Source: Isoetes taiwanensis
Taxonomy: Eukaryota; Streptophyta; Lycopodiopsida; Isoetales; Isoetaceae
Length of the DNA: 64,000 nucleotides
Assembly (NCBI GenBank): GCA_021234155.1
Contig: JAJEKV010000071.1
Coordinates: forward strand, 496,001-560,000
Reading direction: 5' to 3'
Shown here in pieces: positions 1 to 64,000 of this stretch. Positions within the stretch are counted from its first letter, which is position 1; every line of letters starts with the position of its first letter. The notes under the pieces are model-generated. The model saw only the letters and a program-made list of their open reading frames with translations. It was not told where the DNA came from and made no database searches. The translations under genes were made by a program, and so were the position numbers.

Positions 1-1215
1 AGGTTGCAGCAAGGCAACAAATCAGTCCAGAAATATACAGAGGAATTCATGAGGCTAAGGCTTTATGTGCCAAAGTTGGGTGAGAAGCATGCAGTGGAGA
101 GCTACATTGAGGGGCTGAATGATGAGATCCGCAAGCTTGTAAGGGCAATAAACCCTAAGACAGTATCAGAAGCAGAGTCCAAGGCAATAAGCTTGCAAGG
201 GACGGGGCCTCAGAATAGCGGGCAGAGGCAGCAGTATTACCAGGATAAAGGCAAGGCAACAGGGAGTTATAGCCCTAGGGCAGCCAGTCCAGGTCCAGCT
301 AGAGCCCCATATGGTGGCAACCAGGGGAAGCAGCAGGAGAAGAAGCAGGTGTCCTTCAAGGACAAGCAGGAGGGGTCAAACTACTCCAAAGCGGTCACGA
401 TCCTTTTGCGAGGCTATGCCCAAGGAAAAAAGAGGCAGAGTGCATAGAAAAGCGGCTTTTGCTTCCAGGTGCTTCCAGCCGGGCCACAGGGCGTGGCTGC
501 CCCTACGTCATGAGTGCAACGCTAGCAGAGTTGGGAGATTGGGACACTCTGTCTGACGACGACAGCGAGGCAACCCGCGACTACATCCAGGGTGTGTCAT
601 ATCTTTGCCGCAATAGATACAGAACAAGCAAAGAGCCAGTATAAGGTAATTTCCACAGTAGGGAAGGCCAAGGCCAAGTCATTCATAGTCCTGATAGACT
701 CGGGAAGTAGCCATAACTTTGCATCCCCCAGAATGGTTGAGATGTTGAAGTTGAAACCACTGAAGTCGAAGCCGAGGCCCGTTGGTTTAGCAAGTGGAGC
801 AGTAAGGCAGACAGCAGGCAAGAGGATCAACTTCGACATCGACTTGCCAAGGATTAATATCCAGATGGGGGCAGAAGTAATGGGCATTGGCAAGTATGAC
901 TTGATCATTGGAATGGAGTACCTTGGACCAGCAGGGGCCATCATTGATTGTGGAAAGCAGAAGGTGACCTTCCCAACGCCCGACGGCAAGATCATCGAGA
1001 TCACAGGTAAAGAAGTTGCTCCCATCATGCAGTGTATGTCTTCTAAGCGGTTGTTCAAGTGCATCAAGAGCGAGCAGGTAGCATACATCTTCAAGCTTGA
1101 GATTGAAGAGCCCGAATCAGAAAGCAAAGAAGACAAAGTGCTCAGCAAGTTGCCCAAGCAAATAGCTAAGTTGATCACGGAGTTCCACGATCTCTTTCCA
1201 GATGAGATCGAGCAG
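1..1215 (+). mobile_element. Ty3/gypsy gag-protease fragment (fossil)
   Basis: This is a piece of an LTR retrotransposon, cut by the left window edge. The first ~250 bases encode a gag capsid-like segment (VQKYTEEFMRLR ... ESYIEGLNDEIRK), followed by a Gln/Gly/Lys-rich stretch. At about 640-1,050 there is an aspartic protease with the active-site motif IDSGSSHNFA and the second-lobe motif YDLIIGMEYLG. The same gag and protease segments recur at about 59.1-60.3 kb, so both belong to one family (chromovirus-like Ty3/gypsy). Similarity between the copies stops near 1,214, just after the protease, so reverse transcriptase and integrase are missing here. It is a fossil with a few breaks and looks younger than the 59-63 kb copy, because longer frames survive. 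Family assignment is by motif recognition only. Confidence 0.85.
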
Positions 1216-1841
1216 TCACTTGCATGGTTGTTTTCTGCCCTAATTTGCGGAGTTGGGTCCATGTTTAACATCCACGTCATTATTGTTCTTAGAATAGAAT
1301 AGAATAAGGGGCCCTTATCAACATGATCGTATGCACCTATAGAACAAGGTACTACACTCTGGTATATGGAAGGACCCGCACGAAACTTCTCTTATTGGCT
1401 TAAGCACTGAGAAAATATTCTTAAAAAAATATATTCATACCCTTGCATTTACTATCCATTGGAATAGTGTAATGTATAAACAATCTGTGTCCTCTAAAAA
1501 TCATTGATCTTTATTGGAGATGACTATGCCGAGCTGCAACATTAAGGATTGAAGTAGGTAAGACTTTAACTATCTAGCACAATTCATTCATTTGTTCAAA
1601 CATGAATTACTTATCTAATGTATTCTCCTTGCAGATGAACACGGGGTGCCTTGAATCTATTACGAGATAGGTTGGATATATCCAGTTGAATATGGTCCCT
1701 CTTACTGTGTACTCTTTATCGAGCGGATGCACGTTCTTGCTGGTCTCTTGGAAAACGAAAAATCATTGGTCATTGAAGAAGCATTATTCTACCATTTTGT
1801 ACTATCTTTGTTTCTTTGCAAGAAAAACAAGAAGGCGAAAA
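1216..1841. other. AT-rich gap, no gene seen
   Basis: No coding region is recognisable between the truncated gag-protease fossil and the solo LTR. It holds a short GAATA-type microsatellite at about 1,291-1,304 and ends in a purine-rich run (about 1,819-1,841) directly before the LTR. Confidence 0.5.
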
Positions 1842-3397
1842 TGTGACGTTCCAAAGACGATTATACGGTCCCGGACATATCTTTATCTTGCCTGCGTCAG
1901 CATTACCGTACCATCCACCGGCGTGTGCGCCCGCGTGTAGCCCGAGGTTAGTAGCCCTAGGGGGGCAACTTGCAAGGTATGCGCATTTATTATTAAGGTG
2001 CACATTTACCAATGTGCACATTTATTAAGGTGCACACCTTTCCATGTAGATGCATTTATGCCACCTAGCCATTTAAGGCAAGTGGGCCATTCCCAATTAT
2101 CCCACATGCTTAAAGGGGATAATTGGAAACCCTAGCCCTAACCCCTTGTCTATTTAGGTTAGGGCAACCCTAACTTGCTATTTTCGTTCCTAGGTTTTAG
2201 AGCTCTGTTTGGCTGCCCGTGAGCCAAAACCAGCCTCCCGCATTTGTCTAAGCGAATTGCACCATTAGTTTCCCTTGATTCGAGCAGTTCAGCAGGATGG
2301 TCGAACTCAGGTCAGGAGGAGCAACTCAAGGATCAGGTATTTAGTCAATTTAATAGTCTAAACCGTTTTCCCGTCATTGTATCAGTAGGTTTAGCCTATT
2401 AAATGCGCCCTTAGCGACTATCTAGATCTCTAGATACAGGACTCTAACTAAAGAACCTAACTCTATGATATAGATTAGATCTAGTTCTTTAGTTCTTCCG
2501 TGATGTATATGGATGATGTATCTCTGTGAACTCCTTGTATTGGGAAGGGGGCAGACCTCAAGCTTGGTAGTAGATGCTCCTAGATTAGCCTCTCTAGCAC
2601 ACTATAGATTAGCCTGTGTGTACAAGAACCACACCGGGTTGTGGGTGAAGGGGCCGGACCGCTCTGAAGGAGGTTAGTGTTTTGACTCTTGAGCGATCCC
2701 TCCGGTGTGTAAGGCCCTCCGGGGATCATTGTGACTAGGTCTAATGGCTTGCCACCGAAAAGGCAAGGCATGGGCTCGGCACCGTGAAGTGGTGTTCACT
2801 TTCGGTGGGTTCGGTCCGAATAAGGGCGGTGGCCCTCTAGTCACCTTGAGTCGGCATGTAGATCTCTGGAGGGTGATCCCTACCGCCCCATCCGGGCCCA
2901 GGGGATGCAACCCGTGAGTAGCCCTTTTGGCTATGCATCCGTGGCGGGCTACATCGAGTCCCAACACTTTTTCAGCCTACTCGCAAAAGTGTGCAATGGG
3001 AGAGGGGCGGATGGAGTGGACAACACTATGCCATGTTCTCATGCCGGCCAAATCCATTGCCATGAATTCTGTCTGCAATGAACTCTGGAGACCCAAGTCG
3101 TCAGTCATCCCTTCGAGTCTGAGCCTTGGGTAGGAACCCCTATGTATGATGCTAATCATTGTCTATGCAGATGTTGACGCACCACCCTTCGAGGTGGATA
3201 CGTGATTATGATGTATACTGACATGTATGTTTACGCTTCCGCAACAGGGTAAAATGACCCCTTCACTCTTCCCACTTTGGGACTCGCATTGTGCAAATGA
3301 CATGTGGAGGGCCCCTCAGACGATATGGAGCTGGTATGGGGGATGAACTCCTGTTTGTATACGGTGAGTGCACCGTATACGAGTAGGAGACGTCACA
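1842..3397 (+). mobile_element. Solo LTR, Ty3/gypsy-type, ~1.56 kb (fossil)
   Basis: The block begins TGTGACG and ends CGTCACA, the short terminal inverted repeat expected of an LTR. It aligns over its whole length with the block at 52,524-54,067, which is followed by a primer-binding-site-like sequence. Shared landmarks include GTAGCCCTAGGGGGGCAACT near the 5' side and a GTATACGGTGAGTGCACCGT segment near the 3' end. The flanks carry CGAAA on both sides (1,836-1,840 and 3,398-3,402, with one extra A on the left), consistent with a 5-bp target duplication around a solo LTR. No primer-binding site follows. Divergence from the other copy is easily visible by eye, so it is not recent. Confidence 0.75.
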
Positions 3398-4695
3398 CGA
3401 AATGTCCTAATACTCCATGAGTAGACCAAAGAGCGACTGTTAACTAGAATTTGCATGGCCATATTTTGTAGCAACCATATAAGCAAAAAGCATTGTATTC
3501 TCCAAGCTTTTTCATTTTGAGTGTTTGAAGAAGATTTCCTTCTGCCATTCCTAGCCTAGATCCAAGTGTATATGAATAGAATAGAATAGAATAGTTTTTT
3601 TAACACACTATATAACAAGGGCAATTGATTTTAAATTTATGAATGTATCACGTGTCTCTTGCAAGGCATTGCTCCATAGCAATATATGATTTAATATTGC
3701 ATGTGTTGCTGAATGGTTTAATATTGCATGTGTTGCTGAATGGTCTAATATTGCGTTTCCGGTTTTGCTGAGCAAACATTCTCACATGGCTACAAAGTGT
3801 ACATTCTTCTCAATGGTCTGCATGAACAACGCCTCCATACCAATCCATACCAATTCAGCTATGAAGATCTTCCTATACAGATCAGACAATCTTGATTCAT
3901 AAAATGACATATAGCTAGAGAGAACAAGTAAAATAGCACATATGTCCATAGATTTGCCTCGACTCCACTCCAATGTGACTACGAGTTGTGGGATGGATGG
4001 CTAGAAGGTTGAGTCCAAGCACTTGTGCACGCAATATTTCATTTTACCATGTGACATTCCACTACATCTATCTCATGAATTGAAGCCAAAAGCCTAACAA
4101 ATATTTCATTTACCCCTGGGACATTCCACTACATCTATCTCATGAACAAAGGCCAATAACAGACTGATTCTAAGCTAAACTAGAGATTTACATGGGTGCA
4201 GATTTTTTTGATAATTGCATTTTTTGAAATTACATTCAAGTCTAGCATGATCAAGAACAAAGTCCAGACTACACCAAGTCCAACATGATCAAGACCACTT
4301 TCACCAAGTAAGACGACACCAACCAACAAGAACAGAGCCAAAGCATCACATATCAAACAAGTATAACTTGCCAAGCCTGCATTGAACTAGAAGGCAGTGC
4401 ATATTTTTTTGATAATCACATTTTCCCACTTAGATTGGATTTATTTGTTTGTTTCTAAGCATCAATAAAAGTATCTTTGATTATCTCTAAGGCTTTATCT
4501 GGTCATGTTTTGTTGTCGATGATGTCAAAATTTTGCTATGATTTCACTATGAATTAGCTTAATGGTTTACATTGACATTTTAAGTTAGCCTTTAGCCTTT
4601 GCACTATACCTTAAGTTTTAATTTCAATGTCCACAGCTAAAACATGCATACGGTTGATTAAAACATATGCTTGTTTCAAAATCCAAAATTAAAAT
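3398..4695. other. Gene-free stretch with small tandem duplications
   Basis: I see no gene. A GAATA microsatellite lies at about 3,577-3,598. A ~28-base unit ending in GTGTTGCTGAATGGT is repeated two to three times at about 3,710-3,755. A ~75-base duplication with the shared core GACATTCCACTACATCTATC lies at about 4,040-4,150. Confidence 0.5.
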
Positions 4696-4716
4696 ACTAC
4701 AAGAGGATGAGGGTTT

Positions 4717-4985
4717 GGCGTCAGAAAAATCGTCAGGAAAATTGAATGATTATGTCCTGACGAATATCCTGACGCTTACCCTGACGATTAAATTCCTGAC
4801 GATATATCGTCAGGACAAAACGTCAGACGAATCGTCAAAAATTAAGCGTCACATATATCGTCAGAAAAATCGTCAAAAAAATCGTCAGAATATTGCGTCA
4901 GGTGTAACGTCAGACTTTTCGTCAGAAAAATCGTCAGATGATGCGTCAGGAAAATCGTCAGAAAAATCGTCAGATTTTTCTTTTT
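4717..4985. repeat. Left subterminal array of CGTCAG/ATCGTCAG motifs
   Basis: About fifteen copies of a short CGTCA-containing unit, mostly CGTCAGAAAAAT, are packed here in one orientation. The reverse-complement array (TGACGATTTTT units) lies at the other end of the element. Although it reads as an open frame rich in Ser and Lys, it is a repeat, not a gene. Confidence 0.75.
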
Positions 4986-6397
4986 TTCTTTTTTTACTAT
5001 TTTTTATAATAAAAGTTGATCCAAAAATCTGTTTTGAATGAAATTTGTTGCATTGGAAAGCTCTCTTATAGATCTCTTCCATGGTATATAATTGAATCAA
5101 GTTTGATTAAGTTATGTGGTTGATAAGCATAACCTTTTGGCTGGTGTTAGTTATGGTTTGTTTGGTGTAACCTCCATAATGCAATGGCACCATGTTTTCT
5201 AGAGTGCATGGGTGGAAACCTCCTCCATCATAAGCTATGGTTGTTTCTGACATTTGTGCACTATGCATCGGACATGTGTAATTTTTAGAATTTTAAAACC
5301 CAAAAGTTCAAATGTTCTACGGAAATATGAAGTGGTCACATATGGTCAAGGCTCAAGGTCATTGGTCATTTTGGCAATAGGGACTATCTCCTATAATGCA
5401 ATGGTTATCTAAAATGCAATGGCACGGTGTTTGTACAATGGCACCATGGTTATCTATAATACAATGGCACCGCGATTGAACAATTGCTTTGTTGTTAGAT
5501 ATAATGCAATTGTCCATGTTATTATATGTGGACTTTAAAATTATGGAGCCTATGTGGCTTTTTACGTTATGGTGCTATGGTAATTAAAGCCATAGTTTTA
5601 GAAGGTGACAATGGTAATTATCTAAAGCCATGATTTTAGAAAGTGACAATGTAAAGGGACGTTGTGCCAATAGTTGAAAATTTCACAACCTTTGCCAATA
5701 ATTGAAAATTTCAATACAAGTTTTTTTAAAAAATTAATTTCTTTATGTTTACTTCTGGAAATCGAACCTAGGGTAATCGAAACCCTAGCAGCTCTTGGGG
5801 CAAAAACGGCCGCCCTTATCTGAGCGATGGCCTGCTTTGACAGCTCTATACTAGGATCATAGAATGCAAATAGTGCCCAAAGATTCTGAATGCATCCCGG
5901 ATTTGCAAGTAAATGGCGGTTGAATCCGGATTTGGAGGTTTCGGCCACAGCTACAGAATCCGGACTTCTGGTTTTTGGGGTTTTCAGCTGGCAAGTGACT
6001 TTGATTCAGCCATGTTGTAATTACACTGAAAGGCAATAAGCCCTTGTTGATCACTTGAACACTTCAGAAGCGGCAGTATTCAGAAGCGACAATACTCAGA
6101 AGATCAGTTTATTTTTACAGGTAGGCATCATCAATTTTTAGTTCACGGATACCGTTCTTCTGCTCTCTTTTTCTTTATGGTTTTGAATTTGGAGGTCCTG
6201 GCTCCTGGCATGAAGCTTGTTGTTGAGTTATTAAACAGAGGTCTTTTTGGAAAGAAGTAGAGCTTCAAAAGGAAGCTTGCAGCAAGATTTTGTATTTTCT
6301 AGATTGAATGCTTCGCTGTTTCCCAAGATAATATTTTTCTGTTGTCTTACCTGCCTGTGTCTATCCGGATGCTGATATAAGTCCTGTGTAAACTGAT

Positions 6398-6600
6398 CTT
6401 GTAACCTGTGTAAATCCTTTTCCTGTGCCAAAGGCTTATCTGTGGATAACTTGATTGCAAGGTTAGGCCAGTGAATTTCCGTGTGTAAACCAGGCAAGGT
6501 TTATTTGATTCTTGTTTAAACCTGTGTAAATCCTTTTCCTGTGCTAAAGGCTTAGCCATGGATAACTTGATCGCAAGGAGAGGCCAGTCAATTTCCAGTT
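6398..6600. repeat. Direct duplication of ~80 bp inside the CACTA-like element
   Basis: Two copies, about 6,401-6,480 and 6,519-6,598, share CCTGTGTAAATCCTTTTCCT, then AAAGGCTTA, GATAACTTGAT and AGGCCAGT. They lie in non-coding interior sequence. Confidence 0.7.
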
Positions 6601-7290
6601 TTTGCTTAGTTTTTCATGAATCAAAATCCCAATTACCTGTCCTATATCTGCTTTCGGACCTAAACGTGTTGTATAATGGATCATGCCAATATCCTAGCAT
6701 GGAACTCCAGATAAACCCAAGGTATATTCTGTCTGGTTCTCTTTCCTAGCTTGTTGTCCTTTTATCTTTTGCTTTATTTTTAATTCTAGAATTTTTAGCT
6801 TGTTTTTAGTGGATTTAGCCCAAGGGGATTCCTATGTAATACCAATTGTTAATAACCAGTTGTATAGTTACTTGGGTCGTTTTAACCAGTCGAAGCATTA
6901 TAATGGTTTGGTATGTTACTAGCTATCTGCTGTTATTATTGGATCAAATGGATTTCTATGATTATATAAGGTTGTTGGATGATGATACAAAAAATGAATG
7001 CTTCTACGTTGACCTTAATGCCCTTAACCATTAGTCTTTCGGACATCAAGGCATCTTTACATTTTTCCTTTCCATTTACTTTACTTTGCCGCCATGCTCC
7101 TTAAGAATTTTTCTTTTTCTTTCAGATTTGAACTTGGGAAGGGTGTGGCCTTTTTTATTTCTATCCAAAGTTTGGGCCTTTTCAATTTGTATGAGTAATT
7201 TATCACGTTTCTCTTGGCCTTGCTTAGCTGGTTTTCACTCTGCCTCTTTTTCAGCATATTTGTCCATGTCTATTCCGTAGTAGTTCTAGA

Positions 7291-8530
7291 AACGAAGATT
7301 TCGCTGATGATTGAATGGTCACGAGGTGTGCATCATGATCGCATTCTTGCTGGTTGTCATGATGGAACTGTAAGAATTTCTTTGATGTTCTTTAATGTGA
7401 TTGCTTGGAGTAATCATCACATCTGTTGATATAGCATTTATGCTTTCTCTGCCTTCTAAGCAATGAGAGAAAATGCTTAATCTAGTTTCTGCTCTAACAT
7501 AGATATGGCAGGGAATAACTAGCTATACAAGTTTTGATGCTGCAGAGAGAAGCCGAAGCCATATTGCGGTTGTTCCATACATCATACATCAGGATACGTC
7601 TCTGGCTCATATAATCAGGTCTTTATCCATTTGCATTTGAAAATAGTGGATAGATGTCTGATTCTCCAATTTTTGCTATAAAAGGCTTTACTCTGTGATG
7701 ATGATGTTGATTGCTGAAACTTGGATATATTACTGTATGCATTTTCTACAGCTAAGGAAAAGGCAGTTTGAATATGCACATTCTGTAACACAGGTTTAGA
7801 TAAACATACAATTGTACTAAATATTTTGTGTGCATGCATGGCATGGTAGAACAACCATTGTTTGCTCCCAAATATTGAATGGTTCGACCAGTTTAATATT
7901 GTCGTAATATTTTAGTAACACAAGGTGTATTCTTAAAGAAGTCATTTGGAAATAATCTCTATTTGGCTTAAAATGTTCTTGATCCCGTGTTACTTGTTAC
8001 AGGATCTCTATTAACACCACTGAACTATGGGCTGCAGACCCTGCGATGCCCTCAATAAGCAACCAAGGTATTCTACTACTACTTGAATTGTATATGTAAA
8101 AAATAGTTGTTAACACCACTGAAATGCGGGCTGCAGACCCTACGCTACCTTCAATAAGCCTGGAGCAAGTGACAAGTGAAGAATTCAACAAATCTCCCTG
8201 CTTGGCTAAAGTGGCAAGTCACTCTGCAGGTAAAAAGATAGAAACAATCATTCTAAATTGATTTATATATCAGTGCCCATTTTGAATTTTAGGTTCATGA
8301 TTTATAAAATAACTCGGGCCTTTAAGGTATACTAGTTGGCCTTTAAGGTATACTAGTAGTCACGAGCATGCAGGGCAATCAATAATATCGTATATTTTCA
8401 TTTTGCAGAGAACAAGCATATCGCAACAATGAAATGAAACTGTTAGTGAGCACTTGCCACAGTATATTTTTGTTGGCATTGTAGAGATTGTTACATGTAA
8501 TTGTGACTTGTTATTGCATTTGAATAAAGG
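7291..8530 (+). pseudogene. 3' part of a captured intron-containing gene, possibly WD-repeat
   Basis: Several segments behave like exons with matching GT-AG borders. An exon at about 7,291-7,369 reads IEWSRGVHHDRILAGCHDGT, which resembles a WD40 strand, and is followed by GTAAGA. An exon at about 7,503-7,618 contains ERSRSHIAVVPYIIHQDTSLA and ends at CAG|GT. Exon-like pieces follow at about 8,003-8,068 and 8,110-8,229; these two share AACACCACTGAA and GCGGGCTGCAGACCCT-type sequence and look like a partial duplication. A last exon after TTTTGCAG at 8,408 ends in TGA near 8,434, with AATAAAG at about 8,522. The position between the CACTA-like ends argues for capture of a host gene's 3' half. 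The product identity is a guess from one WD-like repeat; a TFIIIC-type WD protein is possible. Confidence 0.45.
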
Positions 8531-8714
8531 AGTTCTTGTTTTATTTATGCTCGCTTCTCTCAGTTTATTTATGCATTACAAGCTGTGTAATTGAAAATGC
8601 AGACATATTGCAAATCAATACAAAATTTAAATTCCAAACAAAATGCAAATCCACACAAAACGCAAATAGACGAACAACCTGATAAATTTGGCAAAAGTTG
8701 TTATGACAAAATTT

Positions 8715-8905
8715 TTGACGATTTTTTTGACAATTTTGTTGATGATTTTGCTGACGATTTTGCTGACTTTTTTTCTGACGTTTTTCTTGACGTTTTTTCT
8801 GACGTTTTTTCTGACGAATCCTGACGATTTGTCTGACGCTTAATCGTCAGAAAACTGACGATTTTTCTGACGATTTTTTTGACGCTTCATCGCCGATAAA
8901 AAATC
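8715..8905. repeat. Right subterminal array of TGACGATTTTT motifs
   Basis: Tandem TGACGATTTT / CTGACGTTTTT units form the inverted partner of the array at 4,717-4,985. They are followed by GC-richer CGCCG segments up to the CTCTTGTAGT terminus. Confidence 0.75.
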
Positions 8906-9006
8906 GTCGTAAAAATCGCCGCCCAAGAGGGTATGGGCGGTTAATCCGCTTTTGTGAAGACCATCGACGATTTTTTACCGCCGCTAGAATCGCATTCTCT
9001 TGTAGT

Positions 9007-9330
9007 AGGCATATGGAAGGCCAACACTTGTTATATTAACAGAGTTAACATAACGGATCATGTTGTGAAGGTATATTTAACGGAATCCGTTATATTGAAC
9101 AATATATTTTGTAGGGTACATTATCTTAAAAATTTCAACATAACGGACTATGACGTGAAGGTATTTTAACGGAACAACATCTACAACTACACTAATTTGA
9201 ACATGAACATCCACATGCTCCCATGCAATTAGCACCTTCATCTAGAAAATAAAATAGAAATAGACGATTTTAGTGATAACATTCTAGGACATATATTTGC
9301 TCTAAACCTATTGCACACGTCCACAATTAA
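9007..9330. repeat. Internal AACGG-type repeats
   Basis: The sequence AACATAACGGA[TC][TC]ATG followed by GTGAAGGTAT occurs twice (about 9,047-9,075 and 9,139-9,165), and an ACGGAATCCGTTAT palindrome lies between. No gene is seen. It may be the body of the Helitron-like element ending at 9,360. Confidence 0.4.
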
Positions 9331-9360
9331 TGCCCGGCATCGCCGGGCAAGCGTTTCTAG
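9331..9360 (+). mobile_element. Helitron-like 3' terminus (hairpin + CTAG)
   Basis: An 8-bp perfect stem, TGCCCGGC / GCCGGGCA with loop ATC, is followed after seven bases by CTAG, and the next base is T. This is the classic 3' end of a Helitron (subterminal hairpin, CTRR end, insertion before T). I could not find a convincing matching 5' TC end, so the element's length is unknown. No Rep/helicase is encoded nearby, so it would be non-autonomous. Confidence 0.5.
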
Positions 9361-9477
9361 TGGCTTTTAAAAATCTGCATACAAGGGGTTTTCGGCCACC
9401 TCTTGAATCAGAGGCGGCACCCCCCAAATACAATGATGAATCCAATTGATTGATGATCGCAAATATGTCAGTCAGAA

Positions 9478-10330
9478 ATGCTTGGGAGTTATATGTTATC
9501 TCTCCTTGGGCCTCTTTTTTTCAGAGAATTTTGAGTTCATGTTGCCAAGAATTGGATCGAAACCATAGCATTGTTGAGACTAAATAGAGTATTGATGTTT
9601 TATAAGCAAGCACCATGTCCCTTTATTCGAACACGGGTAGAGTGGGTATTTTCCTCTAGAAATGTTGTCTTCTTTGCTGCTAACTTTACAAACATCATGC
9701 CATGCACATTAAATCAAGTACATGAAAGATTGACGCATCAGCAATGTTGCATGCAATAATAGTGATTGCTACCGCATGATAATTGAATCAATCAGTATGA
9801 GAATAAAGCATTAGATTCAGACATTTAGTGTCCCATTTTAGAAGGAAATAAAGTAATGGGGCTATATAAATAGGTCCAACAAATAGTGACACTCTAGATT
9901 TTATGATGAATTTGTCTTTGCAAATTTCTATTATTATATGAATTGAATCTGCAAATTTCTATCATTATATAAAAGAGTTCTGCTAAAGTCTACAACTTGT
10001 CAATTTGTTTTGCATTTCTAGATCTGCAAAATTGTCTTTGATGTTTTTGCCATCAATGTGGCTCTGTAGAAGCCCACGGACAGGGCCTATGAACATATGC
10101 ACTCTAGGTATATGGTAAAGCTGCTTCTGCAAATTTCCATGATGCATATGAAACAGTTATATCAGATCCATATATTTGCACATGACATCATGGCTTGATG
10201 ATATCTTGACTATTGTGCATGATGAATATGATAAAGTTATCTCCACGAGTTTATATTGATTGACTTAGAAGAAAAATTACTATTTTAGTCAAACGATCTA
10301 GTTTTACGGGCACTTTGGTCCCAAGGGACG
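9478..10330. repeat. Unknown dispersed/duplicated repeat, copy 1
   Basis: This ~850-bp block aligns along its length with 12,938-13,775. Shared strings include GAGTTCATGTTGCCAA, CATGTCCCTTTATTC, GAAATGTTGTCTTCTTTGCT, TATAAATAGGTCCAACAAAT-like sequence and TATTTTAGTCAAAC near the end. No conserved open frame survives in both copies, so it is unlikely to be coding. It is either an unclassified non-autonomous element or a local segmental duplication. Confidence 0.75.
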
Positions 10331-11002
10331 CACTTATATAAACGAGGGTATATCGTGCCCATGCAGAGGGTGACCAAACACCCCTGCATATGGTTTTTTG
10401 AAAGGCAGATTTGACCCCTTCCATACAAAGTTTACCCCAAATAGTGGCCAAAAACCCCTCTAGCTCCATCGTATATGTGTGGAAATGGTCTAAAAAGCCC
10501 CCTATGAGTCACTCAGGCACATTATATGGCACCCAAAAGTGAATCCCCTGTGTCAAATACGGTGGATGGTCAATAAATCCAGTGCTCTTGGACACACATG
10601 TGGGATATTCTAACGAGGTATAATACATGAATCTCATGTACTTGAATCAACTATTCTCATGTACTTGAATTGACGTCTCAACTTATTTTACTTGCATTTT
10701 GTTAGAAAGAAATTGAGAATGAAGTGAGCTCGAAGCAATATATAGATTTTGGGGCCATGTTATCGTTGGAAGTAGATGATTTGACACCATGAATGCATTC
10801 ATCAAATCCTACAAAAAGAAAGCCATCAACTTCTGCAAAGAGTATCCCATTAAGCTACAAACTGTCTAAGAAAGAAGCTGCGAACCGTCTAAGAAAGAAG
10901 TTGTCAGATATTGAAGTTCCATAAATTTTTGAAATAAACATCGTTGCCCTGCAGCACATTACAAAAAAAATGTATAATATACAAGCATATTAATACATTC
11001 TG
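10331..11002. other. No gene seen
   Basis: The sequence between repeat copy 1 and the truncated LINE holds nothing I can identify. Confidence 0.4.
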
Positions 11003-12340
11003 GTGAAAGATGGCTAAGTTATCTTTGCCTGGTAGGATCACAGTTGCAAGATCCGCCCTCAGCAACACCCATGTCTATATGGCATCTGTCTTACTGGCTC
11101 TTCAATGTAAGATGAATGAGATCGTGTGTATTGTCAGGAATTTCATTTGGGGTGGTACCTCAGAAGGTGTTGTTGTTAAGGTATCCTGGGATAAGTGCAT
11201 CAAGCCTAAGGCGGCTGGTGGCCTTGGAATGTTGGACTTCCGTCTGCAAAGCCAGGTCATGATCTCAAAGTTCATTTGGAGGCTCCTCTTTGGTAAAGAT
11301 GACTCTCCTGGCTTAAGGTTGGTGCGGCAATCACTTCTGCAGTGTCTCCCCTTTCACAAGACAACTATCAAGCCTAGTCTCCCATGGGCCTTGTTGTATC
11401 CTCTGCATCCATATCCAAATGCTTCCCCATTCCTTAAAGGTCTGCTTGCTTCCTGGGATGCGGTTAGATCTTTATTCCATGTTAATCCCCAAGCTTGTGC
11501 TTCATTGTCAATGTCATGCTAGTATCGGCAAATCTGGGCTGGGGTGGCTGACTTTCTGCCATCCACTGTGCAGCAACCACAGGCTGATGTGCCTATTTGG
11601 ATATGTGATGCACGTGTTAAGCCAGAAAAGTTTGTTTCTTCCATGTACAGGCTGTTTTTAGAATGTGAGCCTCTTCCCCCATCACAACACTGGCATCTTC
11701 AGGTTCTTCAACCACAGTGGAAAAGTGTTTGGATGTGGACATGGGATAAATTGCTCCACCCTAAAGTGTCAGCGCTGCGATGGCAAATTCTCCATAGATG
11801 TGTTCGAGTGAATGTCTTGGTTCACAAAATGAACCCTAGAGGCTCAAATCGTTTCCCTCTCTGTGGCCAACGTGTTGAAACTATTGAACAATGCTTCTTC
11901 TTGTGCGATCATCTACGGCTTGCTTGGGCGTGGTTGTTCACTCTTTTCAGTGTGTCTCTCACTAGCCAGGAGATCCTACTTGCACTTTATCCCCCTGTTT
12001 GGCCTAATTTGCATAAGCGTGCATTTCATCTTGCTTCTAGTTGGATTTTGTGGTCTATATGGCAGAGGCGACGTTTGTGTATTTTCCAAGGTGCACACAT
12101 CTCTCATCAGCAGCTTCTCCGTTGTGCTCAGCAGAAGATCACTAAAGCCCTCATCTCTAGCTGATGATAAAAAAGAGATAATTTGGCAGACGTATTTACG
12201 GTGTTCTTCTTATGCATAGACGGGTGTTTATGCCTAGTTGGATCAGCCTATCCACTAGGGTTTTATTCCTATCTGTGCATTGTGTATTGCTCTTTTGTTC
12301 TTGTCAATAAAAAGAGTCTCACGTCCTTAAAAAAAAAAAA
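11003..12340 (+). mobile_element. 5'-truncated L1-like LINE, 3' end with poly(A)
   Basis: The 3' third of a plant L1-type LINE. It starts inside the reverse transcriptase thumb region (LSLPGRITVARSALSNTHVY, then FIWGG and KAAGGLGMLDF). At about 11,690-12,000 it continues into a zinc-binding RVT domain (WTWDKLLHPKVSALRWQILH ... FPLCGQRVETIEQCFFLCDH). The coding frame is interrupted near 11,520, and the two halves lie in different frames. A polyadenylation signal AATAAA (12,306-12,311) precedes an uninterrupted run of A at 12,329-12,340. The 5' truncation and poly(A) tail are the normal outcome of target-primed reverse transcription. I found no clear target duplication. Confidence 0.9.
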
Positions 12341-12937
12341 TCGCCAGAGTCCTTTCTTAGCAATATATACAATCAACATTAGGTCTTTCAACATTTGTTG
12401 GATGTCCCATGAATGTTGTTTATACATTCTAGTCATAATAAAGATGAAAATACCAGTAGTCTTTATATTTGCAGTGGCATCCCTGCATGATTCAAAATAG
12501 TATTCACATGTTATCAAAGGGCACTACTGATTTTCTTGTCAAACTTGTACTGCAAAATGAACTCAAGAAAGTGTAGCACCATATCTGGTGATGGTCTCAG
12601 ATTGCACTTTTGCTGTTAGAATTTTTACTGTTTAAACAAACTTTTATATAGGATTGCCTTGTGCTATTCTCTATTAGGTTACAGAGACATCGGTGGTGAG
12701 AGTTGCAAAATGCCAAAATGATTATTTCATTGAATTACTGCAACATGATATAAATGGCATATGTCTTATCGTATCTTGGCATGTAGTCAATTCCATTTGC
12801 TTTGTTGATTTGCGAGGTGAATATAAATTGATGTAATTGATTTATTTAAATGTATTTGATATTAGATGCTTCGAAATTACTCTTCTAACCATTAACATTG
12901 CTGCTAATTGATATAGCAAATATCTTAGTCACATTTG
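12341..12937. other. No gene seen
   Basis: AT-rich sequence between the LINE tail and repeat copy 2, with no recognisable feature. Confidence 0.4.
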
Positions 12938-13775
12938 TTTGGGAGTTCTATGTTATCTTTCCTTGGGCTTCGTTCTCCCGAGAATTCTGAGTTCATGTTG
13001 CCAAAGATTGGACAAAAACCATAAGATTATCGAGACTAAATAGGGAATTGATGTCTTGCAAGCAAGCACAATGTCCCTTTATTCCAACAAGAGTAGAGTG
13101 GGCATTTTTCTTTAGAAATGTTGTCTTCTTTGCTGCTAAATTTAGGAACCTCATGCCATGCAGATTGAATCACAGTAGAATCAACCAGTATGGGAATAAA
13201 GCACTAGGTTCGGACATTCAGTGTCCCATTCCAGAAGGAGATAAAGTAATGGAGCTATATGAATAGGTCCAACAAATAGCACACCCTAGGTTTTATGATG
13301 AATCTGCCTCTAAAAATTTATGTTATTATATGAAAGAGTTGTGTTAGAGTCCCCAATTTGCCAATTTGTTTTCAATTCCTAGAAGAGAAAAATTTTCTCT
13401 AATGTTTCTGCCGTAAATGTGTCTCTGCAGAAGCTCATGGACAGGGCCAATTAACACATGCGCTCTACGTATATGGTAAAGCTACTTCTGTGAATTTCTA
13501 TTATGCATATGGAAGAGTTATATCAAGTCCATCAAAATTTTCTTATAGTTGCACATGGCATCATGACATTGATCATATCTTCAGTATTATGCATGATGAA
13601 TATGCTAAGATTATTTCCACAAGTCAATATTAACTGACTTGGAAGTTCGACTTTAGAAATCATAAAAATCTGTCACATTGTTTTGACTTCAAATATGCGT
13701 TGTACTATTACAAAAGGGAATTATTATTTTAGTCAAACAATCTATTTTTAGGGGCACTTTGATAATTTTTGCAAA
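12938..13775. repeat. Unknown dispersed/duplicated repeat, copy 2
   Basis: This is the partner of 9,478-10,330, in the same orientation about 3.46 kb away. Substitutions and small indels are spread along the alignment, so the duplication is not recent. The LINE at 11.0-12.3 kb lies between the copies. Confidence 0.75.
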
Positions 13776-14452
13776 CTATAAAGATTCTCTATTATCAAAC
13801 CTTGGACATTAATTAATAGTAAGTCCAACTCCACAGGATTGCGGCCATAACGATTTATTGCGGCGACAGTCCGTCACGATAAACTTCTTGTGTACATTGC
13901 ATGACAAGACATTATTCAGTTTGAGTATGATAAAGAAGAATTTGTCGAGTTAACGCTGGATTACATGGCATTATTAAGTATGATAAAGAAGAATTTGTTG
14001 AGTTAATGCTGGATTGGAATGGATTGTAAGTACAAAGGTACATAACTAGGACAGTTTAGATTTTATGATCATGTATGTGCCACGATATTCACCATTGACT
14101 TGTATATACATGGAAGAATTCTTATGCATATTGCGTGGCTCGCCACAACTGGAAGAATAAAAATTCCACAAGAAACAGATTGTTCACTACTTTTAGACGC
14201 GATGATGTTAGACGATGATAAAGAACAATTTGTGGGAAATCGTGGGGATTTGGAATGGAATTTTAAATTCATTATCACAATCTAACTAATGAACAGAAGG
14301 CGTGGCATGTGCCAAGACAGTTCATAAAGCTGACTCGAGGTTTTTTATTTTTTATTAAGATGGTTTATAAGAGATTTTACGCTCATGTCTAGCTTGTCAT
14401 GAGTTTGTGAAGAATAACTTACGCTGCTGCTTGGATTGATAGTGAAGAAAAA
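13776..14452. other. Upstream region of the ankyrin gene
   Basis: No gene is seen. About 13,835-13,895 has GC-rich GCGGCCATAA...CGGCGACAGTCCGTCACG followed by AAACTTCTTGTGTA, faintly like a transposon end. Around 13,925-14,000 an imperfect repeat of TATGATAAAGAAGAATTTGT occurs twice. No clear TATA box was found close to the start codon. Confidence 0.4.
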
Positions 14453-16830
14453 ATGGAAAGTGGTGAATTTGGATTTGATAATCGATTGCACAAAGCCTGC
14501 GCTCTTGGGGACACAGATCTGTTGGAAAAAATTCTTAAAGAGGATGCAGGGAATGCTCGTGCACCAATTGGGGACAGGAAAAGCACGCCTTTGCACATTG
14601 CTGCTGAATACGGCCATAAGGAAATCATGAATATCCTGTTTTCCGCTGGCGCTGATCAAGATATTTTGTCAAAGGATCATGAGGGGGATACGCCAATCCA
14701 TGTAGCTACAGATGATATCGCTATTCTCGAAGAATTATTTGAAGTATTTGCTCGTCTGTATCCCGATATGCATGTGGATCAATTGGTGAACACCAAGAAA
14801 AGAACCCCTTTGCATTATGCTGCAGGGCAAGGTGATTTAGAAGTTGTGAAGTTTCTTTTGGAAAAAGGGGCAAACAAATTTGCCCGTGATGCATATGGTG
14901 CAACTCCCTTTCATTTTGCTGCCAGATCTGGAAAGAATATACCTCTCATGGAAGAGCTGGTAGGCAAAGTAGATGATGAAAACAATGATGGAATAACAGC
15001 TTTGCACTATGCTTCATGGAATGGACGGATCGAAGCTGTAAATTGGTTGCTTCAAAATGGAGCCTTGGTGTCTAAGCATGATAAAGTAAAGGAGATACTG
15101 CGCTCCATTGGGCTTCTAGAATGGCGTCTTCAGAGGAGAAGTCTTCAGAGGTCATCAATGTTCTTATTGAAAAAGGTGCTGATGTGTTTGCTCTAAATCT
15201 CAAAGGTGAGCTTGCAATTGGTCTGGCTCATGACAACCAACTAAAAGGTACTGCTGAATACATTGTGGAAAGTATGTGCAATGCAATGCGAAAATCAGAT
15301 TCAGAAGAGCCTTATCCAGAGCCTCATCATTCAATCTATATGGTGCATCACACTGATGGTGCCACCCTAGTCCATTATGCTGCAGCTTATGGTTCCAAGG
15401 AAGATGTTGAATGGCTCTTGTCCCAAATGCGTGATGCAGCTGCGCGCAGCAAAATGGGTAAAGATAAAAGTTTTGGGATCATTGTCAACATTAAGGATAA
15501 GCAGAATGCTAGAAATTTCTTTCACTGGGCAGCAATCGAAGGCAACGTTGATGTTGTGGAGACCCTTTATAATCATAAGGTGGATCCCATGGCCAAAGAC
15601 AATAATGGTAACACTCCCTTATGCCTTGCTCTAATTAACAGACATCTTGATTTTGCAGACAAGCTAATCAGCAAGATAGGGAAAAGTTTGTCAGAAAAGT
15701 CGTGGAAGGAAGATATACGCCAGTGGACAAGCACACTAACTGAGCAATTTGACTTGTGTGAAAAATTTCAGTCCCACATGGTTGGAGATGGAGATATCAT
15801 GAATGAAATACCACCAATTTACAAGGCTCTATATGCAGGGGAAGAAGAGACTGCCAAGTTCATTCAGAAGCACAGTGATGGGATATATGATGTTCTGAAT
15901 GTAAAAGGAACCATCACTGGCAGAACATCATTGCATTGGGCAACAATACTGAAAGAGGAGGAAATTTTATACCTGTTGTGCAACGAGTCTGAATTCTCAA
16001 GTGATTTAGTGGCGGATGTTAAGGACTGTAATGGCAAAACTCCTCTGGATTATGCCACTGATGTAGAGATCCTCACGGAATTGCTTAAGATACCAGATAT
16101 CAAGGCCCATGTGCGTGAACTATACAGAGATCGTCAAGTATATGTCTATGCATGCAATGCAATCTTGGTAGGTGCTGCACTGATAACGAGCGTCACATTT
16201 GCTGGCTGGTTGCATCCTCCGCTTAATAAAAGCTACAAGTATGTCCAACGACATTCTGCATTGAGGATTTTTTGGATTTTCAACAGTCTATCTTTCTTCT
16301 TTTCACTTGCTACAGTGGTTGCAGCGGCTTCTGCTGTGTTACCAGTGCCATATAAGGGTATAGCAAAGGTCGTAACTAGTATACGTAAGGCATTACTTTT
16401 TGCTGCTAGTTTACTAGCAATCTCTATTGTTTTTGTGTTCTGCGCATTCGCAGCAGCTGGCTTTATTGTGTTACCGCCAACGTTTAAATATAAGATATAC
16501 ATGATCTGTACTGCATCTTTGGGAGGAGTGATCTGCCTTATATGCATTGGCAGATTCTTTCTACACTTAAGCAGCATTCTTTATAGTTCAGAAGTGCCTC
16601 ATCAGCACCCAATTTGTGGCGAGATGCCACAAAATATTCAGCAGCCAGGTTATGAGCGCCTCACACCTAGTGGTGAGATTCCACAAAGTGGCCAGCAGCT
16701 GAGTCCCCATCAATCTAGTGGTGAGATTGATCAAGCATATAAGATTGGGAAGCGTTACGATTATCTGTCATGGGATGATGGTATTGATGATATACAAGTG
16801 CTTCACAAGGCTACAACCAGAACATCTTAA
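14453..16830 (+). CDS. Ankyrin-repeat membrane protein with PGG-like domain (one frameshift)
   Basis: A plant ankyrin-transmembrane protein of ~792 residues. Roughly twelve ankyrin repeats run through the first ~560 residues, with signatures such as TPLHIAAEYGHKEIMNIL, TPLHYAAGQGDLEVVKFLL, TALHYASWNGRIEAVNWLL and TSLHWATILKEEEILYLL. A PGG-type region follows (YACNAILVGAALITSVTFAG), with the usual PGG triplet replaced by HPPL, and four hydrophobic segments near 16,140-16,590 give a membrane-anchored C-terminus. The tail is hydrophilic and Gln/Ser-rich. Family members act in plant defence and stress signalling at membranes; the function here is inferred. The start ATG at 14,453 opens the first repeat naturally. 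A one-base loss around 15,083-15,092 shifts the frame: the first frame ends at 15,196, and the repeat resumes (GDTALHWASRM) in the next frame. With only one defect it could be a young pseudogene, an assembly error or a real allele. Confidence 0.85.
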
Positions 16831-17894
16831 TCTGTGCTGTCTTAGATGACCATATAATTTGAGATAATAACAAGGATAAGCAAGATAGCATCTCAATATG
16901 TTAAGACCTTTCAAGTTCAAGACTGTTTCTTCATCAAGTTCCTCTATTTCCACTACAAAATTTGAATTCGCATCTGATTCTCAATCTTTATAAATTACCA
17001 GTTGTTTATCATGCAATGTATTACTCAAGAAGTGTAGTATAATCAATGCAGTGGCCAATCCTTTTTCATGCAACAAAAAATATGTCCTATATCTCCAGCT
17101 TTTCACTTTATGCAAAACCCACAGCATGTCCTATATCTCCAGCTTTTCACTTTGTGCAAGAAGGAAATCTCCAGCTTTTCACTTTGTGCAAGAAGGAAAT
17201 GGAATAGCATAAAGTGACAGCAATACCAGACAAATGAAGAGCTGGCCATACCCGTTCCTTAAGTTTTGCCGTTTCTAAAGCTGTTCGGTTCTATGCCAAG
17301 TATGACGAAAACCCCTTTGATGCTACTGATACATACCTCTGTTATAACTTATAAGGCATACAGAAATAAGCTCAGCCATGACGGCCACTGCAAGAGGCTT
17401 GCAGCAAGCAGCCATATTCACATGTAGCCATAGTGATTTGAATCCACGACCAAAGGAATGCCAATTTATCCCCAAAATCCGCTGAAAACAAATACATGCT
17501 CCAAAATTACATGTCCATCCACCACCTCAATCAAAGAACAAACACTACAATATTGCAAGCCATGCAAGCAACCAGGCCAGGCCATGGAAGAATGGGCTTC
17601 AAATATTCGCCTAAACATCTGCCATAATCGCCAGCAAGAGCTCGGACCCCCTGCAAAAGAAAAAACACCTACCCTAATAACCCAGATCTTGCACCATATT
17701 CACATTTTGCCCTCTGCCACGCTCCTAGAAATCCGGCATGCTACTCTGCCACGCTCCTAGAAATCCGGCATGCCCATAGGCCATCGCCTCCACGCACCAG
17801 CTCTCCCCCATAACTAGCAAAAGCACACCAGAAGACTTTTAACAGGTCAAATACCAGAAGACTTTAACAAGGTCAAATTGGACAAGGTCAAATT
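16831..17894. repeat. 3' flank with short tandem duplications
   Basis: No gene is seen. ATCTCCAGCTTTTCACTTTG-type units are repeated three times at about 17,090-17,202. A 32-base unit with CTCTGCCACGCTCCTAGAAA is repeated in tandem at about 17,711-17,775. AAGACTTTAACA/GGTCAAAT units occur at about 17,835-17,900. Confidence 0.6.
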
Positions 17895-18308
17895 GGTTAA
17901 GGCTGAGTCTTGGTGGCAGCGGCATGCTTGAGACACCTTGGCAGGTTGGAGCCTAGGTGGCATGTTGGAGCCCACATGGCATGTTCATGAGCCACCTTGA
18001 TATGTTGGAGCCTAGGTGGCATGAAGCCCACGTGGCATGTTTGAGCCACCTTGGCATGTTTGAGCCTAGGTGTCATGTTTGAGCCTAGGTGTCATGTTGA
18101 AGCCTAGGTGGCATGTTTGAGGCACGTTGGCGTGTTGGAGCCTAGGTCGCATGTTGGAGCCTATAGGTGGCATGTAGGAGCCCGCGTGGCATGTTTGAGC
18201 CTAGGTGGCATGTTGGTGCCTAGATGGCATGCTTGAGCCACCTTGGCATGTTGGAGCCTAGGTAGTATGTTGGAGCCCATGTGGCATGTTTGAGACACCT
18301 TGGATCTA
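17895..18308. repeat. Minisatellite, ~20-bp units (GAGCCTAGGTGGCATGTT)
   Basis: About eighteen imperfect copies of a unit near GAGCCTAGGTGGCATGTT, with variants such as GCCCACGTGGCATGTT and GCCACCTTGGCATGTT. The unit length is not fixed, and there are no unique spacers between constant repeats, so it is not a CRISPR-type array. Confidence 0.85.
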
Positions 18309-18329
18309 ACCGGTGAAGGTATTTTTCAT

Positions 18330-19135
18330 GAATGTAAAACAGTACGATACATTTCTAAATTTGAGCACACAAAGAATATTCCAAGTGGTGGTGCTTTGCT
18401 TAAGAAATAGCCTCAAGAAAACCTCAAAAACCATACTTTCTTAAGAAATAGTTATGTAAAAACTATACCTAGTTATAAACCACACCACTCAAAACCACAC
18501 TTCTTTAAAAAATAGGCACTTAAAAACTACACCTACTTAAAAACCACACCTAAAAAAACTATACTTACTTTAAAAAACAACTACTCAAAAACTACACCTT
18601 GTTATATAAACCACACCTAAAAAAATCATACTTCCTTAAAAATAACTTCTTAAAAACTACACCTAGTTATAAACTACACCACTTCATAAAACCATACTTC
18701 ATTAAAAAACAACCACTTAAAAACTACACCCGCTTATAAACGACACTTCAAAAAACCATACTCAACTATTTAAAGACTACACCCACTTATAAACCACACC
18801 TCAAAAAATAATACCTCAATTAAAAAAATCACACCACTTCAAAAAACTATACTTCCTAAAAAAACAACCACTTAAAAACTATACCTCCTTATAAACGACA
18901 CTTCAAAAAACTATACTTCCATAAAAAACAACAACTTAAAAACTACACCTAGTTATAAACTACACCTCAAAAAACAACACCTTCTTAAAAACAACACCCC
19001 CCTAAAAAAAAAGCAACACCTCTTTTACAAAAAAATGACACCTCAAAAAAAGACACACCTTAAAAAAAAAAAAAACTATAGCTCTGTAAAAAAAACTACA
19101 CCGCCTCCTTAATAAACCATACCTCCATATAACCA
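18330..19135. repeat. A/C-rich low-complexity tract (AAAAACTACACC units)
   Basis: About 0.8 kb built from degenerate units of the form CTTAAAAACTACACCTAGTTATAAACCACACC, with almost no G on this strand. It is a degenerate satellite-like stretch, not coding. Confidence 0.8.
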
Positions 19136-20500
19136 CATGTAGATTTTTTGGAACAATGACATGTGGTCTTTTTATTACTGTTGTTTTTGTGCTTAGTCCG
19201 TTGTCCTACTGAGTTTATTGTCATCGAGCTTATTATAATTAACATATATCTTATGTTAGATTGTTAAATCTAATTTTTATATCTCTTGTTGATGGGTGGT
19301 TGTTTCGATTCTTGTTTTGTGCATTCTTGCTCTTTATGATATTTTTTAGTTTTAGATTGCATTTGAAATATCTCAAATTTAAAGGTATTTCAGATGAGCA
19401 AATTGCGTCTAACCTCTTAAGAACCTATATTTGAAGTTTATTTGTTCAAATTATTCTTTCCACTTCAAGTTGGACATCATTTTTCATGTCATAGACTTAT
19501 AGCTATTTCTTCATCCAAATCTACATTTTCTAAACATATATCCCTTTCGATTTTTCTGCGTCGTAATCCATTTTATTGTTTTCTTGCCACGTCTACCTCT
19601 TGGGACGATCTGTTGCGTCCAACCTTGATGCATGGCAGCGTCCTCGTTCTGAGCCGTAATCTAAACTAGTGCTGTGATGCCACGTTTTCTCCTTACCAAT
19701 CTCCTCTGTAGCAAGCCCGACAACGGCTGTGTTCCAGAGCAGCTTGATCCTACAACAGGGGGCATGACGAGCTATGGCAGGCATCCAAGCTCCCCAAACA
19801 AGAACTTATTTGATGGAGTTTTCTACGACAGTGGACAGTCTAGCGAGCTATGGCAAGCGTCTTGCATTTTGGCCATGATTTGGGCGTTTTGCTTCTCCGT
19901 CGGCAGTTTCTTGGCTCAATGACCTTTGCGGATGCTGTGGATCTGTCAATAGAAGCTGCCTGCATCAGTCCCCTTTTTCTGGCTATGGTTGCGCTTCAGC
20001 TTCTATCATGCCCTGGAATGTGGATGGACATATTTTGCAGCTCTTCGGGCTATTTCTTTCCCCGTTCTTCTTAGAGCTTCATAATTTCCCAGCATCCCCT
20101 ATTTCTTTCCCCGTTCTTCTTAGAGCTTCATAATTTTGCAATTTACAATTGCAGAATGTCGGCCAAAACCGTTCTCAAAATTCATAAGACAGGTTGATCT
20201 CAGGCCTGTAAATTTAGATATATCACATCATGAAGTATAGCTTAAATCATGATTTTTCTATTGCAGATCGAGTACTGCCATGTGGTTCTGATCACAATTA
20301 GGATCTGGCTATGGCGGATTCCGGTCAACCCAGTACCCGAAACAAATTTTCAGAATCCAAATAAGCTACTCAGAAGACCCATTTCCTCAGGCTTCCTACC
20401 CAGTTCCTCCATTTTTTCGACTCGAACTGAATTTAGCTTCAATATCCATTCTCTTGCCGGCCTCTGACAGTTGTAATGGTTTTCAGGGATACAGGAAAAA
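19136..20500. other. No gene recognised; one 47-bp tandem duplication
   Basis: Short open frames here show no family resemblance. A tandem duplication of TATTTCTTTCCCCGTTCTTC...TTCATAATTT lies at about 20,052-20,135. Confidence 0.4.
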
Positions 20501-23500
20501 AGTATCCCCTTTTTTTATGTATTCGGTTCTAAACATTGCTTTTGATAACCATTGTATTAGAGATTGCATTATAGGTTGCTTTTTATAACCATTCTAAGCA
20601 TTAGTAGTCTACCATGTTTTTAAAGGCTATTGCCTTTGATTCCATGGTATCCCAAGGCTTCAGTTACCTTCTTGCTATCACGTCCATGGCTTCTCCCTCG
20701 TCATGAATGCGCCTAATAACCCACCCCTAAACCAACAATTGTGCCTAGCTAGGGAAACATAAATCCATGGTCTACCATTCTTGCATAGAATGCATGACCC
20801 GAATAAAATTCAAAGATCCCAAACCAAGGCTATTCGACAACAGCGTTCTCGAACTAGGCATCTTTGACACTAAGACTTCCTCATATTATCTCGAATAATC
20901 ACAGTTCAAAATAGAAAACAAGGCAAACAAAAGAAATGTTCGCGGCGGCCTTGGTCGCCGTGATAAATTTCTTGTATAGAATAATTTAGCAATACAACAT
21001 TTGAGAAACAAGGTTTTATACATTATGCTGAAAAACTTGGCTTTGAACTTATTAAGCTAGCCACAAATAGATAAAAATGTTCCTGCACCATAGAAATGTT
21101 CTACACAATATGTTGATATATGTGCACCAGAATTGGGCTGCAAAGTAGGTTGCATGCAAACTTCTATTCTTATAAGTAAAACTAGTAAATTTTCTCTTAT
21201 TGCATAGGTAAGAGCTCAAATAGACTCAACTACAAGCAAAGGAAATGTTGGAGCAGATGCTTTCAGAGCTACACTGTCTCAAACTTTCCATAGATGTGGC
21301 TACATCTTGGTCTAAGAAGAAGAGATACCATCCTGCTAACTGTCCATCTCTTAAGATTGCCAAAATGGACATGTTGGACACCTGCCTGCATTGTAATATG
21401 CAAATCTCTAGATTTACCCGACCGAGGAGGAATATATAAATATGGATACTTCTTAAATAAATACTTCAGTAGAAGAAATTCAAAACATGATAAATTTTAT
21501 CTGCAAAACGACGTAAAATAATATTTAAAATTATGGTTTGATTTCAATTGGATATGTACCATACTTGTTATAAATATGTTTCATGAAATACAAGCTCTGT
21601 AATCTAGTTCTGATGTCCTCTGTCTTGTCATGGAGGACTAGCTTGTTAACCAATTTCTTAGATTTAGAAGGGCAGTATGATATCTGACCTCATAAGTTCA
21701 TATTCTGCAATACTCTAGGGCCTGGCTGGTCACCGAGCTCTTTAATATTGATTAGATCCATCAACTCGAGAAAGTAATAACAGCATTTGTAATTATCAAT
21801 TTGATTTCGACTGGATTAGATCGGACATTGTCATTTGCCATTATGTACCAGACTTTGAAGTTGAAAAGGTGTTGCGGAGAACTTGTCGTATCTAGATTGC
21901 TAAAGTCGTATCTAGATCGCTAAAGCAAGCAGTCTAATATCTGACTTCATAAGCTCAGTTTTTGCTACATAGTTCATGCTATAGAGAGGTACTCTATAAT
22001 GGATCGAGATCATGGTTGGTCACCAAGCTCCTCAATATTGATCAGATCCATCAATACGAGAAATAATATTTCCAATCTATAAAGCAATGGATTCAACTTT
22101 TAAGCAAAAGGCTAGAATGCAGTTTTCATAGGAGCCACAACGAGTTGTTAAAGACCTCAACAGATGCCTTATCCAAGCAAGGGACTTTCTGACAAATGGG
22201 TTGAATTAGCTTTCTAAGAAAGGAGAACAATTCCAAGGGCGGCTAGCCATTGCCACATTGTAAAGACAGTTTACATCAGTATATTTTTCATATTGCATTT
22301 CCCTTGCCTCCACGGAGATGTATCATGATAGTCATTAAAAGAAGAAGTTGTGTTTTATCAGGACATTCTTAATCTATAACAATGATTATTTTTCAATGAT
22401 TGTAGGGCACATACAGAATAGTATGTTTCAGCCTGCCAACAAACTCGGATGAGCTGCTTATAGTAACTAGTGCATAGACACCCTTTTCTTCATGGCCTGC
22501 ATAGACCTTGTAGAGTCTAAATTTATGCATTCTTCAAAAGCTAAAGCTTGTTGAATCCAGCTTTGGAATGATATAACAGTACAAAGGAGCTATGCTGGTG
22601 GATTGATGATTTGATAGACCTGCCCTTCAATTTCTTTGGCAAATTGCGGCTTCATTAAAAGCAAGGTATGGAGGAGAAACATTTGAGAATTGCAATAATA
22701 TGTTATGGAGAAATGGATTATTCAGGATTTTTATAGAACTAATGCAGCAAGGCAGAAGGAAACATGCTATACTGCTAGAAGGCTTGGAAATGATAAGAGG
22801 ATATTGCTGGAATCTATTGTTAAATTGCTAATTGGAGAATTTGTAGTTCCCATGATCATTTTGTTTGCTCTATTATAATGTGTCTTGGCTTTAGATGCCA
22901 GTACGGAATGTAGTCTTCAACTAGAAACTAAAATTGAATCATAGCTACTATAAACAATTTTTTGCTTCCTTTGAAGAATTCCAAGTCCAAATGCAACTCC
23001 ATTTTTTGTTGCCATGTTCAAAGCATGCAATAGATTGTGTTTATGTTCATGGCTAAGCAGCAAACACTGATAGACAATTCAGAAACATTGGTACACCTTA
23101 AAGATCAACTATGGCTATTAGCTACACTAGCATGGCTACTTCAACGGCCACTAAAGTATGAGATGAATATCTCATTTAAGTTGCATATGATCTGAATCTC
23201 TCTACCATGGTAGAAATCATTCCCAGCCTTGCAAGGGCAAACCATGAGATTATGAATTTGCTTTGAAGGTGTGGCTTATCCAGGAAACATTAACTCAACA
23301 CGAGTCTTAAACTTTGACATGTCAAGGCATAGTTATTTAGTGGTGAATATATGCTAATGCATGCTCTATAAAGGATGCATCATATAAAAATACAAATTGC
23401 AAGTTAATTACAGTATATGGAAATGCTAACCTTTGAGGAGAATTTGCCCCAACTTCGAGAATGCAAAGAGTATAAAAATACATTGGCACCCTAGCATTGT

Positions 23501-24844
23501 ATGACAAAAATACACCAAGGTCACATGCCGCAGGAGAAAGCAAAGCTAGGCAAGTCTGCAAGGCATTATAAACAACTCATACCTGGTTCCGCTTCCACCC
23601 ATCCACTTGCACAACTGTAATGCCTTTTCAAAGTACTAGGAACATGTATAGGAATCTACATAACACTTTCATCATTTTATTTCAATGTAAATAGTATTGC
23701 ATCTGCTATTTCTGTATTAATTCAACCTCATCGACTGCTTCTTACACTGATCCGGCACCAAAACATGCTTGATGAAGGGCTCTCTGAGGCAAACCCATGC
23801 TTGCATAACTTCGATTCCTAACCCGGCTTTGTTCCATCCTGTTCTGGAATTTTTCGCATCTGGCCACCATGGATTTGTAAGGCGAATCCTAACCCGGCTC
23901 CGTCCCATCTTGTTTTGGAATTTTACCCAGTTTGGAAACGTAAACTAACATATTTCATGTAGCAAAACCTAAAATGGCCCCATTTTCATTAAGCTTTGAA
24001 ATACGAAACAAGCCCCAGGATAATAGTAGAGAATGACAAAGACTCTTCCTTTGCTTTGAGAATCTGGTGCCTTCTCCTTCACGAAGAGTGAATAGGCCCA
24101 TGGTCGGGAAAGAATCGATGCGATCCGCAGAAAATCCATCTGCCCTATCATATTTCCCTATCTAGTGGCTTGAGATAAAACACATCATCTCAGGGTCAGA
24201 AATATTAATGTGGACGTGCAACGTGGATAGACTAGGATTTCAAGAAAGGTTGTAGGCTTGGTTGGGCTGGTGTGCTAAAAAAAAAAGATTTTGCTCATGT
24301 GGGAATGACACGTGGATCCATAGGCTCATTAGGGCTGGTGTGCTAAAAAGGAAAAAAAGAAAAGAAAATAATAATGGGAAATTCGACCCAAAACCTTCGG
24401 CAAAAGCTAAAGAAATTGACAAATGAAGATAATTCTCAACCATGCGAACTGCAAGGCCAGTTTTTGTTTTCTAGCATCATCAATGTATGGTTTTAACATA
24501 CTTATACTTGCCAAAACCACACAAAACCTTATTTAACACCTGCACTTTTCTTCAATCGTAGAAGATGAAGATAATGTACATAAAGCAGTAGTATGGACAT
24601 ACATAATAATCTAGTAAGGTGTTGATTTCCTCCTCGTTATACAATGGAGGCAACTTGAGTTGTTGGCCCCTTGGCCATGTATATGACATTTTACACTTGC
24701 CATGCCCTTACCTAAACATTGCAATAACTTTAATATTTCATTTCTTTTTCCTTGGCATCATTCCTACACCCCATAACTTTATCTTTATTTCAACTAGTTA
24801 TTTCTTTGCCATGCTTCATAACCCGTGGAAAAATATTGAGGGTT
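20501..24844. other. Long gene-free AT-rich region
   Basis: No supported gene. The ~20,940-20,985 segment (GCGGCGGCCTTGGTCGCCG then TAAATTTCTTGTA) resembles a transposon terminus but has no partner. A 20-base unit TCGTATCTAGAT[TC]GCTAAAG is doubled at 21,887-21,926. A diverged direct repeat containing GGTCACC[GA]AGCTC and ATATTGAT[TC]AGATCCATCAA occurs at about 21,730-21,780 and 22,017-22,070. The remainder shows nothing I can name. Confidence 0.4.
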
Positions 24845-25262
24845 GGATATCTCAACACTAGAGTACAGTTGACAATCGGATACTTGGCGGGGACTTGAAT
24901 ATAACAGATGTTTGGGATCAAAAAGTTGGATTGCACAAAAATTTGCAGGAGGATGAGGAGCGAGTTTGGTTCTCTCTTATCCACAATGTTGGCCTCTCCT
25001 TGATGCCCCCTTCAAATACCTCATTTTCTTGGTCTAATAAACAAAAAGGTTGAGACATGGTCTATTATCTACTTGATAGATTCTATATGCCAAACAAATG
25101 AGCTTGCTTTATGGATAAATTCTATGTTGAAGATGACCTGGCATTCTCGCACTCGGACCATGTTCTACATAAATTGGTTTTTGAAGACATTCCATCCTCC
25201 AGAAAAATAGATAATATTTTTTTCAAATTTAATACTTCCTGGCTTACAAAAGAAGCCAGATT
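24845..25262 (+). mobile_element. L1-like LINE endonuclease fragment
   Basis: Encodes part of an apurinic-type endonuclease: RILGGDLNITDVWDQKVG, then SFSWSNKQKG, LLDRFYMP and HSDHVLHK, the usual GDFN...SWSN...RLDRFL...SDH order. It is interrupted by stops at about 25,052 and 25,102 and ends abruptly where a minus-strand LINE begins, so it is a separate truncated insertion abutting that LINE. Confidence 0.8.
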
Positions 25263-25269
25263 TGGAAGA

Positions 25270-25763
25270 GGCGGCGGTTAGAGGGAAAGAATGCAGTTTA
25301 CACAGGATTCATGATTTTACTTAACATTGGTTTCATCCTATTGGCCAACAATTTTGCCAAAACTTTGTAGCTTGTATTGGTTAATGAATTAGGTCTCCAA
25401 TCTGAGAAACCTATTGCTTTATCTACCTTGGGCACCAGAGCAATAAGGCCAGCATTTATTGCAAGATGGAGACAATCAGCTAACCAAGCCCCTTGGATAA
25501 AGACAATAAGATCGTCCTACAATTTGTCCCAAAATTCTTTGTAGAACTTAGGGGAAAGCTATCAGGCCCTATACTCTTTTCAGAAGCCATTGAGCTCAAA
25601 GTATCAAATATTTCATGCTTCTGTGGAATAACCATAAGAAGCTCATTATCAACTGGTGCAGTACAAGGGTCAATAGAATAAAAAAATTCCTTGAGATCTG
25701 TCTTTAACATAATGATAGTTACTTCTTATGGCTAGAGATCGGGCCTCTGATTCTTCAATGTGC
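25270..25763 (-). mobile_element. LINE (minus strand), reverse-transcriptase part, left of the outer transposon
   Basis: Read on the minus strand from 25,763 leftwards, this encodes KHIEESEARSLAIRSNYHYV, then the RT start (SMASEKSIGPDSFPLS), then LIALVPKVDKAIGFSDWRPN and YKVLAKLLANRMKP. It is the continuation of the LINE at 47,267-49,500. With the 21.5-kb transposon and one TTGA copy removed, the reading frame runs straight across the junction (LEIDV followed by KHIEESEAR). The LINE is truncated at its 3' side near 25,300. A few stops show it is dead. Confidence 0.85.
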
Positions 25764-25767
25764 TTGA
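25764..25767. repeat. Target-site duplication of the outer transposon, left (TTGA)
   Basis: TTGA directly precedes the left TIR, and an identical TTGA follows the right TIR at 47,263-47,266. The LINE frame is continuous if one copy is kept. Confidence 0.9.
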
Positions 25768-25794
25768 GGGTGTAAATTTGATAGTGGTACCCCA
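25768..25794 (+). repeat. Left TIR of the outer transposon
   Basis: 27 bp, exactly the reverse complement of 47,236-47,262. Inside it follow GCTTTAAGTGCTTTAAATGC-type words matching the AAGCACYTAAAGCACC words inside the right end. Confidence 0.95.
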
Positions 25795-25971
25795 GCACTG
25801 TTCGGACACTTGCTTTAAGTGCTTTAAATGCTTATTCCTCGATCAAAATTTAGAGTAACGAATTTTGAGGTTGTTATTCCAGAAATAGCAATCCTCTTTC
25901 GAGGAGGAAGGGATCAATGACATGGATTGATTCCTTGGGCGCGAGATTGATTTCTTAGTTGATTCTACTAG

Positions 25972-28712
25972 ATGGCGAGATTTCTTGGATGGCGGGAATT
26001 TGTATCAGTTCTTGCTATCATTCTTCAATTCCGGAATAAACTAGTTCATTTCAATTGCAATTCGGACAAATTAGAATTGCAATTCCTTGATCATATCAAT
26101 TTCATGGCAAGTTCTCCTGAAAGCATTGATTCTGCTAAACGAAGAATTTACTTGGAGCTAGAATCCAGAAGAGAATCCAGAAAGAGGATTAGAGAATTGG
26201 AGAAGGAGAACATTGCACCTTTAGTACAGAAGAAAAAAGAACGTTCTCTGGGTCAAACAAGACAACAGGAACTTTCAAAAGAGTTAGAGGATTCTTTTTT
26301 TCACATTGTAAGGAATTGTGCTGATGATGATTCAAAAGGAAGAGTAGCACACAGTTTTTTAAAAAGGATCAAACATTTACCACATGTTACTATAGCAGAT
26401 CCCAAGGAATTTCATGTGATGAAAGATATGATTTCCAATGTGAGAGAAACTATTCAGGCACAAAAATTTCAAAGAAGTACTGATGTACTCCAAGCAAGGA
26501 AGACCACCCTCCAAATGGCAGCTTCCACAGTCAAAGGGATTAATCAGAGAGCAATTTCAAGGCTTCTTTCAGTTCTCAAAAAAACTGTAGCCCAGGCATT
26601 TAGAAGACGAATATGTGCAGAGTTTGATGCTGGTCCATGATCAATGCATGCAAGGAAGAAGAGATTTGATGCACTTTCCCCTGAAGAGATAAGTGTTGTG
26701 AGAAGGTTTTGGCATGAGAATACCCGAGTTTCACTTATAAAAAACATGTTAGAAAGCATGTAACTGAGAGTGGTGAGAAAATTGATCATCCAATACATTT
26801 GCTAGAAGTGACACAGGTATTCTTTGAACCATTTATTTGTTATTCTCATGCTTTTTTAGTTTCTACATTTCTTACATGGTTATGAAATCTAAATTTCTTT
26901 TTTTTTTGGTTTAGTTGCAACTATACCTTGCTTTTGAAAAGGAACATCCTGATATAAAGATATCCCAGCAGACTTTTGAAAGATTGAAACCAAGCTATAT
27001 TAGGAGGCTTTAAGAAAGAGAAACATGTTGTTGCTAATACCATCTGCATCTTGAGTTTGCCATGCAAGCCATAAATAACATGAGGACTGATCCTTATGGT
27101 GTACACAAAGATTGCAAGTGTAAGTGCAGAATTTGTGGTTCGGGTCCAACATGTATTGCTAAAGAACACACTATCAAATCAACTAGTGATTATTGGAGAC
27201 AAATTGTGTGTGCTAAGGATGAGAGATGAATGGCACAAGCATGCATGTCTAATGCAGACATGTACAAAGTGTGGTTTGAAGAGGTAAGTGTGGTTCCCTT
27301 GCAATTTCCAGTTTTGATTGCCTTGATTTTAACATATTTGATTGCTTTAAAATAGGCTGCCAATATGCCCCAGAGAGAAGTTTAAGAATAATAAGCAGAA
27401 TGTTAATTGGAAAGTGTTTGAATAGGTAAAAGTAGTTTAGATTTTACTCAACTAAAACTCTGAAGGCATTTGTTCCACATAATTACAGAGCTCATTGGCA
27501 AGCCAAACAATTCAGGCAATGTTTGACAACACTTGCAGATGATACTATTGTCTCTGTGATAGATTTTGCAGAGAATTATGGATTTAAAATTCAACAAGAA
27601 GCTCAATCCTGCCATTGGCATACTGATCAGGTCTCCATTCTTGTACACATCACTTATAGAAGAATGAGAAAATCAGAGGCAGAAGCAAGACAACAGAAGG
27701 AAGAAGATGACAAAGAGAATAAAAAGAAAAATGCTGCGAAAGAGAAAAGAAAAAACTCATTGAAAGGAATTGTGAAGGAGACTCACTTCTATAGCAGTGA
27801 TGACAAAACTCATGATACGTTTGTCCAGCATTGTCTCCAAAATCATGCAGATTGGCTAAAATCTATGGGAATTAACTATAACAAACATGTTTTCTGGAGT
27901 GATGGCTGTTCTTCACAGTTTAAGTCTTCAAGACCATTTTACTTCCTTGGTAGGTTTCACAAACATCTTCAAAAGGATATTCTCTGGAATTTTTTTGCTA
28001 GCTCACATGGAAAAGGTGAGCATGATGGTGCTGGGGCTGTCATCAAAAGGATTCTAACAAAGGAACAGATGAAATTTAATGGAAAGAAATTGCAGCAAAG
28101 GAGGTGGTTGCATTTCTTAGGTGGTACTTCAGCAACAATCCCACTGATAATGACATAACAAAGTGAACTTTACTGGTTTTCTTCTTCTCACATTAAGTGC
28201 ACTTAAAGCACTTAAGCACTTAAAGCACTTAGAAATTAAGGGCATGAAACTATAAATTGTTTGTGTATGTGGTTGTTAATAGGCTACTCCATTATGTAAA
28301 ACATGATAGTTCCCAGTTCTAAATTTGACTGTCTTCTTTTTTTATTTCTTGATATTAATATTCTTCAATTGTTTCAGCACTAAAAGCACTTACAGCACTA
28401 AGCACTTGTGCAGGTACTTCTGGGAAATTGGACCCTCAAAAATAGATAGATCTGAGAGATTTGACTGTCATACTTTGAAAGGAACAACTCCATTGCATAA
28501 GACCATGTGACAAGGACAACACTTTAAAGATAGCCTATAGACCTCTCTCATGCTTCTGTGAGAATTGTGTTCAATTCCAATGGGACTCCTGCACCACCAA
28601 GTCACGCATTGGTGGTTGGGAAATTATTGAACTAAAACTGAAGGAGATTAAAGCAGCTAATGATGCTAATAAAGCATCAGATGAGGACGTGCAGATAGAA
28701 GATGAACATGAA
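25972..28712 (+). CDS. Outer transposase gene, part before the inner insertion (broken)
   Basis: A DNA-cutting recombinase-type protein by inference. The first open segment (25,972-26,640) is helical and basic (RRESRKRIRELEKEN). Then come HPDIKISQQTFERLKPSYIR, a CxC-type motif RETCCC..YH, and a zinc-like motif EWHKHACLMQTCTKCGLKR, joined by a 72-bp GT-AG intron (27,284-27,355) to LPICPREKF. The core follows: IDFAENYGF (about 27,559), DQVSILVHITY, FWSDGCSSQFK (about 27,898) and HGKGEHDGAGAVIKR (about 28,008). The three aspartates in DFxENY, SDG and HDG are the likely catalytic triad. The last part has PLSCFCENCVQFQW. In-frame stops (for example after 26,637, and at about 27,010, 27,034 and 27,228) and frame changes show it is inactive. 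Another intron is likely at 26,817-26,914. The coding sequence is cut at 28,712 by the inner element and resumes at 43,525. Confidence 0.8.
28190..28412. repeat. Intronic clusters of AAGCACTTA words
   Basis: Two clusters (about 28,193-28,233 and 28,375-28,412) contain repeated AGCACTTAA / TTAAGTGC words like those just inside the transposon's two ends. They lie in a probable intron of the transposase that ends at TTGTGCAG near 28,413. Confidence 0.65.
28709..28712. repeat. Target-site duplication of the inner transposon, left (TGAA)
   Basis: TGAA precedes the left inner TIR, and TGAA follows the right one at 43,521-43,524. Keeping one copy joins the outer transposase codons ...GAT GAA CAT GAA and GAA GAG GAT GAT... 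in frame. Confidence 0.9.
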
Positions 28713-28737
28713 AAGTCGTATTTAATTAAAGTGGGAC
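28713..28737 (+). repeat. Left TIR of the inner transposon
   Basis: 25 bp, exactly the reverse complement of 43,496-43,520. The two sides then diverge but keep GGGACTCA words. Confidence 0.95.
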
Positions 28738-28814
28738 AAATCTCGAATTTTGGGACTCAGACTGAAAATGGGACTCATAATGACAAATTTTTTTACATTG
28801 AATCGTTGTTAGAT

Positions 28815-29040
28815 CAGGGGAAGGGGAAGGGGAAGGGGAGAAGTTGGGGAGAAGTTGAGAGAAGTAATGGAAGGGGATAAGTTAGAAGAAGGGGGGAGGG
28901 AGGAAGTTCAAAAAGGGGGTTGAGAAGAGGGGGCAAGGGGAGGTGAGAGGAGGTGAGTTCGAAAAGGGGGGGAGAAGAGGGGGCAAGTGGGAAGAGTTGG
29001 GGGAAGAGATGAAGGGGGAAGGGGAGAGGGGAAAACCAAA
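28815..29040. repeat. Purine-rich G-run tract
   Basis: Over 200 bases nearly free of C, with GGGGAAGGGGAAGGGGAAGG and many further runs of three to six G. It is capable of G-quadruplex or triplex formation on paper. Confidence 0.8.
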
Positions 29041-29109
29041 ATTATTAAAGGGGAATATATCCCCTTAAAATTCAAAATGATAATATTAAAATATAATTAA
29101 TAATTAATT

Positions 29110-29403
29110 TAATTACATATAAAATAATTTAATTAATTTAATAAAAAAATATAAACCGTCTTCTCGACTAATGAGTCGAGAATTGCCTTCACCTCCATTT
29201 GCTGAGTACCCCATTTGGCCCATGATTTTTTGACTGTCATGTCTTGGTAGAGCAGATCCCATAACCAGCCGGATACAGCCAGGATCTTGACCTTCTCCGT
29301 TAACCATTGTGCATGATTCGATATTTGGCATCCAAGTTGAGACTCCAGAAAAATCAGAGGCAATATTCCAGACGCTCAGAATGGCATTTGCCATTTTCGT
29401 CAT
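29110..29403 (-). pseudogene. SRPBCC / lachrymatory-factor-synthase-like gene fragment
   Basis: The minus-strand frame includes ANAILSVWNIASDFSGVSTW, MPNIESCTMVNGEGQDPGC and IRLVMGSALP. The W..ASDF.G...WMPNIESC..V.GE.G.PGCIR pattern is typical of plant polyketide-cyclase/Bet v 1-like proteins of the lachrymatory-factor-synthase type, which bind small hydrophobic ligands. Only about the first half of the domain is present. A second frame continues with KKSWAKWG. It lies inside the inner transposon's left arm, far from any complete gene, so it is best read as a captured host fragment. Identity is from pattern recognition. Confidence 0.6.
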
Positions 29404-29541
29404 GACTTAGAACCAGTTTTGGTTACATGACCAAAACGTAAAAGCAGAGAAGGCTGGGAAGGTAGACTGAATCGCCCATTATTTGCAATAAAGGACAGAT
29501 TATACCCGCCTTGAGCTTCGAATCATGCCAATACTTACATA

Positions 29542-29736
29542 CTAGACCGCAGGCATTTCGACCAAGGCTCCGCCTTTTTTCAATATCAATTCAAGACACC
29601 CATTAGGTAAAAACAGAGTAAAATCATCCTCTCTTGTCTGTTTCTTGAGATCTTGCTTTTGATCTTCTCCTTGAGCGACTTGTTCTTGGCAATCTGCTAC
29701 CTGATTTGGTACGCCAGACGAAATTCCTTGACCCAT
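29542..29736 (-). pseudogene. Small open segment, possibly part of the captured membrane-protein gene
   Basis: A 64-residue minus-strand frame, Gln/Asp/Lys-rich at its start, then DDFTLFLPNGCLELILKK. It lies downstream, on the same strand, of the membrane-protein start at 30,209 and could be a later exon. I do not recognise it. Confidence 0.3.
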
Positions 29737-29966
29737 AAGGCAAAAAGAAAACAGAGATCTGGTGTATAGGAGATCTGGTTAAGATTATGGCGAAGAATCG
29801 CTGGCATCCACATCCTGGGTTGGGACGGCCTCAGAAGCCTGCAGGGGAGCCTCTGTTTTTAGCAATCAGACATTCAATCCGGCCTCCGAATGAAGCGCCT
29901 ATGCGCCAGTGAAGCGCCTATAGCCGGAATGCCTGCCATCTCCATGTTGCTTTGCTGGACAGGATT

Positions 29967-30209
29967 TTAATCGGGCAAACAGGCGAGGCAGTGAAGCAGT
30001 CCACGACAGATAGGAAGCAACCCACAGCCGATGAAGCTTGGAAATCCGGCTCTACCTCTGGTTCCCGAACCTTGGCTTATATTTGTACACCGATTATCAA
30101 GCCCCCTTCTTTTCCAAACTAGAAGATAATAGAGCTCCGCTGCAAGAAGAACTGCCAGAATCGAAAATATTACTGTGAGCGCCACTCCCAGAGTACCCAA
30201 CGAGCCCAT
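29967..30209 (-). pseudogene. Small plant membrane-protein N-terminus (captured fragment)
   Basis: Starts MGSLGTLGVALTVIFSILAV and continues LLAAELYYLLVWKRR: one hydrophobic helix followed by an ELYYLLW..RR boundary. Small plant membrane proteins of unknown function share this pattern. The frame then runs on without known features to 29,967. It points away from the inner transposon's companion gene, and the adjacent right side (30,210-30,560) could be its former promoter. Function is unknown. Confidence 0.5.
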
Positions 30210-30535
30210 TTTTCGCCCAAATATCTGCCCTCTGCTTCATAAATCTGGTTTTCAACTTCCGTAGCTCACGAATCCATAAGTATGGCGCTCTAAAGAAAAG
30301 AAAAGAAAAGAAGCGGGATATGGAAGATTCAAATCAGCCCCCCATTCAAAACACACCAGCTATTTACACGAATATACCAGCTGCCTCTTAGTACACATTT
30401 TGAATTTCATTTTATCCCGCCCATTCTTTTGAACAAGCATAACAGCAGGGAGCGGGGAGGATAGCATGGCGCCCATCGATCAATAAGCGGAGGCGTAAAA
30501 AATATGGCGATCGACCAAGCGGCTATGCAGATCAG

Positions 30536-31673
30536 CCAGGCGGAGGCGCTCTAAAATATGGCGATCGACCAAGCGCCCAACTGTAAGTGGTGCGTTTGTG
30601 TTTTTCCTATTGCCATTTTCACTCTGAGGAGAAGGCGCTGGTATCTAAGTGCCCATTATTCAAATAGATATGGGATCATGCCTAAAGATCATGGATCACA
30701 AAGTAAAAATCAGGAATTTTCCTTGCTTCCCGACTTCTCATTTGCAGGAGAATTTTCCTTTGCAGGAGCCAGTTCTCGGTCTGTTTAGCCTGTTGTCTTT
30801 GAAACATTCTTGCAGTAATCCAAAATTCAGTGGGTAGATTTTTCTTGTACCTGTCACTCCTGCTTGGTATTTTGGCCTTGTGCAGTCTTAGCCTTGAAGA
30901 TCCGGCCCTGTGCTATCTTTAACCCTGCTTATCCGACCTGAGCAATCGCTCCTAATCCCTGCATATCCGGCCCTGTGCTATTTCTAACTACTTTTCCCGC
31001 CTCAATCTGAGCTCCTGATCCCTGCGGATCCCCTGGGCAAGCATTTCCACTCTTTCGGCTCTTTCTTTAGGGTTAGCCCAAATTTTGGATTTAAGATTAG
31101 GGTATGCAATTGATTAATTTCCCCCTTCCTAAGATTTTTTATTCTATAATTAGTTCTCGTATCATTTTTTAGCCTAAGCCACTTGTTTATTTATAGTATA
31201 TAGTTAGTTCTCAGGTCATTTTTTCGCCTAGCCATTTTTTCAGTCTAGAGTTAGTTTTCTGCCTAGCCATTTTCTCATGTTAGTTCTTCGTTTACGAATG
31301 TTAGCATAAGATATTTACTTATTTTTTAAGTTATTTCCTAACGTTTAGGGACTTCATCTTTTTTGGATTTTTCTACCTTCATTCTTGGGATTTCATCCAC
31401 CCTCTTTCTTGCCACTTTTGGCCAAGAGTCACTTTTTTCTCGTTTGCTATTTTACAACAATTTTAACAACAATCGCAGGTAACTTTTAAATGGTTACGAA
31501 ATTCTGGGAGGAATTTTTGCTTGGGACTCGCGAGTCGAGAAAGGCCTTCTGACCCCTAAAACCTGCGTTTTTCGCTTTGAGCTGCCTTTCTCGACTCGCG
31601 AGTCGAGAAAGGCCTTCTGACCCCTAAAACCTGCGTTTTTTCGCTTTGAGCTGCCTTTCTCGACTCGCGAGTC
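30536..31673. repeat. 1,138-bp tandem duplication, copy 1
   Basis: Begins CCAGGCGGAGGCGCTCTAAA. Identical or nearly identical strings recur exactly 1,138 bases later for most of the length, including a 76-residue open frame (MAIDQAPNCKWCVCVFPI...) that I do not regard as a gene. One visible difference is GCGATCGACC here against GCGATTGACC in copy 2. High identity implies a recent event. Confidence 0.9.
31520..31673. repeat. Palindromic minisatellite, first block
   Basis: Units of ~78 bp contain GAAAGGCCTTCTGACCCCTA, AAACCTGCGTTTTT and the perfect 18-bp palindrome CTCGACTCGCGAGTCGAG (31,590-31,607). The unit joins the two copies of the 1.14-kb duplication. Confidence 0.85.
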
Positions 31674-32811
31674 CCAGGCGGAGGCGCTCTAAAATATGGC
31701 GATTGACCAAGCGCCCAACTGTAAGTGGTGCGTTTGTGTTTTTCCTATTGCCATTTTCACTCTGAGGAGAAGGCGCTGGTATCTAAGTGCCCATTATTCA
31801 AATAGATATGGGATCATGCCTAAAGATCATGGATCACAAAGTAAAAATCAGGAATTTTCCTTGCTTCCCGACTTCTCATTTGCAGGAGAATTTTCCTTTG
31901 CAGGAGCCAGTTCTCGGTCTGTTTAGCCTGTTGTCTTTGAAACATTCTTGCAGTAATCCAAAATTCAGTGGGTAGATTTTTCTTGTACCTGTCACTCCTG
32001 CTTGGTATTTTGGCCTTGTGCAGTCTTAGCCTTGAAGATCCGGCCCTGTGCTATCTTTAACCCTGCTTATCCGACCTGAGCAATCGCTCCTAATCCCTGC
32101 ATATCCGGCCCTGTGCTATTTCTAACTTGCTTTCACCTGTCCAATGAGCTCCCGATCCTTGCGGATCCCCTGGGCAAGCATTTCCACTCTTTCGGCTCTT
32201 TCTTTAGGGTTAGCCCAAATTTTGGATTTAAGATTAGGGTATGCAATTGATTAATTTCCCCCTTCCTAAGATTTTTTATTCTAGAATTAGTTCTCGTATC
32301 ATTTTTTAGCCTAAGCCACTTGTTTATTTATAGTATATAGTTAGTTCTCAGGTCATTTTTTTTTTGTAGCCATTTTTTAGGTCTAGAGTTAGTTTTTTTA
32401 GCCATTTTCTCATGTTAGTTCTTCGCTTTCTTAATGTTAGCATAAGATATTTACTTATTTTTTAAGTTATTTCCTAACGTTTAGGGACTTCATCTTTTTT
32501 GGATTTTTCTACCTTCATTCTTGGGATTTCATCCACCCTCTTTCTTGCCACTTTTGGCCAAGAGTCACTTTTTTCTCGTTTGCTATTTTACAACAATTTT
32601 AACAACAATCGCGTAACTTTTAAATGGTTCTGAAATTCAGGGAGGAATTTTGCACGGACTTCCTTGAGTCGAAAGGCCTTCCTTGCCCCTAAAACCTCGT
32701 TTTTAAACTTTGAGCTGCCTTTCTCGACTCACGAGTCGAGAAAGACCTTCTCACCCCTAAAACTGCGTTTTTTTGAACTTTGGCCTTTCTTTCATTTCAT
32801 GAGTCGAAAGG
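31674..32811. repeat. 1,138-bp tandem duplication, copy 2
   Basis: Same sequence as copy 1. The match is close up to about 32,650 and then passes into a more degraded version of the palindromic minisatellite. Small indels cluster at about 32,125-32,150 and 32,360-32,430. Confidence 0.85.
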
Positions 32812-33010
32812 CCTCCCCCTAAAACCTGCGTTTTTAAACTTTGAGTTTGCCTTTCTCATTCGTGGTCGAGAAAGGCCTTCTACCCCTAAAACTGCGTTTT
32901 TTTTTGAAATTTGCCTTTCTCGACTCATGCGTCGAATTAGAAAGGCCTTCCCGACTAAAACCTCGTTTTTTAAGCTTTGAGCTGCCTTTCTCGACTCGCG
33001 GCCTGTATTT
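32650..33010. repeat. Palindromic minisatellite, second block
   Basis: About five degraded units with CTTTGAGCTGCCTTTCTCGA, CTCACGAGTCGAG, AAAGGCCTTC and CCCTAAAACCTGCGTTTTT. A related CTCGACTAATGAGTCGAG hairpin also occurs at 29,163-29,180. Confidence 0.8.
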
Positions 33011-33095
33011 TCCAAAAATGGCTCTAAGAACTGTGTTTTATTTTATTTTATTTTGCCTGTAGCATCACTTGACTAACTTGATTTTATCTTTTGCA

Positions 33096-33245
33096 GTCCT
33101 TATCTCGACCAGATAGTACATGCTTGGGAGCAATGAAAAGACCAGTTCATTGAAGAAAGATGCCGAGAAGAGGGTGGTGACATCAGTTGGACATACAAGC
33201 ACGTGGCCTATGAAGGAACTCCTCATACAAATTTCTATCGTCTGT
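33096..33245 (+). pseudogene. Orphan exon-like coding segment
   Basis: After a good acceptor (TTTTGCAG ending near 33,096) one frame reads PYLDQIVHAWEQ, an in-frame stop, then KDQFIEERCREEGGDISWTY and KHVAYEGTPHTNFYRL before a possible donor-like CTGTAAG. Its amino-acid texture is that of a real exon, but I do not recognise the protein. It sits between the minisatellite and the companion gene and may be another captured fragment. Confidence 0.35.
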
Positions 33246-33715
33246 AAGTTGCTCCGTGACTTGGACAGAGCTCCACGCGCCGTTTGCACTAGGTGGTTCA
33301 TGTGTGAAGAGGGTGTAATCATTGTGATAATACGACCACTATGGTCTCTTCACCCACTGTAATATATATTGTAATGAGCCCATTTATAAATATAAGGTAT
33401 CTCAAAACTAGTATTTTTTGGTGATTAAGTAAACAATTTGCTTAATTTTTGTTGGAATTTGGGTAAAAGCATGAAAGGGTGTCTATAAATGTAGCCCTTT
33501 TTGTACATATACATATGTACCGAATGCACATTTTTGGAATAACTGTCATCATGACCAGCTAGTAACTGCCATGATTAATGGCTATCCACTACTCAAACCA
33601 ATTATTATCTGGATTTTGAAATTCTTTCCCAAATTCTTTCTTGGTTTGCCTCTCGCTCACTATCCTCCCCGCCTTCTCTCGCTTGGATTCCTGATCACGA
33701 ATTCTTCATCTAGCT

Positions 33716-36700
33716 ATGGCCCCAAAACGCCCCCAGATGAGTGCTTGCTCATCACCACAGCCCAAGCAAGATGCCAGTGCTTCCGGCAGTGGAATTTTAC
33801 CTCCAAGGAGTTTACGTTTGGGTTCTGAGGTGATCCAAGCCAAAGACCTCCGTGAGAAACATGCAGAGGCCCACATACCCAACCTAGAGATGGTTATGAA
33901 CGAGGTATGGGGTGAAGCTCCAAAAAACAGACGAGGATTCAAGGAAGGGAGAATCCAGAACGCATGGAAAGATGATTTTTTTAAATATTATGAATTGGTT
34001 TATGGCAAGAAACAAAGTTACAAACCATTATATTTCAACCTATTTTGCCGAGCATTTGCTCTTCACTTGAAGGGGCGGCTTGTTGATTGGATGGACGTGG
34101 CTAGGACCGCCAAAGATCTTGCCAAAACCCTCGGTTCGAGACGCTGAAGGAGGACCCTACAACGGGTAAATCCTCAACTATCAAACAAGACATCGTATTG
34201 CTTGGCCAATATTAGAGCCACGGGTTATTCTAGATCGGATGTTGACACAATAAAGCGATTACTTAAGCATGGGTTGGAGGAGAAAACTAACCTATTGAAT
34301 GAAGTAGAAGCCTTTGGAAGAAAAAAGGAGGGATGCATTGAAGGTCATCAGCCGGATTGAGGGTAGAAAGGATATATGCTATCCAAGATCCGCAGCAGAG
34401 ATGCGCCGAAAAATAGATGAGACAAAACAGAATTTGACAAATTGTCCCGGATCCTGGCGAAATGTTATGTTCGGAGTGTTGAAGTACAAGTTGGAAGACT
34501 TGGTTATGAGTAGACATGATAAAGAACAACACTCTTCTAAGCTAGAAATTGGTTTGGGTGAAGCAACTAAAGACATTGAAAGGCATGAAATCTCAATTGA
34601 ACAAGCAAAGGAAAAACTTAATTGCATTGAATTGGTTCGGAAAGGCATTCCACAGATTTTGGATTTCATGGGGAGAGCAGGACCTATTGTTCTCAGACCC
34701 GAGGCCCTACCCTCAGAGGAGCTACTTCTATAGAGCAGTTCATCACATTCAGTTCATGTACTGTTGTGGCCAAGGCTTTGCAAAACCGGTTTGTTGTTTA
34801 CTAGCTCCATGCGAGATGCTTATTGCCTCTTACGCTTGTGTTATCCGTCCATGAAAGATGCAATTGCATAAAAGGTTGCATCCGGGGATGAGGGCATTCG
34901 AATTCAGCTTGGTTTCCTGTAGCGTGAAAGGTATGCATTGCTCTCAACTAATTTAAACTTATATTTCTCTTCATTCATATTTGTTATTGTAATCTGCATA
35001 GTTCTACATGTATGGCTTTCAGTGCATTGCTATTCCTTGTACATGTATAACTTTTAGTGTACATCCAGTAGCGAGGTATACATAGGCATATATTTGCTTG
35101 TTTATTGATGCTTTTATTTTTTGAGCTTGGACTGCAGTTGTATCAGTTGTACATGTCTCTAATGGAGTCTACATCTGCAAATAGATGTACATGCATTTAT
35201 CTTTAGAGTGCATCTGTAGATGGATTCATAAGTATGTGCATTTTTTACATATATGTGCTTTTTTTTTTGCATTGAGGAACATGTACATGTACATTTGGCT
35301 ATAGTTAAATGTAGTTACTTACATTTGGTACATTCTATGTACATGAAATGTACATGCTTGGCAGGATGTACCATATATTTCTCATTAGTTCTGTTTTCAT
35401 GTTCTTTTATGTCTATTGAAATTTAGATCATTTGTTTGTTTGCGGATGAGGTCGTTCCTATCCCGTAAGCGGCTTTAATGGTGATGATGTTCTTGAGCCA
35501 TCTCAGATCGACTCTCTTTACAGATTTTATTGAGCATAATAAGCGGATCAATCAGTAGACCCTCTACCTTCCAGCTCCGGATCACCAATGACATTTTCGC
35601 CACCGGTAATAGAACAATGCAATAAAGGTGCACCTTTCGAACATGGCAAAGTGAAGTTGAGGAAATTGAGAGGATGGCACTTGAGAAAGCTAAAGCAGTG
35701 CAGGTGCGAGCCTTCAATGACTCACGCAACAGAAAAATCTTTCATCACCAAGTGCTAAATTAGTAATTGGAGAAGCTAAGAAAGATTCAAATTTCCGTCT
35801 CAAAGATCATCCGGGTCCCGCCTCGACCCTGTTACGTAAGAAACTACAAAGGACACAGATCCAGATTTTAACCCGTGGAGATACGGGGAAGAGGAAGCTG
35901 AGTTGGTAGTTGAGTCCACTCCAAAGAGGAGGCAAAAAAGAATGCCGGTGATGGCACTCCAAAGGAAAAAAGCAGGCAAAATCTCCAAAGAACAAAAAAA
36001 AAATGTCCTCCTAAAAAAAAATCTCCGTGCAAAAAGTGCCACCACCACCTAGAAAGAGGTATGTCCAAGATGAACTAATTTTGTTAAACATCTCAGGTTA
36101 TGGTAATTAACCACATTTTTTTTTTGTACATAGGACACGATCACAGGCCGTGAAGGAAGCTGATCCTGATCCTTCTGAGTCGGAACCGGAAGAGGAAGAG
36201 GATCTACAAGCAAATATTGATGTGATAACAAATAAGGTGCAGCAGTCCTCAGAAGATGCTGAAACAGGTGATGAATTTACAAGGTGAGTAATATACAATT
36301 GATTACAATAGATATATTCTTTTGCTAATGCTGTTGTTTCCTTATGCAGTTTTAGTGAACCGACCGAAAAGGTTGGTTCCATTCACTCCTTATAGGATCG
36401 GTCCTCCTAAGCCCGCACCCTCTATCTTTCAAAGTGATGTTGACGAAGTTCTGTTTGGAAGTCGGACTTGACCTCTAAGATGGTAGATGTCTATGGGAGG
36501 TAGGCTAGCATTTCAACATATTTATGTTATTTCATTCCCTAAGTCACTCATCTTATGTATTAATATGTAATCTGGATTTGTGTGCAGGTACCTTTGTAGC
36601 AGTCTTCCATCTGATTGGAAACACAAGTTTTTTACGGTTCGACCGGACACCTTCCAGAATTTTGTGAATTCCCAAGAACAAGGGCAGATGCACGAACACT

Positions 36701-37468
36701 AACATAAAGGAAGGGCTGGATGGCATTTTGATTGCAAGATGCCAATACATATTTGTTCCAATTACTGCAAGGCCCAAATGTGGCATTGGCAATACTTGTG
36801 CTTGCCGGTCCAATGAAAAGCTCTTTTCCATCTATAGCTAGCCCAAGTATACGATCCTCTCTCCCGTCAAAGGCTATGTACCATGCTAAAGTGGTCCGTA
36901 AAGTATGAGTTTCTGTCGCTTTGTTTTTATGATTTGATTATTCTCATATTGCAATTTCTTATGCTTGATTTATTCTCACATTGCAATTTTGCGGGTTTCA
37001 TAAGCTTGTGATCAATAACATGATGCTCGGATCCAACAAATTTTAAACCATGGTAGGAAGAACTTTGATGCTCCCGTGTTCTCGTCCCAAAATGCCGTAA
37101 ACTAGTACCAAAGAACCCCTTGCATGTACATTGTGGCTTACATGCACAAATTCATAGATGCCGTGGGTTGCGGGGGATAGGTTCAATACGTTGTACGCTT
37201 TATACTGAATAATTTTATGAATTGTATGATACGCATATTTGCCGTATAAAACGTAAAAAATACGGGCAAAAAAATTCCGGGCGTCGGAAGATTTTTGACG
37301 CCGAAAACAACGTGAAAGCGACGCCGAAAAATTTTCCACGTCGCCAAACAAAAGAAAACCGCGTCACGCCGTAACGCAGAAAATCACAGACGTGGAACCT
37401 TCAGATCACAGACGCCGGAAGTTTTTCACAGACGAGATACTGAAAGAATTACGTCAGACGCTGAATTC

Positions 37469-37500
<32 letters not shown>

Positions 37501-39540
37501 TTTTTGAATTTTATGCGACGCCGAAAATAGCGGAAAGCGTCGAAAATTTTTTTGCGACGCACGCAGCATGGAAGGTTTCACGACGTTTTTTTTTTTCAGT
37601 TCGCGTCTGTGAAAAATTTTCAGACGCAGACGCTTTCCGCGAAGCTTTTTTTTTTCCCGGTTTATGGTTTTAATACGTTAAATACGTATTTTATTAAAAA
37701 ATACGTATTTTTTGACTTTATACGTCAGGAATTTTAATTTTGTACGTATAGAACCTATCCCTGCGTGGTTGATGCACAGCCAAGCTCCATTTTTGTAAGT
37801 AGAACATGTTATTTTCCTATTAGTTATTTGTTGGTATAGTCCTCTAATACTTGTGCACCATGCAGATGACACCCAGTTGGTTCACTGATGCCTATGCCAA
37901 GTCACGGAGGGATCATCTAATGGAGGCATTAATTGTAGAAGGCGAGATGAATATACAAGCAGTTGTTCCTACACCGGGTAGATAGTCCCTTTGACTTGTT
38001 TGTAAATTACATGTTTTGTATGAGCCATGTTCGAGCTTCTTTTGTACTCAATAAGTAATGAAAAAATTAATTTATTTGTCTCACTTACACTGTGCAAATA
38101 ACAATCGTGTAATTATCAATGTGTTTTCTCAATTGTGTGTCCGAAATGTAATTATAAATTGTGAATCTCAAGTGTTTTCTTCTTTATTGACAGTGAATCA
38201 TCTAATTCGGGGAGAAAGCTCGTTATCTTTGACTTAAATTCGTGTTGGGCAAGAGTGTGCACAAGAATGAAAATATTAACTCAAGATACCAAATGATCCG
38301 TAAAGATGAGCTTCAATTTAATATAGGAAATGTGTTTTTTACTCAAGCAGCCGGGGTTAGCATCACTGTTAGCATTTGTAAGAGAAGGGTTTGATGTTGC
38401 CATCCGGTCTTCACTCACTTCTAAAAATCTTCAACCAATTGTGGAACATATTTGTGATGCTTTTTCCATAAAGTCAAGTTTGTTTACAGCCAGAGAGCGT
38501 TGTTGGACTCTCATACACAAACACCCTCTTGAACCTCAAAAGGGGTTGTTTGTGAAACCATTAGTCTGTGGTATGGAAAGAGTACCCAGAGTACTATGGA
38601 CATACAGCCTCGATCGACGAATTTTAAAGATACAAATCCACTTTGAATCCTCGTGAGGAAGCTACATATGTCCTTTCTCTTGACAATCGATATTAGCTAG
38701 TGACAGATTGCTTGTTATGGAGCTCATTCCATGGCTTAATGGATTCAAAATGGCGAAGATGGTATAGTTTATGTGAAAGAGCATCCAATGACTAATGCAA
38801 AGCCAGATGGCATATCGAGCGGGTGGAACAGATTTTCTTTGGCAAACTATGGCAAAGAACTTGGGTGCTCACGCCTAAATTTAGTCAATATACTGAGCAA
38901 GGAATGGAGAAATCGCCATCATGTTATTGGCCTCTCGACCGCCCATTGTTGGTACAGACTTTGACCCGATGTACAAATTCAAATATTATGAATATATGTA
39001 TCAAAGTTTTTGTTCATTGCACTTGAGTACTCTATTCTTCTCGCTCTTTCTTATTGGTACAATTATGAGTGTGTATACATAATTAAGTGATCTTCATTTG
39101 CTTTGTAGATGAATGGACCAAAACACAAAAGACTATTAAGAAACTAAGAGATAGAGTTCTGCTGCACCCAGAGGTAATACAAACCAACACAAGCTGCAAG
39201 TACATAGGGTTGGGGACCGATTATCGCCTCTATACTGCTGTTCCTGAACTTTGGGAAAAGGTTGAGCAAATTGAAAATTATGAGGAACGAAAGCAACCAT
39301 GAAAGGTATATTGGCAAAGAAATCACTTGTTGCACAACCCTTGGGGAAGGCACGCGGTCCCGAAGATGCAAAGCTATGTAGGATGGAAAGGTTTGCCGCT
39401 GGCACGTGCTATACAAAACCGCATGGACTATCGCTTTAGAGGATATCTCTTCACCTCTCCTACGGCTGGAAGACATGATGCAATAGTCATAAGATATCAG
39501 GCTCCTACTGACATTTTGAAGCTTGGTCATGAATTATGAG
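33716..39540 (+). CDS. Inner companion gene: coiled coil + HAD (FCP1-like), degraded
   Basis: Counterpart of the outer gene at 47,006-44,387. It starts MAPKRPQMSACSSPQPKQDA, then a conserved N-terminal segment (YELVYGKKQSYKPLYFNLFC ... RLVDWMDVARTA; compare AYAFAWEN...INWASFG in the outer copy). A coiled coil follows at about 34,314-34,660 (KDIERHEISIEQAKEKLN), then a Cys-rich patch near 34,750-34,850 that may be a decayed RING, and charged linker exons at about 35,640-36,290 (SESEPEEEEDLQANID). The HAD domain lies at about 38,200-38,700: KLVIFDLN (Asp at 38,231), FVREGFDVAIRSSLTSKNLQ and GLFVKPL. Further coding-like segments run from 39,087 to 39,539 (LLHPEVIQTNTSCKYIGLGT; RFRGYLFTSPTAG). 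Introns and frame breaks separate these; a foldback element sits inside at 37.2 kb. The role in transposition is unknown. Confidence 0.6.
34950..35395. repeat. TGTACAT-rich intronic stretch
   Basis: Many TGTACAT/ATGTACA words (for example GAACATGTACATGTACATTTGG) in a probable intron of the inner companion gene. Similar clusters lie at about 39,728-39,792, 41,785-42,065 and 43,153-43,215, all within the inner element. Confidence 0.6.
37174..37761. mobile_element. Small foldback/MITE-like element inside the companion gene
   Basis: 588 bp. The left end GGGATAGGTTCAATACGT and right end (reverse complement) GGGATAGGTTCTATACGT form imperfect TIRs. TGCG flanks both sides, with one extra G on the left. 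The interior is packed with GACGCCGAAAAT / GCGTC words in both orientations and centres on a run of about 30 A followed by about 10 T between TTC and GAA, so the whole element could fold back. It has no coding capacity. The superfamily is not identified; the TGACG-rich layout recalls the subterminal arrays of the CACTA-like element at 4.7-9.0 kb. Confidence 0.65.
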
Positions 39541-39969
39541 CCATGCTCATTTTTGGGTGTGTTATATTTATGTCCACAATATAAATATATCAACCATTTG
39601 TACATGAAAACCTGTCCATTTCTTATCTTTGCCATGACTGAAACCATTTTAGTGTTTATGCAATTCAACTTTCTTGTGTTCAATTCTAATCAACTTACAC
39701 TTAACAAATTTTTATAAGATTTCTGGAATGTACAACAGATGTACATAAGATGTACATCTGTTGTACATCTTATGTACATTGATGTACATAATGCACTTCT
39801 GAAGTAGTCCAGTTCTTCAGTTCTTATAACAAAGTATTACAATATTTCAGGAAAGTACTACAGATCTGACTTAGTCCATGTCATCTACAATTGCTGGAAG
39901 TTGTGATAACAATGTCTCATGGACTTCATCCGGCAAGTGAAATGTCAGGCTTGCCCCTTCAAATTTTGT

Positions 39970-42900
39970 TTTTACTTTCTTGAATGGGATTCAAACCCAA
40001 TCACGCATTCTCCCAGGTACCAAAACATTCTTAGTAGGAAGCAATTTATACTTATTGTGGCAGCCTGGGATTAGTTCATAATATTGTCCTTCAATGACAC
40101 TAGTGCCAGCAGAGTATTCATTTCCATAGTCATCAATTGAATCTTCTTCCAATGCATGCTTTTCCCTGGTGCACATGAGAACATAGTATGAAACACCTTC
40201 CACATTGTCCGTCGCAAAAAAGACACAAATACATCTCAAAACAAAACAAGGTCATCTAAACCAGCCTCGCCCCTCTGCATACAAAAAACTTCCACATCAT
40301 TTTTAGCTTCAACACGAGAGGCAATATGATCTGTGGGCTCCAAACTTTTTAGAGACCATTCTCCACAATGTTTAATGTTCTCACAATTCAACCAATTGAA
40401 GTTCATGCAAGCATCACAAAAGCACGAGAGTGGTCTGCATAGCAACTTTGTTGGATCTCGGCTGGTTTATAGTTGACACGAATGTATCTGGCCGAAAGTA
40501 CCGTGTAAAGTCTTGCAATTGAATGCTTGTCGCCCGATCACATCTGCTTTTTCCAACCTCCCAAAACACCCTTTCACAATCCGATTCCTTGGCCCTTAAA
40601 ACCGCACAAGCCAAGCCGCAAGACACCGGGCATGCCATTTTGTTTTCTCTCGCCGCTCTCAAGCCACAACTTTGCTATACCAGCCTCGCCATCATGTGTG
40701 CCTTTCCCATGGCCAGATCCAAAGAAATTCCATATCACTTTCGAATTTTATTTTCAACATGGTATCTACAGATTCCATACCATGCACGCAAGCAGATTTG
40801 AATTGAGATGCACAACCATCCGACCACACATAATGAAGGTTTATGTGTCCACCTCCATTATTCTTAAGCCACCCCAAATGTAATTTAAAACCATGTTGCA
40901 CAAAATGAGTGTCATGCTTCCCATCCATCCTAAACATAGAAATGCACTTTTTTTTAAGCTTACCTTCTATTTTCATCATTGAAATATGGACCAAAATACT
41001 AATTTGATCAGATTCCAATGCTCGGATTGCACTTCGTCCCTCGGTTTCAATGTGTAGTTCTCTCAGAAAGTCAACAAATGCATAAACACACTATTATCCC
41101 GAGTTTCAACACATCTTTTAAACTGCTTGCTCGCCAAGATTGGCCGTAAAGTTATGATCTCAGAAACTTAGCAAGCTGATTTTTCATGTTCTTTAACAAA
41201 ACAGATGCTTTGTCATTCCGATCAACTAATCTAAGCCTTCGATGTACCTTTTTTGATGGCTCATTGACATATGCATATACTTGCCACCCACATTCTCAAT
41301 TCCATCTTCCTCGCTTTGGACAGATGTCTAATTTCTTCACTCCACATTCATCACATTCGCCTTTGATGCATTTTAGTTTATGCCATTCATCCGTCACATA
41401 TTTCTCGCAAAACCTGTTGACCTCCACAAGATACTAACATTATCAAAAGTTTTTGTTTGCTTGACATACTCCATTGTTTTGCCGATGCACGCACACTACA
41501 TGCCGCAAGTGCAATTAACATGTAGGGATCTCCTCATATCATTGAAGGCCTTTCAGACAGATCTGCTTGCTCATGTTTGACACAACAACATGTGTTTCTC
41601 TCCTTCAATTTCCTTATGCAATCAGGTTTCGTGATACTGAACCCGTCGGGCGAATTTTGGTATCGATTCCGATATACAAACCGTTGATAAAGCTCGCATC
41701 GCAATAACAAAAGCATTAAAGACCATGTTAGCAAAATGATGTCGGCAACCGATGCCAAAAGAGTATTGAACTATACTATTGTACAATTAATGTATGTTCT
41801 ATGTACATAAAATGTCCATCCAACAGTTCCCATCGACCATATCGCACATCTAATGTACATCTAATGTACAAAGAAGATCTAATGTACAATAAACAGCCCA
41901 ATCAACATCCAATGTACATCCAATGTACATCTAATTAATGTTCCAATATTAGTACATCACATTAATGTTACAATATTAGTACAACTAATGTACATATGTC
42001 GATTTGTTTGGCTTCATTACCGAAAGTACGTAATGATGTAATTTTGATATTCAAGTACATGTAAATGCAAATGCATGGACATGTAACTGTAATGGATGTA
42101 GATCTAAAACGCACCTAATAGCACATCAATCGCAAGATTTCTGCTACTATGTAAACAATGTAAAATGCAATACATTTCATGAGAACCATGTGTATTCATT
42201 AACAGTCACTTAATGTAACTAGAATGTACGTAATAAAGTCATGAAAGAATTTTGGAAGAAAACATAAACTCCAAGACTGAATTGATTCAATTACAAGAGC
42301 AAACCCGTGAGATATCAAGGTATTGTATTGCTTGTGTTCTCCTCTTCATGACATCTCTAACCTTTGGTGAAACTTTGGTATTGTCAAGCCAAAATTCACT
42401 TTAACCTCGACATTTGATTGAATCATCGATTCTATTTGATCTTGGCATCCTTCCCGCCAAAGCCCATACATTTGCTCCACTTAATGACATTATCTTCCTT
42501 CTTGCCGCAGCTTTGGATAAATTTCTTGGCAGTATCTTTAGCAATTTTGAAGAAACATTCTTGTTTATATCTCCTTTTTTCCAACAATCATTGATAATGT
42601 TGAATGTTTTGCAGCCAATTTATCTTTGCTATTAGCGTATTTTTACTTCTTGAAGTCCATCTTTCAAGTTTCGATCATTGATTTCATAACAATAACTTCG
42701 AAGGATTTCCAATTATGTGTTCGAAAACGAAAAAAGCCTCGCATCTTGCAACAAACGATCACAAAAACTAATCTTTGATCTCGACGAAGCATTTGCCAAA
42801 GAATCGAGGATGCAATCCACCGAATTGCCAACACGCTTCTTTATTTGTTTTGTGGCATAACACCGCCAATGTCGGCATACTTGCGCTTAGAACCATCACT

Positions 42901-43050
42901 TCCATTGGAATTCTCACCCTCCATGAACAGATTGAAATTGATTTGTATTTTTGTAGATTCAATTGGCATGTGTTTGCTTCTCGAATTCCTTCGTGTTCGC
43001 CTCCGTGAAAGGGGGGGAATTTCGGAAAGGAGGGACGGATCCATTCAATT
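39970..43050 (-). pseudogene. Inner transposase gene, degraded (minus strand)
   Basis: Every landmark of the outer transposase recurs in the same order. A charged N-terminal segment lies at about 43,044-42,841. KPDCIRKLKERNTCCC lies at about 41,640-41,580 (outer: KPSYIRRL..ERETCCC). The zinc motif DEWHKLKCIKGECDECGVKK and LDICPKRG lie at about 41,400-41,310 (outer: EWHKHACLMQTCTKCGLKR). DQISILVHIS, VWSDGCASQFK (about 40,820) and HGKGTHDGEAGIAK (about 40,700) follow, then RPLSCFCDACMNFNW (about 40,435) and finally the C-terminal domain (39,991-40,239; YYVLMCTREKHALEED, VIEGQYYELI). Several frame changes and stops separate these, so it is a pseudogene. The shared pairs prove that inner and outer elements are one family. 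Confidence 0.75.
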
Positions 43051-43495
43051 TGGTTCTAAGTGGTTCTGGTTAACCAAGAATTTCTGGGGAATGTCGTGGA
43101 TGATCTTGCAATCATTGCATATCCGACACAAAAACGACAAACCATAGTATCTTGATGTACATCTAAAATGTACCCCAAAAAAGCACAAATTCGTCCTTCA
43201 ATTCAGTACGATGTACGTACACCCTTTCATGCTTTTACCCATTTGTGATCTCTTGTCTACCCACCTAAGAAAATAGAGCCAAAATGTCTTGGTAAAGGAA
43301 TTCACCCTCACGCAAAAAACTCTTATTTTGAATGACAAATAAGCCCCAAAACAGGGACTCGACTCGCTATCCGAGAAAACTGGGAGAAAGCTTGATGCAC
43401 AAGAATGCACAAAAAAATCAATTAAGGACAGCTGGCCTGGGTGCTCCTTTTTGTGTAAAATAACAGGGTTCCGAAAATAAGTGGGAATGGAATGA

Positions 43496-43520
43496 GTCCC
43501 ACTTTAATTAAATACGACTT
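43496..43520 (-). repeat. Right TIR of the inner transposon
   Basis: Exact reverse complement of 28,713-28,737, followed by the TGAA duplication. Confidence 0.95.
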
Positions 43521-43524
43521 TGAA

Positions 43525-43857
43525 GAAGAGGATGATGAGGAAGACTATGACATAGCTAGTTCTATGGTAGAGGTTGGAGATAATTTTGCTGTCAATGCAG
43601 AGGAAGGTAATGAAGAGGGGGTTGATTTTTATGTATTGAAGTGCACAGAAGCAAATAACACTTTGCTTGAGGATTATGTGGATGGATGGGGAAATGTATT
43701 TAGAGTTGAATCTGTTATTGTCTCAGGATATTACTATAAACGGGTGGGTAGTCTCAAATTTGAGCTACTGGATGGCCAGCCTGTGGCTAGTGTGTATAGC
43801 CACCTTGTAAGATTAGCTAACTTTGAAATGATTGCAGATGAAGATAAGATAAGATGA
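43525..43857 (+). CDS. Outer transposase gene, C-terminal part after the inner insertion
   Basis: The frame continues from codons before 28,713: an acidic linker (EEEDDEEDYDIASS) and then a domain reading VDFYVLKCTEANNTLLEDYV, GWGNVFRVESVIVSGYYYKR and KFELL, ending with TGA at 43,855-43,857. It aligns with the inner copy's C-terminal segment YYVLMCTREKHALEED...YGNEYSAGTSVIEGQYYELI. The domain is not one I can name; it is compact, with a strong G-(Y/Q)-YY motif. The apparent ATG at 43,492 lies in the inner TIR and is not the native start. Confidence 0.8.
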   Translation, partial: EEDDEEDYDIASSMVEVGDNFAVNAEEGNEEGVDFYVLKCTEANNTLLEDYVDGWGNVFRVESVIVSGYYYKRVGSLKFELLDGQPVASVYSHLVRLANFEMIADEDKIR

Positions 43858-44386
43858 ATTTTTACGTCCACGGGAACCCAACAGGTTATGGGACGGCACA
43901 TGCAAGGGCAACAGCCCATCTAAAACCTGGGGACTAGGCCCCATCACCAAACACAATAACTAAATATTAAAAGGCTACCAAGAGAATTGTATATTGTATA
44001 CTATAGCTGAAGACACTTGCCAACAGATTATATGTAGCCTCCCAAACTCAGCTTAAATTCATTATTCATTTGGTATTCAGTCAAATACTGTTCATATGGT
44101 ATTGACTCAATTACTATTCATAGTTTGACTATTAAAGCAAAAGCATTCACACAATTACATCAATGCACTTGTAACTTGATATTCATGTATTTATGTTCCT
44201 GAATTACATCAAAATTATGGCATATCTGCCTGTATAACATGTAGAAAATTGTGGCATGTCTGCCCGAGTTACATATAAGTCTTCAATATTTCAATATATA
44301 ACCTGTACTATTCAATATTAGTCTTCAATATATAACCTGCATGAATCTAGTCTGTATCAACTTAACCTGAATCAACTTAACATATG

Positions 44387-47006
44387 TTAATCCTGAATCA
44401 ACTTCTGCATTCTATCTCTGTGTCCTGAAGTTTGAAAAGTCTCCCTTAACCATTGTAGCTGACCTTTGCAATATTTTTTTACCATTTCAGTGGTTTCATT
44501 TCCCATTTCAAACTCTGACATTATTTCTAGAATCTTGAGAGCATCCTCTGTGTACTGATCTGGCCTACAATGTGCCTTTAGAATGTTAGAGAAATCATCA
44601 ACCATTGCCACATCCTTAAGCACTGGAAAGAATTGGTCCAATACATAATCATCTGCGTCCAAATTAAAGTCTGGAATCAAAAGAGATGTGAAAGGTGGAG
44701 AGGCAAATGTTTTCTGAATACCATCATCCAACAATATGCAATTGCTCTCATATTGTGGGTATTGACTAAAAACTGCAGATAAAGGTTTTAAGTACAATGG
44801 TTTTTCAGATTTAATGGGCCACTTGAAAGGCATCTCTAAGCAATGGGACTGATCCCAAATAAATACAAAGTCATGTCTGATAACTGGTGCTATGACATCC
44901 ACAACTTCATTTACATTAACCTTGTTCATGGATGACCAAATTGCTATGTCAAAGTGTACCATTGCTGCCTTCAGAAATTCCTGTGCATGAGCCTTAAAAC
45001 AACCAATTTCTTGCTTGTTTTTGAAATCCACAATTTATTGTCCACACATACAGGATTGTTCCTACTGTATGTCCTTACTAGAACACCATTCACATCTAAA
45101 ATAAGAAGTTTCCTCTTCAAAGAGGACTTTTCTATAGACCTATCATTCAAAAAACATAAAGTAGACACCAACACCAACACAAACACAAACACAAACACAA
45201 ACACAAATTTGAAATACTAAAATAATAATAACCTGTCAGGTACAATATTCAATGGATCAACCATTTGTTCAACATTTTGGTCTTGTAATACAATTGTACC
45301 TGAACATTCAAACATTTATAGTTAAATCAAAGATTTTAGAGACACATTTGAATTGCCCCTTAAGACCTCCATAATTGCATTCATTTTGGTACCTGCAGTG
45401 TCATTGTCAGAACCACAAGGTGGCACTTCAGTGTTGGCATCAACACATATTGTTTCTTCCTTTTCTAGTGTTGTTTCTTCCTTTTCTGGTCTTGTTTCTT
45501 CCTTTTCAGATTGAACCTCAATGTTCACTTTTTCCATATCCTTTGCCAATGCCCTCCTCCTAAAATTGTACTTCCTCACTTCTTTACCTGTGTTCTTTGC
45601 CTTCTTAATGTTTTTGCTCTTCTTTGTTGCAACATCTCCATCTTTCCTTTTCCTTTTGTTGGCTGCTTTCTTCTCTCTTATAGGGGTACTTTCTACATCC
45701 TTACTACATCCTGCATCATCCTGTTCAACAACAGGTTCATCCTCATCACTTGCATAAATTTCAGTGGATGCTTTACTAGCTGCTTTTTGCCTTAACTGCT
45801 TTTTAGGACTCAACAATGCATCTTTCAGCACTTTTTCACTTCCAGAAGGTGGCACATAGTCTTCAGTAGCAGAAGAAGACCTAACAAGTGAATCATGTTG
45901 ATTTGTAGGTATATCTACTGTAGGCATATCTACTATTTTAATTCCTTCTGCTGTCACATGCATGCCAAGCTCAAGAAATAAATCTGGATGAATGACACCC
46001 TCACATACCTTGCATTTACCTTCCTTCAACAAGGCTGCACAAGCCACATGGTACTCATGATCACAACTCAAAATCAAAGACAATTTGTACCTATCATCAA
46101 AAAGTAGGCCACAAGCACAGCAAGCACCAAAAGTTGCAGATTCCTGGTAGTCTTTTGATGATAGTGTTGATGCGGAATGGATTACAAGTTATATTCTTCA
46201 GTTCTGTAATATGAGAAAGATTAGCTCTGAGTTCTGAAATTCTGGCCTCTTTCTCTTTGATCTCCACTTCCAAGGTATTCTTCCTCGAGCTGCTTGCTTT
46301 TATATCTGGAGACTTGAAAAGTTTCTGAACTCAGTTACAGAAATGTGTCTCCATTTGTAGTGCGAGCTCCAATTCCTTCATCAGATCAGAATTTGCATTA
46401 TTTGGTTGCAATTCAGATATTGAGGTTTTCAAATCCTCAACTTTCTTCCTGCTCTCTTCAAATTCCACACTAAATTTTTCATTAGACTTAGCCTGTGCAG
46501 CTAAACGAACCTCAATTGCATGCACCTCTTCTAACATGCTTGCCCTTTCATTCTCAAGCTTATTTACAGCTTCCTTAATCAATTCAAAGTTCTCTTTTAA
46601 AGCAGAGTGGTCTAATTTAGAACTTTCTAAGCAAGTAACTTTGCTAGAAGTGGCAACATGGACATCCTTTCCCCTAGACCTGCACTTTCTGTACTTCATG
46701 ACTTTAGCTCCAAAAGAGGCCCAATTGATCTTGTGCTTTGCAGGGTTTGAAATGGCAGTATCACAATTTTCCCATGCAAAAGCATAAGCCACCTGCTTTC
46801 TCACTTCATTGTTTACCATAGTTTCTTTTTGATATAATTTTTTCAACAATCATCCAATTTTTCTGCATCGAGGTAGAAATGATCATAGAAACTTTCATCT
46901 TATTGCTTGGGCCTTCTTGCCAAACCGAGGCCCATTGTGCATCTGTTACATTCTCTTCAAACCATTTTACTTTCAAAGCAAAGCAATCCTTTACCAGAAA
47001 GTCCAT
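44387..47006 (-). CDS. Outer companion gene: coiled coil, RING-H2 finger, charged linker, FCP1-like HAD domain
   Basis: Read on the minus strand from 47,006: an N-terminal domain (WFEENVTDAQWASVWQEG; AYAFAWENCDTAISNP; INWASFG), a long coiled coil (about 46,600-46,200), and a RING-H2 pattern CCAC...CDHEYHVAC...CKVC (about 46,125-46,005). A linker with acidic and basic nuclear-signal-like runs (KKAANKRKRKDGD) follows to 45,322. The HAD domain (about 45,120-44,620) has LLILDVNGVLV, FDIAIWSSMNKVNV, FVFIWDQSHC, KPLYLKPL and NCILLDD, the order of plant FCP1-like phosphatases. The second Asp of the DxDx motif is Asn here, as in the plant DLNG subgroup, so phosphatase activity is doubtful. A helical tail ends at 44,387. 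Long frames survive, separated by probable introns. RING proteins usually pass ubiquitin, and FCP1-like domains usually act on phospho-Ser/Thr. The role here is inferred: transposon regulation or host-factor manipulation. Confidence 0.75.
45172..45210. repeat. (ACACAA)n microsatellite
   Basis: Six or so CACAAA/CACCAA units just upstream (gene sense) of the HAD motif I in the companion gene, probably at an intron edge. Confidence 0.7.
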
Positions 47007-47235
47007 GAATGTCTATGAATTCTTGCTCTACTACAAATTTTCATTATAAATTGAACGGATCAAAGGATTGTGTGACAGAATTGGTGATCTAGGAAGAGGA
47101 TTCGGAAACAGGGGATTCGAAATTGGGGCTGAGTAAAGAGAGGGCGCGCGGGAAACGAGGCAAATGATTTCCTCTGAAAAAAACTATAACTGCTCGAATT
47201 TAGGTGCTTTAGGTGCTTGGTGCTTTCGCGCATTT

Positions 47236-47262
47236 TGGGGTACCACTATCAAATTTACACCC
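47236..47262 (-). repeat. Right TIR of the outer transposon
   Basis: Exact reverse complement of 25,768-25,794, followed by TTGA (47,263-47,266). Confidence 0.95.
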
Positions 47263-47266
47263 TTGA

Positions 47267-49500
47267 CATCAATCTCTAACCTGGCTTACTGCTCCTGCAG
47301 CACTGTATTGTCCTTGTCCTGAAATAAGAGCTCTCTTACCTTCTTTATTTATTTATTTATTTATTTGTCTAATGCTCATTTAGGACCTTGAGAGACCATG
47401 GAGCATAAATATTTCTTTGGACATCTATATCATTTTTTTGCTTCCTTTTCTTTCCAATCCATTCTTTTCCTTATTTTTTTTATCCAACCCTTCAACTTTT
47501 CTAACGTATCCACAAAACAAGCCATTGATATGTTGTTCCCAAGTTTAGGAAGGGTTGAATAATACTCCGTAAACTGAATAAAGAATTGCTTTTGATGTAA
47601 AAGTTGAACATTGAATTTAAATGGAGTGCTTACCACACAATCTCTTGATGCAATTGAGATGGACTCCAAAATCTGTGGGAAGTAATCAAAAATAGAATTG
47701 CTACAGTCAGATTTAATAATGGTTTGATCCCAAATATCTAGATCTATTGTACAACTATAAGATCTGTTGAGCAAATAGCTGAGTCTTTTCCTTTATTGCT
47801 CCAAAAACAGGTAGTTGAGGAGGATGGAGGATGATAGATGAACATATCAATGAATTTGTCATATTCCTTCATTTCAATTCTGGTCATATTTAGCTTTTTG
47901 TCCAGTTTTTGATCCCATGCAAAAGTATTGTTAAAGTCCCCAATTAAAAGCCAGTTCCTCACCTAGGTTTGGTTACCAATCCAATTTCTCATTTCCTCCC
48001 ATTGTTCTTCCCTCTCATGGGGCTCAGCAGAGGTATAAACATTGATGATGCCTATATTATGGCCTTCAATCTTAAGAAAGCTAACAAATCTGTCTGATGG
48101 AGCCCGAGGAGGAGAAACCTTTCCAAATTGTGCAGAAGCCACCACAGGTGGAGCAACTGTCTGGATAGAACCATTCCCCCAACTTGGAGGATTCAAAAGA
48201 AGGCAATTTATGTTCTTGAAGTAAAATAATCTCTGCCTTCATTTCTTGTATGGCAATTAAGGTCCTCTTTCTTTTTAAAGGGCTTCTTAATGCCTCTTAA
48301 ATTACAGCTTACTGTCTTCATAAAGACTTATTTCTATTATTGGTGGCCGGTCCATTACGGTTGAAGAGGACCACTTTCTTACTCCTTTTCTTCTATGTTT
48401 GTGGAGTATAAAATTCATCCATCCCAGACCGCATAGAAGAACATATAAGCATGTCATTAACATCTTGATATTACCTTTAGGCTCATTAATTTTCCTTATC
48501 CAAACGCTCATTTCCTTCTTTTGGGCCGACTGTAGCTGCTTATTTCCTTTTTCCTCTTTTGTTTTTTAGCTTTCCTTCTTACACTGTCGTTGGTCGGATT
48601 GCTCGAAAACTAGTTTCTTTGGTTCCAAGAATCCCTTACAGACCCCACCACCATGTAACCGAATTCCACAAATTCCACGAAGGGGAATTCCTCTCCATTG
48701 CAAAGAAAGACTCTTTTGCAACCCAAATAGTCACAATAGAATCCATGAAGGAATCTGTTTTAACGGATCAAGCTAAACCCACCTCTTGGGGTTTGATCCA
48801 ACATTGATTCCATTCCTATAAAGTCGCCCAACTCCTGGAAAAGACTTCTTAGAATACCTCACTCCAATCAATTGGCTTGAGACCCTGCAATGAGGCCCAA
48901 GCTGGATGGTTAAGCTGTTCAATGTCTTGGGGATCAAAAGCAAGGTATTATTTTTGGAAGAAGATTTGGGTATTGGCTTTCAGGATTGAGGCTTGCTTGA
49001 GGAGCAGTTTTACAGATACATCATTCTTGCATTCAACAATGTAAAAAGGGAAATTAAGCCAATAAATTTTAGAAATGGACACATTCTCAATCAATTTCTC
49101 GAGCTCGGCCTTTATCATCGAAAGTTTTACTCCCTCGTGTCTAACAGCGCCAATCACTGCTTGGTTTGCCATCTGCTTCTATCTAGCTTCTACAAATGGG
49201 TTTTTCAAAGTTTTACCATGGAAGATATGTTTGATTCTCTGTTCGACCTGCCCGCCCTTCCTTTTTTGCAGCTTGTTCAAATGTTCTAAAATTGGCTTTA
49301 TATTGTTCTGTTGTCACTACACTATCCACATCCCCAACTGCTCTCTAGTTGCCACCATCTCTACAAGGTCGTCTTCATTTGTCGCTTGCTTCTCATGATC
49401 TAAGTCTGACATGTAAATGAAGAATTCCTCAAAAGCCATCGTCTTCACTTCATTTTCCTTTCACTTTTTCTCCTCATCATTACTGACTGCCCTGTTCTTA
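47267..49500 (-). mobile_element. LINE (minus strand), ORF1 and endonuclease part, right of the outer transposon
   Basis: On the minus strand, an ORF1-like region starts with MAFEEFFIYMSDLDHEKQA near 49,439. It includes LNFPFYIVECKNDVSVKLLL and then the usual NHPAWASLQGL-type segment. An L1 endonuclease begins at 48,321 (MKTVSCNLRGIKKP ... IILLQEHKLPSFE) and includes LLIGDFNNTFAWDQKLDKKL and CFWSNKGKDS down to about 47,744. The linker to reverse transcriptase then runs to the TTGA site and continues at 25,763 on the far side of the outer transposon. A (TTTA)n run lies at about 47,343-47,367. Several frame breaks are visible, so the LINE was probably already dead or has decayed since. Confidence 0.85.
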
Positions 49501-52500
49501 CACTGACCATGTACTTTCTCATAAGATCTGCCAATCTACTTTTCTCCAGATCTGACATAACAGACATTCTCTTTGCAATCATCTCAATATTCCAGCCCGG
49601 AATTTAATATCTACTTGTAACTATCTCACTACCTTTATCAAACCCAATTAGAGTTGATTTGCCTTTATCATTGCACAAAAGACAGACTACTCAGGAACTT
49701 TCTTTTTTTTTTCCCCTTTTTTTGTTATGGTTTTTGAACTAATCAAACTTTGAATCAACAATAAACCTTAACTATGATCTTCACTTCAGACCATTCACAA
49801 TAGATATGGAAAATACTATTTGCAGATGCATCCCTATTACCCATGTATTCCCCCAACCAGAATTCTTCCACTTGAATAGAGATTTCAGGAATGATAGAAA
49901 CAATGGGAGTGAATAGGTCATCTGGAAAAAACTGTTGCATCACAAGGAAGTTCCAAAATACATTTGGTTTCCCTTCAATTCATCCACAGGTATATCGATC
50001 CCTTTGTATGAGAATTGTGAATATTTTCACCATACTAGCATTCTAGAGGTGCCACGGTCTGGCGTCCAGGAAAGTCCGAGCCCCACCGCCCCCGAAACTC
50101 GTTTCTTGGATCATCCTGTGACATGGTTTTGTCATCTAATCCCTTTGGAGAAATGTCTCTGAGTCATCAGGTGACCATGGTTTTGTAGCTCATTCTTTGC
50201 GAACGTCCTACTTGCCATCCTTCAAAGTCTACAATTCAGTATTCTAGATAAGAGGCTTCATATTGACTCTGCTAATCCTTCCGTGGCCTCCATCGTTTTG
50301 AGTCAGGTGAGGATTTTGTTGTACATATTCTTCACTCTCCTACATGGCATCAGAGAGTGATTGATCTTGCCACAAAATCAAGTACTCTGCAATGATCCTA
50401 TTGCACAGCTTCCAAATGCGAGTGTTAGAATTGCCTCAAGAGTTATCTCAGAGCTAATGGCTAGGAGTATTGTCATCGAAGTCATTATGCTATCCGTGGA
50501 CAATAAACGCTTTCTTGAGTTGGCTTATATGGAATACATGGTGAACTTTTATTTCATTCACAGACTTTATCTCTGACTCATATGCTGTCTTCATTGACCC
50601 TCCTCGAGTCTAACATATTGGAACATATTTGACTAATGGTCTTACAATTCTTACCTTGCCACTAGTATCACAATACCCAATTGGGACCTTTTTGTCTAGT
50701 GTTCCCAAAGACCTCAGGTTCTCTATGACACATTTACCAATTCCTTGGACTAGTGTAGAAGCCTAGCTTCTACCTTAGTTCATATCCAATAGTACAACTA
50801 AGTACCTGATACTATTCAGGTGAACTTGCTAACTAGTGCGAATCCAATATTCTTGATCCTAGATCTAAGAAAACCATGCTACAGAAGACCAGCTTCTTTA
50901 TGCTTATAGTTAATATAGTGGTAACAACAATAGACCCACCCAGATCTAATTAAAAGCAAGCTTCTAACAACCCTACCACCTTATAAGCTCACACTTTGTT
51001 CTTTAACCGGAGATCTTATTAGTCCTATTACAAGATCAATCCGATGTTTACTCTCACATTGACTAATTTTGCTCTATGTGCTGACTTGCCAATGTCTCTA
51101 AAGGCAAGACTAATATCGATGGGCGCAACTTTGAATAACATTTACATTAGGTGATACTACATGTACTTATTTACTTTCACCTTCTTTATTCTATTGGTAG
51201 ATAGCATATTGACATGCATGTCATACATAGCAGATTACTGACTACTTTTATTTTGACGCATTTGTTATTGTTGCTCTATTATGTTCATGACTTTGTGCAT
51301 AGATGTTTATGTTGCTTTACTACGTTCATGACTTTGTGCATGGATGTTTTTGCTCATATGGATTCTAGAAACATAACACACTTCTTGTCATTTCAAGTTG
51401 TTTAAAATGAACATAGATGTTACTTAAGCAACACTATAATTTTCTTAGCCTTCATAGTTGTGCAAATAAAATTATTTGTGCATTGTAGCCTATGCACCAC
51501 CTTTCCATGCCTAGAGAAAAACATGATTCATGGGTAAACTAACACCTCTCAATTTGATCAATAAAGAAGGAGCACATATCCATTCTCTATCAAAAGAGAA
51601 TTATGTGGTTGTAAGATCTCCATGCCTTCTCATAAACTCCATTATATTATTCTCAAGATTTTGATGGTGGGAACAAAGTGTTAGTTTAAAAAACCATTTT
51701 TGGGAAAATGCTTCAATAATTAATTTAATTGCTTGTTAGTAGGTAAGGCTCTCAACATTTCTCCAATGCATTTGTAAATAAAACTCACATTCAATGCACT
51801 GGGATGTATATCCCTTAGTGCAGTTACCAATGTAACTCATATCAGATAGTGGCAATAAAATTCAACTTAAACTTCCAACTACTAGATGTTTATTGTCAAC
51901 AAGGACATGCTAGACACACAGATTAAGATGATGGCAATAAAACCTAGCTTAAGTTTATAGTATTAGATGTTCTTTGGCCATAAGAATAGACCAGAATATT
52001 AGCACATGCTATACATTTCTTAGAGTCCTCATTTTTTACTGGTTAGTAATCCATTTAGACAACGTTATAAATAGATGCCTTTGGGGTGAAACTCATGTCT
52101 CAATAGTAATGCAACTATGTATCCCATTTAGACAACGTTATAAATTGATGCCTTTGGGGTGAAACCCATGTCTCAATAGTAATGCTACTATGTATCCCAT
52201 ATAACGTCGGGTAAATATAACATTTTCTTGTACAATTTTCAATCAAGCATGGCACACTTGTAGTTGAGAAAATGAGATGCTACAACATATAACCTTTTCT
52301 ATGCACACTGAATCTGTACATCTGGCATATAGACATCAGGTAACATTAATTCAAGCAACAAACCTTTCCAACTATAAGGGGATTGATGATGTACATGTAG
52401 CAGAAGTCCTTAATCAAACCTTGAAGTGACTTTCATCATGCAGAATATGATAATAAGCAGCCTTACATAGATCAAAATGTCTGGTATGAGAAGAGGCATA

Positions 52501-52523
52501 TGTACACCAGACAAGAAAACTTC
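49501..52523. other. Gene-free region with tandem duplications
   Basis: No gene is recognised. A ~52-base tandem repeat with GTTCATGACTTTGTGCAT lies at about 51,265-51,350. A 75-base tandem duplication with ATTTAGACAACGTTATAAAT, GATGCCTTTGGGGTGAAAC and CATGTCTCAATAGTAATGC lies at about 52,050-52,199, nearly identical and therefore recent. A frame at 50,361-50,576 (LPNASVRIASRVISELMARS) looks protein-like but is unplaced. Confidence 0.4.
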
Positions 52524-54067
52524 GCGGACGCTCCAAAGACAAAGATACGCTCCGTGATCGTACATTGTAATCGCCACGCCACGCTGCATTACGCCACCCC
52601 GATTGACGTGTACGCCAACGGATAGCCAGGTAAGTAGCCCTAGGGGGCAACTTACTAGGAGTGTTCATATATTATTAATGTGCACATGTGCACATTAATG
52701 AGGGCACACCTTTCCATGTTGGCATATTTTGCCACCTAGCCACTAAAGGCAAGTGGGGCCTTTCCAATTATCCCACATGCCAAATTGGGTAATTGGAAAC
52801 CCTAGCCTAAACCCCCATGTCTATTTAGGGTAGGAAAACCCTAGCTTGCTAGTTTTCGGCCCTTAGGGTTTTAGAGCTCGGTTTTGGCTGCCCCAGAGCC
52901 AAAACCGCCTCCCCGACACGCCAAGCCGAATTGCGCCATCGGGCCTCGACCGATCACCTCCAGATGGTTGAACTCGTGTCGAGGAGCCACTCAAGGATCA
53001 GATTTGGTCAATTTAATAGCTTAAACCGCCTTCTAGTCATAGAATCAGTAGGTTTAGACTATTAAATTGCCCATAGTAGCTATCTAGATCTTAGATCTCG
53101 GACACTAACTAAAGAACCTAACTCTATGATTAGATCTAGTTCTTTAGCTCTTCTGTGATATATTTGGATGATGTATTTCTGTGAACTCCTTGTATTGGGA
53201 AGGGGGGGTAGAGGCCCTAAAGCTTGTAGTTGATGCTCCTAGAGTAGCCTCTCTAGCACACTGTAGATTCGGCCTGTGTACAAGAGCCACACCTGGTTGT
53301 GGGTGAAGGGGCCGACCCGGCTAAGAAGGAGATTCATGTCCTGACTCTTGAACGATCCCCCGGTGTGTAAAGCCTACCGGGATCATTGTGACTAGGTCTC
53401 GATGGCTTACCACCGAAAAGGTAAGGCATGGGCTCGACACCGTGAAGTGGTGTACACTTTCCGGGTTCAGTTCAAATAACACGCAAGGCCCTCTAGTCAC
53501 CTTGAGTTAGCATGTAGATCTCTGGAGGGAGTGATCCCTACCGCCCCATCGGAATCGGGAGGATGAGACCCAGAATAGCCCCTTTCGCTATGCATCCCGC
53601 CGGGCTACGGGCCAGTCCCGACACTTTTCAAATTTACTCGCAAAGTGTGCACGGGAGGGGCGGATGGAGTGGACAACCCTATGCCATGTTCTTATGCCCG
53701 CCCAAATCCATTGCCATGAATTCATGCAACGAACTCCTGAGACCCAAGCCGCCGGGCCATCCTTGAGTCCGAGCCTTGGGTAGGATCCCCTATGTGATGT
53801 GCTGATCTTTGTCTATGCAGAGATATAGGAGGACCATCCTTCGAGATGGTCACTGATGTTGATGTATGTGCTACTTGACATGTATGTTTACGCCCGCAGC
53901 TAGGTAGGCCCCGAGGGAGACGGGGTAGAATGACACCTTCACTCTTCCCAGGTGACTCGCTACGTGCGCTGATATGTGGAGGGCCCTCAGATCCGATGGA
54001 GCTGGTGTGGGGAAGAACTCGCTTGTATACGGTGAGTGCACCGTGATAATGAGTAGGGGACGCCACA
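52524..54067 (+). mobile_element. 5' LTR of a Ty3/gypsy-type element, ~1.54 kb (fossil)
   Basis: Full-length partner of the solo LTR at 1,842-3,397. It ends GGGACGCCACA, matching that copy's CGTCACA end. The next bases read GGGTATCGAGCAATG, close to the TGGTATCAGAGC primer-binding site that pairs with initiator methionine tRNA in many plant Ty3/gypsy elements. This marks it as a 5' LTR. Its start is less well preserved than in the other copy. The matching 3' LTR is not in the window. The two LTRs differ by many substitutions, so the family is old. Confidence 0.7.
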
Positions 54068-54272
54068 AAGGGTATCGAGCAATGTTCTTGGAGACCAAGA
54101 GCAAAGCACCGACCATGTTCCCAAAGAGTACTAACTTGATAGGATCCTCAAGCCTCGAAAAGTGGGAAAATTTTTTTTCTCACCTTTGTAGTTATGCTAA
54201 GCTAGTAACAATTAAGTGAATTGGAATTTAACAAGATTAAAAAGAATGAGCCAAAATTTTCCAAGTGAGAAC

Positions 54273-54331
54273 TCTCACACCTACCGTCGCAAAAACTAAC
54301 TTTTGTTTTGAAGCGAGGCTAAGTCGTGAGA
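54273..54331. repeat. Hairpin repeat 1
   Basis: Imperfect arms TCTCACACCTACCGTCGC and GCGAGGCTAAGTCGTGAGA around an AAAACTAACTTTTG loop. Part of a four-copy family. Confidence 0.6.
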
Positions 54332-54454
54332 CATCGAAATAAGAACACCAAAACATGATGAATTTGAGATAAATAATGTGGTAAGGCTAATTCTAAGGTA
54401 GGAATTAGTTAGAATAGCATGTTTTAATTACCTAAAAACCCTAGAAATTCATGA

Positions 54455-54515
54455 GATCTCGCTACCGGTCGCAAAACTAAACATTAGTATTGGAACGAGG
54501 CTAAGTCGCGGAGAC
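54455..54515. repeat. Hairpin repeat 2
   Basis: Arms GATCTCGCTACCGGTCGC and CGAGGCTAAGTCGCGGAGAC, loop with AAAACTAAACATTAG. Lies 104 bp upstream of the TATA box of the H3-like gene. Confidence 0.6.
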
Positions 54516-54619
54516 CAATAGGTAGAAAAAAAGTCTGAAATAAGTATAAGTTTTAGATAAATTGGTGCCTTAGCATGTTAAACAGAGCAACTTGAGTTTT
54601 GACCTAAAATTCCCCAAGC

Positions 54620-54627
54620 TATAAATA
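54620..54627 (+). promoter_or_regulatory. TATA box of the H3-like gene
   Basis: TATAAATA in the context GCTATAAATAGATG, 109 bp before the ATG at 54,729. A second CTATAAATAGA box stands at 56,548, also downstream of a pair of hairpin repeats. Confidence 0.6.
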
Positions 54628-54728
54628 GATGTAGAACCCACTCATTTTTTCTCGTCCAAGCCCTAGAAACTCCGCTTCCCCCCAACTTAGGCGATCTTTC
54701 TGCCATCCGATTGACGATCCGTGAAAAC

Positions 54729-55944
54729 ATGGCCCCAACCAAACAGACCGCGAAGGAAGCGCCGCCTGTGCGAAACCACCAGCCACCGAGACAGATCATT
54801 CGGAAGATGCTTCGTGAGAGGCTCGCAAGAGGGGATCGTTCGCCTTCGGACGAAGAGCAAGACACCTCCGATTTGATCGATGTCTTCAACCAGCAGGTGG
54901 AGGACGAGGCCACATCTCCAAACTCCATGGACGATTTAGACGAGGGAGGTGTATGAAGAAATAGAGCGAGATCCGGCAGCAGAACAAGCGATGAGCAAGT
55001 GACAGTTTGGAGCCGGAGGTAGCGCATCTTAGAAGATTCATCGAAATACGAAATGCGGCGGCAGAAGAGAAGGGAGGACAAAAAGAGGAAAAGGAAGGAG
55101 GAGGAACAAAAGACAGCAGAAGAAAAGAAGAAAGCAAAAGGGAAGTTCGTGGCTGGCATAAGGAGAACAAAGGACTGCCCGCCAAGGAAGAGGCCGAACC
55201 CCAACATTATCATCAAGGAGCGGCAACCTGACGAACCCCCAAACCCTTCCGACGACGACTCTTCCGATGGGGACTTCAACCCTAACGCCAGCAGGTGGAA
55301 GCTCTTCCAAGAACCCGTGACGAGCAAGAAGTACCCGAAAGCCCCGCAAGACCGAAAGCAACCCCAAAGAAGACCAAGTGCGTAAGCCCCCGAAAATCTC
55401 CACCGATGGGATAGAAAGAAGCAACCACGACCCGCCCGGGAAGCCTACGTCACCGACAGGGTGAAGATTTATGAGAGAAAGATGAGGGAGCACGAGGCCT
55501 ACATGAAGAAATGGGAGGCCTATAACAAATACTATGAAGAAAAAAAAATGGTCGTGGTCATCGAGGGAGGGCGACCAACGGCAAAGAAAACCTTAAGGCC
55601 GCCACCAACCAAGCCCAAGGTTCCCAAGCCGCCACCCGTGAAGAAAGCGGATAGGAAGGGAGGTAGAGAGAAGAGCTTAAGGGAGATTAGACACTTCCAA
55701 GAAGCCTTCGGGTCTCCTAATCCCCCGTGCCCCCTTCGCTCGGTTGGTGCGTGAAGTTATGCAGGCCTATAGAACAGACTTTAGAGTCACAGACGAGGCG
55801 CTGCTGGCAATGCAAGAGGCGGCTGAGGCAAAGATAGTGCAACATTTTGAAGATTCAACAGCCTGCACTATCCACGCCAAGCGGGTAACCTTGATGCGAC
55901 AAGACATGAGTCTTGCGACCCGCATTAAGGGAGAACGCCCTTAG
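54729..55944 (+). pseudogene. Histone H3-like protein with a long charged insert (fossil copy)
   Basis: The region starts MAPTKQTAKEAP, closely matching the canonical H3 tail start (ARTKQTARKS). It ends in an H3 fold: SLREIRHFQEAFG (alpha-N side), YRTDFRVTDEALLAMQEA (alpha-1/2), KIVQHFEDSTACTIHAKRVT and RQDMSLATRIKGERP, stop at 55,944. Between tail and fold lies ~300 residues' worth of acidic and Lys/Arg/Glu- and Pro/Lys-rich sequence instead of the ~40-residue H3 tail. The loop before alpha-2 has normal H3 length, unlike centromeric H3. Canonical H3 packs nucleosomal DNA; a role in element packaging or chromatin targeting is inference. This copy has a handful of breaks and is treated as a fossil part of the surrounding LTR element. 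Membership of the element rests on position only. Confidence 0.7.
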
Positions 55945-56092
55945 AAACTTTTGTTGTAAATAATTAAAAATTTTGTAATATAGAGCAATTTTGTCTACTT
56001 TGATGACATAAACTTGAGTAATTAGAGCAAATTAATAAGTTTTAGCTTTTATTTCAGTGAAATAGGACATTTGGGAGCCGAGAGACATGATG

Positions 56093-56157
56093 TCTCACAG
56101 CTCGCGCCTCGTCGCAAAACAAAAAGTTAGGATTGAAGCGAGGCGCAAGCTGTGAGA
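56093..56157. repeat. Hairpin repeat 3
   Basis: Arms TCTCACAGCTCGCGCCTCG and GCGAGGCGCAAGCTGTGAGA, with loop containing CAAAAAGTTAGGATTG. The stem is about 19 bp with a single mismatch. Confidence 0.8.
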
Positions 56158-56291
56158 CCTCGCCCAAACTTGACCAAAACAGCTCCAAATCGACCAAATA
56201 AGGGGTCGATTCTGCCTAATTTGATGAGCCCATCACCCTTACACCATTAGTTTACCCAAATTGGACACCTTTAATCGAAATGGGACTGATG

Positions 56292-56356
56292 TCTCACAGC
56301 TCGCGCCTCGTCGCGAAACAAAAAGTTAGGATTGAAGCGAGGCGCAAGCTGTGAGA
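56292..56356. repeat. Hairpin repeat 4
   Basis: Almost identical to repeat 3, 199 bp downstream of it, and 191 bp upstream of the second TATA box at 56,548. Confidence 0.8.
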
Positions 56357-56547
56357 CCTCTTACCAATTCTTCACCAGGACTTGTTAAAGTCACCTTCAA
56401 CCTACTGCATAGCATCTTTTAGGTAACCTAGCCTTGTTCAAGCATCTCCTATAGTCCTCAAACTCCTATTTTGACCTCAGATAGGCTAGAATTACCCAAC
56501 CCTAGGAAATTTTCAAGTCATCCAAAAATTAGGGTTTTCCCCTTTTC

Positions 56548-56555
56548 TATAAATA
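56548..56555 (+). promoter_or_regulatory. Second TATA box
   Basis: TATAAATA in TTTTCTATAAATAGACCCC. It follows hairpin repeats 3 and 4 as the first TATA box follows repeats 1 and 2. An ATG at 56,674 opens a short frame (MATSDFQRWYNKYALCSWPT) that I do not recognise. Confidence 0.5.
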
Positions 56556-56673
56556 GACCCCTCACTTCTCAGATAGCACCCTACAAATGCTGCTCCTGCC
56601 TCTTCTAGCCGATTTCCCAACTCCCCGAGGGCGCTCTTGCAACCCGTTTGTTACCCTCTTCCGCAATTAATCA

Positions 56674-58299
56674 ATGGCAACTTCTGATTTCCAGAGATGG
56701 TACAACAAATATGCTCTATGTTCTTGGCCGACGCCGACCAAATCTTCCGGATTTCGTGAAGGAGGTAGACGCCCAAGCAACCTTTGCACGCTGCTCCCAA
56801 AATTTTTATAGTAGAGTCCTCGACCGAAGTTTCAAGCTAGGGTAGAACCAAATACTAGTGCAACTCCCCCTTGTGTAGGATATTTTGTTCCTAGACAGCC
56901 CCTAGGTAAAGATTAGACGATGTCCCAACATCGCCAAATACCTCACAAACAAAGCGCACCGCATACTCGAGCCAATGGTCCTAATCGCCACCGTGACCAA
57001 GTACTTCTTCAACACCGCCTGGCAATCTTTTTCACCCACCGCGTCGAGAACATCGCGGGGAAACCTCCATTCCCCCCATGGACGATCCATTAGCCGAAAG
57101 CAAAGAACAACGCCCTCACACAGCATTTAACAGAGCAGGAAGGGAAGGGAAGAAGACTCCTGATGAACAGAACTGAGGAGGAGGAAGAAGATGTTGAGCT
57201 CGACCTAGCAGAGGAGCAAAATACAAGCCGAGCGAGAGTGGCAAGACTTCAAAGAAGCCGCAGACTCGTGAGTCGCCACCACCCCCTCGGTTAGGCATCA
57301 CAAGCCTAGCTCCCATTATAATCGGTTGTGAGGAGTTTCTGCCCTAAGCGACATTCAAAACCCCTGAGTGCGGGAAAGGGAGTGGTCGACCAAGAGTTGC
57401 TGCACCAACTCCGCCAAGAATGTAATCTGGACGACTTCATCGTCTCGAGAGTCCGACTTCCCTCCAAGCAAGGGGAAGCCGACACTTACACGGGAGAGTT
57501 TACCGGCCATCCAAGCCTACAGCAACATCGTGCAGATCATGGAGGCGCATAAGGTCGAGAACAAGCTAATGGACGGAGGAAGAGTTCCTTGCTCTCCGTG
57601 AACGATGGGGATCCGTTATGCGACCTCAAACATCCTAATCCAAGCTCGGCCCCGCAGCACCTCCCCGATAGGACAGCGAATTCGACCTCGAGGGCTTCAG
57701 CAAATGCCAATGACTACAGGGAGCTCACCACGGTGGAGGTTGATGATTTCGAAGCGCACCGAAGCCGATACCGAGTGGCCGAGGACCCATCTCGCAACGA
57801 CAGTCATTACGCTTATTACCTCGCCATTGCCGATGGATGGAAGAATAGCGGCTATCCACCGCAAGTTCACCCCCGTGAGGCGAGGGAAGGAGTATCGCTG
57901 TCGATTGCACTCGTGGATTCGCCCGGTATGCACGGTTACCCCAACACCGGTATGCAACTCGGGTGAAAAGAGCGGTAGCACTCGACGCCTTCGACCCCGC
58001 CATACCTTAAAAAGGTAAGATCGCAAGACTGCGATGCTACCTTTATACCTCCCAACCGTTAATAGAAGATTTAGCAAGAGCATTACAGGGTGGATCTCCA
58101 CCAATGTCCTTAGGAACTTGGGCCATTCAAAGGGGAATGTTCAAGTGAAAAAGTTCCCGGAGGATAATCCATCTTACCGGCATCAACAAAATGATTAGCG
58201 AGTTGCAAGTTCTTGTATTAGTGTAATATAAAATATAAATATAACATTCTCTTGCACTATAAATGTTTTTGTGATATATTTTGTGTCCCCTCAACCATG
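56674..58299 (+). other. Coding-like but unrecognised stretch between the second TATA box and gag
   Basis: Several short plus-strand frames have protein-like texture, for example QELLHQLRQECNLDDFIVSR (about 57,390) and VEVDDFEAHRSRYRVAEDPS with SHYAYYLAIADGWKNSGYPP (about 57,740-57,850). I recognise no domain. It may be a further non-standard gene of the LTR element or decayed gag N-terminus. It is broken in several places. Confidence 0.35.
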
Positions 58300-61200
58300 C
58301 CAACAAACATAAATAAAGCAAGAAAGCAAGGAAAACTAACCATGTAGATATGAACCACTTGTGTATGCAAATAGAGGCCCTCGAAAGGAGAGAACGACAA
58401 ACCGGGAACTTACAGGGGAACAGAGTCCGCCAGCCACGCCTCGCAAGAAACCCGCTTGAAGAATTTGGACAAATGACCCCGTAAGAAGAAATATCGCAAA
58501 TGAGGACGGACCTCGAACAGATAAAGGCCTTGCTAGCCGCACGCGCAGAGCAGTGTTCGGTGGGTAACGCCAACCGCCGCAAGCATCCGCCGAGAACGGT
58601 AGAGACAAGAAGAGGAGCAAGAGAGGAAGGTCCCCAGCTGGACTCCTCCGACTAAGCTCGATTCGACCGATTCTGAGGAAGAAGAAGAGCGTAACCAAGG
58701 CCGAAAGGCATCTAAAGGCGAGGAACCACCGAGGGATCTACAAAGGGACACAAGAACCCGACTACCGGCTAGAAAGTAGACTCTGTGATTGGGAAATGTT
58801 TGGAAGGCCGTGAAGCTCGAAAGCAATTCTCAGAGAACAGGTCGTCGCATGGAAGCAGAGGCTTGGCTTGACGAGATGAGCGAATCACGGCAATGCCTAT
58901 GGTATGAAGGATAAGGATAAAGGCTGGTGGCAACAAAATAACCCAAAGGGAGCAAAGACGATTTGGTGGAAGGGTTATGCCAAGGCTCATGGCTTAGCGT
59001 GGATGCTTGCGGTGTTCAAGAAGTTTGCTAAAGCCTTCTCTGCCATTACGTCCCCAAGAGAGCACAAGTCCAAAGATGATGCAAAGCGTTCTACAAGTTG
59101 CAAAGAAGGCAACAAGTCAAGATTAAATACACGAGGGAATTTATGAGGCTAAGGTCAGATGTGCCAAAGTTAGGAGAGAAGCACGCAGGGAAAGCTACAT
59201 TGAAGGTCTGAATGAGGAGATCCGCAAGTTTGTAAGGGCAATAAACCCAAGAACAAGATTTAAGCGAGTCCAAGGCAATAAGTTTGCAAGGAACAGGACC
59301 TCGGGGAATAGTGGGGTGAGGCGCAAAGATTACCAAGATAGCAGCAAGGCAAAGCAAGTTTCGGCCAAATGGAGAACGTTTTTGCCCAGACCAGCCTAGA
59401 GCCCCATATAGTGGCAATCAAGGGAAGCAAAGCAGGAGAAGAAGCGTGTATCTTTCAAAGACAAACAGAAGGGTCAAGCTACTCCAAAGCCGCAGCGAGC
59501 CTTTCTTGAGCCATGCCCAAGGAGAAGAGACAGGAGGCATAGAAAAGCGCCTTTGCTTCAAAGTTTCCAGCCAGGCCATAGAACAAATGAACCGAACCAT
59601 ATGTCATGAGTGCAAATACCAGCAAGTTGGGAGATTGGGACACTTTGATCGACGACGACGGGCGCGAGGAGGCCCGCGACTACATCTGTGGTGAGTGTCA
59701 TATCTTTTGCCGCAATAGATACAGAGCAAGCAGAGAGCCAAGATAAAGTAATTTCCACAGTGGGAAAGGCCAAGGCCAAGTCATTTATAGTCCCGATAGA
59801 TTCAGAAGTAGCCATAACTTTGCATCTCCAAGAATGGTTCAAATGTTGAAGTTGAAACCATTAAAGTCAAAAAGCCAAGGCCCGTTGTCTTAGCAAGTGG
59901 AGCAAGAAAGGCGTACGGCAGGTAAAAGAATCAACTTTGACATCGACTTTGCCGGGATTAAGATCCGTGATGGGGCGTATAATGGGCATCGTAGTACGAC
60001 TTGATAATAGGTATGGAATACCTTGGACCAGCAGGGCCATTATTGATTGTGGAAAGCGGAAGGTGACCTTCCCAACACCCTGACGGCAAGATCATTGAGA
60101 TAACGAATAAAGAAGTTGTTCCCATCATGCGGTGTATGTCTTCTAAACGGCTGCTCAAGTGCATCAAGAGTGAGCAGGGTAGCATACATCTTCAAGCTTG
60201 AGATTAGCGAGCCGAATTGGAAGGAAGCAAAGAAGACAAGATGCTCAGCAAAGTTGCCGAGGCAAATAGCTAAGTTGATCACTTCTGAGTTCCACGATCT
60301 CTTTCCGTGATGAGATCAAGCAGCTCCCTCCTTATAGGGGGTCGAAAGTTGAGATAGCACTCAACCGTGAACAAAGCCCACAAGCAAGGCTCCATATAGA
60401 ATGACAACACGGGAGTTGTCGGAGCTAAAGAAGCGATTCTAGGGGAGCTGCTCGACCTAGGTTTCATTAGACCTAGTGTCTCGCGCTTCGAGGCGCCCAT
60501 TCTTTTGTCAAGAAGAAGGATGGATCTTTGAGGATGTGCATAGACTATAGACAGTTGAATAAGCACACCATTAAGAACAAGTATGCGCCCAAGATCGAGA
60601 TGACTTGATGGATCAGCTTCAAGGAGCAAAGATCTTCTTTAAAATTGACTTAAGGTCGTTATCATCGATAAGGATAAAGGAGGAGGATATCCACAAGACC
60701 GCCTTCAGGACGCGGTATGGGCATTACGAGTTCACAAAGGATGCCTTTCGCTTATCAAATGCCCCGCAACGCTCATGAGGCTCATGAACGATATCTTCGA
60801 GGAGTTCCCGACACCTTTGTGATTGTTTTCTTTGATGACATTTTGGTGTATAGCAGATCCCTTGAAGAGCACGTGCAACACTTGAGAAGGGTGCTAGAGA
60901 AGTTGAGAAGACACCAGTTATGCGCCAAGTTGTCGGCGCCACCGCAACGAGAAGGTGGAATACCTTGGTCATGTGATCTCGGCAGTAAGGCATCTCGACG
61001 GACCCCGCCAAGATTGAAGCAGTTGATTCAAAGGGCCGGGCCCAAGAATGTGCACCGCGAGGTCGAAGTTTTCTGTCTAGCGAGTACTACAGAAGTTCGT
61101 GAAGAACTTTGTTAAGATAGCAGCCCCAAGTAATGCACTCTAACGAGGGGCGAAAGGTGAAAGATTGGTGAGCATTGGCACAAGAAAGCCCAAAAGGGGT

Positions 61201-63160
61201 TTGAATTGTTGAAGGAAGCTTTAACAACAGCCCCAGCCTTAACCCCGCCGACCCGGAGAAGGATAAGCTTGTAGCAAATCTTGCAGTAAGATAGCTACAA
61301 AAGTGCTGCTTATGCAAGAAGAACGTGTGGTAGCGTGATGATCCCGTGAAGATGAACGACGCCGAGACGCCACCCAACGCATCGCATCGAGTTGCTTGCG
61401 CTTGTCGTGGCATTAAGAATATGGAGGCACTATCTCTTGGGAAGGAAGTTCCAATTGGATACCGCACCATCGAGCCTCCAATATGTATTCACGCAACCAC
61501 ACCTTAATCCGAGGCAAATGAGATGGATGGAGTTCCTCAAGAATATGACTTTGATATAGTCTACAAGCTTCTGGAAGCTCAATGTGGTAGCAGGATGCGC
61601 TTTCAAGGCACCCCGACAACTAGAGTGCATTGCAACGCAATTTCAACGCCTCCAAATGACTTTGGTAAGAAGATTGAAGAGTCCTTGCCAACGGATGTGG
61701 ATTTCGTGGGAAGTATGGGTAAGCCTCTAAGGAGGCTAGAACAGATAAAGAACGGGAGGCCTTCAAGCATTATAAGAAGGAAGGCAACCTGTTATACCAT
61801 AAGAACAAGTTGTGCATGCTCAATCATCGTGTAAGGAAGTTGATCCTCCATGACACGCTTAACAGCCCAATAGCTGGCCATGCGGGATTCATGAAAACAT
61901 ATTTCAAAGTCGCGCAGCAGCCTATTATTGGCCAGAATGAAGAAGCAAATAGCTCGCTACATCAAGGAATGTCAGCTATGCCAGCATCTAAGGCGTAGCA
62001 GCCAATTCCATTCGGGGCATTAGAGCCATTAGCGGTGCCAAACGCTAAGTGGGAGGTCATCGGCATGGGATTTCATCACGGGACTCCCAAGAACAGCGGA
62101 GGCAAGGATGCCTTGATGGTAGTGATCGACAAGTTGTCGAAGATGGCACATTTTGTGCCTTGCAGACTACGTATACAGCTATGGATACAAAGAAAGCTCT
62201 TCACCAAAGAGATCTTCGTGCTTCATGGCATGCCAAGGGAGATTATCTCCGACAGAGATCCGGGTTCATGAGTGCCTTTGGCAAGACCTCTTTGGCGGCG
62301 ATTCGCACTGTTATCCATGAGCACGCACGTATCATCCCCTCAGACGGATGGCCAAACCGGAGCGGACCAACAGGATCTTAGAAGACATGCTAAAAACTAT
62401 GTCCGGAATAAGCAAAGTATGTGGGAAGAATTCATTCACTTGGTGGAGTTTGCATACAATAGCACTAAGGTGAATCGTCCCGTGATGTCGCCATTTATGA
62501 TCAATTATGGCTATCGATTACCTAACTCCGCACACTTGGCACAACCCCGTGTCAAAAGTAGAAGTTTCTGCAGCCAGATGTTGGCCGATATGCAAAGCAG
62601 CCTCGTGGAAGAAGTTCGAGGTTATCTCCGCTAGCAGCAAAGAAGTCGCCGAAGAGCATCGCCGACAAGCATCGAATCCAGAAGAGAGTTCAAAGTTGAG
62701 ATGATGTTTGGCTCAAGATCAAGGTAAAGCAAAAGCTAAGCTCGATTGGGAATTGCAAGAAGCTTGCTCCAAGGTGGGCCGGACCCTTCCGAATAATCAA
62801 GAGAGTAGGTAATCAATCCTACAAGTTGGAATTGCCAAGACACCTAAAGATTCATAAGGTCTTCCACGTGAGTTTGTTGAAGAAGCATACTCCAAATCCG
62901 CATCGAAGTCTTGGACACTCCAACGTTGTTGGAAATGACGAGGAGCAAATGGAAATAATTCCGAAATGATTCTTGATAAAGCTTTTAAGAAGACAAGGAG
63001 GTCGGAATTCCTCCAAAGATTTGGTCAAGTGGAAACACTTACCCGCTGGAAGACGCCACGTGGGTACTTAAGAAAGATTTAGTAAAGCAGTACCCACAAT
63101 TTATGGAGCAATGGGACGGCAAGGTCATCTCCGAAGAAATCGGCTCAGGCATGTCGATTT
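58300..63160 (+). mobile_element. Ty3/gypsy chromovirus-type gag-pol remains (fossil)
   Basis: Parts in order: gag (to about 59,690, with a zinc-knuckle-like CHECKYQQVGRLGHF near 59,605); protease (about 59,745-60,130, matching the copy at 0.6-1.2 kb); reverse transcriptase (about 60,330-61,100, FFDDILVYS at about 60,828); RNase H (about 61,170-61,500); integrase (about 61,800-62,640); a GPY/F-type module with WAGPFRII and YKLELPRHLKIHKVFHVSLL (about 62,775-62,885); and a chromodomain-like end (LVKWKHLPAG, about 63,020). This order (RT-RH-IN plus chromodomain) defines Ty3/gypsy chromoviruses. It is heavily broken, with well over a dozen interruptions, and looks older than the gag-protease fragment at the window start. 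Confidence 0.9.
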
Positions 63161-64000
63161 GTGTAGGTTAATTCTTGTATAGATTAATCTACGCATGCAA
63201 CCTATGCTTGGTATGGGTCGCATGCGTTGTCACCGATGATGGGACCACTACGGTGATCTCTAGGGCGTGGTGTAATGTCAATGTAGGCATGACCGCGTTT
63301 CCGCTTGGGCGAGTGGAAGGTAGATTAGAAAGTCTACTTCTGTCCCACGGAAGTAGACGACCTCGAGAGAAAAGAGGTCATTAAGGAATGCATTGATAGG
63401 GAAAGCACCTTTAGCCCCATATATGTTTTGATAGGAGGAATCCATCCTTCACGCCCCCACGCGAGAAGGATATCCTCCACGCTGGGCAACTAGAGGTGTA
63501 GGCATGAGTGGCATATAGGCATATAGGCGCTGTCTCCACGGCCATTATGGAAGATTCATCCTCTTCCTACGCCGGGAGATTAGCCATGCATTCATGTAGA
63601 TAGGTGGGTTGGTCACCATATAACCAAAATTTATTAAATAATTAAAACGGTACTAACGTAGTGTCGACCTGCAGGCCAGTAGAGCGCTCCGGAGGGCAAG
63701 GAGGTCGAAGATAAGACTTGCAACACAAGTTTTGTTGGAATGTGTTGCAAGGAATGAAGAGTACCTCGGACAATAATTATAGATATGAAATGTTGAAATT
63801 TTGTCTAACTTAAGATAGTGAATAACTTGTTAATGGTGTTATGAATTGATAAGTATTTCATAATATAATGACGTAATAATGTTCTAAAAATAATTACCTT
63901 AGAGTAATCGTGATAAATGTATAAAGATTATATTGTAGGCATCACGTTGATTGCGTTGCGTGTTAGGAAGATCCCAAGGTGGGAGACCCACGATGTCAGC
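63161..64000. other. No gene seen; possible 3' untranslated tail of the LTR element
   Basis: No LTR start (TGTGACG followed by the LTR body) appears before the window ends. It contains GC-richer sequence to about 63,600, then an AT-rich stretch with nothing recognisable. A 3' LTR, if present, is beyond the window. Confidence 0.4.

Follow-up and report, generated by a model that had tools for sequence, protein, structure and literature searches.

Transposons that carry a DDE-type transposase and an accessory gene between terminal inverted repeats (TIRs) are known from MuDR, PIF/Harbinger, and CACTA. In MuDR, the two genes are convergent and the target site duplication (TSD) is 9 bp long. Active enzymes of the HAD superfamily are defined by a DxD motif I, in which the second Asp serves the acid/base step; its replacement by Asn should impair that step. 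The nucleophile Asp, the Lys of the KPL motif, and the DD motif also have established roles in HAD proteins. Accessory genes can be captured by DNA transposons: the part of PMC3627910 used here describes Fanzor1 in Sola2 and in other superfamilies. The locus described below probably represents two families of two-gene cut-and-paste TIR transposons that share one transposase family and have long inherited a HAD companion gene through their diversification.

The analyzed stretch of DNA (the window, 64,000 nt) spans positions 496,001–560,000 of the forward strand of contig JAJEKV010000071.1 in the Isoetes taiwanensis assembly GCA_021234155.1 (1.658 Gb, 1,110 contigs). The original prediction placed two TIR copies in the window, an outer and an inner one. 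Both sets of TIRs were indeed perfect and flanked by TSDs, but three elements were found, nested one within another (Table 1). Perfect inverted repeats at 33460–33482 and 43219–43241 mark the ends of the third. After excision of positions 33461–43244, the joined flanks aligned unbroken across the junction to four fetched paralogous elements (C6s, C128, C10, and C4s), each with a single ATTT at the corresponding site. As the segments 28713–33460 and 43245–43520 are contiguous in these paralogs, the second element was ruled out as the owner of the inner genes, which had been assigned to it. The gapless junctions with one ATTT thus indicate three nested elements, the third of which owns the inner transposase and HAD genes. 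Nested insertions can make genes of one element appear to belong to another.

Table 1. Coordinates of the features of the three nested elements in the window.
Feature	Position	Strand	Remarks
Outer TIR transposon	25768–47262	.	6,683 bp minus nested insertions
Outer left TIR	25768–25794	+	27 bp
Outer right TIR	47236–47262	-	27 bp
Outer TSD TTGA	25764–25767 / 47263–47266		
Outer transposase, N-terminal and catalytic part	25972–28712	+	Homology-supported from 26915; in-frame stops
Outer transposase core	27436–28155	+	DFAENY, WSDG, HGKGEHDG
Outer transposase C-terminus, past nested insertion	43525–43857	+	Predicted BAH-like domain 43525–43854
Outer companion FCP1-like HAD (NIF)	44390–45034	-	IWSS, KPLS, LLDDG
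Outer companion HAD motif I	45037–45150	-	LLILDVNG, D-x-N; frame break from HAD segment
Outer companion RING-H2-like Cys/His segment and basic stretch	45325–46188	-	zf-RING_2 E 0.049, under cut-off
Outer companion probable coiled coil	46334–46849	-	Only weak coiled-coil family matches
Second element, non-autonomous	28713–43520	.	TIR AAGTCGTATTTAATTAAAGTGGGAC; own sequence 5,024 bp, split by third element
Second-element TSD TGAA	28709–28712 / 43521–43524		
Third element	33461–43240	.	9,780 bp; TIR GGGTAAAAGCATGAAAGGGTGT; owner of inner gene pair, from unoccupied paralogous sites
Third-element TSD ATTT	33457–33460 / 43241–43244		One copy examined
Third left TIR	33461–33482	+	22 bp
Third right TIR	43219–43240	-	22 bp
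Third transposase gene	39895–41695	-	Core 40695–41090; stops and frame breaks
Third companion FCP1-like HAD	38195–38653	+	LVIFDLN, AIRSS, KPLV; stops; putative upstream exons from ~33.7 kb

The outer TIR has 128 forward and 140 reverse matches in the genome (≤3 mismatches), and its reversed-pattern control has none. Among the 100 perfect matches listed, there were 30 adjacent pairs less than 30 kb apart; 20 of these span 5.8–7.2 kb and four span 385–395 bp, the size of MITEs. The MITE-like derivatives with perfect outer TIRs lie at C889:522581, C907:11569250, C919:20714800, and C920:2786281. All four fetched outer copies (6,591–6,651 bp) align end to end with the outer element of the window, both genes included, in pieces of 84–94% identity. 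Their TSDs are ATGT, AGAA, TCCA, and TAGG, and with the window copy a 4-bp TSD was found in five of five copies examined. For the third TIR, there were 2,645 and 2,648 genome matches at the same tolerance (control 0). In their TIRs, fixed-length TSDs, and many copies, the outer and third elements are a fit to TIR DNA transposons. Clusters of GATGTACAT-like motifs at 35.1–35.4 kb, 39.7 kb, and 41.8–42.3 kb in the third element are possibly subterminal binding repeats.

The AAGTCG TIR of the second element had 1,887 and 1,931 genome matches (control 0). Several of the listed pairs in this family of ~1,900 matches per strand lie ~4 kb apart. Within the second element, window positions 30536–32612 hold direct repeats of 180–300 bp in two copies ~1,137 bp apart that are 99–100% identical.

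The transposases of the outer and third elements are related, as had been predicted. Profile matches had independent E-values (iE) of 1.7e-99 for the outer core and 4.6e-21 for the outer C-terminus, and of 1.5e-22 and 5.7e-16 for the other copy. They are distant members of one family, lying far apart in the phylogenetic tree. What had been described as one family in two copies, with the inner element mis-bounded, is a pair of well-separated lineages with different TIRs and sizes. The proposed three-Asp core was borne out: D224, D308, and D349 are invariant and the predicted structure is integrase-like. In an AF2 model of transposase P0048 (pLDDT 87.6), residues 205–395 matched integrase cores and Mos1 with VIA; Foldseek on its own gave a best E-value of 1.5e-3. 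The transposase is thereby predicted to be of DDE/D type, with an RNase-H-like fold and an acidic triad. Its C-terminus, unremarked earlier, is a predicted BAH-like module.

Against Pfam, the transposases gave only scattered weak matches, with at most two of 45 members matching any one family and FYRN at 0.0075 in one of 18 members. A PDB sequence search with the transposase profiles produced no match. Pattern-limited searches yielded 68 matches in viral contigs, none of them a transposase relative, and 126 in prokaryote genomes, none a relative by tblastn. Named relatives of the transposase occur in Cryptomeria, Taxus, Klebsormidium, and Adiantum. In this genome, the two transposase queries have first-look candidates in the thousands (9,432 and 4,460, of which 150 each were scored), and yet no Pfam family covers the transposase.

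The outer companion contains an FCP1-like HAD domain, as predicted (Pfam NIF PF03031, 7.7e-12, 45.6 bits against a cut-off of 21.8), and its only PDB sequence match was UBLCP1 (3shq, 4.4e-5). The HAD domain proposed for the inner copy fell below the cut-off in Pfam alone (0.018, 15.2 bits) but matched the outer HAD by tblastn (5e-6); the two are ~25% identical. The RING-H2 proposed for one copy fits by eye in its Cys/His spacing, but scored 14.4 bits against a zf-RING_2 cut-off of 27.3. No protein-database match at E ≤ 0.001 was obtained with the companion HAD among 154 candidates. KPLS and LLDD are present in all five outer copies. Motif I reads D-x-N, in place of the DxD of NIF/FCP1-like HADs, in these five copies and in the third element. 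The same holds for seven of the nine 12-kb AAGTCG-TIR elements described below; in the other two it was not found with the pattern used. Judging from these motifs, the companion is likely an altered or non-catalytic phosphatase, because motif I is D-x-N wherever it was found. An active CTD-type phosphatase that acts on host proteins together with a RING ligase part would suit the NIF domain, the match to UBLCP1, the nucleophile Asp, KPL, and DD motifs retained in the outer copies, and the RING-H2-like spacing. This is improbable, given the Asn at the second Asp position and a RING score under the Pfam cut-off.

We searched the genome for both genes using outer-type transposase core and HAD queries (150 candidates scored of 9,432 and 4,441; of the 152 and 153 matches obtained, 150 each were listed and used) and third-type transposase and HAD queries (150 listed for each, from 4,460 and 1,242 candidates). 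For the outer type, a HAD match from the list lay no more than 8 kb away from 59 of the 150 listed transposase matches, against 0.23 expected by chance. All 59 pairs are convergent, with a median gap of 1,348 bp (range 44–5,148). The window's own outer pair is outside this set because its two genes are kept apart by the nested insertions. Among the 150 listed third-type matches, 57 were paired, against 0.22 by chance, again all convergently, with start-to-start quartiles of 2,366–2,444 bp (range 1,471–7,731). There was no listed HAD near the remaining 91 outer-type and 93 third-type matches, which says nothing about absence, since most candidates were unscored.

Between perfect outer TIRs, a HAD was present in 15 of the 20 listed elements of 5.8–7.2 kb: listed matches covered HAD in 14, transposase in seven, and both in six, and fetched DNA added the fifteenth HAD (C1033, L062). 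Of the 100 listed perfect right ends of the third family, 33 had a HAD inside within 12 kb, 25 a transposase, 13 both, and 55 neither; none had a gene on the wrong side. The companion therefore looks inherited with the transposase family, at least in the outer and third lineages, the 59 and 57 convergent pairs being far above chance. The recurrent convergent pairing and narrow typical spacing uphold the earlier claim of an inherited companion as opposed to a chance capture by one copy. The HAD predicted for the inner gene pair likewise recurs across the genome at a fixed position beside the third-type transposase.

The earlier family account did not include another pairing, of a HAD with a DUF7869 transposase-like gene. 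At least 12 AAGTCG-TIR pairs of 11–13 kb were present among the matches listed, and nine were fetched (C15, C16, C22, C33, C35, C60, C76, C118, and C134; L036–L053). Their flanking repeats are 4 bp long in eight and 5 bp in one. DUF7869-type and FCP1-like HAD sequences occur in all nine, that is, in eight besides the query C16, in which Pfam gave 4.2e-10 for DUF7869 and 0.0021 for PF03031 (18.2 bits, under the cut-off of 21.8). The DUF7869 gene is decayed. With a profile match in none of the nine, these elements were rejected as carriers of the DFxENY transposase. Two further TIR pairs, C10 and C128 (14.6 and 14.8 kb), contain neither gene; C10 lacks a matching TSD and looks composite.

With this second partner for the HAD, separate capture has to be weighed: the outer, third, and DUF7869-type elements could each have taken a host FCP1-like gene, later kept or amplified. 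The low identity of the outer and third HADs, the distance between their transposases in the tree, and the involvement of a different transposase-like gene all favor such captures, as does the Fanzor1 precedent in the part of PMC3627910 cited above. We regard this origin as unlikely, given that the convergent layout is the same in the outer and third families and that D-x-N is common to the companions. Even if each family had captured the gene once and then retained it for long, the companion would be an inherited part.

Both window transposases contain stops or frame breaks. The third HAD is similarly disrupted, and the outer HAD is broken between motif I and the remainder. Among frozen copies, HAD dN/dS is near neutral, with no clear signal of selection. 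In the 12-kb elements, two segments of the DUF7869 gene have dN/dS values of 0.27 and 0.35, other frames 0.46–0.64, and the HAD 0.61. Near-neutral HAD values and decayed window copies are what would be seen if the gene were a functionless passenger, carried between functional ends at no benefit to the element. Four of the five listed HAD matches at 36–37% identity to the query nonetheless have stop-free frames of 366–385 aa. Such frames at this divergence are unexpected for unselected cargo, as is the tight spacing that most of the 57 third-type pairs show, and a mere passenger is improbable.

For a companion inherited as part of the element, the following mechanism can be envisaged. The predicted RNase-H-like D-D-D core would make DNA cuts staggered by 4 bp and join the ends, while the BAH-like C-terminus would read chromatin. 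The convergent accessory gene would supply an FCP1/UBLCP1-like HAD core, to which the outer family would add probable coiled-coil and RING-H2-like parts. From general knowledge, this fold suggests phospho-CTD or similar targets, and an Asn in place of the acid/base Asp points to a binding role or to a change in chemistry. We tentatively infer that the companion serves as an adaptor resembling a CTD phosphatase, either altered or non-catalytic, which maintains expression of the element or protects it from silencing, although the odds are below even. A role as transposition cofactor is the next most likely and would be a rather weak candidate. More broadly, though this is doubtful, the D-x-N HAD may be an accessory module common to plant TIR transposons, fixed in at least three families with two unrelated transposase types; in DFxENY elements, it may act as a Pol II- or chromatin-facing anti-silencing adaptor together with the BAH-like transposase. 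If true, the HAD accessory and the BAH-like domain would offer a direct handle on how plant transposons deal with transcription and chromatin silencing.

In the open literature, we found no paper on a transposase with DUF7869 and none combining three or more of DNA transposon, transposase, FCP1, and HAD phosphatase; Repbase and most subscription papers lie outside this scope, and the families may be named there. The DUF7869 (PF25273) 12-kb TIR family has an FCP1-like HAD partner, as here, but no DFxENY transposase profile match. Compared to MuDR, the elements likewise have two convergent genes between TIRs, but differ in TSD length, transposase family, and accessory protein. PIF/Harbinger and CACTA also have two genes between TIRs, with a different transposase family and accessory protein. 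Sola was originally proposed and is a candidate superfamily; the TSDs of the outer copies (TTGA and the four listed above) are not uniformly AT-rich. Sola2, as far as the cited part of PMC3627910 describes it, shares the 4-bp TSD, which alone is not diagnostic; its TIRs are 12–21 bp long, compared to 22–27 bp here, and its accessory proteins are Fanzor rather than HAD. NIF/FCP1-like HAD phosphatases (PF03031; UBLCP1, PDB 3shq) share with the companions the domain family, the nucleophile Asp, the Lys of KPL, and the DD motif, whereas their motif I is D-x-D and that of the companions, which are encoded within transposons, is D-x-N.
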